A stretch of DNA of 64,000 bases, taken from the NCBI RefSeq assembly GCF_035046485.1, contig NC_085138.1, positions 15,007,329 through 15,071,328 on the forward strand. The letters run 5' to 3'. The stretch is from Aedes albopictus. Taxonomy: Eukaryota; Arthropoda; Insecta; Diptera; Culicidae. Below, one piece after another: positions 1 through 64,000 of the stretch. A program made the position numbers and the translations under genes. How positions within the stretch are numbered: position 1 is the first letter of the stretch; every line of letters starts with the position of its first letter. Below the pieces are notes generated by a model, which had not been told where the DNA came from, ran no database searches, and saw nothing but the letters and a program-made list of their open reading frames with translations.

Positions 1-1
1 A

Positions 2-2923
2 AAACCACTCATCTTAGGGATGGATTTCTGGCGGGCGTTCCATATTCGACCCATGATGGCAATCGATAACAACATCCGAGAATTGGAACTATCTTGGACG
101 TCGAATCAAGTTAGGAATCAACTGAACTTTTTAAGAGCAGAGGTAGACCAAAGTACTGAAAATGAAGCTCCCATCGAATTTGTGGTTAAAATGGCAGAAC
201 CGTTAGAACCGACGTTGGAATTCAAAGCTAAACAGGAGGATGATGACTCTCTGGATATCCCAACATTAGACTTGCCTGAGGAACCAATGAAAGACATCGA
301 AACGGTAGAAACGGAGCATACACTGACTCCACAGGATCGACAGAGACTGACAGAGGTCTTGAAACAATTTGCTTGTACTAGTGAGGGACGATTGGGAAGA
401 ACGACGCTCCTAGAACACGAAATTGAGCTATCTACAGATGGAAAGATGCGTGACTTGCCGATGTATCGGTACTCTCCTAAAGTCTGGGAGAAGATCGAGG
501 AAGAGCTGGAACGGTGGAAAAGTTTAGAGGTAATTGAAGAATGTACTTCTGAGTACGCAAGTCCTCTAGTACCAGTGAGGAAGGCGAATGGAAAAATACG
601 CGTCTGCCTGGATTCTCGAAGGATTAATTCGGTAACAAAAAAGGACGCGTATCCTATGAGAAATATGGCGGAAATATTTCACCGGTTACAAAAGGCCAGG
701 TATTTCAGTATAGTTGATTTGAAAGACGCCTATTTCCAAATTCCGCTGAAAGAGTCGTCCAGAAATTATACAGCCTTCCGCACACCGAAGGGTCTTTTTA
801 GATTCAAAGTTGTTCCGTTCGGACTAAAGAACGCTCCGTTCACTATGAACAGGTTGATGAACCTAGCGATTGGTTTCGATTTGGAACCATTCGTGTTTGT
901 ATACTTGGACGATATCATTATTGCAACAGAGTCACTGGAGGAACATTTTCGTTTATTGGAAGAGGTGGCCAAAAGATTAAAGAGAGCAGGATTGACCATT
1001 TCTGTGGAGAAAAGTCGATTTTGCAGGAAAAAAGTAAAATATTTAGGGTATATCCTCACGGAAAATGGATTATCAATCGACAGCTCTAAATTAGAACCCA
1101 TATTAAACTATCCAAGGCCAAAAACCATTCGAGACGTAAGGCGACTAATGGGCTTAATGGGTTTTTACCAGAAGTTTATACCACAATACAGCCATCTAAC
1201 AGCTCCGATCACGGACCTGCTGAAGAAATCCAAGAAATTTAAGTGGTCCAACGAGGCAGAAAAAGCTTTGGATGAACTAAAGGCAGTATTGACTTCTGCA
1301 CCGGTTCTTGCTAACCCTGATTATTCGCGTCCTTTCGTGATTGAGACTGACGCATCACAACTGGCAGTAGGAGCTGCACTCTTACAGGAGTTTGACGACG
1401 GAAAGAGAATAATAGGTTATTTCAGTAAGAAGCTTTCTACCACGCAGCGGAAGTATTCAGCAACAGAAAGAGAGTGTCTAGCTGTATTGTTGGCCATTGA
1501 AAACTTTAGACATTATGTCGAAGGATCGACTTTTACAATCATAACAGACTGCAGAAGCATCACATGGCTGTTCTCTATCTCAGCCGGAAATGCCAATTCG
1601 AGGTTGCTCCGGTGGGCGTTAAAACTTCAGTCTTATGACTTCCATTTGCAGTACAGGAAGGGAAAGGATAACATCCTTGCGGATTGCCTATCTCGCATCG
1701 ATTCCATTTCGGTTGATGATCAATATTCCGAATTGATCTCTAAAATACAAAAATCTCCACATGAATTTAAGGACTTCAAGGTTGTGGCAAACAAGATATA
1801 CAAGTTTACAGAGCAAGGGGGAACTCAAAAACTTTCGGACAAGCGGTTTGATTGGAAATATTACCCGTCAGAACCGGAAAGGCTCCCTTTGATACAATCG
1901 ACACACGATTCAGCGCACCTTGGATTTGAGAAAACGTTGAAGGCACTCAAGGAGAGATACTTTTGGCCAAAGATGGCCTCGGATGTCAAAACATACTGTA
2001 AAGACTGTTTATCCTGCAAGACATCAAAGGGGATCAATATAAATCCTACTCCTGTGATGGGTTCCCAGAAGAAGTTCTGCGAGTACCCGTGGCAGTTTTT
2101 AACCCTAGATTATGTAGGGCCATTCCCATGTTCAGGAAAGGGAAGATGCACCTGTCTATTAGTTATAACAGACGTATTTACCAAATTTGTGATGATTCAA
2201 CCATTCAGACAGGCAACTGCATCATCACTTGTCCAATTTTTGGAACAAACCGTTTTCTTGTTATTTGGAGTTCCAGAAATACTACTAACTGACAATGGAA
2301 CACAGTTTACGTCGAAGGAGTTTGCTGCCCTGCTGAAGCAATATGGAGTAAAGCACTGGCTTACGCCCTCCTATCACCCTCAGGTGAACAATACAGAGAG
2401 GGTCAATAAGGTGGTTACAACGGCAATAAGAGCCACCTTGAAAGGGAAACACACGCAATGGACCGAGAATTTGCAGAAAATTGCATGTGCAATTCGAACT
2501 TCTGTGCATGATTCAACGAAGTATACTCCTTACTTCCTCACGTTCGGCCGGAACATGATATCCAACGGGATGGAGTATGAAAGATTACGAAAAACTAACA
2601 CTTCTCCCCAAGAAAGTCTCAACGATCAAGATCGAGAAAAACTGTATCAGGAAATTCGAAAAAATCTTGCCGATGCATATCATAAACAATCAAAATACTA
2701 CAACTTAAGATCTAATAAGAATGCCCCTAGTTACCAAGTAGGAGAGAAAGTTCTTAAGAAGTGTACGATTCAATCAGATAAATCTAAGAATTATTGTGCC
2801 AAACTTGCACCCAAATACACAGAAGCATTCGTGAGTAGAGCCTTAGGAGACAGCTACGAGTTAATCGACAAGGATAATAACGTTTTAGGCATCTATCACG
2901 CAAATTTTTTGAAAAAATTCTAG
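2..2923 (+). CDS. Ty3/gypsy-type retrotransposon Pol polyprotein, 3' part (protease end, RT, RNase H, integrase)
   Basis: The frame is open to the left window edge, so the Met at position 20 is probably internal. The residues around it (ILGMDFW) match the C-terminal end of a retropepsin, meaning gag and most of protease lie outside the window. Counting from that Met (967 residues), reverse transcriptase spans about 140-345, with VDLKDAYF at 232-239 and YLDD at 295-298. RNase H follows, with acidic residues D444, E484, D510 and D555. Integrase has an H629-H633-C660-C663 zinc finger and a D697/D758/E793 triad. The last two acids are separated by 34 residues, one fewer than the usual 35. A GPY/F-like tail closes the protein before TAG at 2921. 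The frame is intact with no internal stop, suggesting a young copy. Domain order PR-RT-RH-IN places it in Ty3/gypsy; the NNTER motif suggests the mdg3/Blastopia side, which is tentative. Confidence 0.93.
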   Translation, partial: KPLILGMDFWRAFHIRPMMAIDNNIRELELSWTSNQVRNQLNFLRAEVDQSTENEAPIEFVVKMAEPLEPTLEFKAKQEDDDSLDIPTLDLPEEPMKDIETVETEHTLTPQDRQRLTEVLKQFACTSEGRLGRTTLLEHEIELSTDGKMRDLPMYRYSPKVWEKIEEELERWKSLEVIEECTSEYASPLVPVRKANGKIRVCLDSRRINSVTKKDAYPMRNMAEIFHRLQKARYFSIVDLKDAYFQIPLKESSRNYTAFRTPKGLFRFKVVPFGLKNAPFTMNRLMNLAIGFDLEPFVFVYLDDIIIATESLEEHFRLLEEVAKRLKRAGLTISVEKSRFCRKKVKYLGYILTENGLSIDSSKLEPILNYPRPKTIRDVRRLMGLMGFYQKFIPQYSHLTAPITDLLKKSKKFKWSNEAEKALDELKAVLTSAPVLANPDYSRPFVIETDASQLAVGAALLQEFDDGKRIIGYFSKKLSTTQRKYSATERECLAVLLAIENFRHYVEGSTFTIITDCRSITWLFSISAGNANSRLLRWALKLQSYDFHLQYRKGKDNILADCLSRIDSISVDDQYSELISKIQKSPHEFKDFKVVANKIYKFTEQGGTQKLSDKRFDWKYYPSEPERLPLIQSTHDSAHLGFEKTLKALKERYFWPKMASDVKTYCKDCLSCKTSKGININPTPVMGSQKKFCEYPWQFLTLDYVGPFPCSGKGRCTCLLVITDVFTKFVMIQPFRQATASSLVQFLEQTVFLLFGVPEILLTDNGTQFTSKEFAALLKQYGVKHWLTPSYHPQVNNTERVNKVVTTAIRATLKGKHTQWTENLQKIACAIRTSVHDSTKYTPYFLTFGRNMISNGMEYERLRKTNTSPQESLNDQDREKLYQEIRKNLADAYHKQSKYYNLRSNKNAPSYQVGEKVLKKCTIQSDKSKNYCAKLAPKYTEAFVSRALGDSYELIDKDNNVLGIYHANFLKKF

Positions 2924-4252
2924 AGAAAAAGTTTTAAAGCTATGACATGAGATAACAAATCGATATGTACAAGGATGACAAAAAACACATCAGTGAATCC
3001 ACCAACAAAGATGGTAACCACAGTATATTGACGTTAGCGTTAGTAAGTATAAACAAAAATCGCGACCTAGCCTTATAAAATCACTTAAATTTACGTTAGT
3101 CGCTGAAGTTTATAAATATGCACTAATCTCACCAAATCACCATTCATTGCTGAAGTTTTTTCGTTGTAATCTAATGTGTCGTCATATTTCCAAAGCTTTT
3201 TATAGTTCCTTTTATAGCGTTGATTACTGTTTTTTTTTCCTCGTCTCTTCGAAGGTGTAAGTCCTAAAACATAAGATACATTTTAGTTAAGTTTAGTTAT
3301 ATAGGGTGGCTGTTTTGTTTACCTTAGGATTCCAAATTAAAATTTAAGCGTAGACAGCGCATTACTAATCATTCAACGGGCCAGGATACAGTTTATGTTC
3401 CACTGATATTAGTTTGTCCGTCGCTAACTCCATATAAGCAAATCGAGCATCCAATTCATCCATTTTGTTTTCATCAGTCTTAGATTCCATCAAATCAGAT
3501 CATCCATCTTGTCGCCTTTTCCATTGTCTGCCTTAGTACCTGAAAAGAAAAGAAATAAGGAGAGAAAAGCAATAAATTCTTGAATTAAGTTACTAAGTTG
3601 GGATTCTAAAACAGAAATACTCCCCCCGTTCACTAATATCCTCGGAAATCGACGAATTACGCGTATTTTAGGTTTGGCTCTTTCCGCTTCTTTTTGCACC
3701 GTCCACTCTGATTGATGTTTTGACATTACTCGGAGAGGCATATTTTTTTTCATTTTTTCATAACCGCGAGTGACAGTGACAGATCGCTAAACTGTCAAAG
3801 TAGTTCGTGCGATGTTTTAGGTCTGTTCGATATTCCCGTTACGGTTTGGTTAGAATTTGGTTCGAATTCTATGTTTTTCGTCAAATTCGAATTTGATGGG
3901 TAGAATTCGTATTGTGGTCCCGTTAGGAGTCCGTTTAGGCAAATTTAAATGCACAGTGGGTCAAAATGATTTTTGATGTGGCATTTAATTGCAGTTCGTT
4001 GAGTAATCGAAAAATCGACGGAAAAGTTTCTGTTGTTCGATTACAGTTTTCGTTACGTTCAGTTTAGTATTTTGAGGGATTATTGAATAGAATTCAGTAC
4101 GTCGATGAACGAATGACTTTAGTATCTGTTATTGTTGTTTCAGTTCAGTTCAGTTTTTGTTTTTTTTTATTATTATTGTTTTGTTTTAAATGGCAACGTT
4201 TAAGTTTGTTTTGAGTTATGAAAATTTGATCAAATTCTTGATCAAATTTTCA
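2924..4252 (+). other. 3' noncoding region of the LTR retrotransposon (no env recognised)
   Basis: About 1.3 kb of AT-rich sequence separates the pol stop from the probable 3' LTR. I see no envelope-like reading frame on the plus strand; an 87-codon antisense frame near 3490-3753 has no recognisable domain. At 4219-4252 lies a perfect hairpin with 15-bp arms (TGAAAATTTGATCAA) and an ATTC loop. It ends 18 bases before the likely LTR start, a position where such structures might affect plus-strand priming or RNA 3' processing. That role is inference. Confidence 0.55.
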
Positions 4253-4270
4253 TAAAAATGGTTGGGGTGA
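4253..4270 (+). promoter_or_regulatory. Probable polypurine tract before the 3' LTR
   Basis: A purine-rich run containing GGTTGGGGTGA sits directly before TGTAACG. LTR retrotransposons prime plus-strand DNA at such a tract immediately upstream of a TG dinucleotide. Position relative to pol fits; the two T bases interrupting it make the call moderate. Confidence 0.5.
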
Positions 4271-6079
4271 TGTAACGTTTTGCGTTTTTTTTTAATTAAA
4301 AAAAGTAGATAAAAATAAAAATAAAATTGATTTTTCATTAATGTTTGTATATAAGTTATCAACTTTGAAATATTTCGTTTATGTTTGTAAAATCGGTTCG
4401 TGCCTGTTACTTATGCTCTTGTGGAATTTATTTGTCATAGTGTTTGTTAAAGCTTCCTCGATAGTAGCGCTTTTATAGCATGATACGCATGGCGCGTACA
4501 TACCTTTTGGCGGATTACAGGCGCGATGCAAATTTGTCGCCATGCATGATATTCGCCATGCTAAAATAGTTGGCGCGATTATTAATAATAGAGTAATGGT
4601 TCAATAGTCGGACTTTTCGAAAAGAGGCACGGTTTCGAGGCGCAAGACAATTTTCTACTCGTTCATTTCGCTACACAATCGGCTGGAAAGCAGAAGTGCG
4701 CGAGTATAGTTTCGAGCGATAGCTCCAAATTACGTTTAGTTGAGTCAGAAGTTGAAAGTTATTTGAAGTTAAGTTTGAGTTCTGGTGAAAGTTATTTCTA
4801 AGGTTGAAGGTAATTTAGTAGTGAGTGAGTTTAAGTGTTTCTAAGTAATGTAAAACGTTTTTTGTGGTTTTCTTTCTTGTATAGTGGACCGAGGTCCATA
4901 GAATCCGCGAATTCTGCTGATAATTTTATTCAGTTGCAGAAACTACGAAAAAAGTTAATTACCTTTTTAATAATTTCTAAAAAGTGCTTATTGAAACTAA
5001 TTCGCTTATTAAAACTAATTCCTGTTGGACGTGTAGCGCCCAGCAGCGCTTTTTTCGTACGGCTGGATTTCCGTGCTATTTCGGCGATCGTCATCGCCGA
5101 ATCGGGGTGTTATTGGCGGAGTGAACCGCCCTTTCGTCCGTTGAACGCGACCCGTGTGCCCAGCTAAGGCCCGCCTTCAAAGGTAGCCAAACGGAGTGGA
5201 GTGAAGTCGCTAAGCTATTTTTCGTAGCGAGTAATCCCCCTCGGTCGCCAAAAACCGAAGGTAGGTCCAACTTCGTCTAACCCCGTGGACCAGGGAACGA
5301 GAGTTTTGGTTCGCGTGCAGCGTGTCGTCAATTGCACGCCGCGAACCCGGTCACAATCCAGGTACATAGGAGTAGTGGCATTCCCCGCTCGGTCATAGTT
5401 GGAACCTAAGTACGCGAAGCCGGGTCGCTGGGCTCTGTAGCTCTCCTATCGACTGGTGAGGGACCGTCCCGGGAATCGTACGGCGTCCGCCGCATACTCT
5501 CGTCGAGATAAACCGGAAGCTTCCGTCCAGCCGCCACTCCCTCCGCAACGATAATACGGCCATAACGCACACGGGTCTCCTCGTCGTCGCTGCGCGCCAA
5601 AACGCAGCACCAACACGCCAGGTACCGCCATCTTCGAGAACCGAAGGACGCCATCATCGATTCGTCGAGCTTCGTCGTCGCCCCGCCATCGATCGTCGTC
5701 AAAAAACCTGCGCAGGTACGTCAAGAGCTTCTTTTTTACATGGCCATGTTTGCTCTTTCCATTCCGTATTGAAATTTCCGTCCAACACGAATGAGTCGCC
5801 TAAAAATAAACGGTTAAATTGTTGAAATTTAGTTCAGTTACATTACGTTTTACGTTGCTTATTTTTAATAAACATACTCACTACCTTTAGTTACGTTTCG
5901 TTCCGTTATTCTGCTCGATTGAGTAAGCATCCCTTCGGCTCTCCCTAAGGTTCTGTTAGCCTGCGAAAGAGTAGAACTTAATTTTGCGTTTTTCGAAGCA
6001 ATTCTGTCGTTTTTCGATGAACCGTTCGAAAACCATCCCTGAGAGGAATAGTCTCTAGCATAGTCGGGCATACTTCAAC
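4271..6079 (+). mobile_element. Putative 3' LTR of the gypsy-type element (end uncertain)
   Basis: The region begins TGTAACG right after the polypurine-like tract. It contains an AT-rich first part, a GC-rich middle (about 5.0-5.7 kb) and an AATAAA at 5868-5873 that could be the polyadenylation signal, an order compatible with U3-R-U5. The right boundary cannot be fixed because the 5' LTR is outside the window; a CA near 6079 is only one candidate. About 1.8 kb would be long for an LTR. Overlapping GC-rich reading frames inside (4835-5167 plus; 5406-5724 minus) look like composition artefacts, not genes. Confidence 0.45.
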
Positions 6080-6539
6080 ACGACCGGTGGTCTCTCTCTG
6101 AGAGTGGCGCTTAAGCCACCGCGCTTTATCGACCCTCAAGAATAGTTTAGCGAACGGTTACAATATGGTTCTACAAAGTCCTTCCTTTTCCCTACCGGAA
6201 CCGGTTCCGGCATATCTGGAAAATTTGCGATGCATTTTAAAAATGCCATAAATAAACATCACAAAATAAAGCTATTCAACCAAGCCTTTTATTTGGTAAA
6301 AAATCTAAGATAAGATTGATAAGATCTTGGAGAAAAATTTGGCGAGTTTTTTTGTAATTCTCGAAAAAGGTTTGGTAATTGCGAAAAAAACCCCTAATTA
6401 TTAAAATATTAGAATATTAAATTTTTGAGATATTTTTTCTGGAACTCTGAATAAACTTTGGATAATCTTTGAGTTGGCACGATATTTAAAAAAATCTGGC
6501 GACCAGGGGGGTGACCCTGGCCCCCTCTGACTACGCCCA
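6080..6539. other. Flanking noncoding DNA, probable decayed transposon end
   Basis: No gene. There is a perfect 16-bp palindrome CCGGAACCGGTTCCGG at 6195-6210. A segment near 6499-6540 (GACCAGGGGGGTGACCC followed by CCCCTCTGACTACGCCC) has the look of a transposon terminus, but I cannot assign a family. Confidence 0.35.
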
Positions 6540-7590
6540 TGAGGTCTGGTTCACATATATTCAAGTGATTCAGGTTTGATTCACTTCATGTTCAAGTGAT
6601 TCAGGTTCGGTGGACTTCATTTTCAAATGATTCAGGTTCAATTCACTTCATGTTCAAGTGATTCATGTTCGATTCACATATTCAGGTCTGATTCTCTTCA
6701 TATTCAAATGATTCAGATCTGATTCACTTTATATTCAAGTGAATCTGGGTTGCTTCACTTCATGTTCAAAAGATTCAGATCTGGTTCACATCATATTCAA
6801 GTGATTCACGTCATATTAAAGTGATTCGGGTTCGATTCACTTCATATACAAGTGAATCAGGTCTGGTTCACATCATATTCAAGTGATTCAGATTTGATTC
6901 ACTTCATGTCCAAGTGGTTCAGGTTCGATTCACTTCATTTTCAAGTGATTCAGGTTCAATTCACTTCATATTCAAGTAATTCAGGTTTATTTCACTTCAT
7001 ATTCAAGTGATTCAGATCTGATTCACTTTATATTCAAGTGAATCTGGGTTGCTTCACTTCATGTTCAAGTGATTCAGATCTGGTTCACATCATATTCAAG
7101 TGATTCACGTCATATTAAAGTGATTCAGGTTCGATTCACTTCATATACAAGTGAATCAGGTCTGGTTCACATCATATTCAAGTGATTCAGATTTGATTTA
7201 CTTCATGTCCAAGTGGTTCAGGTTCGATTCACTTCATTTTCAAGTGATTCAGGTTCAATTCACTTCATATTCAAGTAATTCAGGTTTATTTCACTTCATA
7301 TTCAAGTGATTCAGATCTGATTCACTTTATATTCAAGTGAATCTGGGTTGCTTCACTTCATGTTCAAGTAATTCAGGTCTGGTTCACATCATATTTAAGT
7401 GATTCACGTCATATTAAAGTGATTCAGGTTCGATTCACTTCATATTCAAGTGAATCAGGTCTGGTTCACATCATATTCAACTGATTCAGATTTGATTCAC
7501 TTAATGTTCAAGTGATTGATTCACTTCATGATCAAGTGATTCAGGTTCAATTCACTTCATATTCAAGTGATTCAGGTCTGATTCACTTCA
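6540..7590. repeat. ~30-bp satellite with a 299-bp higher-order repeat
   Basis: The core words TTCACTTCATATTCAAGTGA and TTCAGGTTCGA recur about every 30-31 bases. Superimposed is a longer period: the distinctive variant ending in GAATCTGGGTTGC occurs at about 6722, 7021 and 7320, exactly 299 bases apart each time, with the intervening variant order largely conserved. This is a higher-order repeat of roughly ten monomers. The monomer core is itself near-palindromic. There is no coding potential. Confidence 0.9.
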
Positions 7591-10500
7591 GACTAATCTT
7601 AGGAATCCTGAAACATTTCGTAATGAACTTTGATAAATTTCCTTACAATTTCTGTGAACCGATCAAAATTGATGACTATACCATTTATCCTTGAAAAAAA
7701 GGCCATTCCTCTCACCCTCACCGGGCACCAGTTGTCCACTTTCCCACTTATTTTGATCACGGTTCCGTCCAGGGAAGAATATAAAACGAAAATCCTTTTG
7801 ATTAATTTCACCACATTTTTTAATTAAATCCCCTGTTGCTGAACGCGAGGGACAATGCCGGCGAGAGCCCGCGGGGTGAGATCAATGCGCTCCGAGAAAC
7901 GAAAAAAAAACCTGCGACCAAAAACAAGCTTTTGATTTATATTTACTGAAAATAATGGAAAACTTCGTTTCCCCATTGTTATCCCTACATCAGAAGAAAA
8001 AGAGTTTCTTTTTTTCACCTTCTTTCTTCGATGAAAAAGAGAAAAACCTCCGATTCAAGCGAGGAAAATGTTTCCAAGTAACAATACAATCGCTTTCATT
8101 TTTTTTTATTGCGTCATTTATACACAATTCATTGAATTTCGGTTTCCTTCCCCCCGTCAGTGAGGACGCGTACGCGCGTCAAAAATGCGCTCGCTCCCTC
8201 CAACTTGTGGCATTTCCCCGGATTTTTTTTTCTTCCCCAGCACGGAGGGTAACGAAACAACTTACTTTCCTATTCTGCGAAAGTTATTCCTTGATTTTTT
8301 CTTCTTCAATCGGCATTGTTTGCCGTCAAACCGAACCTTTGATGGGCGCGCAATCTTTCGGTTTCCTATCCCCCCTCACAGCAGAAACGTCAAATCATCA
8401 TCGACGTGAAGACTCCCGCTCCGCCTGCTATGATCCCCGGACTCCGATTGTCATTGACATGACGAGGTTAGAAAAGGGCGGACGAGTCGATCGCTTGTTG
8501 ATTTCCGGCTTTCCAAGCTGGCGTTTTCGCACCTTCCTCCTTTCTTTCCTTGGGAAGCAGAAGAACGAAGCAAAAAAAAACTTCAAAGGACCTCTTCGCC
8601 TCGTTGAACACTTGAAGAATTAGCAAGATACACTCCCCAAATCCACTTAGAGAGTGACCTTCCCCTTTCAGGAGGCCGAAGGCCAAACTGCTAGACGGGC
8701 GGAGGAAGATGCCCTTTTCAACGACTTTCTCTTGACCTGAGACCAACGGGAGACGAAGGAGGGACACAAGAAGCAACAACAGCTGGTGGTTGTTTACTTA
8801 GGGCTGGTCCACTTTGATTTATCGTCACTTCCTTCGACTTCAGGGCCCAGCCCGCTTCTTCGGCATCTTTGTTCCGGGCGACGGGCAGCAGGTCGTGCCA
8901 GGGGATCAAAGGCATTGGGAAAATTGAAAATCGGTTCGGACCGAAGACGGTATCTAAAGTCCCTCTCTCATTTGCATCCATCTTCAGCAAGACGTGCGTC
9001 TTCTCGGGCATGGACAAGAAGGCGTCAGAATAAATATTCCGGACAGGTCCGGGATCACTTTTCAGCTCAATTTTCCAATCACCTCCTCTGGACGGGATCT
9101 GATGGAACGTGCGTGGAGCGAGCGTTGGGTCGAGGGGTAGGAAAGCGATAAATTGTTCGACCCCTAAAGGTAGGCTATTTAGGTTTGATGCACACGATTC
9201 ACTCGGGGGGTGGGACGAAAGGTTGTCTTTATTGAGCTGAGATTTTTTTTCCGCTTTCGGTAAATAAAACTTTCGACCTGTTGGAAGAAACTTGGGTGCC
9301 CTATCCCCCTTCTTTGGTTAGGACACAATCGAAGGGCGAAAAAAGATTCACCGATTCCGACGGAGACGGAGGAGGATGTTTACACAAGTTCCGGTCGATG
9401 CGCTGTTTGCTTCCAGCGCTCAGGAAGTCGTCCCGACCAAATCGAAGAACGGCCCGAAAAAGGATTTTATTGTTATTGGTTTATGCCACACTCTTTTCTT
9501 CCCCACAACCCACAACGGCGCAGCGCCGGCAGGGGGATAGGAAAGTGGAAAAGTTTCCACTTGATTTGTTGACGGAGGAATTTTCACACCACCGCCAAGA
9601 GGAAGAAAGCGAAAAAAAAAGAGGAAAAGTAAATAAACAGTATCAAATTTCCCGAACGAAAGGGCGAAAGCAGCGGTGCCAAGCCAAACCGGTCGTCGAA
9701 GAGTGCGAAAAGAGGAGGCGATGGGGGATAGGAACTTCGAATTTGAGCCACTGATAGGTGATTATCTTGTTTACAACGGTTGGAACGTGATCGAATCGAC
9801 CTGCTGCTTCGCCTTCTTCGGTTTTGACGTTTGGGAGAACGAGGGGCGGCTTACGGGGCGATGACGAGGGGCGCTTCAGCGTATAAAAAATTAATAACTC
9901 TATAAGCTGTTTGTTTTTCGCTTCCTCGGATTTATTGACGTGAGAAAGTTACTGCTGCTACCGTTGTTGGTTGGGATCAGAAGCGATTACTATTGATTTT
10001 CCAACAGGGGAACTGGTTTCTGACAAGACAACGTCTTCCTCCACCCAAAAGCAGGGGGCGTTAAATCCGAAATTGATCTATAAAAAGTTATGCCAAGGAA
10101 TTTTACAGCTTTAAGGTCGATTTCCGAGGCAATAATGATTCGATGTTGGAAATTTGATGCCTGGCATTTTGCGGGATCCTTAACGGTTATGATATTGATT
10201 TCCTCTGCGCCGCCATCAAAGAAAGGGTGTAATAACGATCCGAAGAGGATATTTTCACACCTCCCAATCCCAAGGAAGCGAACGACATAAAGCCGACATA
10301 AATAATAGAAGCCACCAGACACTGGCCGTCTGTTGTTGTAACTCCATTTGCCACCGTAGCCGTAGTCTACTGCTGCAATCCATAACTTCCCGCTTCCCTG
10401 GAGATGTTGAGAGACAGAGAGAGAGTGCGACGAAGGACTCCCGAAAAATTAGCGCAAAACTTGCTACCCTTCTTAGTTTCTTTTGCCGGGTTTGGGTGCT

Positions 10501-10975
10501 GCAGCAGTAGTATTTTGTTTTATTTCATTAATTTTCTCGTCGAGTTCACACATTGGAAACATGCGCCGGTGTGGCGGTGGTCATGGATTGCTTCCTTCTT
10601 TTGGGGTGGTTCGTTTGCCCCCTTGCCATTACACGGAAATGTTCTGAGGGGTGGGGCGGAACGACTACGGCACAGCAGGGCCATATATTGGTTATTTATT
10701 TTTTTGGTGCAATGTGGTGGCGGTGGAACCTTGATTCTTTGCTTGGAAAGAAATTTTTGTACGGAGTAATTCTCCAAGGTGAAGGTGGAAACGTGAATTC
10801 GAATGTTATGCTGGAATAACGGAAGCTTAACCAAATAAAATGGAAAAAAATGAAATTGTTACCCTGAAGAAGATATTTATCTTGATTAACCGAAACGTTA
10901 ATTTATGTTTTTAGCAAATTGACTATATTTTTGAATCAAAGTAGGCTTTAATTGTTGCTAAGGTGAAAATTTCAT
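7591..10975. other. Complex single-copy noncoding DNA
   Basis: About 3.4 kb with no tandem structure and higher GC than the flanks. Several open frames exist (the longest at 7955-8623, plus, 222 codons), but their translations are low-complexity, rich in S, F, R and K, and show no domain. I see no splice-consistent gene model. Purine/pyrimidine runs are frequent. It could be intron or intergenic regulatory DNA of a neighbouring gene; nothing here decides that. A weak hammerhead-like motif at 10864-10896 is described in the findings. Confidence 0.4.
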
Positions 10976-13904
10976 GCCCCGAAGGGATTATTAAATCTCT
11001 AGGAAGGGATTATGAGGATCCCTCTGAGCGTATTGAACATATGCTTGGAAAGCGACTCAATGAACACCTGAGAAGGAACCCTATGGATCCCTAGAAAGAA
11101 ACTAACAAGACCCTGGAGTAGGACTCAATAAATCCCTAGGAAGGCATCCAATGGACCCCTGGAAAGGTATTCAACGATTGCCTGGAAAGCGCCTAATTGA
11201 ATCCCTAATAATAAGACACAATCAATCCCTGTGGAGAGAGACTAAACGAATCTTGGGAGAATAACTCAATTACTTCCTGAAAAGGGACTCAATGAATCCC
11301 TGGAAAACAAATCTTTGATAAGCGGTTCTGTAAAACCCTGAAAAAAAATTCAAGAAATCATTGAAAAGATACTTGTTGCCTGAAAAGAGACTCAATGAAT
11401 CCCTGGAGAGATACTTAGCAAATCTCTAGGATTCGATAAAACCCTGAAAAGAGATACAACCCTGAAAAGGACCTATCCGACCTCTAGAAAGGGCCTCAAT
11501 GAATCCCTGGAAGAGACGAGGCGAAGATCGGATAAGCGACTCAATAAAACCTTGAAATGGGGCTCAACAAATTCGTGAAAGAAAATCATGAAATCCTCAG
11601 AAATAATCCATGAAATGGGTCTCTTTGAATCCCTGATGAATCCCTAAGTGAAGCTCGAATAAGGGACTAAGCGATTATCTCAATAAAGAATCATCGAATA
11701 CCTAGAAAAAACTCGATGAATCGGGGATCAGGGATCCCTGCATAAACACACAATGAATTCCTGGAAATGAGTTCAACAAGTCCCTGAAAAGAGACCAAAT
11801 GAATCCCTGGAGAGGGACTTCTCAAAGGGACTCAACGGACCCTGAAAAGAGGTACAACAAATCCCTGAAAAGGACTCAATGAATTCCTGATGAGAGACCA
11901 ATCAAATTTCTGGAACCGAATCTCAATAAAACCCTGAAAATGGCATCCACCAATCCCTGCAAAGGAACTTAACGATCCTCTAATAATGAACCTAGCAAAT
12001 CCCTGGAAAGAGACTCATCGAATCCGTAGAAAGGACGAATCTCTGAAAAAGGGACTCAATGAATCCAAGGAGAGGAACTTCTATGCTAAGGGACCAGTTT
12101 CTTATGATGGACTTACGAAAACCCACGAGTCCCCCATTAATTCCAGGAGAAGGACTAAGTGATTCTCTGAAGAGGAACTCAATAAACCCGTGAGAAGAAA
12201 CTCAACGAATTCGGGCAAATGACTGAAATAATCCCTGAAAGAGACTCAACAAATCCCTCCCCAAGTAACATTTCTTAGCCAAGTAAACTAGAAGAAAACC
12301 ATCATAAAACCAAAATAAAAGGTATAAGGTTTTATGACGGTTCTCAAAACCTCTACAAGACTAATTCAATCATCAAAATGTCACTAGGGTTGAGACGGTC
12401 TCAACGAATCCCGGAAAAAGGATTCGTTCCCCCAGAGAAATGAAGCTCTGAAAAGGAACTCGACGAATTCCAGGAGAGAGCCCAATCAAATCTCTTAAAT
12501 GGGACTCAATGGAACCCCAAAAAGAGACTTAACGAATCCCTAGGAGGGATTGCAATGAATCTCTTTCCAGAGATTCAATGAATGCCGGAAGAAAAGCTTC
12601 TCAAATTAGGGATAAAACTCTAATAAGGTACTCACTAAAATCATGAAATCGAATTTTCGAAAAGTGAATTCAGGAAAAGGATTGAACAAATCTCTGATAA
12701 AAAACTCAATAAAGTCGTTAAAAAATCAACGAAAGTGACTCGAAGAATCCCTGAAAGAAACTCAATATACACTGAAAAAGAATCTCTAACATGGAACCCT
12801 GAAAAGGGGCTGAACTCATCCCTGCAAAGAGACTCAACTAATCTGAAAACGAATTGAACGAATCTATGGAAAGAGACCCAATGTATAACTAGAAAAGGTT
12901 GCAACTAATCCCTCCCCAGAGATTCAATTAATTCCTGAAGAGGGATTTCTCTGATAAGGGTCAAATCTCTGATTAGGGCCTTACTGATACCATGAAAAGG
13001 GATTCAACGAATTCCCGTAATGGCACTCATTGACTCCAAGGCAAGGATTGAGCGAATCTCTCATGAGAATCTCAAAAAAATCCGTGGAAAGAACTCAATA
13101 AATCCTTGAAGAGAGATCCAACGTATCTCAGGAAGAAGGGTCTCAATGAATCCCTGAAGAAAGACCAAAATCTTTGATATTAGAGTTTCAATGACCCCTG
13201 AAGAGGACCTAATCTCTGATTAGGAACTCAATAAAACCCTGAAAAGGGACTCAACGGTTCTCTGGAAAGGATCTCAATCAAACTCTGAAAAGGGACTCGG
13301 TGATTTCCTGGGGAGAGGCCAAGTGAATCTTTGAAAGGCAACTCAATAAAGCCCTGAAAAGAATCTCAACGAATCCTCGGAAAGCAACTTCAAAGGGACT
13401 CAACGAATAGATCGGAAGAGACTCAACGAGTACTAGGAAAGGATCTTGACGAATACCTGAAAAGTAACTCAACGAGTCCCTGGCTAAAGACTCACCGTGT
13501 TCATAGAAAGAAACTGAGCGAATTCCTGAAAAAGGACTCAACGAATCCGTGGGAAGGGGGATTCAACACATCGCGATGTAGGAATTTTGTGAATTCTTCA
13601 GGAGGAGGAGGACACTAGTGTTTCCTCAAATCGTATGGAAGGGATTCCCAGAGATTCTCACAGGAAGGGATCCAACGAATCAAACGAACGAGCTGTTACA
13701 AAGTCCAAGAGAAAGGGCTCTGGGAAGGATTAAGTGAGTGCGCTACAAGGGGATATACAAATCCTTAGAAAGGGATTCCTCAAATGAGCAGCGAAAGATG
13801 CCATGATTCTTCAGGAGCCTACATACAGAAATATCACAAATTTCCAGGTAGAGGTTTCTCAAATCGGCTGAAAGAATGTCCCCGAATAACCAGGAAGAAA
13901 TACA
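10976..13904. repeat. Decayed ~24-bp tandem repeat array (GGGACTCAACGAATCCCTGG type)
   Basis: Words such as GACTCAATGAATCCCTGGAA recur at about 22-36-base spacing with heavy substitution and indels. Each unit has an internal dyad (GGGA...TCCC). The frames in here are by-products of repeat periodicity and are not conserved. A MITE copy interrupts the array at 12261-12389. Confidence 0.85.
12261..12389. mobile_element. MITE family A copy (CCAAGTAACAT termini)
   Basis: The copy starts CCCAAGTAACATTT and ends ATGTCACTAGGG. The centre is the near-palindromic core CATAAAACCAAAATAAAA ... TTTTATGACGG shared with other copies in this window. No coding capacity. It is about 130 bp, typical of a foldback MITE. 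Confidence 0.8.
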
Positions 13905-14042
13905 CCCCAAGTGACATTTTGATGACCAATTCGTCTTGTAGACGTTTTGACAAATGTCATAAAACCTTATAGCTTTTATTTTGGTTTAATGATGGTTTTA
14001 AGAACCTCTTCTAGTCTATACGACTATAAAATGTTACTTGGG
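13905..14042. mobile_element. MITE family A copy
   Basis: Begins CCCCAAGTGACATTTTGATG and ends AAAATGTTACTTGGG, with the same palindromic core as the copy at 41249-41382. Inserted in decayed satellite. Confidence 0.82.
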
Positions 14043-15397
14043 CTGAATCTCCCTGGAAGTCATTTCACAAGTCATCAGGAAGGTATTCCTCAAATCCTCC
14101 GGAAGGGATTCCATGAGTCCTCACGAATCTCCAGGAAGAGATGCCACCGTAAGCAACACTGTGAAGACCATTTAGTATTGAAGAGATTATGAAAGCCTTG
14201 ATAAAACCAGAACTATTTCATTTTGGTTTTATGATGGTTCTAATAACTTTAATTTACAAATTACCACCCAAATATTATTTTTTAGTCAAATAGACTAGAA
14301 GAGGTTCTTGGAACCAGCATAAAACCAATTATTAAAGGTTTTAGGTTTTATGACGGTTTTTAAAACTGCTACAAGACTAAATGCTCATTAAAATGTTTTT
14401 TTTAAGCATTAAGCAACTGCGTCCAATTAGCTGAACTTTTATGGCAGGAACATATCTACAAATGCCCAGGTAGAAGTTCCACAGATCCCCTGGAAAGGAT
14501 CCATAAATGTCCAGGAAGGGATTCCAGGATGAATCCTCAGGAAGTAGCTCCACGATGAATTCCTTGGAAGGGATTCCACAACGATTCTACAGAAGATATT
14601 CCACAAATCGCCAAACAGAGATTAAACGAATCCACATAAAAAGTTTTCACGAAGCTCTAGAAAGAACTCGGTCAGTCAACGGTAATGGAGCCCACAAATC
14701 CTCAGAAAGAGATTCCACAAAATTCAAGGAAAGGATTCTGTGAATCGCCAGCAAAGGCCTTTACAAATCACCTCGCTGAAATCTCTCGAATGCCCAGAAA
14801 GAGATTTATTTAATCGACTGGAAGTGATTCTTCCAGTCTTCACGAGGGAATTTCTGGAATCCCCAGGAGTCCACGAATCTCCACGAAAATCCACGAACCT
14901 CCCAGTAAGGTATTCCACAAGTTTCCAGGAAGGGATTCCCTGCATCCTCAGTAAGGAATTCTAGAGTCTCCAGAGTCAAGACTGTACAAACTCTCAAAAA
15001 ATGACCTACAAATACCCAGGAAGGTATCTACGAATTCCCAGGAAAAGGATTCAACACATCTCCATGGAGCTTCCAGCATTAGCTTCCACAAATACTCAGG
15101 AAGAGATTCAACGAATTCCACGAAAAGGACTCCGCGAATTCTCAGGACGGAGTTCCTGGACGTATTTTCAAGAAGGTTTTGGATGAATCTTTGACAACAA
15201 ATCCCTAATAAGAAATTTCACGACCTGGTGCATCAGGAAGGGATTGCGAATATCTCCAAGAAGACACACATTGCCGGACAGTGTTCACATTGACTGGAAA
15301 AGATTCCAGGAATCCCCAATAAGGTTCGCCAGAAAAGAGTTTCAGCGAATCAATCGGACGAGTTTCTACGAAGTTCTAGAAAAAAGGCTCCCAATCA
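14043..15397. repeat. Decayed tandem repeat, interrupted by MITE fragments
   Basis: Continuation of the older array, here dominated by words like GGAAGGGATTCCACAAATC. A segment around 13.7-13.9 kb recurs about 1.9 kb downstream (see findings), so at least one larger duplication has copied part of the array. No gene. Confidence 0.75.
14190..14398. mobile_element. MITE family A, one partial and one nearly complete copy
   Basis: 14267-14398 reads from CCCAAATATTATTTTTTAGTC through the ATAAAACCA core to CATTAAAATGTT, a diverged full-length copy. 14190-14265 resembles half of another copy (AAAACCAG ... TGGTTTTATGATGGTTCT). The two abut, implying insertion of one next to or into the other. Confidence 0.7.
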
Positions 15398-15607
15398 CTT
15401 TAAAGCAGTGATTCTCAGGCCTATTTTTTCAACTGCTTGTATTGCACCTCCTGGATCCATTCGTGAAACGTTAAACACGTTATTCTAGATTATTTTGGGA
15501 GTAGAACAACCTTCTTAAGAAACATTGCAAGAAATTCTACGGCAACATAGAGAACTCGGCATCACGTGCGGCCGGCGGGCCGCACTTTGGTGACCTCTGC
15601 TTTAAAG
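15398..15607. mobile_element. Short non-autonomous hAT element with 8-bp target duplication
   Basis: The element occupies 15406-15599 (194 bp). It starts CAGTGATTCTCAGGC and ends in the complement of CAGAGGTCACC, which agrees with the CAGNGNTNCTC-like termini of hAT MITEs. CTTTAAAG stands directly on both sides (15398-15405 and 15600-15607), the 8-bp target duplication expected for hAT. A paralogous segment at 13.7 kb lacks the insert, supporting the boundaries. No transposase is encoded. Confidence 0.85.
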
Positions 15608-15970
15608 GATCTAGTGAGTGCGCTGCAAGGGGATCCACAAATCTTCAGAAAGGGATTCCACATATAGGTAAAAAAGGATTCCTTGCATTCCTAGAAAATG
15701 CTTCCTCAAATCTCCATAAAGAAATAACGCGAACCTCCAGGAAGAGATTCTTCAAATCGGCTGGTAGAAAGTCCCCGTTCATTCAGGATAGGATTCCTTG
15801 AATCCCCAGGAAGCTATTCCATAAATCGTCAGGAAGTGGTTTCACCAATTTCCTGGAAGAAGTTCACGAATCTCCCTGGAAGTTATTACACGAATCGTTA
15901 GGAAGAGATTCTCATAATTCAAAGGAACGGAATCCATTACTTCTTTTGAATTCCGAGTAAAAGATTTCGT
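15608..15970. repeat. Decayed tandem repeat, second copy of a duplicated segment
   Basis: Words GTGAGTGCGCT, AAGGGGAT and AAATCGGCTG reproduce those at 13734, 13748 and 13861 in the same order. The rest is degenerate GGATTCC-type repeat. Confidence 0.7.
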
Positions 15971-16053
15971 CCCAAGGCATTATGATAACCGTGGTTTCAT
16001 GATAATTTAATTGGTCTGTGAGAGTATGCTTGACATGAAAAATGTTACATGGG
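15971..16053. mobile_element. MITE family A, internally deleted copy
   Basis: Starts CCCAAGGCATTATGATAACC and ends AAAAATGTTACATGGG. It is shorter than full-length copies and lacks part of the core. Confidence 0.55.
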
Positions 16054-18686
16054 ATGAATGCATGGGAAAAGAGGTACAAATCCTCGGAAAAGGGTTCCAT
16101 GAATCCCAGAAGGCAAAAGACTCGATATTCCTTACAAATGCAGTCCGACCTCTACAGAAAGGGCATAAACAGAAATGGGACGAAGAAACTTCAACAGTAT
16201 TGAAATGCACATTAAAAGCCATGGAGTGTTTTCAAAGATTGTTCTGGTGATTCGGCAACACTGCTCAAGTTAAGCCAAATTTAGTTCAATATGTCGGATG
16301 CGCTAGATGGCTACCAAAACGAATTGTCAAAGCACTTCGCATTCAGCAAGACACTATTCGATGATATTATATGAGTTGAAATACTGGCAACACTGCTGTA
16401 CTTATATCAATATCAAAATCAATATGTAGGATTCATTTCAAGGTTGCGAATACGAAACTTCGGTAATGTTGGACTGCGTGCTATGGGCAGTGTAATAGTC
16501 TAGGAATCTCGGATCAGCATTACTCTACATATTCCAAAGCACAAAGTTTAAGTCATTAGCAGAGAACAACAGTGTTATTTTAATTTAGTTCTTAACAACT
16601 TGCAATTAAATTTTAATGAGACGATCAAATGTGGGTACTGTTTTCGCCTTTTATGAGATTTGTGCCTTTAACATCGTGGGGAGATGCAAAAGTCGGCCAC
16701 CGTGATGCATATTTTGAGATTTTACGTAGCGTTTCATTAAAATATGCATTTTTTTCAAGCTGCTAATCAGTGTTGCCTGAGAAATAAACTTAATACATAT
16801 TTCATTTTCACTATTAGATAGCAATTTTAGACGTATCAAACGTGAGGTCAGGATCTAGATCCATTGATGGAGTATCCATCAATGGTATTTTTTTGCACCT
16901 GGCAACACTGCTTGGATACAATTACAATAAACACAACATTCAGAACTCCTTGAATTGAGAAAGTACTCAAGTTGAACAAGGTTTAGGTGGACCCAATGAG
17001 CCACCCAGCAACATTTATAGTGACTCATGTTTTTTGACAACTGGCAACACAGTTCAAGTGATGCAAATTGAGCTCCATACAAACTGAATTTTCCCAATTA
17101 GAAAAGAAAAAGCTGTTACGCAATGCAACAACATGATTTTTGTGCCCTAATATAAAATAATGGACTGCCCTTGAGGTGTCCTTAGACGTGAGAAATTGAG
17201 CTTCATTTTATTCTATATGGCCAGTGTTGCCACCTACTATTTAGAAGAATTTTGTGTTATAAGATGACGCCTCTTGTGTCTTCCTTGGTCAATCATTCTA
17301 ATTCGACGTGGTTTCTCAAAACCGTGATTTTGATCGATATTTGATATCACGTGAGCAGTGCTGCAAGTTGTAATGGTAATTTTGAAGAACCAATTACAAA
17401 GTACAAAGGCGAGTTTTCAAGCAAATTCTAGACAGTTTGTTGATTAAAGTTTAGGTAACGTTCACTCAACCTAGCTTTATTTTCAGTGTATCAGTGTTGC
17501 CAGTTTTTGGGAAAAAACACTTTGGATTCTTTTCTTCCACGTATTTAATTTAGAGTGCCGAATCTCGGTTTACAAATGCCGAGATTTGCACAGCCGAATA
17601 GTCAGCTAAATGTTTTGATGAGATCTCAGTTTATAAATGCCGAGAATCAGTATAAACACCCCCCGTTACTAAGAAACCCACCATCTTGTTAGCTGAGTCT
17701 CGGTTAAAGTTCAGAAACCGAGATTTGCACAGCTGTGCTCGTGAAATAAAACTGAGTGTGCACTTAAGTTATGCTGAAGAACCTTATATATTGTAGACAT
17801 GTACATTTAAGCAATAAATACCTGATTCGGCTTGAACAGTGTTGCCATCTTATAACAAAAATAATAAAATCTGAAGCGATAGCTGACTGACTGACCTAAG
17901 TTGTCCTCTGGAACTTTTCTTGTAAAGAAAAAAAATAAAGATAACTTTCCAAGATTTAGAGCAATGATTGGAAGGGACGCTAATTTGGATTTTTAGTTAT
18001 AAAGTGGACGTAAACAGAATCGGCGAAACAAATAAGAGATTTAAGTGCATTCTTTCAAACCATGGAAAGGTTAGCAACCTCTGCCCAAGTTTTTCCGTAA
18101 AAAATGTCTCTCCTGAAATAACTGCGATGACACCGCACTACCAACAACATCCGAACCAAATGAGTGCAAACAAATCGAGAAACAATTCTTTCCAGTCTGA
18201 ACAGTAGTGCAGTGAAAGAACACCCGAAGTAAATGGGTAAACTCGACGACGACGATGTGTGACTGCGCGAGTGGGTGGTTGTTTGATTACGGTTAGAGCT
18301 CCACCATCCACATAGAGCACCGAATGGAAGTTGTTCGTTCCGTGTGTAAGCGATACACAGCCCCCTCGTGGTCGTGGTCGTAGCCGTACCCCAAGAACCA
18401 CCGATAAATATAGCGAAAGTATGCTTTGTTTTGACACTTTCGAAATTTAGACTATCCGATCCGTCGTCGTCGTCGCGTCGTGCTGCAGTGTAGCGCAGTC
18501 AGTGCCTTGCTTTGTGGGCCTACACCTACCAGAAGCAGCGTCGGTGGTGGTATGCTTATTTAGTGGTGGAGTCCCTTTCGACCGAATGTGCGAGCTGATA
18601 GCATCTTGAGCGCATTCCTAATGCCAGACCAATAGGGTTGTTCGATTTTGAAGAAAATAACGTTGATCTAGGCTATCGTGATCCAA
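16054..18686. other. Complex noncoding DNA with clustered GGCAACACTG words
   Basis: No gene is recognised. Matches to TGGCAACACTG or its complement, allowing one edge mismatch, lie at 16253, 16385, 16768, 16901, 17042, 17222, 17492 and 17837, in both orientations. At 17580-17740 CTCGG/CCGAG words flank short spacers in several small inverted repeats (for example ATCTCGGTTT ... GCCGAGATTTGCACAGC, seen twice with variation), possibly an old MITE. At 16862-16885 a CCATTGATGG hairpin occurs. From 18140 to 18600 the DNA becomes GC-richer with GTCGTC runs. A TATA-like ATAAATATAG at 18403-18412 is not paired with a well-placed initiator, so I do not call a promoter. Confidence 0.45.
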
Positions 18687-18955
18687 CCCACACAAATGCA
18701 AATTGGTTCTGAGAACCACCATAAAACCAAAATAAATCATTTAGGTTTTGTGAAAGTTTTCAATACCTCAACAAAACTAATTAGACCTAAAATTGTTGTA
18801 TGGGAAGCAATCTGGTAACCCAAGTAACATTTTAAAGTCGAATAGTTTTGAGGAGCTCCACAGAACCATCATAAAACCAAAATAAAAACATTTAGGTTTT
18901 ATGATGGTTTTCAAAACCTCTCCGAAACAAATTGAATACCAAATTAATGCTTGGG
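18687..18955. mobile_element. Two tandem MITE family A copies
   Basis: 18687-18804 (CCCACACAAATGC ... TTGTATGGGA) is a diverged copy. 18819-18955 (CCCAAGTAACATTTTAAAGTC ... TTAATGCTTGGG) is better preserved. Both carry the CATAAAACCAAAATAAA core followed by its complement. They lie 14 bases apart in the same orientation. Confidence 0.78.
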
Positions 18956-19449
18956 AACCCTATCGGTAAGAAAACTCCTTGGCAGTTTGGGAAATTTCGC
19001 CCACCCCGGCAAAGACACTTGGCGCAATTGCTGTTTGGCGTTGTTGTCGTTGTAAGAATCCCGTAAGGCACGTGGGGGGTTACAGCAAGAATTTATGATC
19101 TCGATCTGTGAAACTAACTACACGACTCGGTTCGGTTCGTCCTATAGGATCGAATAGCACACGCTCGCTGCTCTGCCCCACACATGCCGTATGTGAATTC
19201 TCCTGTATGCAAATGGGTTTTCAATGTTTTATTGTTCCATTTGCAAATAAACGCGTGTTTTTGCCGCCGTTCCCCCGCATTACTTCTGCGGAATGCGCTG
19301 CTGGCGCTGAGTGACTCCTTATTGCGGGTTTCTATTCTTCGAACGAAAGGATGGAGACGGCACGAAAGGAATTTGGGCTGTGGTTATCACTTCATCAGAG
19401 GAGAATCGATTGCTTTTGGGAGGAAGAGGAGAAAGGTGATATTGCTGCC
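18956..19449. other. Complex noncoding DNA
   Basis: No tandem structure and no gene that I can support. Open frames of 60-140 codons run into the neighbouring satellite and lose any protein-like composition there. Confidence 0.35.
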
Positions 19450-20285
19450 AATGGATATGTTGAATTTTCTTCCTAGGATTTCGATACCGCCCTTCCAAGG
19501 ATACGTTAGATCCTTGCCAAGGGACTGGGTAGATCCCAACTTTGGATTCGTTGGACTTCTGTCCAGAGATTCGTTCGATTCCTGTCCAGGGATTCGTTGA
19601 ATCCCTGCCTATGAATTTGTTTAATCTCTGCCAAAGAAATTATTGGACCTCTGCAGAGGCTTCTTGTCTATGGATTCTTTGGATCCCTGGCAAGAAATTC
19701 GTTGGATCCTTCCCCGCTAAAAATTCGTTGGAACCCTTTCAAAAGATTGCATCCTTGGCCAGAAATTGCATCTTTGCCAAGGAATTCATTATGCCCCTGT
19801 CAAGGGATTTATTAGATCCCAGTCAATAGATTCATTGAATTTCTGTCAAGGAATTTATTGAACCTCTTCCAAGGGGTCCGTTGAATCCCTGCCAAGGAAA
19901 TCATTAGATCCTTGTCAAGGACCTTGTTAGATCCCCGGGGTTCGTCGGATCCCTGACTAGGTATTAATTGGATTCCTGCTAAGAATTTCGTTGGACTCCT
20001 CTCAAAGTATTCGTTAGATTCCTGTTGTTGGATCCTCACCAAGGGATTCATTGCATCTCTATCTTTGAATAAGTTAGATCTCTATCGAGCGATTCATTGG
20101 ACTCCAGCCAAAAGATCCATTTGATCAATGCCTAAATTTGTATCTATTCTTGCTAAAAAATCTCCATCCTTCTAAGAGTTTCGTTGGACCTCTGTTAGAG
20201 GTTCTGTTGTATCGCTGAACCCCCGTCAAAGGGTTCATCCTTTTTTTCTGAACACGTTGGACCCCTTGAAAGGTTTGAAATCTGT
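19450..20285. repeat. Decayed tandem array, inverted relative to the 11-14 kb array
   Basis: Units such as GGGATTCGTTGGATCCCTG recur at about 24-30 bases. Their reverse complement (CAACGAATCCC followed by GG) matches the 11-13.6 kb array, so the two belong to one family in opposite orientation, separated by the complex block at 16-19.4 kb. Confidence 0.8.
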
Positions 20286-20861
20286 CGCTAAGAAGGTTAA
20301 CAATCTCATTTCTTGCCCTTCCAAATCCACATTCCTATCTCACATCAATCCAAAAACAAGAAAAATAAAACTCTTTCACCGAAGAAAAATGACAACGGCA
20401 TCGAAAAAGCTATCAAAGTAAAATTAGTCCCATTTTCCGAAGCGAGCTGTGATTTAATTTATTCGCCTCGTGATCGAATTAAAACCATATACACACCACC
20501 GCATTGCGGGAGGTAGGGTACAGGTCTGAAACAAACAATCACCCGCCCAAAGTCGAACCAAGTCCATGTTCGCGATATCAAGGGGATATGCGGGTGAAAA
20601 TGGTTTTATTGATAAAATACAACACGCGCGGAATGAGTCAAAGACGACGATGACGACAACCGTGGGTGGTCTTCTGCTTTGATGTCGTCGTGTGCTTTGC
20701 AGAAAAAACTCAAAGAAACGGTGCTAGAAGACGAAGGATCGAACCGCCAACGAACCGAACGGATTCGAAACCAGGCTCCGTGGTAGAAAGAAAAATGAAC
20801 GAGGTTCGAAGTTTCCGCGGTTTGAAGCCCGATTTTTAAGCTGTGTCAATAGTGGAACTAT
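20286..20861. other. Complex noncoding DNA
   Basis: Single-copy-looking sequence with GACGACGATGACGAC and GTCGTCGTG words near 20.64-20.69 kb. Nothing codes convincingly. Confidence 0.35.
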
Positions 20862-21333
20862 ATAAGCCATTCCATAGAAAATCGATATAGAGCAACTTCG
20901 ATTGTCGTGAAACTTGATTAGTAGTTCATCAAAAATAATTCAACCTGTTTTTTTTTTATTAAAAATAGAAACTACACCGTCTTCAACCAGAGGCTGCACA
21001 GATTGAACAATCACTAACATCAGGCAACGGACAACACGGAAAACCCAGTGGACCAATGAAGAATTTTTCGTTTGACGAAAAGTTTCCTCCGACTGGAGCG
21101 GGAATCGAACCATCACTCCGTGGCACCCACAATACGCCTAAACGAATAACGCCGCTAACCGCACGGCCACGAAGCCCACGAAAAACAATTTTGTCATATG
21201 AGTGGCCAATGCTCATATACATATAGTGGTTAAAAAAATCAAGGGATTTCAAAACTGAAAATTTACAAAAATCATAACATTAGAACCAGTTGACCGGAGT
21301 TGCACTTTATCGATTTTCTATGGAATGGCTTAT
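20862..21333. mobile_element. Foldback MITE containing a nested SINE
   Basis: The ends are inverted copies of each other over about 38 bp: ATAAGCCATTCCATAGAAAA at 20862 and its complement ending at 21333, continuing ATCGATA and AGTTGC-like sequence inward. The element would be about 240 bp without the SINE at 20951-21190. TA dinucleotides near both ends would suit a Tc1/mariner-type MITE, but the exact target duplication is not clear. Confidence 0.75.
20951..21190 (-). mobile_element. tRNA-derived SINE (Feilai-like)
   Basis: Read on the minus strand, the element starts GTGGGCTTCGTGGCCGTGCG. It has an A box TGGCCGTGCGG (21159-21169) and a perfect B box GGTTCGATTCC (21101-21111) about 48 bases further, the spacing of a tRNA-type Pol III promoter. 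It then runs through a body of about 130 bases to an A-rich 3' end at 20951-20970. Aedes mosquitoes are known to carry tRNA-related SINEs such as Feilai; I suggest that family by architecture, not by alignment. It lies inside a MITE, so it inserted later. Confidence 0.8.
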
Positions 21334-22109
21334 GCAAACAAAATACAAATTTAAAATATAAAATCAGTCATTCCATGAGAAAAGAATAGACCCGAAAATA
21401 AGATTCCTATATTGATCAATTTCGGTAGGACTGATCTTTACCAAAAATAATTAGACCTGTAATTTTTTGTTTCGCCCATTTTAAAATTAGGGTGGACAAT
21501 AAAACGACATTTCTATTTTTTTTATTATTTTCAAACCGTCATAACTTTTGAACAAATAGACCGATTTGCAAACTCTTTTGCACGAATGAAAGGATTAATA
21601 GATAGTTTAAGGTTTCGAAAAAAAATATCGCAAAAAATAGTAAACTTTAATATGCAAAAGTAATCAAAATATCAGTTTTTATTTTATGATTTTCACTATC
21701 TTGGACCACAACCACTATATTTTTTAATTTAATTTAATTTAATTTCGTTAACCCTCGAGCAGTCGCGTCTTTGACTACCTGCAGCGACACCGCGCTCACG
21801 CTGTGTACCACTAACGTGCATTTTTCATAGTGAGTATACTCAGTACACGACGCGACCGCTCCCGGGTTAACGAGAGTTTCACTATTTTTACAAAACATAT
21901 GAAAAAATAAAAAATGTTCTTCAAACCATTCATGAGCTGCATTTTTTTGTTTGAAAATTTCCAGTTTTGTACTCATATCCGTATGGAATGACCATGCGTT
22001 ACCATCATTTAAAAATAGCCGTTTATTTTATTTATTATTCATCATTAATTTATTTTTATACATGTCACCCATGGTTGGACTGGGTAAATTTTATTTAGTT
22101 TATTTGCCT
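21334..22109. other. AT-rich noncoding DNA, possibly an outer MITE
   Basis: Short inverted words GTCATTCCAT (21367) and ATGGAATGAC (21983) may be the ends of a larger element enclosing the piggyBac-like MITE. They are only about 10 bp, so this is weak. Poly-A and poly-T runs are common and no gene is seen. Confidence 0.3.
21748..21870. mobile_element. piggyBac-like MITE with TTAA target duplication
   Basis: TTAA occurs at 21748-21751 and 21867-21870, and the 115 bp between them have inverted termini: CCCTCGAGCAGTCGCGTC at the left and the complement of CCCGGGAGCGGTCGCGTC at the right (15 of 18 identical). TTAA target duplication with CCC termini is the signature of the piggyBac superfamily. 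No transposase is present. Confidence 0.85.
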
Positions 22110-23012
22110 GCTGCAGACCAATAATCCTCCATGAATTCCTTCAGGCATTCCTACGGAAGTATCCTCTGAGTTTCTCCTTAAATTCCTTCTGATTTTCCTA
22201 CGGAAGTTTCTTCTCAGATTCCTCCTAGAGTTCTTTCTGGAATTCCTCCGGGAGTACCTTCAGAAAATGTTCTAAGAGAGTCTCTCTCAGATTTCTCAAG
22301 AGGCTCCTTCTAGTGACCCCCACGAATTCATACTGAAAATGCTCCAGCAGTTTCTTTCGTTGTTTCTCCAGAAATGAATTCTGGGAATCATCAAGAAGTT
22401 TTTCAATGGAATCGACAAGAAGATTCTTTTAGGATTTCCTTTTCGAAAATTCCTCCAGAGTTTCTGAGAACTCTGCTAAAATTTCTTTTGTGATTTTTCA
22501 AGGATTTTTTTTTCTGAGATTCCTCAAGGATTTTTTTGGAGTCTTTCTTGTGCATAAGTGACCCGATTTTGTCAGCCCTCTTTCGGAACACATTTTTTGC
22601 TCTCTTCAAAAACTTAAACAGTTTTTCAAAGTTTTTATTCCTCTATGTTCTGCATTTCAGTTGCAGTTTGATGACAAATATTAATAAATTGCTTAATATG
22701 TGATCGTAGAATAATGAGAGCAAAAAGTTCGTCGCAACATGGGGCTGACAAAATCGGGTCCTTACTGTATTACACCAAAAGCTCCATCGAGGATTCCCTC
22801 ACGAGTTCCTTCTGGGATTCCTTCAAGATTTTCCATGATTGTCCAGCAGTGGTTTCTGGGGTTTATCCAAGAGTTCCTTCAACCGTGATTTCTTCCAACC
22901 GTGATCTCTTTTGGTGTTCCTCGAGAACTTCCTTACGGAATTTACTCCTTCTTTTCAGGATTTCTTGCAGTCTTATGGGATTTGTCAAGGAATTTCATAA
23001 CATAAAAGAAAT
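22110..23012. repeat. Decayed GAATTCCT-type tandem repeat split by a MITE
   Basis: GGAATTCCTCCGGGAGT-like words recur across 22115-22550 and again across 22780-22980. The intervening 22555-22769 is a MITE, so the two parts were once contiguous. Confidence 0.75.
22555..22769. mobile_element. Tc1/mariner-type MITE (CAGTAAGGACCCG termini, TA flanks)
   Basis: The right end read inward is CAGTAAGGACCCGATTTTGT followed by CAGCCC. The left end has the same sequence with a damaged first few bases (AGTGACCCGATTTTGTCAGC). Similarity continues for about 50 bases to TTTTTGCTCTC on both arms. TA flanks at 22555 and 22768 and CAGT termini suggest a Tc1/mariner-related MITE of about 215 bp. It is non-coding. 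Confidence 0.75.
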
Positions 23013-23128
23013 GATTTAAATAGAACATGGTTAACGGTACTTAAGAGAGTTCGACTGATATGTGTGATCTAGCTACTTTATCGGCGCTGCAGTCTTGGGG
23101 AATCAAAACGACTGTTTTAGATTTGTCC

Positions 23129-23165
23129 CGACGTTTCGACTCTGTTTCGAGTCTTCTTCAAAGGG
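23129..23165 (-). ncRNA. Candidate hammerhead-ribozyme-like motif in the Penelope 3' region
   Basis: On the minus strand TTGAAGA is followed by a 5-bp hairpin GACTC-GAAACA-GAGTC and then GAAACGTC. This follows the hammerhead core order (CUGANGA, helix II, GAAA), with the first C replaced by T. Penelope-like elements are known to carry minimal hammerhead motifs. The substitution of a core base argues against activity of this copy. Confidence 0.5.
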
Positions 23166-23482
23166 AAACTGTAATGGGATTTTTATTGGTGGCTTGAATT
23201 ATGGGTTTTAGTTGACTTAAATTCTGACTAGTCGTTTTTTGTTCGAATGGACATAGGACTGTCGGTGTCTTGTTTGTATCTGTACATCGGCTGTGAAATT
23301 AATTTTACATACGTAAATACATTACATGTACAGCGTGTGGTGTGATTTTGACCTACATTTCTTATCAAGTGAACCGTAGATTATTTTGGTTGGTTTCACT
23401 TGATTTTTGCACTGCACTGCACTGCACTTGTTGACGCGCGCGGTAACGGTTTGTTCAAAGATGGTGAATGCATTAGCTATGA

Positions 23483-24974
23483 TTAGGATTGAAATGTTTT
23501 ACCTGTAGTTTTGAGAATGGCTGCGTACGTTGTGTTCAATCCGTCAATGTCAGTGCGGTGGTTCACAGTGTTGGGTGTGTTAACTATATGACACATTTCA
23601 AGAAATGTTAATGTGTTTGTGTTTCTACTACTATCAATCAATGTAGTTCGATCCAGGTTGAAACTGTGATCGTTGTCGATGCAGTGTTTGATGAGCGCTG
23701 TTTTCTCTCCTAGTGTTATTATCTCCGTGTCTATATTGGTGTGCCCTAACTCTTTTAACCTGTTAAGTTTGTTTATGTGTGTTTTGTGTCCGTACAATCT
23801 TGTTTTTAATTTGTTTTGAGTCATACCAATATAACACTGCTGGCAATCATTGTATGGTATTTTGTAGACTATTTTGCTTAGATCTAACTTGTTAATTGGG
23901 TCTTTTACTTGTGTGTGGAATTTATCAATGGTGTTGGTTTGTTTACAGGCTATGATGATGTTTTTGTAATCTTTGCTTAGGATACCTATGATTCGTTCAG
24001 AGAGACCGGTTACGTACGGAATGGACCTGAAAATTCGATTTTGTTGGTTGTTGGCTGTTTCTAATTGTTCTTCTATTGGTAGATCGGGCTCTTCTGTGGA
24101 CGCTGTATTCGGTGGATTGGCCATTCTTGGGTTGGTCATGTGCTGAGGATCTCCTGTTAGAGGTGGTGTGCGAGCTGGTGTTGCATGGATAACTGCTTCT
24201 GAGGAGGATGCTGATTCTGTAGATTGGACTGATGGATGGATGACTAGTTGGTTGGTTTGCGGTGAATCTGTTTGGATGGATGGGCTGGATATTGCTTCAG
24301 ATAGACGGTGAGCAGTGTTAACTGGTTGATGCATTGATGTGGTTGGTATTTCCGTAATTGTTGCTGATTGTCGTGATGGTTGATTCGGTTTGGGTTGAGT
24401 GATGTAACGATGGAAGAGTCTGTTGATTAGTGTCCTGGGGAAGTCGTTGTTGGTCAAGTATTTAAAGATGATTTCCTTTTTGGCGGTACAGACTCGATGG
24501 ATGAAGTTCTTCCCGACGTTGACCTTGTACTTTGTTAGGTGGAAGGAATGCCAATTGAGCATTCTTCCTGAAGCAACTGGTTTTGTGTACCACTCAGTTT
24601 GTAGGGATTGATCTTCACTTCTGATGACGGTCATATCGAGATAAGGCAATCTTCCTTCCACTTCTGTTTCTACAGTAAACTGCAACCTTGCTTCGTGTCG
24701 ATTGAATTCCTTCAGAACCAATTCTATAGCATCTTTGGGAATAGCTATGAATATATCATCGATATACTTTTTTAGAACGGGAATTTGGAAGGGAGGGGTG
24801 GATATTGCTTTATCGATTACTGAGTCTAATGCAACATCGGCTAGGATAGGTGACAACGGTTTCCCATAGCTGTACCGAAAATTTGTTTGAAGTATTTCCC
24901 TTCGAACCTAAAATAGCTTGAGTCCATACACAGATCAACTATTTCGATGAACAGGTCCAGATTGATTTTGTTGT
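23483..24974 (-). pseudogene. Penelope-like reverse transcriptase/GIY-YIG endonuclease, truncated and frameshifted
   Basis: The 457-codon downstream frame (24856-23483) starts within the RT palm. YIDD is at residues 31-34, then come an RT thumb-like part and a long S/T/P/N-rich linker of about residues 150-280. A C-terminal GIY-YIG-type endonuclease follows, with VYKI near 330 and CYIG at 341-344, and Cys/His residues that could bind zinc (C338, C341, H358, C392, H397). This RT plus GIY-YIG pairing is diagnostic of Penelope-like elements. Upstream, the frame FDNKINL ... GTAMGN continues in another phase. One C appears to be missing near 24857-24859, between the GTAMGN and SPILADV motifs, so the copy is not functional as it stands. 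The N-terminal RT fingers are absent through 5' truncation. Confidence 0.9.
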
Positions 24975-25044
24975 CAAATCTAAAACAGTCGTTTTGATTC
25001 CCCAAGACTGCAACGCCGATAAAGTAGCTAGATTTAAATAGAAC

Positions 25045-25790
25045 GTATGCTATGACATTTTTTAGTACATAAATAAAAGAAAAAAAATATTATTTTTTTT
25101 TACTTTATTTATATTTCTTTTTTTTACTCATGGGATAAACGCACCAGTATTCAGCCACACCGTGATGGTTCTGATTCTCGGTCGTTCAAGAAACTTTTCG
25201 TAATGAAAATTTCCTTGAGTTTCTTTGACATAGAGTGCCTGTCACAAGATAAACACATGCAACAAGGTTATCATCAGATAAAGCTCTCAGCCAACAACTG
25301 CGGAAGTACTCAAAGAACACTAAGCTGAAATGCTGACTTTGCCGCAGTTGGGACTTTATACCAAGAAAAAAAAAGAAAAATAATAAAAAACTTGAAAAAT
25401 AAATATTAAAAAAATTTGAAATTATACAGAATTTTTGTTTTTATACAATTTTTACTTCAAAATGCTATTAATCCAGTCCTACCTTAAGAATCGCTTGATT
25501 CTCTCTAGTATTCAGCCAGTTTCACTCATTGGATTCGCTCAGTAGCATTCTTCGAGTAAAAAATCCTTCCTAGTTCGTAATCTAAGTTCAACAGCTGAGA
25601 TTCGTTGAACATTCTTCTAGTAAATCTGTCACAATTCTGAAAAAAATGGGTTCATTTTCACACGGAGGGTTCATCCAGCTTCACCACCGAGGCTCGCTCA
25701 GTTCCACTTTTTAAGCAATCACTATCTGCTCATGGAGGTTTTCTAATAGGCAGACAATTAAACGTTCCATAATAAATACAAAATTTTCCA
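25045..25790. other. AT-rich noncoding DNA with decayed repeats
   Basis: Runs of A and T at 25080-25130 and 25360-25440. From about 25495 degenerate words such as TTCAGCCAGTTTCACTC, the repeat type of 26.8-31.6 kb, begin. No gene. Confidence 0.4.
25218..25383 (+). mobile_element. 3' end of a non-LTR retrotransposon (fragment)
   Basis: The segment ending AACACTAAGCTGAAATGCTG ... CAGTTGGGACTTTATACCAA followed by an A/G-rich tail resembles a 3' terminus I associate with abundant Aedes non-LTR elements (order: AGAACACTAAGCTGA, CCAGTTGGGAC, CCAAGAA). Only the last 150 or so bases are present, as expected for a 5'-truncated insertion. The family name is not certain. Confidence 0.5.
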
Positions 25791-26804
25791 TAAATAATTC
25801 AAAAAGTCCCAGTGAAGAAACAGGGCTGTAAGCAGTAATAAATAACAAAAGTTCCATAAACAAATAAAAAAATGCATAAATAATTCAAAAGTTTCAATAA
25901 ATAATTGATTTTTGAGCAATTAAAAACGTCAAAAATGCAATGAATAAATCAACTGTTGCAATAAAAAAAGCCATTTTTCCCACCAAATAACTTCGAATTT
26001 TCCATAAATAAATCCGATTTTTCCATAATAAATTAGAAAATTCACAATAAAAAAATATCGAATAAGCAATAAAAAATTAAAAAAATGCAATAAAAAATGA
26101 CGAAATTACCCATGAAAAACAAATGCAGGAAAGTATGAGACAGTGAAATGCTGAATCGCACTTATATGACTGAAACGACTGAAAAGCTTGCGTAACTATG
26201 ATTGCAATTTATCGAGCAATTGCTTGCTGTCCGAACTCGCTATCGCTCGTCGGACCTAAAAAAGGGATAACATCTATGTTTGCATTACACCGGGCAAATT
26301 CTTGGATCTGTGGTTTGCCTAGAACTGAATCGATGCAGTTACGGTGCATCGGATATCGGAAACTTCGGCGGCCTTCTGCCGCGTCAGTTCCTCAATCCTC
26401 TATGCGGCTTCGCCGCATGGTCTACTTGATTTTTTGGCTCAAAATGCATTTACGTTTATTGCTCATTTTTTGACATTTATTGATTATTTATTTTTTCGTT
26501 TATTGCACTTTTTGAATTATTTATTGCTTTATCGATATTTTTTTATTGTGAATTTTCTAATTTATTATGGAAAAATCGGATTTATTTATGGAAAATTCGA
26601 AGTTATTTGGTGGGAAAAATGGCTTTTTTATTGCAACAGTTGAATTATTCATTGCATTTTTGACGTTTTTAATTGCCCAAAAATCAATTATTTATGGAAA
26701 CTTTTGATTTATTTATGCATTTTTTTATTTGTTTATGGAAATTTTGTTATTTATCACTGCTTGCACCCCTGTTTCTTCACTGGGACTTTTGGAATTATTT
26801 ATTA
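25791..26804. mobile_element. ~1-kb foldback element with ~320-340-bp AT-rich inverted arms
   Basis: Left arm 25791-26115 and right arm about 26455-26804 are inverted copies. For example AGTCCCAGTGAAGAAACAGG at 25811 is the complement of CCTGTTTCTTCACTGGGACT near 26769. The arms are packed with ATAAATAATT, TTCCATAAATA and GCAATAAA words, so each arm is itself internally repetitive. The roughly 330-bp centre is GC-richer and not repeated. No coding sequence. Fine indels (for example GGGCTG against GGGTGC) show moderate age. Confidence 0.85.
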
Positions 26805-27970
26805 AGAGTGATGACTTTCTTATGAGTCGTTTATATTTTAGCCTTTCTAATACCTCTTTTCAGATCAGGTTCACCCTAAGGGTTCAGTGAGTGAATTCAT
26901 CAATTCATCCAGCTGGACCTAATCATAAGATGAATGTGGATTAATTTTGTGGATCTAACGTGGGATCTAACCTGCAAGATTCATCCGATCTCAATTATGA
27001 GATCCGGTTTACGATATTCATTCAGTTCCACCTTTAAGATTCACTGAGGTCCATTTTTGGAGTTCCATTTAGTCCAATGCATGAGATTCATCAAGTCTCA
27101 CCAGTAAGATGCATTCAACCTTAGTCCTGTATGATATTTCTTTTAGTTGATAACAGAAACTAGTCCATTTTTGACTTCCTATTCAAAACACCAATTGGAT
27201 ATCCAGCGCTTTGGGACTTTCAATGGTACTTAGGGTGTTCCCTCACATCCAGTCCCACTCTTAGTGTTCATCTATCTTCTCCTGTCGAGATTTACTCGTT
27301 GCCACTGAAACTGAAAATCGTCTATGTCTCCACCAGCAATTACTCAAAGCTCCTTATTTAGTTTATCTCTATGACTACAAATCTGGTCTCACTTGTAAGA
27401 TTCATACAACTTAGTTCATGAAATTTCGATACCCACTACGTGGGTTCATCCAGCTCCACTTTCAGAAATGTGTTTATGGAATTCATCAAGCCCGACTTAG
27501 AGTGGGACTTTTTGAATCGTGTTTCGTTGAATTCGTTGAGCTCTTTTTCAGATATTCAATCAGTTCAACTCTCTGGATTCATCCAATCTGTGTCCACTTC
27601 TGTTCTATACAATATCACTTATGAGCAGTCTACTCAAGGGAGAAATTTATTGAGATTGAGATTGACTCAATCCGGCTAATATGAGTCTTATAGTTTCACT
27701 TGTAAGGGTCACTGAACCTTCCTGGCAGAATTCATCCAATGCCACTCGTTAAATTCATTATGAAGTGAGAATGTTCATCTTGTGAAATTGGTTGGATTCA
27801 TCTGTAGTGATTTCCGGAAGCTATCCAACTTCACTGCCAATTTCTTGCGTTCCATTTTCAGGAATAATTTAGTTAAGGTGATGATAGAATAAAACCACAC
27901 TTCAAATTTTCAAAGGCACAAATTTTAAGAACCAAAATTTTGCGAACCGGTTTATTGAGCGCGTTGTTAA
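26805..27970. repeat. Decayed ~30-bp repeat (GATTCATCCAGTTCCACT type)
   Basis: Words like TTCATCCAATTCCACTC and AAGATTCATTCA recur at loose 28-35-base spacing. It is heavily degraded, and the reading frames (for example 27418-27679) follow the repeat. Confidence 0.7.
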
Positions 27971-29193
27971 CCCAGCCAACCACATATCGTAAATCATTGT
28001 GTGGAAAAAATCGTATATTTTCATATATAGAATCAGAATTGTATAATAATATGTATATTTGTTGACAATGATTGCGTAAAATTGCATTTCATGCCAAATT
28101 AATTTTTATTGCAATTTTGTTTCATATGGTCGTCTCCGATCATAAAAAGGTACGAGATATTATCGGTAGGATCGCACAGAATCGGATAGAATCGTGAAAA
28201 AAACATACATTCTTAGTGTCAAGCTGCAAGTTCGCTAACATCGTATATATGATATCTTTGAATCGTGGAAATCGTCGCTTCACATCGTATATGAATCTGC
28301 TAAATCGAGCTTGCCACCTAAAGGAATGATGAAAATCGGTGAAATCGTATACAACTATAACAATGTTGTATATTGATCGTTTGCGTCACATTTGCGTCGT
28401 ATACTACGTGAATGAAATCGTAGAAACCGTATATTCATTTTTACAGTCGCATATGATTGTTACTACACTTTTAATAGTCGAATCTTAATCTCGAAAATTG
28501 TAAATAGTTTTGTTCATATATTCGTATGATGGAGAAAAATAAAAAATGGTATTCATCACAAATGTGTATTTTTGTTGTTGTTGACACATTCCAACCATGG
28601 TAGCAATAATTTCAACCAAATATATAAGTTTTCATACTAGCAGATGACTTACAATAAGTGATGTATAGATTCCAACAACGATGTGAATTCCAGGCCTCTT
28701 GCACGGCACCACTTTTGGTGCCACTCAATGCACAATAACAACGCTCCCACCACAAGTCTCGCACCGTATCATGCTAATTTTTATTCGTTTCATGCCATTC
28801 ACTTTCAACTCTCTATTTTCAACTTGGCAATATAGCCAATAGAGATAACGCGCAGTTCTGAATCAAAGGACCTAAGTTCGATTTCAACTGAACACCAATA
28901 GTTTTTTTTTTTTTAATTTGAAAATCTTGAGTTGAATATTGGAACTCTCAATCGTAATAAGAACATGCATAATCGTATATTTATACGGATAAAATCGGCG
29001 AAATCGTAGAAATTTTTCGAGAAATCGTAAATTATGTTGGATGGAATCGCAGTAATCGTATATATGTTTCGATATGGCCTCCACTTTAGTATGTATATGC
29101 CTGTTTCGTGCATTGAATACGATTTCATTGGTGCTATATATGTGTGAATATTTCAGTTACAATTTCGATATAGCAACCAAATTGCTTGCTGGG
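27971..29193. mobile_element. Probable 1.2-kb non-autonomous element rich in AATCGTATAT words
   Basis: Left end CCCAGCCAACCACATATCG and right end, read inward, CCCAGCAAGCAATTTGG... ATATCG are loosely inverted. The interior has many AATCGTATAT / AATCGTAGAAA words in the same orientation (for example about 28010, 28240, 28970, 29050). It contains GGCCTCCACTTTAG at about 29078, a word shared with the MITE at 29848-30001, suggesting a related longer element. No transposase frame is found. The boundaries are tentative. Confidence 0.5.
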
Positions 29194-29847
29194 AAGCTTA
29201 TCAACTGATCACCACCAGCAGATAATCAATCGATCAACTTTTCAGCACAAACCGTCATTTGGGTTTTCTAATTTGTACTCTTGAAAATTTGTTTTGCAGC
29301 TTCGTTATATACAGGGATTCATCCAGAGCCACTTGTATGACCCTTACGCTTTTTATCAGGAATTCATTCAACCTCGTTTGTAAGGTTCATCCGGCAGCCA
29401 TTCAAATGTGCTTCTAGAAGAAGTTCGTCTTTTTGTTTCGAGTTTATTATTTTTTAATTCATCGAACCCCTTGTTGGAAATTCAATCAGTAAACCTCTTC
29501 TGATCCATCCAATCTGTGCTCGGGCAGTAATTCATTCCATCCTGTACCCACTCCAGTGAATTATTTAGTTCTACTTCCAAAATTCAACCTGTCGCGATTG
29601 TAAGATTCAACTATTCCTTCCCCAGAAATTGACAGAATCCGGTTTCCAAGATTCATGTACTTACTATTGTAAGAGACACTCGGGCTCACTCCAAGAATTC
29701 ATCCAATTTTACTTTTTGAATTTATCTTATAGAAAGACAGTTCAATGTGTTCAATTGGTTGGATTTATCTCTAGCTGTTTCCGAGAGTTATCCAGTCCCA
29801 CTGATGCAATTTGTTCCGATCCATTCTCATGGTTAACAGCTGCTTGC

Positions 29848-30001
29848 CCAGCCAACACGAAGTCGTATATAATGTAGAATAGGATGCTAAAGTGGAGGCC
29901 ATATGCGTACATGCTCCTATTTAACCGCGTGAAAAGTGTACGCATATCGCCTCCACTTTAGCATCCTATTATACATCATATACGATCGTGTGTTGGCTAG
30001 G
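29848..30001. mobile_element. Palindromic MITE (CCAGCCAACAC termini, 154 bp)
   Basis: The left arm from CCAGCCAACACGAAGTCGTA through AGGATGCTAAAGTGGAGGC pairs with the right arm GCCTCCACTTTAGCATCCT through CGTGTGTTGGCTAGG. The arms are about 60 bp each around a short loop, near-perfect except for a few bases, so it would fold into a long hairpin if transcribed. Confidence 0.88.
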
Positions 30002-30270
30002 TGTACAGGGGTTCATCAAGTTTCATTAGTAAGACTCTTCTGTGTTTACTCCAGGTATTCATCCAATCCTAATTCAGGAAATCACTTAGTTTATTTGTAA
30101 TAGTCCTTTGAGTCTCCTCCTGGATCCCATCATACTTTTTAGATCATGATTGATTTATTAATCGATCCATCCATATCGTGATCCATCCAGTCCCACTCGT
30201 GGGGTTCATTTGGATCCACACTTTAGATAAATTTAGTCTACCTTCTTGAATTCATCCGATTATCTACAAT

Positions 30271-30427
30271 AGACGAATGCACCGATGAAATGAATTCATC
30301 ACGGTCCGAGAATTTTGACACTAGAGCGGGGCCGCTTCCAATCGAACAATTCTGATTGGGAATGGCCCCGCTCTAGTGTCAAAATTTCTCAGACAGCGAT
30401 GAATTCAGTTCATCGGTGCACTCGTCT
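30271..30427. mobile_element. Palindromic MITE (AGACGANTGCACCGATGAA termini, 157 bp)
   Basis: AGACGAATGCACCGATGAA at the left and its complement at 30409-30427. The inner arms TTTTGACACTAGAGCGGGGCC and GGCCCCGCTCTAGTGTCAAA are an exact match. Nearly the whole element is one hairpin. Confidence 0.88.
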
Positions 30428-31116
30428 TTACTATCTGACTCTCAGGATAAGATGAATTTCTCGTAGTCATCCAGTTCTATTTTTGATTCATCAAGTTCCA
30501 GCTTCAGAGTTCATTTTGTTCTACTGCTGGGATTCATCCAGCCTTACTAGATTGGGGAGGTTCATTAAATCCTTTTACTGAGAATCCTACAATCCGGATC
30601 CTGAAACTCAACCTGTTTGATTCCCAAACAAAATTCACTCAACTTCACTGTAGAATTCATCCCGTTGTTTCTGACTTAACCAAGCCTATTTCAGATACTA
30701 TTTTAATTTTGTTACCGAGATTTTTAGCCTGGAGCAAGTTCATTTCGAGACCCACGGCATAACTTTCCTTCCGAAGGAAGAACTCACAATTGGGATTCAA
30801 TTCCAGGTCCTCGATGATATTATCTCGAGCTTCAACCACCACACTAGGCCTGCTTCACATGTCAGATATTTATATAATTCAAGTTCTGTGATGAATCCGG
30901 TTTGTTCTTAGGAGTCATTCAGTTACCTTTCATAGTATTCATCTGATCATATTCCAGGAGTTTTAAATCTATTTTGAACCGCGGAATTATTACAGTTCTA
31001 TTAAGATTCCCACGAAATTGCTATCGAAATCAATCAAATTTCACGTTGCAGATGAAGTCCATCTCTTAGAGTTTGTCTCGCTCGTTATAACTGCCCTGAG
31101 TTGGGCTAATTCATCT

Positions 31117-31195
31117 CCCAAGCAACAATTATTATTGCTCATGGTTTGAAAGAGGTTTTGACAAATGTCATACAAACAAAGCTGTTCGAATCTTG
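31117..31195. mobile_element. MITE family A, partial copy
   Basis: CCCAAGCAACAATTATT followed by AGAGGTTTTGACAAATGTCAT matches the first half of the copy at 13905-14042. The second half is missing. Confidence 0.5.
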
Positions 31196-31516
31196 AAAGT
31201 GTTGCATAAAACTCTTGCATTCATTCATGTTCACGTCATAAATTCATTTATTTTTTTTTTACTGAGGTTTATCCCATTTGTCTCTCAAAATTCATCTGGT
31301 TACTCTACTTAGATTTACAAACGTCACTTGTTGAGTCCATTTCATCCGACCTCTGGGATTCATCCAGTTTTGATCAAATTCATCCAAGCCCGTTATCTAA
31401 TGATTCATCCATTCCTTCTTTTTGTATTCATTCAATCTGACGCTTCAGTTTCACTCTTGGACTACATTCATTTGAAACGCAAAATTAATTCACTCAATCT
31501 TACTTTTGGTATCGTT

Positions 31517-31604
31517 TCCACTCGGAATAGAACGATTTGGTTGGAAATGGCTCCGCTCTAGTGACAAAATTCTCGGACCGAGTGAACTTTGTTCATCGGT
31601 GGAT
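31517..31604. mobile_element. Half copy of the 30271-30427 MITE family
   Basis: GGAAATGGCTCCGCTCTAGT and AAAATTCTCGGAC ... GTTCATCGGTG correspond to the right half of that MITE; only one arm is present. Confidence 0.6.
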
Positions 31605-31630
31605 AAGGCCATTCCTGACGTAGAGGTAAA

Positions 31631-32696
31631 ATTCATTCTAGATATTCTTTCAATCGTGTCCCAAGTTTGTTATCCCTCCCAGCTCGGACCGCTGTGGTGC
31701 CCAGTGGCTCGGGTACCGCGCGACTCAGCGAGAGAAATGAAAGGCAATAAAAATAAAAAGTTCTTATCAGAAAAGTTGAAAATTTATATGCAAATGTTTT
31801 CTTTCGAGAAATGCGGAAACTCCGTCCGCCCGCGCGTGCACTACTGGCACTGACTGTTCGAGGTGGGTGGAGCGAGCGGGAGGTGGAATGCGATGGTTTT
31901 GTGTTTTTTTCTTTAATTTCATGGCTTGCGGACCCGGGTCCCGGACTGGGGTGGTGGGTGATCGAAGTAAGTCTGATGGTGTGACCTGCTGCAAGGAAAA
32001 GCCTACTGCGATTGGCACCACCATCGACCGACCACCAACCAGTCTTGGTGGTCGGTCGATGCCGCCATTTGGTGTGGTGTGTTCTAATACCTCTACGGCG
32101 ACGGCTACCATGGGAAGGTGATTAACAAATAATAGCACACTCGTTTTGCTTTAGTGGGGTGGGGTGGGATTTTCCGAAAGGGGGACGGCGAGGGTAGGGG
32201 CAAAAACCGTTTGGTCCTAATAATAATAAGGAATAAATTATCGAATGGGAATATGTGTGCGCGAGTTGGATCGCGAGTAGGAGGGGGGTCGCTGTGTATT
32301 TAAATCGGCTGTCGAGTGAGAGAGCGGTGGATTGTGTGGTGTTTTAAAACCCAGAAGCACCACACAGCAGTAGGAAGTATAATTTTCTATTCAATTGCAT
32401 GCAATTTGATTTATTTCCAGCCATTTCACCTTGGCCCGGTGTTGTTTTATGGTGCTTTCTGGATGGAATGACACATTCGGAATTGAGTTTTGCTGTTTGC
32501 GAACGAGTTGGTACGGGGTGGGGGACTAATCAATGAAGGGACTACGGTGGGAGGTAGAAGCGCAGGAAAGGGTTTATGCTCGTGGATAATGACTAATTGG
32601 TAAGAAAACTAGCGGTGATTCAACTTTGATCGAGAAGAGCACTTGAATTTAAAGGGATATTTGTTTTATCGATGTTGTTTGTTCATAAAATTAGTT
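31631..32696. other. Complex noncoding DNA with a strong hairpin
   Basis: GC-richer single-copy sequence. At 32022-32061 there is a perfect 17-bp inverted repeat (CATCGACCGACCACCAA) around a 6-base loop. Overlapping frames on both strands (31767-32138 minus, 31867-32121 plus) have no domain and I do not call them genes. Confidence 0.4.
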
Positions 32697-32930
32697 GTCT
32701 TAGGAAAAAAAATATAAAAAATGGAAAAAAAGAAAAATGAGATAAAAAGAAAAAAAAAATGAAAAAAAGAAAAAAAAAATGTATGTACAATAGGAAAAAA
32801 AATTGCGAAATAAAAGAAATAAAAAAATGAAAAAAGAAAAAAAAAAGTGCAATTGGAAAAAAAAGAAGAAAATGCGAAATAAATGAAATAAAAAAATAAA
32901 AAAAAAAAAAAATAAGTGCATATTCTAAAT
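32697..32930. repeat. A-rich low-complexity block
   Basis: Runs of 5-12 A separated by G, T or TG. The leading word TTAGGAAAAAAA recurs at about 33793 and 34127, so it may be a repeated A-rich tail. Confidence 0.8.
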
Positions 32931-34030
32931 TTCTGTTTTTTTTATTTAATTATTTTGAAATGACTTTTAGGAACTCTCAAATTCAGTATTTTCGGAATAA
33001 TTTGAACTTTATTCTGGCCGGAGTGTACTGATTTTCAATCCCTAAAAAAGGTGATGAGTTACTAATAAAACAGAAAAAAATATCAATCCCTCTCAAAAAT
33101 ATACCTATATCAAACACCACACTCGTTAGTAACATTTCCGCTCGCCGATCCAAAAAGCGGATATCAGCGACCGCTGCTACTGCTGCTGCTGCAACTATTC
33201 GCCGTGGTTCTAATTTTCCGCGGAAAAACCTCGTTCCAGCTTGCTTGGATTTGCACCGTCCGTCAAGTGCATTCCCGTCCCGGCCTACTCAGATTTGTGA
33301 GTACGGGCGTGCGTGCGCGCGCGAAAACCAAGAGATCAGAGGAGCGAGAGAGGTCAGGCACCCCTGCTTTAGCCAATGATTTATAAGCAAAATTTATGAT
33401 TTATGCCGTTGCCCCCCTCCACTGCTCTTTCTCCACAGTCGTCGTCGTCGTCGTCAACGAGTACTAGTTGCAGACCACGGTGGAAAAGCGCATAAATTAC
33501 CACACGTATGGTGCTGCATGCGTTCCCGCGGCGACGACGACGACGACGAGTTTTCAGCTCGCGGCTTTGGAGGTCGCCAGGAGGAAGGAAGAAAAATTCG
33601 CTGCGGTTTTCGCGTTTTCCAGTGTTGAATTTTTTCTTCTGACGGAGATATGTACTGTGAAAAAATAAGAAAAAAAAACAAAATAAAACATGGAAAAATG
33701 TAAAAAAAATAAATACGATGAGATTCAAACCTGCTCCTATTTCAGACTATTTGCATGCGCGGTCTGTCTAGATTAATTCCAGAGTCCATAGTCTTAGGAA
33801 AAAAGGAAAAAAATATAAAAAAGGGAAAAAAAGAAAAATGGGAAAAAAAAGAAATAAAAAAATGAAAAAAGAAAAAAATATAAAATAGCAGTTACATACC
33901 ATTCTAGATACATAAAAAAAACAGCTGAATTTTCATTAGTTTTCGATTTGTAGATTTTCATGTTTTTTTATTCGTGAATTTTAACTTAGGCTAATTCTTC
34001 ACAACAGATATTCATGTTTCAATTTAGTTA
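32931..34030. other. Complex and A-rich noncoding DNA with trinucleotide runs
   Basis: A GCTGCTACTGCTGCTGCTGC run lies near 33172-33192, GTCGTCGTCGTCGTC at 33439-33454 and ACGACGACGACGACG at 33534-33549. The two CGACGA-type runs are about 90 bases apart in opposite orientation and could pair. Another A-rich block lies at 33793-33880. No gene. Confidence 0.4.
33717..33780 (-). repeat. tRNA-like (Pol III promoter-like) sequence, degraded
   Basis: On the minus strand a degenerate A-box region TAATCTAGACAGACCGCGC precedes a B box GGTTTGAATCTC, then CATCG and a T-rich run. It is a sister of the sequence at 34158-34224. It does not fold into a proper tRNA cloverleaf. Confidence 0.5.
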
Positions 34031-34054
34031 AAAAACAGAAATTGTTATCAAAAT

Positions 34055-34125
34055 TTATAGAGAGACGAACCAGCCAAGGGCTGAAAGTCTCTTTAATAAA
34101 GACAAATCAATTAATCAATCAAAAT
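34055..34125 (+). mobile_element. 3' terminus of a retroelement with (AATC)-type tail
   Basis: AAGGGCTGAAAGTCTCTTTA, then ATAAAGACAAATCAATTAATCAATC. A conserved 3' end followed by a short tandem tail is typical for several insect non-LTR elements and the SINEs that borrow their tails. Only this end is present. Confidence 0.5.
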
Positions 34126-34157
34126 TTAGGAAAAAAAAAATAAATAAAAAAAGTGTT

Positions 34158-34224
34158 TCGGTGAGACTCGAACCTGCTCTTGCTTTGCTATGTCCGCGCG
34201 CTATCGCTCTAGGCTAATCTCACA
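34158..34224 (-). repeat. tRNA-like (Pol III promoter-like) sequence with following T-run
   Basis: On the minus strand an A box TAGCCTAGAGCGATAGCGC and a B box GGTTCGAGTC are spaced as in tRNA genes, and the T-run at 34146-34152 (plus-strand A-run) could terminate Pol III. GTGAGA and TCTCAC can pair, but the T-stem is incomplete, so this is a tRNA-derived repeat, not a functional tRNA gene. Confidence 0.6.
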
Positions 34225-35110
34225 GTATGCTAGAAACATAGAAAACCAGCTGATTTTCAGACTTTTCCAACTGTGTCCAACCAGCGGACGAAAGTGCATC
34301 AGCTGGAAGGTAATTTGGACGTGTCGAGGGAGAAGATTTTTTCCCGGTGAGTTGCAACAGCAGCAGCAGCGTCATCATTAATGAATGGAGAGTGTGGTGA
34401 TTTTTTTTCTGGTTTCTTCTGTTCTTCATTTCATGAGGTGGCCACCAAGCGAAGCAAAAAGCACATGTTTTGCATCCTTCTGAGCCCCGGCTGGCTGGAT
34501 AGCTAGCCGGCCCGGCAGGAGGAGAACTGCTCAGCGAAGCGAGTTTCCAAATGCGATATTTATATCCTTTATCCAAGCCATTAAATAAAACGTCCATAAA
34601 GATTTTTCCGCTGCAGCAAGCGTTGTTTCTTGCAGCGCAGTCATCGCCACGTTGTTGGATTCAAATCGAAATTAGCTGGGACTTTTCACGCTCCAAACTG
34701 CTCGCGGCTGGAGGCGTGCCGGAGGGCTGGGGGCTCTGATTTTTAATTCTTTCTCCAGGGTTTCGCCGGTTTTTTTTTCTCCGGCTTGGCCGGTGCCGCC
34801 ATCCGAAGAGATAAATTGGAAAATAAGAATCGCAAGCGCGGGTTCGAATCTCGGCGTGTGACGGGAAAAAGGGCCATCAAGCGTGACAGACGACGAGAAC
34901 GGACTTCTAATGAGTCGTTTCGTGCGTCGTCGTCTTTCCATGTGTGATAATTTCCCCCTTGTTGTCATTTTATCGAGGTTTTTTTGATGCAACATATGAT
35001 GGAGCATGTATAAGAGAAGCATGGAAAAAGGGAAAAATGCCATTTTATCAATAAGATGCAATAAAGATTTCTGCTGGAACTCATATCAAATAAAATATTT
35101 TTTTCTGTAA
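34225..35110. other. Complex noncoding DNA
   Basis: Includes GCAGCAGCAGC at about 34361, a GC-rich stretch at 34480-34540 and an isolated B-box-like GGTTCGAATCTC at about 34841 without a clear A box. I do not recognise a gene. Confidence 0.35.
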
Positions 35111-38100
35111 TCTTCCAAGAATTTATTCGAATTTTTTTGTAATATCTGACAATCAGAAATTCCACCGGATATTATTAAAGAAATTCCACTGGTGATTTCT
35201 CCAGAAATTTCACTAAGAATGTAGTTAGATACTCTTGCATGGATTACTGCGGAAATTTTTACATTTTCTCCAAAATTTCAAAAAATCTTCAAAAAATTTG
35301 AAAACTTTTTCAGAATTTTCTCAAAGAGCTTCTTCCGGAAGTCTCACAGGAATTCTTTCACAAATTCCTTGAAAAAATCATTCAAGAATTTATTAGAATG
35401 TGTTTTACGAGATTGCTTTAGAAAAATCGTCCAGTATTTCTCCAAAAATTTCACGAAAATTCCTTAAAAAATCTAAAATGGATTGCTTCAGAAATTTTTC
35501 CGATAATGTCTTCAGAAATTTTTGCAGAGATTCCTTCACAATTTTTTTTTCGAAAATTCCTTGAAGCGTTCCTTGGATTTTTTTTTCAAAATTTGCTCCA
35601 GGAATTCAATTATAGATTCTTTCAAAAAAGCCCTCAAAGGTTCTCTTCTGCAAGCATTCCTTAGGGGGAATTTAGTAATTTCGCCAAGGATTTTTTCAAA
35701 AACTTTACAATAGATTCCTCCAGAAATTTCATGAATAATTCTTTTAGAAATTTTTACATGGTTTGCTGCTGAAAGTCCTTCTTGAATATCTTTGGAAAAT
35801 CTTAAAAATCCACAAAAACTTTTAGGAATTTTCTCCATGGATTTCTTTCAAAATTCCTACAGGAATTCATTCAAAAATTCCAACAAAAAATCTTCTAAGG
35901 ATTCATTTGAATGTGTTTTCAAAGATTACTTTAGAAAGTTCTTCAGGGAATCTTTACGAAGTTGCAGTAGAGACTCCTCCAGAAACTGCACAAATGATTC
36001 TTTCAGAAAACTTTGAATGAATTGTTTCCGAAGTTTCTCCGACAATTTCTTCAGAAATTCTTCCACGGGTTCCTTCTTAATTTTGTTTTCTAAATTCTTA
36101 TTAGAAGTTTTTCTAGAGGTTTAAAAGAAAAACTTTGGAAACTTCCTTCAGAAATTATTTGAGGCGTTCCTTGGGAAATTTCTTCAAGAATTGCTACAGG
36201 AATTTCATTACGGATTTTTTCGAAAAAGCCTCAAGAGGTCTGTTTGGAAGTCTTCATCAGGGGCAATTAAGGAATTCCACCAGGGATTTTTTTTTTTCAG
36301 AACTTCCACTAAGGATTCCTTCAGAAATTTCACGAAGAATTCCTTTGAAAAATCTTTGCTGCTGAAATTTCTCCTTGAATTTATTTGGAAAAACTTCAAA
36401 AATCAAAAATATTTTTTGGAATTATTCCCAAGGATTTCTCACGAAATTTCCACAGGAATTGTGCTACGAATTCTTCCATCAAATCTTCCAAAGATTCATT
36501 TGAATGTTATTTTAATGCTTTCTTTAGAAATTCCCATTTTTTTAGAAGTTTTAAAAGAGATCCCTACAAATGATTCTTTCAAACATTCTCGAATGAATCG
36601 CTTCATTATTTTTTCCGAGAATTTCATTAGAAATTCTTCCAAAGATTCCTTCACTAATTGTTCTAGATACTTGATCAGAAGTTCTTCTAGAGGTTCATCA
36701 CAATAACTTCAGAAAAACTTCTTTCAGAAAATACTCGAGGCAATTACATTACGGATTCTTTCGATAAATCCTCATAGGTTCTATTTGCTCATTTTTCTAA
36801 GGAATTGCTCTAGAAATTCTGTCAGGGATTATTCTAGGAACGCCTCTAGGGATTCCTCCAGAAATTTCATGAACCATTCTTTTGAAAAATTCTTTCATGG
36901 GAATCCTATCACGAAGTCTTTCAAAAAATCTATTACTTGTTTTTTTTATTGTCAAGGATTGCTTAAGAATATTATTCGGGGGTTTCTTATGAAATCACGA
37001 TACAGATTTCTCCAGAAATTTCACAAATATTTTTTTTTGAATATCTCGAATTGATGTTTAAGAAATTTCTCCGAAAATTTCTTCATAAATTCTTCCTTAT
37101 CTAAGGATTTTTTTCACATATATTAGAAAAACTTTCGAAAATTTTTCGAGAAACACGTCTAGGAATTTCTGATGGAATTTTTGAAAGTTTTTCTTGATGA
37201 ACTTCCACAAGAATTTCCTAATAAATATCTAGAGAAATTTTCTTCAAGAAATGCTCGGGAAATTCATGAAGGATTAATTCAAAAAATCTTCAAAGTATGC
37301 ATTAAAACTTTCTCTGCGGATTTCTTTAAAGAATTCACCATAAACTCCTAAAAGAACTCGTTTTGAAAATGTCGCATGGTTTATTTCTGAAATGTCCCCA
37401 TGAATTTCTTCAGAAATTTCTCCTTCTTTAGAAACTCCTACACGATTGGCCTTAGAAAGCCTCACAAAGTTTTCTTTATAAAGTTCTTCAAAAAGGCTTT
37501 GAATATGTTTTCCAGGAATTATTTTGGAATTTAGTCTATGGATTCCTTCAAAACCTTCCTCACGCATTACATTAGATAATCTTCCATTGATTCCGTAAGT
37601 ATTTCTTGCAGGGATTATTTTAGGAAGTCTTCCAGGGACAATTCAACAATTTCTTTAGTAATTTCGCCATAAAATGTTTCTCGAATTCATTTGGAAAATT
37701 TCTCCGAAAAAAACCCGGATAATTTCAAAAATTATTTTGGTTTTTTTTTTCAAAATTTATTTTACAGTTTTCTTTTGAAACTTCGCCAAGGATTCCTTTA
37801 GGAAACCTTCAAAAGTTTATTTTAAGAAAATTTTCCATGTGACCTTCAGAAATTCCTAAAATAATTTCTCCAAGATTTCTTCTAGAATAAGTTCCGAAAT
37901 TCCTCTAGAGATTACTACTTCGTGGATGTCTTTAGAAAACCTTTCCTAGATTTTTTCAGTAAATTCGCCATGGTTTGTTTTTTAGAAAATACTTCAGAGA
38001 TTCATCAAAACATACGTGGAAATTCCCCAAAAAAATAAAAAATAAAAAAAAATGATTCTATAAAAAAAACCTCAGACATTCCTTCAGTGTTTTTTTTTTC

Positions 38101-41100
38101 GAAATCCCTCCAGATATTCCACAGGTTTTTTGGAAATTTGTCCGGAGATTCCTTAAGAAAATTAGAGTTTCGGAATTCCGTTTGGAATTCCTCCTAAACG
38201 TTTCTTTCAGAAGCTTCAAAATCTTCCATGGATCAATCCAGAATTGCTTTAGGAGTTCCTTTAGAAATTTCTCCTTGAATTGTTTCAGAAAGCCATCCAC
38301 AGATACTTTCATTAACTACTCCAGGAATTTCTGCATAGTGTTATTCAATGATTATTTCTTCCAGCGTCTCTATAAAACTTCGCCAGATAAATCGAAAATT
38401 TTCCCAAAGATTCCTGTAGAAAGCCTTTTCAAAACTTCATTGGAAACTCCTCCAGAAATCTGTTTTAGGATTTTAAAGAACCCTCCAGGGATTTCTTCAG
38501 AAATTTATCAAGATATCCCTTCACATTTTTTCCATGAATTTCGTTCAAAAATTCCTCTTATAAGTCCATCAGGAATTCTTCCAGACTTTGCTTCTGAAAT
38601 TCCTTTTAAAAATTCCTTCAGTTATTCTTAATTGACTTTTTGCAAACCTTCCATTGGTTTCCTTACTAAATTCTCCTTAGATTCCTTTAGAAAATTCATT
38701 AGGAATTCCTCTACAGATTTTTCCAGAAATTTCTCCAAAAAAATCAGACGAATAATTCCTTAATAGTTCCTTTACAGGTTCTCCTGATATTTATTTCGAA
38801 AATCTCCTATGGATTAAAAAATAATCAGAAATTCTACTAGAGGTTCATCAGAAAAACATCTAAAAATTCTGGAATACTTCCAGAAATTTCACGAAGAATT
38901 CTTTTAAAAAAATTGAAAAGCAAACAAAAATTCCTCATTGAATTTCTCTAGATATTCTTCCATAAAATCTTCAAAATCACGAATGCTATCTTAAAAGTTT
39001 CTTTGAAAATTCATTCAATTTTTTTTTTCAAGAATTGCTTTAAAATGTTATTCAGGTATTCGTTAAGGAATTGCAATGGTATTACAATTGATTCGTTTAG
39101 AAAATCTTGAATGGATTGCTTGAGAAAATCTTGAATGGATTTCTTCAGAAATTCTTCCAGGGATTACTTCTCAAATTTCTTTCAATATTTGCTCAGAAAT
39201 CTTTTCGAGGTTGTTATGATTACAAAAATTTCTTCGGAAGTTTCTGGAAACGGTCCTTGGGAAATTTCTTCATGAATTGAAGGATTGCCTTCCTCCTTCA
39301 TGATTTTTCAAGGGAATTCTGGAGGAATTTTCCGTAAGATTGCTTTATAAATTCGGCTATGGTTGTCTTAACAAAATCATTCAGAGTTTTATTTAAAAAA
39401 ATCAGAAATGCTTTCAGTATGTTTTCTAGGAATTTCTACAAAATTTAGTCCAAGTGTTCCTCCAAAAGCTTTCTCAAGTACTACATAATACAATCTCCCA
39501 TTGATACCTTCACAATTTCTTCCAGGCAATCTTTTAGGAAATTTTACAGGGACTCCTTCCAAAAAATCCTCTAGTGGTTCTGTCATAAAATGTTTTGAGG
39601 ATTCATTTGAAAGCTGCATTGAGAAATTTCTTCAGAAATTCTTCAAGGGGTTCCTTCAGAAAATCCTCAAGATCTTTCTTCTTAGATGTTTCTAAGAATT
39701 CCTTTGGAAAACCTACGAGGGATTTTTTTGGAAAGTTTCTATGAGTTTTTAAGAAATTTATCTTTTTTTTAGGAATTCTTTCAGACTTTGCTTTAGAAAT
39801 TCTCCTAAAAAATCCTCCAATAACTCCTTTATGGATTCTTTTCAAAAATCTTCCTCAGTAATTCCTCCATTGTTGCCATTAGATTTTCTGTTAATGATTT
39901 CTCTTCAGATTCCTCCAGAATTTTTTTTCCGAAAAATGCTTTTAGAAAAAAATCATTGAACATATATATTTTTTAAATTCATCGGAAATCCCTCTATGTT
40001 TTTTTTAGAAATCCCTCCAGATATATAAGCCGAAAGTTATCCACGGATTCCATAAAACATTCCCTCTTAAAAAAATAAACATTTTGAAAAATTCTTTGGG
40101 AAATTCTTCAAGGTGTTACTTGGGAAATTTCTTAAAAAAGTTCCCCAGGAATTCCGTTGTGTTTACATTTGAAACATCCTTCAAGGATTCATTGCAAGTC
40201 ATTTTCAGGAATTTCTATAAAAAATCCAACAGAATTTTTTATTTGTTTTTAATTTGCATAGGTTGCTTCTGACATTCCTCTATGAATTTCTTTGTAAGTT
40301 TCGCCATGGATTTCTACAGAATGATTCCAAAAAGAAGTAGTTTCTCGAAGGATTCTTTTAGATATTCCTCCGTGATTGCTTTTATAAAATCTCACACAGA
40401 TTTCTTTGGAATTCTTCGAAAAGGCTTTCAGTTTGTTTTCCGTTATTTTAGAATTATCTAAATTCTAAGGATTCCTCCAAAAATTCTCCGAGTATTACAT
40501 TGATTTTTTAAGAATTTCTTCCAAAGATGCTTTCAAGAGATCTCTCACTTTTTTTTCAGAAATTACTCAAGAAAATCTGCCATTAAATGTTTAGAGATTT
40601 CGTTTAGAAATTATCTTCATGGATATCTCCAGCAATTCTTCCAGGGACTCCTTCATTAAGTTTTTTCTGATTTTTTTAAAGAATTTCTTTTAAAAAACTT
40701 CGACGCTTTTTTCTAAGTTTTCCATGAATTTCCATAATGCCTTTGCATCAGAAATAACTCTACAAATTCCTCCAGTAACTCCTTCTTGTATTCATTCAGA
40801 AAATGCATGAGGGATAACTCTGAAAACACTTCAAACTGCATACACTTTTTCAATAATTCTTTCAGAAATTCCTTCAGAGATTTTGTACGAATTTTCTCCA
40901 GCAGTTCTTTTAGATATTTCTTAAAGAATTTGTTCTGAAATTCCTCCAAAAATTTCCGTAGAAAGTCTTTCATGGATTACCTCTGAATTTTTTTTCAGGG
41001 TTTTAAAGAACCCGCCAGGGATTCTTTGAAAATTTCTCCATATATTCCTTCAGTTTTTTTTTTCTAGAGATTCCTTCAGAAAATCCTTCAAGAATTCCCT

Positions 41101-42800
41101 TGAAAATTCCTCCGGAGATTTTTGAGAAAATTATCTAAAAATTCTTACACATTCTTCCTGTTTGTTCAGAAATGTTTTTAGGAATTTCTTCAGGCATTTC
41201 CTCCAGGTTATCTTTCAGAAATTCCACTGGGCATTCCTGAAAAGCTGTCCAAGTAACATTTTGATGACCAATTAGTCTTGTAGAGGTTTCGGAAACCGTC
41301 ATAAAGCCTAATTGCTTTTATTTTGGTTCTAAGATGGTTCAAAGAACCTCTTCCAGTATATTTGACTAAAAATGTTACTTGGAAGGATTTCTTTAGCGAT
41401 TATTCCTGTTAATCTAACATGATATTTTTCAAAATTACCACCAGGAATTTAACCAAAAATTTCTGCAGAGGTTTGTACAAAACTTTTTGTACGAAACCTC
41501 CTTTTTGTACTTCCCCAGAAATTCCACTAGGATATCCTCTAATTATCTTCATGGATATCTCCAGAAATTCTTCCAGGGACTCCATCATTAAGTTTTGTCC
41601 TGATTTTTTTCAAGAATCTCTTCAAAAACTTTCGACGATTTTTTTAAGTTTTCCATGAGTTTCCATAAGTCCTTTGTATCACAAATTACTCTACAAGTTC
41701 CTCCAGTAATTCCTTCTTGGATTCCTTCAGAAAATGCATGAGGGTAACTCTGAAAAATTATGCAGAGATTTTTCAAAAAATACTTTAAAAAAATCCACGA
41801 AATAATTCGTCGGAAATTCTTTATTATTTTACGAAAATTTTCAAGAAAATATTTCGAAAAATATATTTGGTAGGATTTTACCGAATATATTTTCCAAATA
41901 GTTTTCTTTAAAAATTTCTCCCGGAATTGTTTAAAAAAATTCACCCATGGATTCTTTCAGGAATTACTCCAGGGAGTTACTGCAAACAATTTTTCAATAA
42001 CTCTTTCAGAAATTCCTTCAGGGATTCTGTACGAAATTTCTCCAGCATTTCCTTTAGCATTTTTTTTTTCTGAAATTCTTCCTGATTGTTCAGAAATGTT
42101 TTGAGGAATTTCTTCAGGCAGTTTTTCCAGGTTTTCTTTCGAGAATTTCTTCATGAACTCCACTGAGCAGTCCTGAAAAACTGACTCCAAGGATTTCTTT
42201 AAGGAGTATTCCAAATAGTCTAACGTGATTTCTTTCAAAGGTTCCACCAGGAATTTCACCAAAAAAATCTGCAGAAGTTCGAACAAAACTTTTTGTAGGA
42301 AAACCTCCGGTTATTCCTTTCTATACTTTCATAGAAATTCCTCTAGGGATTTCTTCACGGATTCCTTCAGGAATTTATTTTTGATTTTTTTTCTAAAATT
42401 TCCATTTTTTTCATTTCTTCAGCATTTTTCCATTCTCCTTTAAAAAAATATCGTCCAGATGTTTCTCAAAATAGTTTTCAAGTTTTATTAACATAAGTTT
42501 ATCGATTTGTTTATCCAGCAATTTCTTCAGACATACATCCACGAATTCGTTCAGAAAATCATCTAGGATTAAAATATATCAAGTGTTTTTGTTTTAGGAT
42601 TTCATACGGGGATTTCTCAAGAGATTTCTCAGGTATAAAATCCTGCGTTGTATTGTTTATGAGTTTGATTTGGATATTCTTCCAAAGTTCCATTCCAATT
42701 TTCCAAAAAAAATTCAAAAATTTCTCCGAGGATTTTCAAAAAACTCTTTCAGATTTTTTTTTAAAAATATTCATCCAGGGATTTTTTCAGAAGCTCTTTT
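35111..42800. repeat. Large AT-rich decayed array (AATTCCTTCAGAAATTTC type)
   Basis: Nearly 7.7 kb in which words such as TTCCTTCAGAAATTTCTCC and AATTCTTCCAGGGATTCC recur about every 24-36 bases. The consensus resembles the GAATTCCT...AGGAATTC unit of the young 23-bp arrays, so this looks like an old relative. The many 60-170-codon frames on both strands are by-products of a stop-poor repeat. Two larger duplicated segments (about 0.8 kb period) lie at about 40.6-42.3 kb. A MITE sits at 41249-41382. Confidence 0.85.
41249..41382. mobile_element. MITE family A, best-preserved copy
   Basis: Begins CCAAGTAACATTTTGATGAC and ends GACTAAAAATGTTACTTGG. The 134-bp palindromic core contains GGTTTCGGAAACCGTCATAA and TTTTGGTTCTAAGATGG. 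A paralogous segment 0.8 kb downstream lacks it, which defines the insertion point to within about two bases. Confidence 0.88.
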
Positions 42801-43664
42801 AGCGGGACTGTAAGGATCAAGGTGACTGCGTTTAGTCAATGAAGAAACTGTTGCCAGGTGGTCTGGAAACAAAAGTTGATATCATTGCATGAATTAATAC
42901 CATTCCGTCTCCCATGAGCTTCCATCCTTTATTGCACCCAATCGGAGGCATTATTTTAATGTTGTGGGGAAAGTAATTAACAGTTTTCCTTCTTTAGTTA
43001 AATCAACCACCACTCACACCACTCTTCCATCGACGACGGTTGCAGCGGAAACGAAACAGTAGTACGCCAGCAGTGCACCAACCTCCGCCGTCGAATGACT
43101 GTTTGCTGCAGTTGGACTGAGGCACACAAGATTTGCATGATGATACTGGGAAGTAGTACCCCTCCTCCTTCACCGGTCGCGACCGTTTCCCGGCCGTTTC
43201 ATCGGTTCTGGAGCGGGTTAATATAAAAATATATTTGCAAATTCTTAATTAAAACGAACCCATATCTCATAAAGATCTTCGCTCTAGCCCCTGCACAGCA
43301 GAGCAGTGCCTGGCAGGCAAAGAAACGAAACGAACGGGAGTCCCGAAAAAAAAAACCGAACATGAACCGCCCGGTTCGACGAAAAAAAAAATTCTACCAA
43401 TAACAGCAACAGCAAGCAAACATTAAAATAAAACTGCAATAAAGCTCATGCAACGGCTCATTTTTATGTCTTGCTCGTTTGGTGCCCCTCTCCTCTGGCT
43501 GTTTACCCTCTGAGGCGGTTTGCCCCGGTATGCCATCATTACAGTTCGGTTCTGCTGATTAGTCGTCCTTAGCAGTACGAATTTCGAGCTAATTTGATTT
43601 AAGGAGTATCATGCCTCTCCACCAATTGATCCGAGGGCAATGGTTTTCATTGACATCTTTCAAT
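42801..43664. other. Complex noncoding DNA
   Basis: Unique-looking sequence with AT-rich words (AATTCTTAATTAAAACG at about 43239) between GC-rich parts. No gene is recognised. Confidence 0.35.
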
Positions 43665-44220
43665 TTTTGAAACTTATATTGCTGAATTCTAAATCCAGAT
43701 GTGGGACCCAACCAACCTCAATACGAAGAGTTTAACCTCAAATAAACGATTTCATGTTGAAAATACCTTTATAAAGCTATTCTGAAGCTATGTTAAAACT
43801 TCAACGCGAGAAGTTTTTCCTGAAATTAACAATTTTATTGATAAAATGCCTTAATAAAGCTAGTTTGAGTCCTCGTTAAAACCAGTTTATTAAAATTTTA
43901 AGAATTTAATGTGGCACTCTGGTTATTTCGAATGTTTGAAATGAAACAATACCGTGCATCTCCACGGCATTTAATCGTAGTGCCACTTTTCCTTAAAAAT
44001 CTATCGAAAATTATTCACTCTCTCTCAACTAACTTAATAGCTGTTCTGTATTCTAAGTCTGACAAATGGTAGAATTTGGAAGCCAACCAACATCATTACG
44101 AGGAGTTTTACAACAAATTATCGTTTTTTATGTGGAAAAGCCTTAATAAAGCTATTCTGAGGCCACTTTAAAACTAGTTTATTGAAAATTCGAGAATCTA
44201 ATGAGGCAGATCGGCTATTT
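43665..44220. repeat. Diverged ~375-bp tandem duplication
   Basis: CCAACCAAC at 43708 and 44083, TAAAGCTATTCTGA at 43772 and 44147, and TTTATTAAAATTTTAAGAAT / TTTATTGAAAATTCGAGAAT near 43887 and 44180 lie in the same order. The second copy is shorter through an internal deletion. Confidence 0.65.
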
Positions 44221-46130
44221 CAAACCTAAAAGGAAAATGCAAACATGTGACTCATATTTCTATCGAAATCCATCATCTTTGGAAAAGTTATGCCTTTGCA
44301 TCTCAAACCATTCAGAGCACTATTCAATAACGCCTATAGATAGCAATCGACGAGACACACAACCGGCACAACAGACAGGCACACACAGGATCACCCCCGT
44401 TCGACGGGCGTATTTTTAGAGACAGAAAATCTGTCCGCTCATCTATAATTTATTGCTGTTTTACATATTATTATTGTTTTTATTGCCCCTAGAGAGTGCC
44501 ACCCGTCCGGGACGTGGACTCAGACTCCGACTCCGACTCAGACGACGACGACAAACGATGTCATCAACGGGTTGTCTGTCCTCCTCCCTGTCGAAGACGC
44601 TCCAAACCGAACCGAACCGAACATTGAAAGGTTGGAATGAATAGTGTGCTAGACTTATGGGGGTTCAGAGTCCGGCGAGGTTGGGCGTAGGGATAGGTCC
44701 CAAGTGCAGGAAAGTATCTATGACTAAGTCAATTAAAGCGTGTTTATGGCACGGGACTGAAATATGCGCGCAAATTGGAACTGCCGTCGTCGTCTGGGGC
44801 TGTCTGTCTGAGCGTCGCGATCTTTTGTGCGTTGTGTTTAATGGACTGCTGAATAATGATCACGACAGGCTGGGTACTTGAACGCGAGGGAGGAGCGATT
44901 CGATTCCGACTGGTGGTGGAGAACGATCGACGACTACAAGGCGACGGGATTTCTCTCTGATCATGCCAGCGGGTTTTAATTGCCAAATTAATGATTTCGA
45001 CTTAATCTAGCAGCTGTCGTGGCCTGTACGCCGTGTGACTCTGATGAACGGTCGGATGGCGAAAAATAGCACATTGTGTTTTGGCAGCAAATGTTGAAAC
45101 ACGGTCCAAATGTCAGCGGGCGGTGATCTACTGGCGATTTTTATTGTTTTTTGGTGCTGGTTATAGAAAAAATGCTGTTCACTAACTTTTCTGAATCAAA
45201 TTTGTTGTTCAAAATCGTCAAAATCGCGAATTTTTTAAAAATTGGTCTTAACGTTGCCTTAGAATGGTTTTAATGAGGTTTTTCACTTAAAAACCTTGAA
45301 TTTCAGAAGAAATCCCTAACTTTCAACATAAATTTCCCCAGAATATCCCATTCCAATCTCACTGGAGTACATTTGTTGTCACAATTATCGCTCATCAATG
45401 CCGACACTCTATTTTTCTTCCGCCCCAAGGCTCCAAAAGTCCATAAATAACCGTTCCACCGTCTGTCGAAAGGGGGAAGACAACTCTTGCTTCCCAGCGT
45501 AGTGCACCCAAGAACAAACAAACCCATCCCGAAACCGAAACTAATCCAATATAAAAATATAGAATTGCCGTTGTATCGACTGTGGTCGGGAGGTGCATTT
45601 GTCTTTCTTGGCTGTGAAGACGACGTCGAGGACGACGACTCACGCACATGGGAATCATGTTCGGAATGTGCCCTCAAATATTGATACACACCTCCGTACC
45701 TTCATCCGGACGAGCATCATCCATCCATCCATCCCAGTCCCAATCCCAACAGTGTGGCAACGCGATTTCGCTGGTTCTGCCGAATGCCGAAAACCGAACG
45801 GTGTGTTGTGTGATCTATGGCTGTTGAATTGTGATTTATACCGATGTGTCACCAACAGCAGCAGCAGTAGTGCTCCCTTCTGCACGCGCGACTTCGAGAC
45901 TTGAGATTCGAGGTTCGGAATTCAAGGAGAGGCGAGGGCGAGGCGTGAAAGCAAACATATCGATAGTGTTTTATGGTTGTCTCCGGCCTTCCGAAGGAAT
46001 TGCTCAACCAGGTCGGCTGCGGCGGCTGCTCGATTAGGCGGGCGATAGACAATTCGACATCGCGCGTACAGCGGCGATGCGTATCTGAGTAGCTAATAGG
46101 TAGCTGCCAGCCAGCTGAGATGTCGGAGTG
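44221..46130. other. Complex, GC-richer noncoding DNA
   Basis: Includes CGACGACGACGAC (about 44542), ATCCATCCATCCATCC (about 45719) and AGCAGCAGCAG (about 45857). Many overlapping frames of 60-130 codons on both strands lack domains. It may be regulatory DNA; nothing proves it. Confidence 0.35.
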
Positions 46131-46387
46131 GGTGGGTGTAGACCTGTGCGCCGCCGCGCCACGCCGCCGCCGCCGACACTTTTTGTCCCACGCCGACGCC
46201 GATCGAGGTATCGGCGGCGCGCCATACGCCGCTGTTTGTCACGCCGCCGATTTTCATTTTTCGCGCCGGTGATCAGTGTACGAATAAAATTAAGTTTATA
46301 TAAAGTTAAGATAAAAAAAAATCTCACGATTACTATCCTTTTTCCCTGTCCAACTTCATTGAGACATCAGTTCAGATGAAGAGATTC

Positions 46388-46390
46388 ATA

Positions 46391-46421
<31 letters not shown>
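46388..46421 (+). repeat. (AAAT)n microsatellite
   Basis: About eight AAAT/AAATA units in a row, just before the satellite block inside the giant element. Confidence 0.9.
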
Positions 46422-46439
46422 GAGTTTGATTACAGTAAC

Positions 46440-49400
46440 TGATTTCACAACTCTTAGAACACACATTCACATCTCTTCAGAAGTTTCTTCAGAGAATCTT
46501 GCAGAAGGATTCAGTGATGCCTTCTGGAGATCCACCTAGGATTCCTCCAGAAAAATCTTCAGGGATGCCTCCATGATGATTTTTTTTTTCTGAAGATCTC
46601 TCAGGAAGATCTCGACAGGAGTACTTTCAAAAATTATTTCAGGAGAATTCAGGGATGCCTACTAGAGTCACATCAGAGATTCATCCAGAAGATCCTTCAG
46701 GAATTCTCACAGGAGGTCCTTTAGAGATTAGTCTAAGAGTACCTTCAGGAATTCCTACAGGAGTTTCTCTAGTATCTAGTCCAGGAGTTTCCTCAGAGAT
46801 TCCTCCAGGAGATCCATCAGAAATTCCTGGAATTTATTCAAGAATCCCTCCTGAAAATCTTTCGGGGATTCCTCTTGGAATTACTTCAGGATACCTCAAG
46901 AAAAATTTGCAGAGATTCTTTCAGGAGTTCTTCAAGGATTGCTCCAGAATTTCCTTCGGTAATCTCTCCAGGAGTTCGCTCAGGTGTTTTCCTAATACTG
47001 CCCCACTCGCATAACAGTCCCATTTGCAAAAAGTAGGAATTGAGAAAACGGCATTTGAAGTTTGAAAACTTGTTTCCATATAAAATTTTGAAAAATCGCC
47101 AAATTTAGAAAAATATTTCGATCATCTCGAAACTTTCACAGATTGCTTTGCACATGAATATATAACTGTAAAAAGTATTACAATCACTACAAAGTTGTTC
47201 AGTTTTGTGTTACGTAACACAAAAATCCATGATGGGACTATCATGCGGGTACTTTTGATATGAGACGCTCATAACTTGGTATTTTTTTCACACATTGACA
47301 GAAAAAAAATCGTTATTTTTATTGTTGTTTTTGGAAGTTCATCAAAAATGATGACTATTCATTACGTTAACTCAAAAGTGTTGAAAAGTCAAATAGGACT
47401 GTTATGCGAGTGGGGGCAGAATAGCTCCAGGAGAATTCAGGGATGCCTCCATGTGCTCATTAGGATTTCATTCAGAAGTTCCCTAAGCTATTTCAACGGG
47501 AGTTCGTTCAGGTATCCTTCTAGAAGTCCCTTTAAATATTCTTTCAGGAGAATTCATAAATGCCACCTGAAGATCCATGAAGTATCTCGTAAGAAGTTTC
47601 TTCAGGAATTCCCTCAGGATGTCTTTAGAAATTAGATAAGGAGTTCCTGCAGGGATTCCTTTTGAAGTACCATTAGAAATTCTTGCAGCAGTTCTTTCCA
47701 GGAGTTCCATCAGAGATTCCTCCAGGAGTTTCAGGGATTCTTGCAGATGCTTCTTCGAAGATTCCTACTGAATTTCTTCAGGGATTCTTACAGAAGTTCC
47801 TTCGGAAATCATTACAGAAATTCCTTCAGAGAATCTTATTCGAAGATCCAAGAATACCGCCTAGAGAACTCAGGGATTACCCCAGCAGTTTATACAGCGA
47901 TTCTTTCCAAGATTTCTTCATGATATCCTTAAGGGATTGTTCGAGAAGTTCTTCGAGGGATCACTCCTGGGGTTCTTTCAAATTGAAGATTGAGATTGAG
48001 ATTTTTTTTCGGGAAGACTCACGGATGCTTTCAGGAGTTACATCAGAGATTTCTCCAGCAGCTTATTCAGGAATTCCTACAGGAGTTCCTTCAGGGAATC
48101 TTGTAGGAGTTCCTTCAATAATTGCCTTAGGATTATAATCAGTCATATCTCCAAGATATTCTGAGTGATCTTTCATGGAGTTTCTACAAAAAAATCTTCA
48201 AGAATTTCCTTCTAAAATTCTTTAGAGAATACATCCTGCAAATCCTTCCCCCTACCCAGAAAGATCAGCTGAAAATCCTTCGAGGATTCCGCCTGGAAAT
48301 CCTGTGGATATTACTACCGGAATTCCTTCGAGAATTTCCCTGGAATCCCTTCAGGGATTTCTCCTGTAATTTCTTCGGGAATTCCTCCTAGACTTCCTTC
48401 AGGGGTTCCCCAGGAATTCCTTCGAGGATTCCTCCTAGCTTTTTCCTGTAATTCTTTCGGGGATCCCTCTTGGAACTCCTCCGGAGATTCTTCCTAGATT
48501 TTCTTTCAGGGTTTCCTCCTTGACTTCCTTCGAGGATTCCTCCTGGAATTCTTTCGGGGATTCCTACTAATTTTCCGTCAAATTTCTTTGGTGGTTCCTC
48601 TTAGAATTCTTTCGGAGAATCCACCAGGACTGCTCATGGAATTCCCCCAGGGATTTCTCCTGCATTCCATTTAAGGATTCCTCTTGGGTTACCTTAGGGC
48701 ATTCCTCCTAGAATTCATTCAGCAATGTCTTCTGGAATTCCTTTGGGGATTCGTTTTGGAATTTCTTCGGGTATTCCTCCATATGATGAATGTATGAGGG
48801 GGTAGCGGGTATGAATCAACCTTCATAGATTCCTCCTGAAATTCTTTCAGGACTTTCTCCTGATATTTTAACGTAGATTTCTCGTGAAATATTTCCGGGG
48901 TTTCCTCCTGGAATTACTTTGATCATTGCTCTTAGAATTTCTTCGGAGATTCTTCCTGGATTTGTTTCAGTGATTCCTCATGGAATTCCTTCGGGAGTCC
49001 TTCTGCAATTCCTTTGCTATTTCTTTCTGGAATTGTTTCAGTGACTTCTCCTAGAATTCCTTCAGGGATTCATCCTGGAATTCATTGGGAGATTTTTTCT
49101 GGACTTCCTATGGGAATTCCTCTTAATAATCCTTCGAGTATTCCGCTTGGAAATCCTTCGAAGATTTCTTCCAGTTTTCCTTTATGGGTTCCCTCACGGG
49201 ATTACTGCAGAGATATCTCCTTTCATTTCTTCGGGAATTTCTCCAGGAATTCTTCCAGGAATCCTGTCGCATATTCCTGCTGGACCTCCTTCAGGGATTT
49301 CTCTTAGACTTCCTTCGGGGATTCCTCCTGGAATTAATTCGAAGATTCCTTCTTAAATTCCTTCGGGGATTCCTTCTAGAGTTCCTTCGGGGATTTCTCC

Positions 49401-51508
49401 TGAAATTTCTTTGAGGATTCTTCCTGAAATTCCTACGGAAATTCCTCTTCGATTTCCTTTCGGAGATATCTCCTGGAATTTTTTCGGGGTTTCCTCTTGG
49501 AATTCCTGCGGGAACTCCTCCTAGAATTATTTCAGGGGTTTCTCATGTAATTCCTACGAGGATCCCACCTGGATATTTTTCGATTTATTTTGAATAATAT
49601 CCGAAATATTTTGAAAATTTCTTCTCGAATTCCTTAAAAAATAAAAATCTGAAATTTCTTTGGGGATTCCTCCTGGACTTCCTTCATCAAATCCTCCTGA
49701 GATTTTTTTCGTGAATTCCTCCTGGAATTCCTTCGAATATTCGTGATTCCTCTTAGATTTCCTTCAGAGATTCTGCCTTTCATTCATTCAAAAAATCCTC
49801 ATGGAATCACTCATCCTGGAGTTCCTTCGGGATTTACTGCTTGAACTTCTTCAGTGATTTCTAGAATTCCTTTGTGAATTTCTCCTGGTATTCTAAGATT
49901 CTTTCTAGAGTTCCTTCGAGGATTCCTTTTTAAATTTCTTTGAAGATTCCTCTTCCACTTCCTATGGGGATTCGTCTTATTACTTCTTCGGGGTTTCCTT
50001 TTTGGAAGAATCCGCTTGTAATTCCTTCGGAGATTCCTCCCGGAGTTCCTTTTGAGGTGACCTTTGGGATTCCTACAGGGATTTCTCTTGTAATTTCTTC
50101 GGGAATTCTTTCTAGACTTCTTTCGCAGATACCTCCTAAAATTCATTCGGGGATTTCTCCTGGATCGGGGATTACTCCTGGAATTCCTTTGGTGATTAAT
50201 CTTTTCTGGAATTCCTTCGGTGATTCATCCTAGAATTCTTTTGAAAATATCTCCTGGAATTCTGTCGGGGATTTCTCTTGGAATTCCTTCGGGGATTCCT
50301 CCTAGAGTAATTTCTGGGATTCCTTTTAGAATTCCTTCGGGGGTTTCTTTTGAGCGGTTCTTCCTTCAAGGATTCTTCCTTCGTAGATTCCTCCTGATAT
50401 TTTGTCGGGGATTCCTTCTGGATTTCCTTCGGGATTCCATCTTGAAATTTCTAAGGTGATTCCTATTCGAATTTCTACACAGATTCCTTCTAGAATTCCT
50501 TCGGGGGTCCCTCACGGAATTCCTCCAGGAATTCGTCTTATAATTCCTCCGGGGATTCTTCCTAGAATTCCTTCGGAGTTTCCTGCTGGAATACCTCATG
50601 GGATTCCTCCTGAAATTCCTCCAAGGATTCCTCATGGAATTCTTCGGAAATTCCTCCTAGTATTCTCTCTGGGATTTCTGCTGGAATTCCTTCAGAGATT
50701 CCTTCTCAATATTTTTCGTTGATTCCTCCTTGAAATCCTTTGAAGATTCTTTCTCGATATTCTTCAGAATTTTCCGCTAGAATTCCGTCGGGGATTGCTC
50801 CTGGAATTCCTTTGGAAATTCCTTCTAGAATTCCTTCGGGGGTCCCTCACGGAATTCCTCCGGGGGTTTCGCTTAGAATTCCTCCAGGGTTTCGTCTTAG
50901 AATTCCTCCGGGGATTCTTTCTAGAATTCCTTCGGAGTTTCCTGCTGGAATACCTCATGGGATTCCTCATGGGATTCCTCCTGAAATTCCTCCAAGGATT
51001 CCTCATGGAATTTTTTCGGAAATTCCTCCTAGTATTCTCTCTGGGATTTCTGTGGAATTCCTTCAGAGATTCCTTCTCAATACGAAAACGTTGATTCCTC
51101 CTTGAAATCCTTTGGAGATTCCTTCTCGAAATTCTTCAGAATTTTCCGCTAGAATTCCGTCGGGGATTGCTCCTGGAATTCCTTTGGAAATTCCTGCAGT
51201 AGTTCCCTTGGGGTTCCTGCTTGAATTCATTTGGGGAAGGAATCCTCCTGGAATTTCTTTCGAAGATTCGTCCTGGATTTTTTTTTTGCGGAAATTTCTC
51301 GAAAACTTTAATTTCTTCAGAATTTTCTGCAGAGATCTCTAAAAGAGAATCTTCAACCGCCAGAGATTCCTGCAGAAGTTTATGCAGGGTTTCATACAGC
51401 AGTTCTTGCAGAGATTAGTCCAGAATTTTCCTCTTGGATTTCTTCATGAGTTTCTTTCAGGCTCCTAGGATTCCTTCTGAGATTCCTCCCTGAAATCATT
51501 CGAGGATT
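46440..51508. repeat. Tandem repeat block inside the giant element (GGAATTCCTTCGGGGATTCC type)
   Basis: The 24-bp-scale unit has core words GGAATTCCTTCGGGGATTCC and TCCT, less degraded at 48.3-51.2 kb than at 46.4-48.2 kb. A higher-order period of about 360-370 bp is visible: TCCTGCTGGAATACCTCATG occurs at 50581 and 50940, and CGTTGATTCCTCCTTGAAAT at 50718 and 51089. A MITE splits the block at 46998-47419. Frames with repeating I-P-S-G or R-R-N motifs are repeat translations, not genes. Confidence 0.88.
46994..47423. mobile_element. MITE with CTGCCCCACTCGCATAACAG termini
   Basis: Left end CTGCCCCACTCGCATAACAG at 46998 and right end the complement of CTGCCCCCACTCGCATAACA ending at 47419 (422 bp). 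AATA flanks both ends (46994-46997, 47420-47423), either a 4-bp duplication or a TA duplication by chance extended. It is inserted in the satellite within the giant element and is therefore younger than that array. Confidence 0.82.
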
Positions 51509-51646
51509 CCTTAGTGTAAATAGTGTGACTTTATTATCAAATTTGATAGCTTCTGAAGACTCTGAGAAACCAAAACAAAAAACTGTAGCAAAATCAATAT
51601 TTCATTGCCCTTTATTTGCAATGGAGTAACGTTCATTACACTAAGG
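51509..51646. mobile_element. Small MITE-like element (CCTTAGTGTAA termini)
   Basis: CCTTAGTGTAA at 51509 and its exact complement TTACACTAAGG ending at 51646 bound 138 bp. No clear target duplication, so the call rests on the 11-bp inverted repeat. Confidence 0.5.
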
Positions 51647-52144
51647 ATACCGCTAATGTCTCAATATTCCTTTCCAATTATGAATATTTGTTAACCCTAA
51701 TCTCGAAACACCCGCGAGTACTTCGGCTTCCCAAACTAATATAGTATTAAGGCAGTTAAAAATATGAAAAATGTAAACAACGTGAAAACAAAAATGTGTA
51801 ATCATTTCGGCTCATTTATGCCCATCCCAACAAACATTTAAGCTGTACAGAAATGGAAGAAAAATAACTCTTGAGCAAACTTTAGTTAAAGAAACTGTCA
51901 TTCAACTAGTTCTGTTTCTTGGGATGGGGCGTCCAAGCCTTCCAAATAAACGAATAAGTAAAAAAAAAAATCGCAATAGGTCTAATTACGCAGTGACGAA
52001 CCCGAACAGAAATAAAAAAGTTATTCATTTTAACGTAATAGTTTATGTCATCAATGGTCATAAAAAAGCTCAGACTAAAAATTCAAGAGCGTAATGACAA
52101 CTTTTTCGCTTTGCCAATATTTAAATTATAGTCAAATTTTGGTC
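51647..52144. other. Right internal part of the giant element
   Basis: AT-rich sequence without tandem structure. At 51821-51929 CCCATCCCAACAAAC and the complement of CCCATCCCAAGAAAC bound a possible 109-bp MITE. No open frame is worth reporting. Confidence 0.4.
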
Positions 52145-52281
52145 ACGCCGATTCACGCCGCCGCCGCCGCCGCCGAGAGCTGCCACCGGCGTGACGCCGA
52201 TGACGCCGCCGCCGCCGGTCAAAAATGGCCCTCACGCCGCCGCCGAGCAAAATATAGTCGGCGCACAGGTCTAGGTGGGTG

Positions 52282-53069
52282 TCGTATTCCTATACCTAGG
52301 TGTTAGGTGTAGGTTACGACGACGCACGGATGCTCCGTTTTTGGTGGAGAAATGGGATTAAAGATTGATTTATGTCGTGTTTTTGCCGCCTTGTGTGCGC
52401 ACCTCTCAGGAATCCATGGCTGGCGAACATGACTGGGAAGTATTTGGATTTGATGGGGGAGAGGTATTTCACGTGCTAGGCGTGAAATTCGTAATGGTAT
52501 TGTAGTGAAGCAAAGAGGTGGGAAGGTACAAATTCGTAGGTGGATCGTGAATTGGCTGATTTATTGGGTGAGACAGAAAACGCATTAATTCGTTTGAACT
52601 GATTTTGCCTCAATAAAATGAGCAGTTTTTAATAATTCAACGTTGTTTAAATCAAAAGCCATTACAAAACAAAAACAAGGCTGATTCAAGGCCAGTTCAA
52701 AACCAAAACGTAACTTAACGGGAACAACTTAAATTCCAATTCCAATTATGTAAACTTAACTGATAGTAGCTCTAGTAACATTTTTAATCAGATAGAGTAG
52801 AAGATGTTCTTAGAACCGTCATAAAACCAAAATAGAATGTGTTAGGTTTTATGACGGTTCTCAAAATGTCTACAGGACTAATTGGTTATCAAAATGATAC
52901 TTGGGAGGATAAGGTCGATCTTGAGCAATTTTTTTTTAATTCAACTGAAAGTCTGTGTCAAACTCTTTTAAGTCCAATTTATGACCCAACCAGTAGAAAA
53001 CCACTCCAAAATAAATTCAAGATTGATTCAAAATCAATCTTAATCCGAGAAAATAAGAGTCCAATACCC
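52282..53069. other. Complex noncoding DNA with a MITE family A copy
   Basis: Continues the sequence interrupted by the giant element (right flank GTCGTATTCC). The only recognisable feature is the MITE at 52771-52905. Confidence 0.4.
52771..52905. mobile_element. MITE family A copy
   Basis: CTAGTAACATTTTTAATCAG at the left and AAAATGATACTTGGG at the right, with ACCGTCATAAAACCAAAATA and its complement in the core. Confidence 0.78.
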
Positions 53070-53545
53070 GTTGAACCCCGTGGAGTTCCCCTGAACCACC
53101 CGAAACACCTTAAAACGCCTCAAAACGTGTCGGATCTACGCCCGCTCCTACTGAAAACTTCCAAAAGCTCCTCTGAAGCGCTGTAAAAGTCCCTACAAAC
53201 TCTTTGAAACTTCCTGAAACGCCATGTAGCGTCTCTGATACTCCCTTGAAGATCACCTGGAAGCCTGGCGAATCTCTCTCTCTCTCCTCAAAGTCCCCCA
53301 GGAACCATCTGAAACACCCGGGAACACATTGAGACGCCTTCAAAACTCCTTTGAATCGCATCTGAAAGCCTAGAAACCCCCTGAAGCTCAGCTGAAAGCC
53401 TTGAAGTCTCTCAAAACCCTTTGGAAATCCCTTGAAACGACTTGAAACGATTTGAAACGTCATGAAATGCCATGAAACGTTTCTGAAACTTCACTGAAGC
53501 TCTCCTAAAAGCCTCAACAGCGACTATACGGCTAAACGAATTTCT
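53070..53545. repeat. Decayed repeat (CTGAAACGCCTTGAAA type)
   Basis: Words CTGAAACACC, CTTGAAACGA and CTGAAAGCCT recur at roughly 14-30-base spacing. It directly precedes the 23-bp satellite. Confidence 0.65.
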
Positions 53546-55690
53546 TGAGGAATTCTATATGAATTCCTGGAGGAATTTTACAACAACTCCTTGAGGAATT
53601 CCACACGAATTCCTTGAGAAATTCTACACGAACTCCTGAATGAATTCAGCATGAACTTCTGGACGAATTCTGCACGAAATCCTTGAGGAATTCTGCACGA
53701 ATTCCTGGAGGAATTTTGCACGAATTCCTGGAGGAATTCTGCACGAATTCCTGGAGGAATTCTGCACGAATTCCTGGAGGAATTCTGCACGAATTCCTGG
53801 AGGAATTCTGCACGAATTCCTGGAGGAATTCTGCACGAATTCCTGGAGGAATTCTGCACGAATTCCTGGAGGAATTCTGCACGAATTCCTGGAGGAATTC
53901 TGCACGAATTCCTGGAGGAATTCTGCACGAATTCCTGGAGGAATTCTGCACGAATTCCTGGAGGAATTCTGCACGAATTCCTGGAGGAATTCTGCACGAA
54001 TTCCTGGAGGAATTCTGCACGAATTCCTGGAGGAATTCTGCACGAATTCCTGGAGGAATTCTGCACGAATTCCTGGAGGAATTCTGCACGAATTCCTGGA
54101 GGAATTCTGCACGAATTCCTGGAGGAATTCTGCACGAATTCCTGGAGGAATTCTGCACGAATTCCTGGAGGAATTCTGCACGAATTCCTGGAGGAATTCT
54201 GCACGAATTCCTGGAGGAGTTCTGCACGAATTCCTGGAGGAGTTCTGCACGAATTCCTGGAGGAGTTCTGCACGAATTCCTGGAGGAATTCTGCACGAAT
54301 TCCTGGAGGAATTCTGCACGAATTCCTGGAGGAATTCTGCACGAATTCCTGGAGGAATTCTGCACGAATTCCTGGAGGAATTCTGCACGAATTCCTGGAG
54401 GAATTCTGCACGAATTCCTGGAGGAATTCTGCACGAATTCCTGGAGGAATTCTACACGAATTCCTGGAGGAATTCTACACGAATTCCTGGAGGAATTCTA
54501 CACGAATTCCTGAAGGAATTCTACACGAATTCCTGAAGGAATTCTACACGAATTCCTGGAGGAATTCTACACTAATTCCTGGAGGAATTCTACGCAAATT
54601 CCTGGAGGAATTCTACGCGAATTCCTGGAGGAATTCTACGCGAATTCCTGGAGGAATTCTACGCGAATTCCTGGGGGAATTCTACGCGAATTCCTGAAGG
54701 AATTCTACATGAATTCCTGGAGGAATTCTACATGAATTCCTGGAGGAATTCTATATGAATTCCTGGAGGAATTCTACACGAGCTCCTGGAGGAATTCTAC
54801 ACGAATTCCTGGAGGAATTCCGCACGAATTCCTGGAGGAATTCCTGGAGGAATTCTACACGAGAATTCCCAGAGGAATTGTACAAGAATTCCCAGAGGAA
54901 TTGTACAAGAATTCCCAGAGCAATTGTACAAGAATTCCCAGAGGAATTGTACAAGAATTCCCAGAGGAATTGCACAAGAATTCCTAGAGGAATTGTACAA
55001 GAATTCCCAGAGGAATTGTACAAGAATTCCCGGAGGAATTGTACAAGAATTCCCGGAGGAATTGTACAAGAATTCCCAGAGGAATTCTACAAGAATTCCC
55101 AGAAGAATTTTACAAGAATTTCCAAAGGAATTCTACAAGAATTCCCAGAGGAATTCTACAAGAATTCCCAGAGGAATTCTACAAGAATTCCCAGAGGAAT
55201 TCTACAAGAATTCTCAGAGGAATTCTTCAAGAATTCCCGGAGGAATTCTACAAGAATTCCCGGAGAAATTCCACAAGAATTTCCGGAGGAATTCTACAAA
55301 AATTCCTGGAGGAATTCTACTAGAATTTCCAGAGGAAATATACAAGAATTTCCAGAGGAATTCCACACGCATTTCCAGAGGAATTCTACAAGAATTTCCA
55401 GAGGAGTTCAACTAGAACTTTCAGAGGAATTCTACTAGAATTTCCAGAGGAATTCTACTAGAATTTCTAGAGGAATTGTACAAGAATTTCCAGACGAATT
55501 CTACAAGATTTTTCAGACGAATTCTACTATAAATTCCAAAGGAATCCTACAAGAATTTCCAGATCAATTCTTCAAGGGTTTCCAGATGAATTGCACAAGA
55601 AATTTCAGACAAATTCTACAAGATTTTCCAGACGAATTCTACGAGTATTTCCAAAGAAATCCCACAAGAATTTCTACAAGAATTCCCAGT
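53546..55690 (+). repeat. 23-bp satellite array, orientation 1 (about 90 units)
   Basis: The monomer is GAATTCCTGGAGGAATTC followed by the 5-base spacer TGCAC. It holds two EcoRI sites around an 8-bp inverted repeat with a GG centre. From about 53.70 to 54.46 kb copies are nearly identical. Toward the right the spacer changes to TACAC, then TACAA, and the core to CCCAGAGG then TTCCAGAGG. Because 23 is not a multiple of 3 and the monomer lacks stops in most frames, long frames run across it on both strands, each with a 23-residue periodic peptide; these are not genes. The homogeneous centre with decayed edges is the classical pattern of unequal exchange. Confidence 0.96.
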
Positions 55691-57119
55691 GGATTCCAAT
55701 TGGAATGGAATTGGAATGGAATTGGAATGGAATTGGAATGGAATTGGAATGGAATTGGAATGGAATTGGAATGGAATTGGAATGGAATTGGAATGGAATT
55801 GGAATGGAATTGGAATGGAATTGGAATGGAATTGGAATGGAATTGGAATGGAATTGGAATGGAATTGGAATGGAATTGGAATGGAATTGGAATGGAATTG
55901 GAATGGAATTGGAATGGAATTGGAATGGAATTGGAATGGAATTGGAATGGAATTGGAATGGAATTGGAATGGAATTGGAATGGAATTGGAATGGAATTGG
56001 AATGGAATTGGAATGGAATTGGAATGGAATTGGAATGGAATTGGAATGGAATTGGAATGGAATTGGAATGGAATTGGAATGGAATTGGAATGGAATTGGA
56101 ATGGAATTGGAATGGAATTGGAATGGAATTGGAATGGAATTGGAATGGAATTGGAATGGAATTGGAATGGAATTGGAATGGAATTGGAATGGAATTGGAA
56201 TGGAATTGGAATGGAATTGGAATGGAATTGGAATGGAATTGGAATGGAATTGGAATGGAATTGGAATGGAATTGGAATGGAATTGGAATGGAATTGGAAT
56301 GGAATTGGAATGGAATTGGAATGGAATTGGAATGGAATTGGAATGGAATTGGAATGGAATTGGAATGGAATTGGAATGGAATTGGAATGGAATTGGAATG
56401 GAATTGGAATGGAATTGGAATGGAATTGGAATGGAATTGGAATGGAATTGGAATGGAATTGGAATGGAATTGGAATGGAATTGGAATGGAATTGGAATGG
56501 AATTGGAATGGAATTGGAATGGAATTGGAATTGAATTGGAATGGAATTGGAATGGAATTGGAATGGAATTGGAATGGAATTGGAATGGAATTGGAATGGA
56601 ATTGGAATGGAATTGGAATGGAATTGGAATGGAATTGGAATGGAATTGGAATGGAATTGGAATGGAATTGGAATGGAATTGGAATGGAATTGGAATGGAA
56701 TTGGAATGGAATTGGAATGGAATTGGAATGGAATTGGAATGGAATTGGAATGGAATTGGAATGGAATTGGAATGGAATTGGAATGGAATTGGAATGGAAT
56801 TGGAATGGAATTGGAATGGAATTGGAATGGAATTGGAATGGAATTGGAATGGAATTGGAATGGAATTGGAATGGAATTGGAATGGAATTGGAATGGAATT
56901 GGAATGGAATTGGAATGGAATTGGAATGGAATTGGAATGGAATTGGAATGGAATTGGAATGGAATTGGAATGGAATTGGAATGGAATTGGAATGGAATTG
57001 GAATGGAATTGGAATGGAATTGGAATGGAATTGGAATGGAATTGGAATGGAATTGGAATGGAATTGGAATGGAATTGGAATGGAATTGGAATGGAATTGG
57101 AATGGAATCGGAATGGAAT
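55691..57119 (+). repeat. 11-bp satellite (GGAATGGAATT)n, about 130 copies
   Basis: Uninterrupted GGAATGGAATT units with almost no variants (one GGAATTGAATT near 56526 and a GGAATC near 57106). All six frames are open because no stop can form. Two GGAAT pentamers plus T make the unit closely related to the GGAAT repeat of human satellite II/III, by convergence. It directly abuts the decayed right edge of the 23-bp array. Confidence 0.97.
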
Positions 57120-58769
57120 TTACATTACGCATTTGAGACCTAACCGTATTCCTCCTTAAAACCAATTAAACTTCTAATTGTTGCTTGGAAGGCTTTAGAA
57201 TAATAGTGATGGGTTATTTTCAAGAATGATTACTGGTTTTTTTGATGTGAATGTTTTTATGATCCCATTTATTTCAGTTTCAAACTGCGCTCAGCTTCAT
57301 CCAAGGCTTTTAACTAGCCTTCTCAAAACTTCAACCAATATATCACCGGGATTACATACTAACTCCACATCCAATCCAGTTGTAGAACATCGATATAATG
57401 GACCCCTTTTTGTGGAAACCTCAGCCCTGGTTCACAAGCCACTAACGAACGCAAAGAAGCATGGGGAGAGATGAAACCCCATGTGACAGCCAACTAGTGT
57501 CATGACAATCAAAAAACGACAGGATATAAAGCACAAACTATGACTGCTACAGTGGACCGGACCGGATCGGATCGGAGTCGTCGTCTCAATCAAATTGTTG
57601 CTCCTGCAGTTGCCTACCACAACAGAAAAAGAAAGCTCCGGAAAAAGGGTAGCCAAACCCTGGAAATCTTTTCTTCTTTTCCCTTTTATTGTAGGAAAGT
57701 GCAGAGAATCGAGATCCGTTGTCGGTCGTTCGAGTCTCCAAAATGCAAGGAAGGATGGGAGGTCTCTTTGATTAAGGGATTTCTGATAGTGTTCCCCTCC
57801 CCTGTGTACCTTGATGTTCTGGTTTTGCAAATATTTACTACAATAACATTATAGATTGTGACGCTCCAGAAGTGAGCAACTTGGTTCCCCCGTCCGTAAC
57901 CAAACGGGAAGGAGCTTTTTCGGGATATTGTTGGGACTCGTCTTCTTTTTCGGTTTTTGCAGAAGACGACGACGGTGATTGAAACCGATTGTGCCTGGGA
58001 ATGGCATTATGATGACTCCATATGCAAATGAAACTAGCTTCCCCGCCGCTCGTCCATGGTGGTCTGGTCAATTGAAGGATGCTGGTCCATGGTCCACTGA
58101 CCATGGATGGGTTGAACACAAGCACACTCACTCTCACACAGTTGATTGGGTGTTTGAAATGTGTGTTTTTGTTGTGTAATATGGGCAAATATGCCAGAAG
58201 CCAGAGCCAGGGTGGACCTAGGTCCACCGCACCAGCAAACCAAGGAAGGAGCAGGGGGACCAGATTGGAAACAAAGTCCGATGGAGAGTGTCACAGTTGT
58301 TTTGTCATCCTCTAGAATTGGTGATATTTGAAGGAACGGGGATCGGTTGGGTCAGGAAACAAGATACGGTTAAGATTGGAATGGACAGTTCCGTTCGGAT
58401 TGGTTTCGTTGCTCTGAATTGGAAATATGTTGGTTTTCGCAGCAGGTGGGACATTTGAAGGGGACCAGGGGGTGTGAGAAAAGCAAACTTCTAATAAATA
58501 TTGCTTCACTTTTTGGTTTCTCCTGTTTGCGATTGTTCAAATATTAAATAGTGTGTTTCGGGTGGGGTTTTCGTTGTGGAGGCTTCGGTTGAGCTTAGAT
58601 TTGATGGGTGATTAATTTTGTGGTTTTACGGTTTCTTTTCCTATTTTGAACACTTTCTATCAGCAGCTTTATCACTGGATTCATTAGCAAGTTTGAGGTT
58701 CAGATAAATTTGAAACTTGAGTATAGAAATGTTATGTTTTGTGATTATTTGTGATTTTGTGAAGTATTA
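57120..58769. other. Complex noncoding DNA
   Basis: Starts with a fragment resembling the end of MITE family A (AAAACCAATTAAACTTCTAA ... TTGCTTGG, about 57157-57190). A GGTCCATGGTCCACTGACCA dyad lies at 58085-58104. Frames of 60-130 codons on both strands show no domain. Confidence 0.4.
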
Positions 58770-59185
58770 ATCTCTAGCAGTGTTGAAAAATTCATTTCGC
58801 CATATCTAAATTCAATCACCTACAGCTCATTTTAGAAGCTGAACCAGAGAATATGGTATATGAAAAACTTGTGCAGCTAGACCAGTTCTGCAAGAAAGTC
58901 ACGGAAAAACTGCTGTTTTTCGAATATTTAAGGTAAATGTCACGGACTACCTTCGAAAAATCCCAATGATATTCACGGTGAATATCATTTGGCATTTTTC
59001 GAAGGTAGTCCGTGACATTTACATTAAATATTCGAAAAATAGCAGTTTTTCCGTGACTTTCTTGCAGAATCGGTCTAGCCGCACAAGTTTTTCATATACC
59101 ATGTTCTCAGGTTCAGCTTCTAAAATGAGCTGTTGGTGGTTGAATTTAGATATGACGAAATGAATTTTTCAGCACTGATCTCTAG
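58770..59185. mobile_element. Palindromic hAT MITE, 400 bp, with 8-bp target duplication
   Basis: ATCTCTAG stands on both sides (58770-58777 and 59178-59185). The element 58778-59177 starts CAGTGTTGAAAAATTC and ends in the complement of CAGTGCTGAAAAATTC. The two halves are complementary over almost the full 200 bp, meeting at a small centre near 58970-58985. CAGTG termini and an 8-bp duplication identify a hAT-type MITE. A transcript would form a roughly 190-bp double-stranded hairpin. Confidence 0.93.
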
Positions 59186-59575
59186 GTTTAGGATTGCCTT
59201 GAAAAGGTTTTATATTGGCCTTGATACAGTCTTGCAACGTCTTTGGATTGCCTTTAAACTGGATATGAAGCTTCAAGTTGTGTTAAATTCTTCAATTGAG
59301 CAAAAACTGCTATGATTTATGATTGTCTGATTCTATAGACAGAGGATTATCTTAAATTGGTTATAAAACGGCTTTAAAATTGCCTTGGAAAAGGAATATC
59401 CTTGTATTGTCTTTAGATTAGAATTAAATGGCTTTCGATGCATTTTATTTTTCGACTGGATAAAATTAGGTAGAATTTGTTCATGAGTTACGCGGCAAAT
59501 TTTCTTAATACTAAAGAAAAATATATTTAAGAGTTTTTTCCGGAAATTGTTTGTGAGGTATCTACAAGATTTTTT
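59186..59575. other. AT-rich noncoding spacer
   Basis: Unique-looking sequence between the palindromic MITE and the second 23-bp array. Words like TTGCCTTGAAAAGG / TTGCCTTTAAACTGG hint at an old short repeat. No gene. Confidence 0.4.
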
Positions 59576-62500
59576 TGTAGAATTCCTCTAGCAATTCGTA
59601 CAGAATTCTTCTAGAAAATCGTGTAGAATTCTTCCAGGAATTCGTGTATTCTACAATTCGAGAAGAATTCCTCTAGGAATTCGTGTGGAATTCCTCTAGG
59701 AATTCGTGTAGAATTTCTCTAGGAATTCGTGTAGAATTGCTCGAGGAATTCGTGTAGAATTCCTATAGGAATTCGTGTACAAATTCCTTCATGAGTTCGT
59801 TTAGAATTCCTCTAGGAATTCGTGTAGAATTCCTCTAGGAATTCGTGTAGAATTCCTCTAGGAATTCGTGTAGAATTCCTCTAGGAATTCGTGTAGAATT
59901 CCTCTAGGAATTCGTGAAGAGTTCCTCTAGGAATTCGTGAAGAGTTCCTCTAGGAATTCGTGAAGAGTTCCTCTAGGAATTCGTGTAGAATTCCTCTAGG
60001 AATTCGTGTAGAATTCCTCTAGGAATTCATGTAGAATTACTCTAGGAATTCATGTAGAATTCCTCTAGGAATTCGTGAAGAATTCCCCTAGGAATTCATA
60101 TAGAATTCCTCTAGGAATTCGTGTAGAATTCCTCTAGGAATTCGTGTAGAATTCCTCCAGGAATTCATGTAGAATTCCTCCAGGAATTCGTGTAGAATTC
60201 CTCTAGGAATTCGTGTAGAATTCCTCTAGGAATTCGTATAGAATTCCTCTAGGAATTCGTATAGAACTCCTCTAGGAATTCGTGTCGAATTCCCCCAGGA
60301 ATTTCGAGTCGAATTCCCCTAGGAATTCGAGTCGAATTCCTCTAGGAATTCGTGTAGAATTCCTCTAGGAATTCGTGCAGAATTGCTCTAGGAATTCGTG
60401 TAGAATTCCTCTAAGAATTTGTGTACAAATTCCTTCAGGAGTTCGTGCAGAATTCCTCTAGGTATTCGTGTAGAATTTCTCTAGGAATTCGTGAAGAATT
60501 CGTGAAGAATTTCTCTAGGAATTCGTGTAGAATTCCTCTAGGAATTCGTGTAGAATTCCTCTAGGAATTCGTGTAGAATTCCTCTAGGAATTCGTGTAGA
60601 ATTCCTCTAGGAATTCGTGTAGAATTCCTCTAGAAATTCATGTAGAATTCCTCTAGGAATTCATGTAGAATTCCTCTAGGAATTCGTGTAGAATTCCTCT
60701 AGGAATTCGTGTAGAATTCCTCTAGGAATTCGTGTAGAATTCCTCTAGGAATTCGTGTAGAATTCCTCTAGGAATTCGTGTAGAATTCCTCTAGGAATTC
60801 GTGTAGAATTCCTCTAGGAATTCGTGTAGAATTCCTCTAGGAATTCGTGTAGAATTCCTCTAGGAATTCGTGTAGAATTCCTCTAGGAATTCGTGTAGAA
60901 TTCCTCTAGGAATTCGTGTAGAATTGCTCTAGGAATTCGTGTACAATTCCTCTAGGAATTCGTGTACAATTCCTCTAGGAATTCGTGTACAATTCCTCTA
61001 GGAATTCGTGTACAATTCCTCTAGGAATTCGTGTACAATTCCTCTAGGAATTCGTGTACAATTCCTCTAGGAATTCGTGTACAATTCCTCATGGAATTCG
61101 TATAGAATTCCTCTAGGAATTCGTGTAGAATTCCTCTAGGAATTCGTGTGGAATTCCTCAAGGAATTCGTGTGGAATTCCTCTAGGAATTCGTGTGGAAT
61201 TCCTCTAGGAATTCGTGTGGAATTCCTCTAGGAATACTTGGAGAATTCCTCTAGGAATTCTTGGAGAATTCCTCTAGGAATTCTTGGAGAATTCCTCTAG
61301 GAATTCTTGGAGAAGTCCTCTAGGAATTCTTGAAGAATTCCTCTAGGAATTCTTGGAGAATTCCTCTAGGAATTCTTGGAGAATTCCTCTAGAAATTCTT
61401 GGAGAATTCCTCTAGGAATTCTTGGAGAATTCCTCTAGGAATTCTTGGAGAATTCCTCTAGGAATTCTTGGAGAATTCCTCTAGGAATTCGTGTAGAATT
61501 CCTCTAGGAATTCGTGTAGAATTCCTCTAGGAATTCGTGTAGAATTCCTCTAGGAATTCGTGTAGAATTCCTCTAGGAATTCGTGTAGAATTCCTCTAGG
61601 AATTCGTGTAGAATTCCTCTAGGAATTCGTGTAGAGTTCCTCTAGGAATTCGTGTAGAGTTCCTCTAGGAATTCGTGTAGAGTTCCTCTAGGAATTCGTG
61701 TAGAATTCCTTCAGAAATTCGTGTAGAATTCCTCTAGGAATTCGTGCAGAATTCCTCTAGGAATTCGTGTAGAATTCCTCATAGAATTCGAGTAGAATTC
61801 CTCTAGGAATTCGTGTAGAATTCCCCTAGGAATTCGTGTAAAATTCCTCTAGAAATTCGTGTAGAATTCCTCTAGGAATTCGTGTAGAATTCCTCTAGGA
61901 ATTCGGGTAGAATTCCTCTAGGAATTCGTGTAGAATTCCTCTAGGAATTCGTGTAGAATTCCTCATGGAATTTGAGTAGAATTCCTCTAGGAATTCGTGT
62001 AGAATTCCCCTAGGAATTCGTGTAAAATTCCTCTAGAAATTCGTGTAGAATTCCTCTAGGAATTCGTGTAGAATTCCTCTAGGAATTCGTGTAGAATTCC
62101 TCTAGGAATTCGTGTAGAATTCCTCTAGGAATTCGTGTAGAATTCCTCTAGGAATTCGTGTAGAATTCCTCTAGGAATTCGTGTAGAATTCCTCTAGGAA
62201 TTCGTGTAGAATTCCTCTAGGAATTCGTGTAGAATTCCTCTAGGAATTCGTGTAGAATTCCTCTAGGAATTCGTGTAGAATTCCTCTAGGAATTCGTGTA
62301 GAATTCCTCTAGGAATTCGTGTAGAATTCCTCTAGAAATTCGTGTAGAATTCCTCTAGGAATTCGTGTAGAATTCCTCAAGGAATTCGTGTAGAATTCCT
62401 CTACGAATTCGTGTAGAATTCCTCTAGGAATTCGTGTAGAATTCCTCTAGGAATTCGTGTAGAATTCCTCTAGGAATTCGTGTAGAATTCCTCTAGGAAT

Positions 62501-63690
62501 TCGTGTAGAATTCCTCTAGGAATTCGTGTAGAATTCCTCTAGGAATTCGTGTAGAATTCCTCTAGGAATTCGTGTAGAATTCCTCTAGGAATTCGTGTAG
62601 AATTCCTCTAGGAATTCGTGTAGAATTCCTCTAGGAATTCGTGTAGAATTCCTCTAGGAATTCGTGTAGAATTCCTCTAGGAATTCGTGTAGAATTCCTC
62701 TAGGAATTCGTGTAGAATTCCTCTAGGAATTCGTGTAGAATTCCTCTAGGAATTCGTGTAGAATTCCTCTAGGAATTCGTGTAGAATTCCTCTAGGAATT
62801 CGTGTAGAATTCCTCTAGGAATTCGTGTAGAATTCCTCTAGGAATTCGTGTAAAATTCCTCTAGGAATTCGTGTAGAATTCCTCTAGGAATTCGTGTAGA
62901 ATTCCTCTAGGAATTCGTGTAGAATTCCTCTAGGAATTCGTGTAGAATTCCTCTAGGAATTCGTGTAGAATTCCTCTAGGAATTCGTGTAGAATTCCTCT
63001 AGGAATTCGTGTAGAATTCCTCTAGGAATTCGTGTAGAATTTCTTCAGGAATTCGTGTAGAATTCCTCTAAGAATTCGTGTAGAATTCCTCTAGGAATTC
63101 GTGTAGAATTCCTCTAGGAATTCGTGTAGAATTCCTCTAGGAATTCGTGTAGAATTCCTCTAGGAATTCGTGTAGAATTCCTCTAGGAATTCGTGTAGAA
63201 TTCCTCTAGGAATTCGTGTAGAATTCCTCTAGGAATTCGTGTAGAATTTCTTCAGGAATTCGTGTAGAATTCCTCTAAGAATTCGTGTAGAATTCCTCTA
63301 GGAATTCGTGTAGAATTCCTCTAGGAATTCGTGTAGAATTCCTCTAGGAATTCGTGTAGAATTCCTCTAGGAATTCGTGTAGAATTCCTCCAGGAATCCT
63401 CTAGAAATTCAATTGAAATTCCTCTAGGAAATCGTTTAGAAATCCTCTAGGAATTCGTGTAGAATTCCTCCAGGAATCCTCTAGAAATTCAATTGAAATT
63501 CCTCTAGGAAATCGTTTAGAAATCCTCTAGGAATTAGTGTATCATTCTTCTAGGAATTCGTATAGAATTCCTCTAAAAAATCGTGTAGAATTACTCTGGA
63601 AATTCGATTCGAATTCTTCTAGTATTCCTCTAGAAATTCCAGTAGAATTTCTCTAGGAATTCATGCATAATTTCTCTAGACATTCAAGTA
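59576..63690 (-). repeat. 23-bp satellite array, opposite orientation (about 180 units)
   Basis: The monomer reads GAATTCCTCTAGGAATTC plus spacer GTGTA on the plus strand. The reverse complement of the first array's monomer is GAATTCCTCCAGGAATTC plus GTGCA, so the arrays are one family in inverted orientation. Subdomains exist: spacer GTACA (60.93-61.09 kb), TTGGA (61.25-61.49 kb) and GTGTA elsewhere. Marker variants recur at multiples of 23: CTCATNGAATT 184 bases apart (61780 and 61964), TTCTTCAGGA 207 bases apart (63041 and 63248). At the right edge an 80-bp block containing AAATTCAATTGAAATTCC is duplicated (63391 and 63471). Each monomer has two EcoRI sites. No coding function. Confidence 0.96.
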
Positions 63691-64000
63691 ATGTAAGTCA
63701 GGCATTGTGGCAGCCATATCATGTTGCTAATGATTTCGAGCCAAATTTTGAAATTGATTTGTTTAGGTACTTTGAAAAGTTACATAAGATAGTAGTAAAT
63801 TACAAGTATGATCTTGTCTATCGAATGACACTATCAAACACGATGCATTATTTGTACTGTACTCCAAATCCGCAAACCAAATGTTGCAAAAAAGACAAAC
63901 CCCCATTAAATCCGACCGTGTTCGATAAGTGCATTCGAGGCGAAAGCACCCAGGCGAAAAAGCCGCCACATAAAACCCATTACCGAAAAATTTACTGCCC
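63691..64000. other. Complex noncoding DNA at the window edge
   Basis: Tandem structure ends abruptly after CATTCAAGTAATG. The remaining 310 bases show no repeat and no convincing gene; a 68-codon minus frame at 63763-63969 has no recognisable domain. Confidence 0.35.

Follow-up and report, generated by a model that had tools for sequence, protein, structure and literature searches.

The spread of satellites is attributed to unequal exchange, or to their being by-products of transposons. Helitrons, one of the groups of mobile elements considered below, are a separate, rolling-circle class. In Atlantic cod, the non-autonomous, hAT-assigned gadMor-hAT-1784 consists largely of tandem repeats, and accumulations of hAT-derived, MITE-like elements with mean lengths of 1.3–5.8 kb are described; repeats of 167–169 bp form inverted repeats of about 600 bp (PMC12368964, in the passages cited). 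Tetris, a non-autonomous foldback element of Drosophila virilis, has tandem repeats in its interior, and these are found as free satellite-like arrays too; its repeats of about 220 bp lie within terminal inverted repeats (TIRs) of up to 1.7 kb, and three structurally complete copies with duplications of 8–9 bp are reported (PMC4079207, in the passages cited). The Xenopus element miDNA4 is a Tc1/mariner MITE with a satellite, present as one monomer or as a variable array (PMC12628747). The same source treats Helitrons with central arrays and cites the tandem repeat-containing MITEs of Donax trunculus, both further cases of tandem repeats in mobile elements. BrickBuilt of Porphyromonas gingivalis, a bacterial, intergenic MITE with 19 copies in ATCC 33277, carries a 23-nt minisatellite between leader and tail and has small inverted-repeat ends (PMC4596501). 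Galileo, of the P superfamily, has an 8-bp target-site duplication (TSD) in three copies and, in one copy, long TIRs that contain direct tandem repeats (PMC4168063).

The locus described here lies in a window of 64,000 nucleotides of the Aedes albopictus assembly GCF_035046485.1 (contig NC_085138.1, positions 15,007,329 to 15,071,328), the whole stretch of DNA that was analysed. It had been put forward, from the letters alone, as a transposase-less hAT-like unit ferrying a satellite array and as a candidate for something not described. Novelty of that kind has to be withdrawn, as transposons carrying tandem repeats are already known, the hAT-derived cod elements (PMC12368964) among them; the present family is a large, array-dominated variant. 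Its TIR of 15 bp contrasts with the long inverted repeats of the cod elements and of Tetris, its 24-bp repeats form one head-to-tail block in the centre, with arms that differ from each other on either side, and its copies could be counted as separate units bordered by TSDs. The TSD is of about the size reported for the complete Tetris copies. The foldback arrangement, in which long TIRs hold the repeats, is not seen. miDNA4 belongs to another superfamily, and Galileo differs in its mostly 7-bp TSD (GTATTAC) and in the much longer TIRs of its described copies (PMC4168063). Several traits set the family apart from these systems: it is mostly array, the array is a single central head-to-tail block, the short arms on its two sides are not alike, its copy number differs, and short derivatives are absent from the sample. 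A description of the same family was not found in the open-licence literature, judged by title or abstract opening.

Structure of the Unit

The unit in the window occupies positions 46139–52273 (6,135 bp); between its left and right arms lie a period-24 array and then a short unique stretch. Its features are as follows:

46131..46138, no strand: left copy of the TSD, GGTGGGTG (8 bp), from reading of the sequence
46139..46153, plus strand: left 15-bp TIR, TAGACCTGTGCGCCG, exact, with 1,145 copies genome-wide
46139..46337, plus strand: left arm, GC-rich, with ACGCCG forward; median pairwise identity of the first 178 bp 91% over 31 units
46694..51195, plus strand: degenerate 24-bp tandem array, from Tandem Repeats Finder rows of period 24, interrupted by a nested insertion
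46998..47419, no strand: nested MITE-like insertion of 422 bp, with ends CTGCCCC...GGGGCAG and a 4-bp AATA on each side
50517..50823, plus strand: internal duplication, copy 1 (unit positions 4379–4685)
50876..51195, plus strand: internal duplication, copy 2 (unit positions 4738–5057)
51511..51644, no strand: segment beside the array with inverted ends TTAGTGTAA / TTACACTAA
52034..52273, plus strand: right arm, GC-rich, with ACGCCG forward again; median pairwise identity 87% over 31 units
52259..52273, minus strand: right 15-bp TIR, the reverse complement of TAGACCTGTGCGCCG
52274..52281, no strand: right copy of the TSD, GGTGGGTG (8 bp), from reading of the sequence

The TIRs and the 8-bp duplication were both found to be exact where they had been predicted. 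When TAGACCTGTGCGCCG was searched with up to three mismatches, the two TIRs were its only matches in the window. The combination of an exact 15-bp inverted repeat with an exact 8-bp duplication, at a spacing of 300–13,000 bp, occurred twice in the window and in none of the 40 dinucleotide shuffles of the window that served as the control; the second occurrence is probably a pair within the palindromic 23-bp arrays (53603–61172).

Past the first 15 bp the left and right arms are unlike each other, and both are conserved between units. Both ends do carry GC-rich ACGCCG repeats, as had been noted, but these run in the same direction and are not inverted: the medians were 5 forward copies and none in reverse for the left 200 bp, 5 and 1 for the right 240 bp, and 0 per kb for the interior.

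Tandem Repeats Finder and autocorrelation agreed on head-to-tail repetition with a period of 24 (with 12). The array consensus, GATTCCTCCTGGAATTCCTTCGGG, was derived from 624 monomers of five units and has a 12-bp sub-period. By eye, the array extends from about 46450 to about 51500. The enclosed tandem block stands as predicted, but since the span includes the 422-bp nested insertion the satellite content comes nearer to 4.5 kb than to the value of about 5 kb first given. This insertion is missing from relatives (L023, L039, L034 and L024 among them), in which the site reads straight across. The internal duplication of 0.3 kb (about 15 monomers) has copies 91.3% alike at an offset of 359 bp. 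The segment at 51511..51644 is probably an ancestral part of the family, because the stretch surrounding it is common to L024, L033 and L113.

Copy Number and Pairing of the Ends

The exact end was found 1,145 times in the assembly (1.34 Gb), 587 times forward and 558 times in reverse, and the reversed pattern used as a control was found 0 times. In all 32 units read, the base following the end is A at the right arm and C at the left arm; over the assembly it was A in 594 and C in 541 cases, together 1,135 of 1,145. Pairing of neighbouring exact ends was then done for the 186 that lie at 4–198 Mb of contig C1, with 14 left ends beyond this range left out. Of 65 facing pairs, 64 joined one left and one right arm, and the odd one is an inverted duplication of one end. 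The left–right pairs measured 2,234–12,280 bp (median 5,513 bp, nested insertions counted in), and none of the 64 in this range of C1 was below 2.2 kb, from which shorter pairs would amount to less than about 5% of such pairs at 95% confidence. MITEs have a short length limit; the family shares with them its non-coding nature, high copy number, TIR and TSD, but not the short length.

No exact partner was present for 56 of the 186 ends (34 right, 22 left). Mutated partner ends would account for these; the three that were examined (L046–L048) were viewed without their far ends. From the paired fraction (128/186), the family would comprise roughly 800 copies, or about 4.5 Mb and 0.3% of the genome. 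The window copy, which had been regarded as exceptional, is accordingly one among several hundred alike.

Transposition in One Piece

Of the 65 units considered, 64 of them on C1 and one in the window, 51 are bordered by exact 8-bp duplications, no two of which are the same; a search for further copies with such duplications had been recommended in the original prediction. Among the 32 rows whose full length was read (31 from C1, with both copies of one tandem duplication, and the window), 25 had them, as did one of the two long units read in pieces and 25 of the 31 units covered at their ends alone. The other 14 comprised two with 1 mismatch, three sharing 6 bp, one off by a base, one running into masked N, the tandemly duplicated copy lying within a microsatellite (two rows) and five with no usable duplication.

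An empty paralogue was obtained for the unit L026. Its joined flanks, minus one TSD, match L045 over 992 bp with 97.18% identity and 0 gaps; the site reads CCAATCAC once when empty and CCAACCAC twice when filled, and it sits in the reading frame of a non-LTR retrotransposon. The match is a paralogous empty site, and 6,208 bp of satellite-bearing DNA therefore arrived at L026 in one step. The claim of a mobile, transposase-less unit that carries satellite to new sites and makes 8-bp duplications is in this way borne out, at a copy other than that of the window; for the latter, a search of the assembly with its flanks returned its own two flanks as the sole matches and no empty paralogue.

It had been conceded from the outset that the ends might belong to two separate short elements. 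Two independent short elements would then flank an older satellite block, and the composite would never have been mobile. Nested and neighbouring tandem repeats are indeed common in the window, and the ends without an exact partner could be read in the same sense. The left end pairs with the right one in 64 of 65 facing pairs, however, at 2.2–12.3 kb and with no shorter left–right pair among those listed; the outer duplications match in most units, and the empty site of L026 is free of gaps. For the family, the composite was ruled out on these three grounds, and we regard it as next to impossible. The family is very probably one of TIR transposons in which the satellite interior is moved as a whole.

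Two further candidates were rejected. The longest pair, L044/L045 (14.5 kb), considered as an autonomous copy, proved to be a single right-type end duplicated in inverted orientation, its flanks being reverse complements, with ORFs of non-LTR retrotransposons in between. A genome search with its end gave 29 matches (28 scored candidates), most of which were the query itself, ordinary right ends matched over 53 bases, or one of three other right ends of divergent sequence; a transposase-bearing form was not encountered. In the 600-bp stretches read at the divergent ends, L113 matches units well past the arm, L112 by eye enters tandem-repeat-like DNA, and L111 has no array. The other satellite blocks of the window were likewise considered as further units. 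An 8-bp duplication together with at least 11 of 13 TIR bases was found in 10 rows, of which one is this unit, seven are pairs on GGAATTCC within arrays, one is a weak pair of an AT-rich block (35447–38731) and one a short MITE-like pair (58778–59177). The interiors of the units are mostly about 64–70% alike to the 23-bp arrays at 53–55 and 59–63 kb. Viral contigs gave 0 matches to the right end, in a set from which records close to the genome studied may be absent.

The Array as Inherited Cargo

A period-24 array was present in all 32 rows read whole, where it covered 47–90% of 200-bp windows. Interior matches between units are nearly all on the plus strand, and in every one of the 465 pairs among 31 units the best interior match is oriented alike with respect to the arms. 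Four young copies (L016, L018, L025 and L028) are 96.5–96.8% alike across 5.06–5.55 kb and have four different TSDs; the array was therefore copied and moved whole in this subfamily, and has been mostly frozen. Their array lengths differ mostly by small indels. As larger differences, L025 carries an inserted stretch of about 1.2 kb with a GIY-YIG-like frame, and L016 lacks 404 bp. L022 (9,040 bp), a fifth member of this group, is as close by pairwise matches and lies outside the four-copy alignment.

In the older collinear pairs (L024/L033, L013/L037 and L010/L035) the arms are 94–98% alike and the interiors about 80%; for L024/L033 the values are 97.1% and 98.4% for the arms versus 81.6% for the interior over 3,567 bp. 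Kept arms with a drifting interior are what would be expected if the ends alone mattered to the mover. Collinear descent is claimed within subfamilies only, because the value of about 65% between distant interiors equals that of the satellite compared with itself out of register.

Free Satellite and Origin of the Array

Among 31 units, two are embedded in 24-bp arrays, namely L010 and L021. The period self-match of the surrounding arrays was 92% and 99% for L021, and 51% and 77% for L010. The array around L021 is very homogeneous, and its monomer and the consensus of the units share 23 of 24 bases (best of 300 shuffles, 17); the same satellite thus occurs both free and as transposon cargo. The surrounding array runs opposite in direction to the array of L021 itself, so this unit was inserted into an array that already existed.

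We infer that the satellite may have passed from free arrays into the unit, and that a single capture probably stood at the origin of the family. The reverse direction, in which the array grew within the transposon from a short seed and units then seeded free arrays such as that around L021, is the less likely reading. In its favour stand the duplication inside the window copy and the likeness of free and unit monomers, and precedents are found in Tetris (PMC4079207) and miDNA4 (PMC12628747), as far as the cited passages go. Internal duplications of at least 60 bp, however, were found in only 4 of 31 units, the window copy included; the four young copies differ in array length by mostly small indels; and the array at L021 was there before the unit. 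Capture of an existing satellite is retained here as the likelier reading.

Nature of the Mover

The TSD consensus is palindromic and GTCCGGAC-like, with T at position 2 and A at position 7 in 57 of 102 cases (P = 1.3e-8 versus a flank frequency of 0.29). The target motif of hobo is GTNCGNAC, also given as NTNNNNAN / GTNCGNAC (PMC3276498), and that of the P element is GTCCGGAC (Table 4 of the same report); as the motif found here agrees with both, it does not decide the superfamily. The 15-bp TIR is within the 10–25 bp given for hAT elements, whose stated length is 2.5–5 kb (PMC3942097); the present family ranges from 2.2 to 12.3 kb with a median of 5.5 kb, nested insertions counted. The 8-bp TSD and the hobo-type motif are shared with hAT as well.

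None of the 10 unit ORFs scanned against Pfam contained a transposase: eight had no match at E 0.1, one matched TMC weakly, and one gave a GIY-YIG match slightly below the cut-off. Long unit ORFs are, bar a few cases, satellite repeats read through. The genome holds at least 138 matches to PF05699, the hAT dimerisation domain, 150 of 194 candidates having been scored. Of these matches, 17 lie on C1 below 198 Mb; none fell within the 65 listed pairs (units with exact ends), and one was within 10 kb of any of the 186 exact ends, outside the unit.

The hAT affiliation originally proposed agrees with TIR length, TSD length and target motif but is putative: the motif fits P equally, and no PF05699 match on C1 below 198 Mb falls within the listed pairs. 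P-element ends begin with CA. If the mover of the same mobile unit were a P-superfamily transposase, which we consider unlikely, the 8-bp TSD and its palindromic consensus would be explained by the P-element motif (PMC3276498, in the part cited), but the ends begin with TAG, and the 15-bp TIR falls short of the 27–31 bp reported for Anopheles P elements (PMC1562414). The TIR fits hAT better than P, and the family is most likely of hAT type, presumably moved by a hAT transposase made elsewhere.

Conclusion

The family is best explained as a non-autonomous cut-and-paste DNA transposon with a satellite as its cargo. A transposase supplied from elsewhere would recognise the 15-bp ends and the GC-rich subterminal arms and mobilise the whole unit, usually 4–7 kb, which would insert with an 8-bp duplication at GTCCGGAC-like sites. 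An ancestor may have taken up part of an existing 24-bp satellite between its two arms, once and in a single orientation; thereafter the array would have been mostly a frozen passenger, subject to drift by point mutation and to occasional internal duplication, while the arms were kept.

In non-autonomous families short deletion derivatives normally win. The absence of such derivatives from the sample is surprising for a family of this type and invites a functional test. Since no sampled arm pair has lost the array despite long drift of the interior, the satellite might be a required part of the unit, the array or its length being needed for transposition or for escape from silencing, and such units would then be a main route by which the 24-bp satellite stays dispersed through the chromosomes and is re-seeded; we judge this reading to be improbable.

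A single assembly offers hundreds of ends of discrete, datable, mostly-satellite transposon copies together with a homogeneous free array that holds a unit. With units and a free array of one monomer in the same genome, seeding versus loading becomes testable by a monomer tree.

Repeats elsewhere in the window

Three more tandem arrays were found closely downstream of the satellite-carrying unit, together with two inverted ends that make up a MITE-like pair spanning 400 bp. Judged by sequence comparison, the kinship of these arrays to the 24-mer of the unit is distant only. The individual features are as follows:

53532-55672: 23-bp array, on one side of the 11-bp array
55698-57120: 11-bp array (monomer AATTGGAATGG, 129 copies, 99% matches), between the two 23-bp arrays
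58778-59177: MITE-like pair (ends CAGTGTTGAAAAATTCATTT / CAGTGCTGAAAAATTCATTT, 8-bp duplication ATCTCTAG)
59576-63688: 23-bp array, on the other side of the 11-bp array
23076-25024: inverted ends CTTTATCGGCG.TGCAGTCT, with the 6-bp TAGCTA at both sides

The inverted ends at 23076-25024 enclose a reading frame of 474 aa, which by eye appears Penelope-like; a Pfam scan of this frame returned no family. Short rows of degenerate 24-bp-like repeats are contained in an AT-rich block (35100-42800), in which just one, weak, TIR/TSD pair was detected and which gave almost no match with the unit interiors.

Rearranged sites on contig C1

The family copies L019 and L020 (C1:23532964-23546884) constitute a tandem duplication of one unit and its flank, situated within a TCTAC microsatellite, with a step of 7.2 kb and a length of 6,712 bp for each copy. 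The sequences L044 and L045 (C1:63574301-63588846) form a large inverted duplication, in which lie reading frames of non-LTR retrotransposon type and a right-type end that is divergent.
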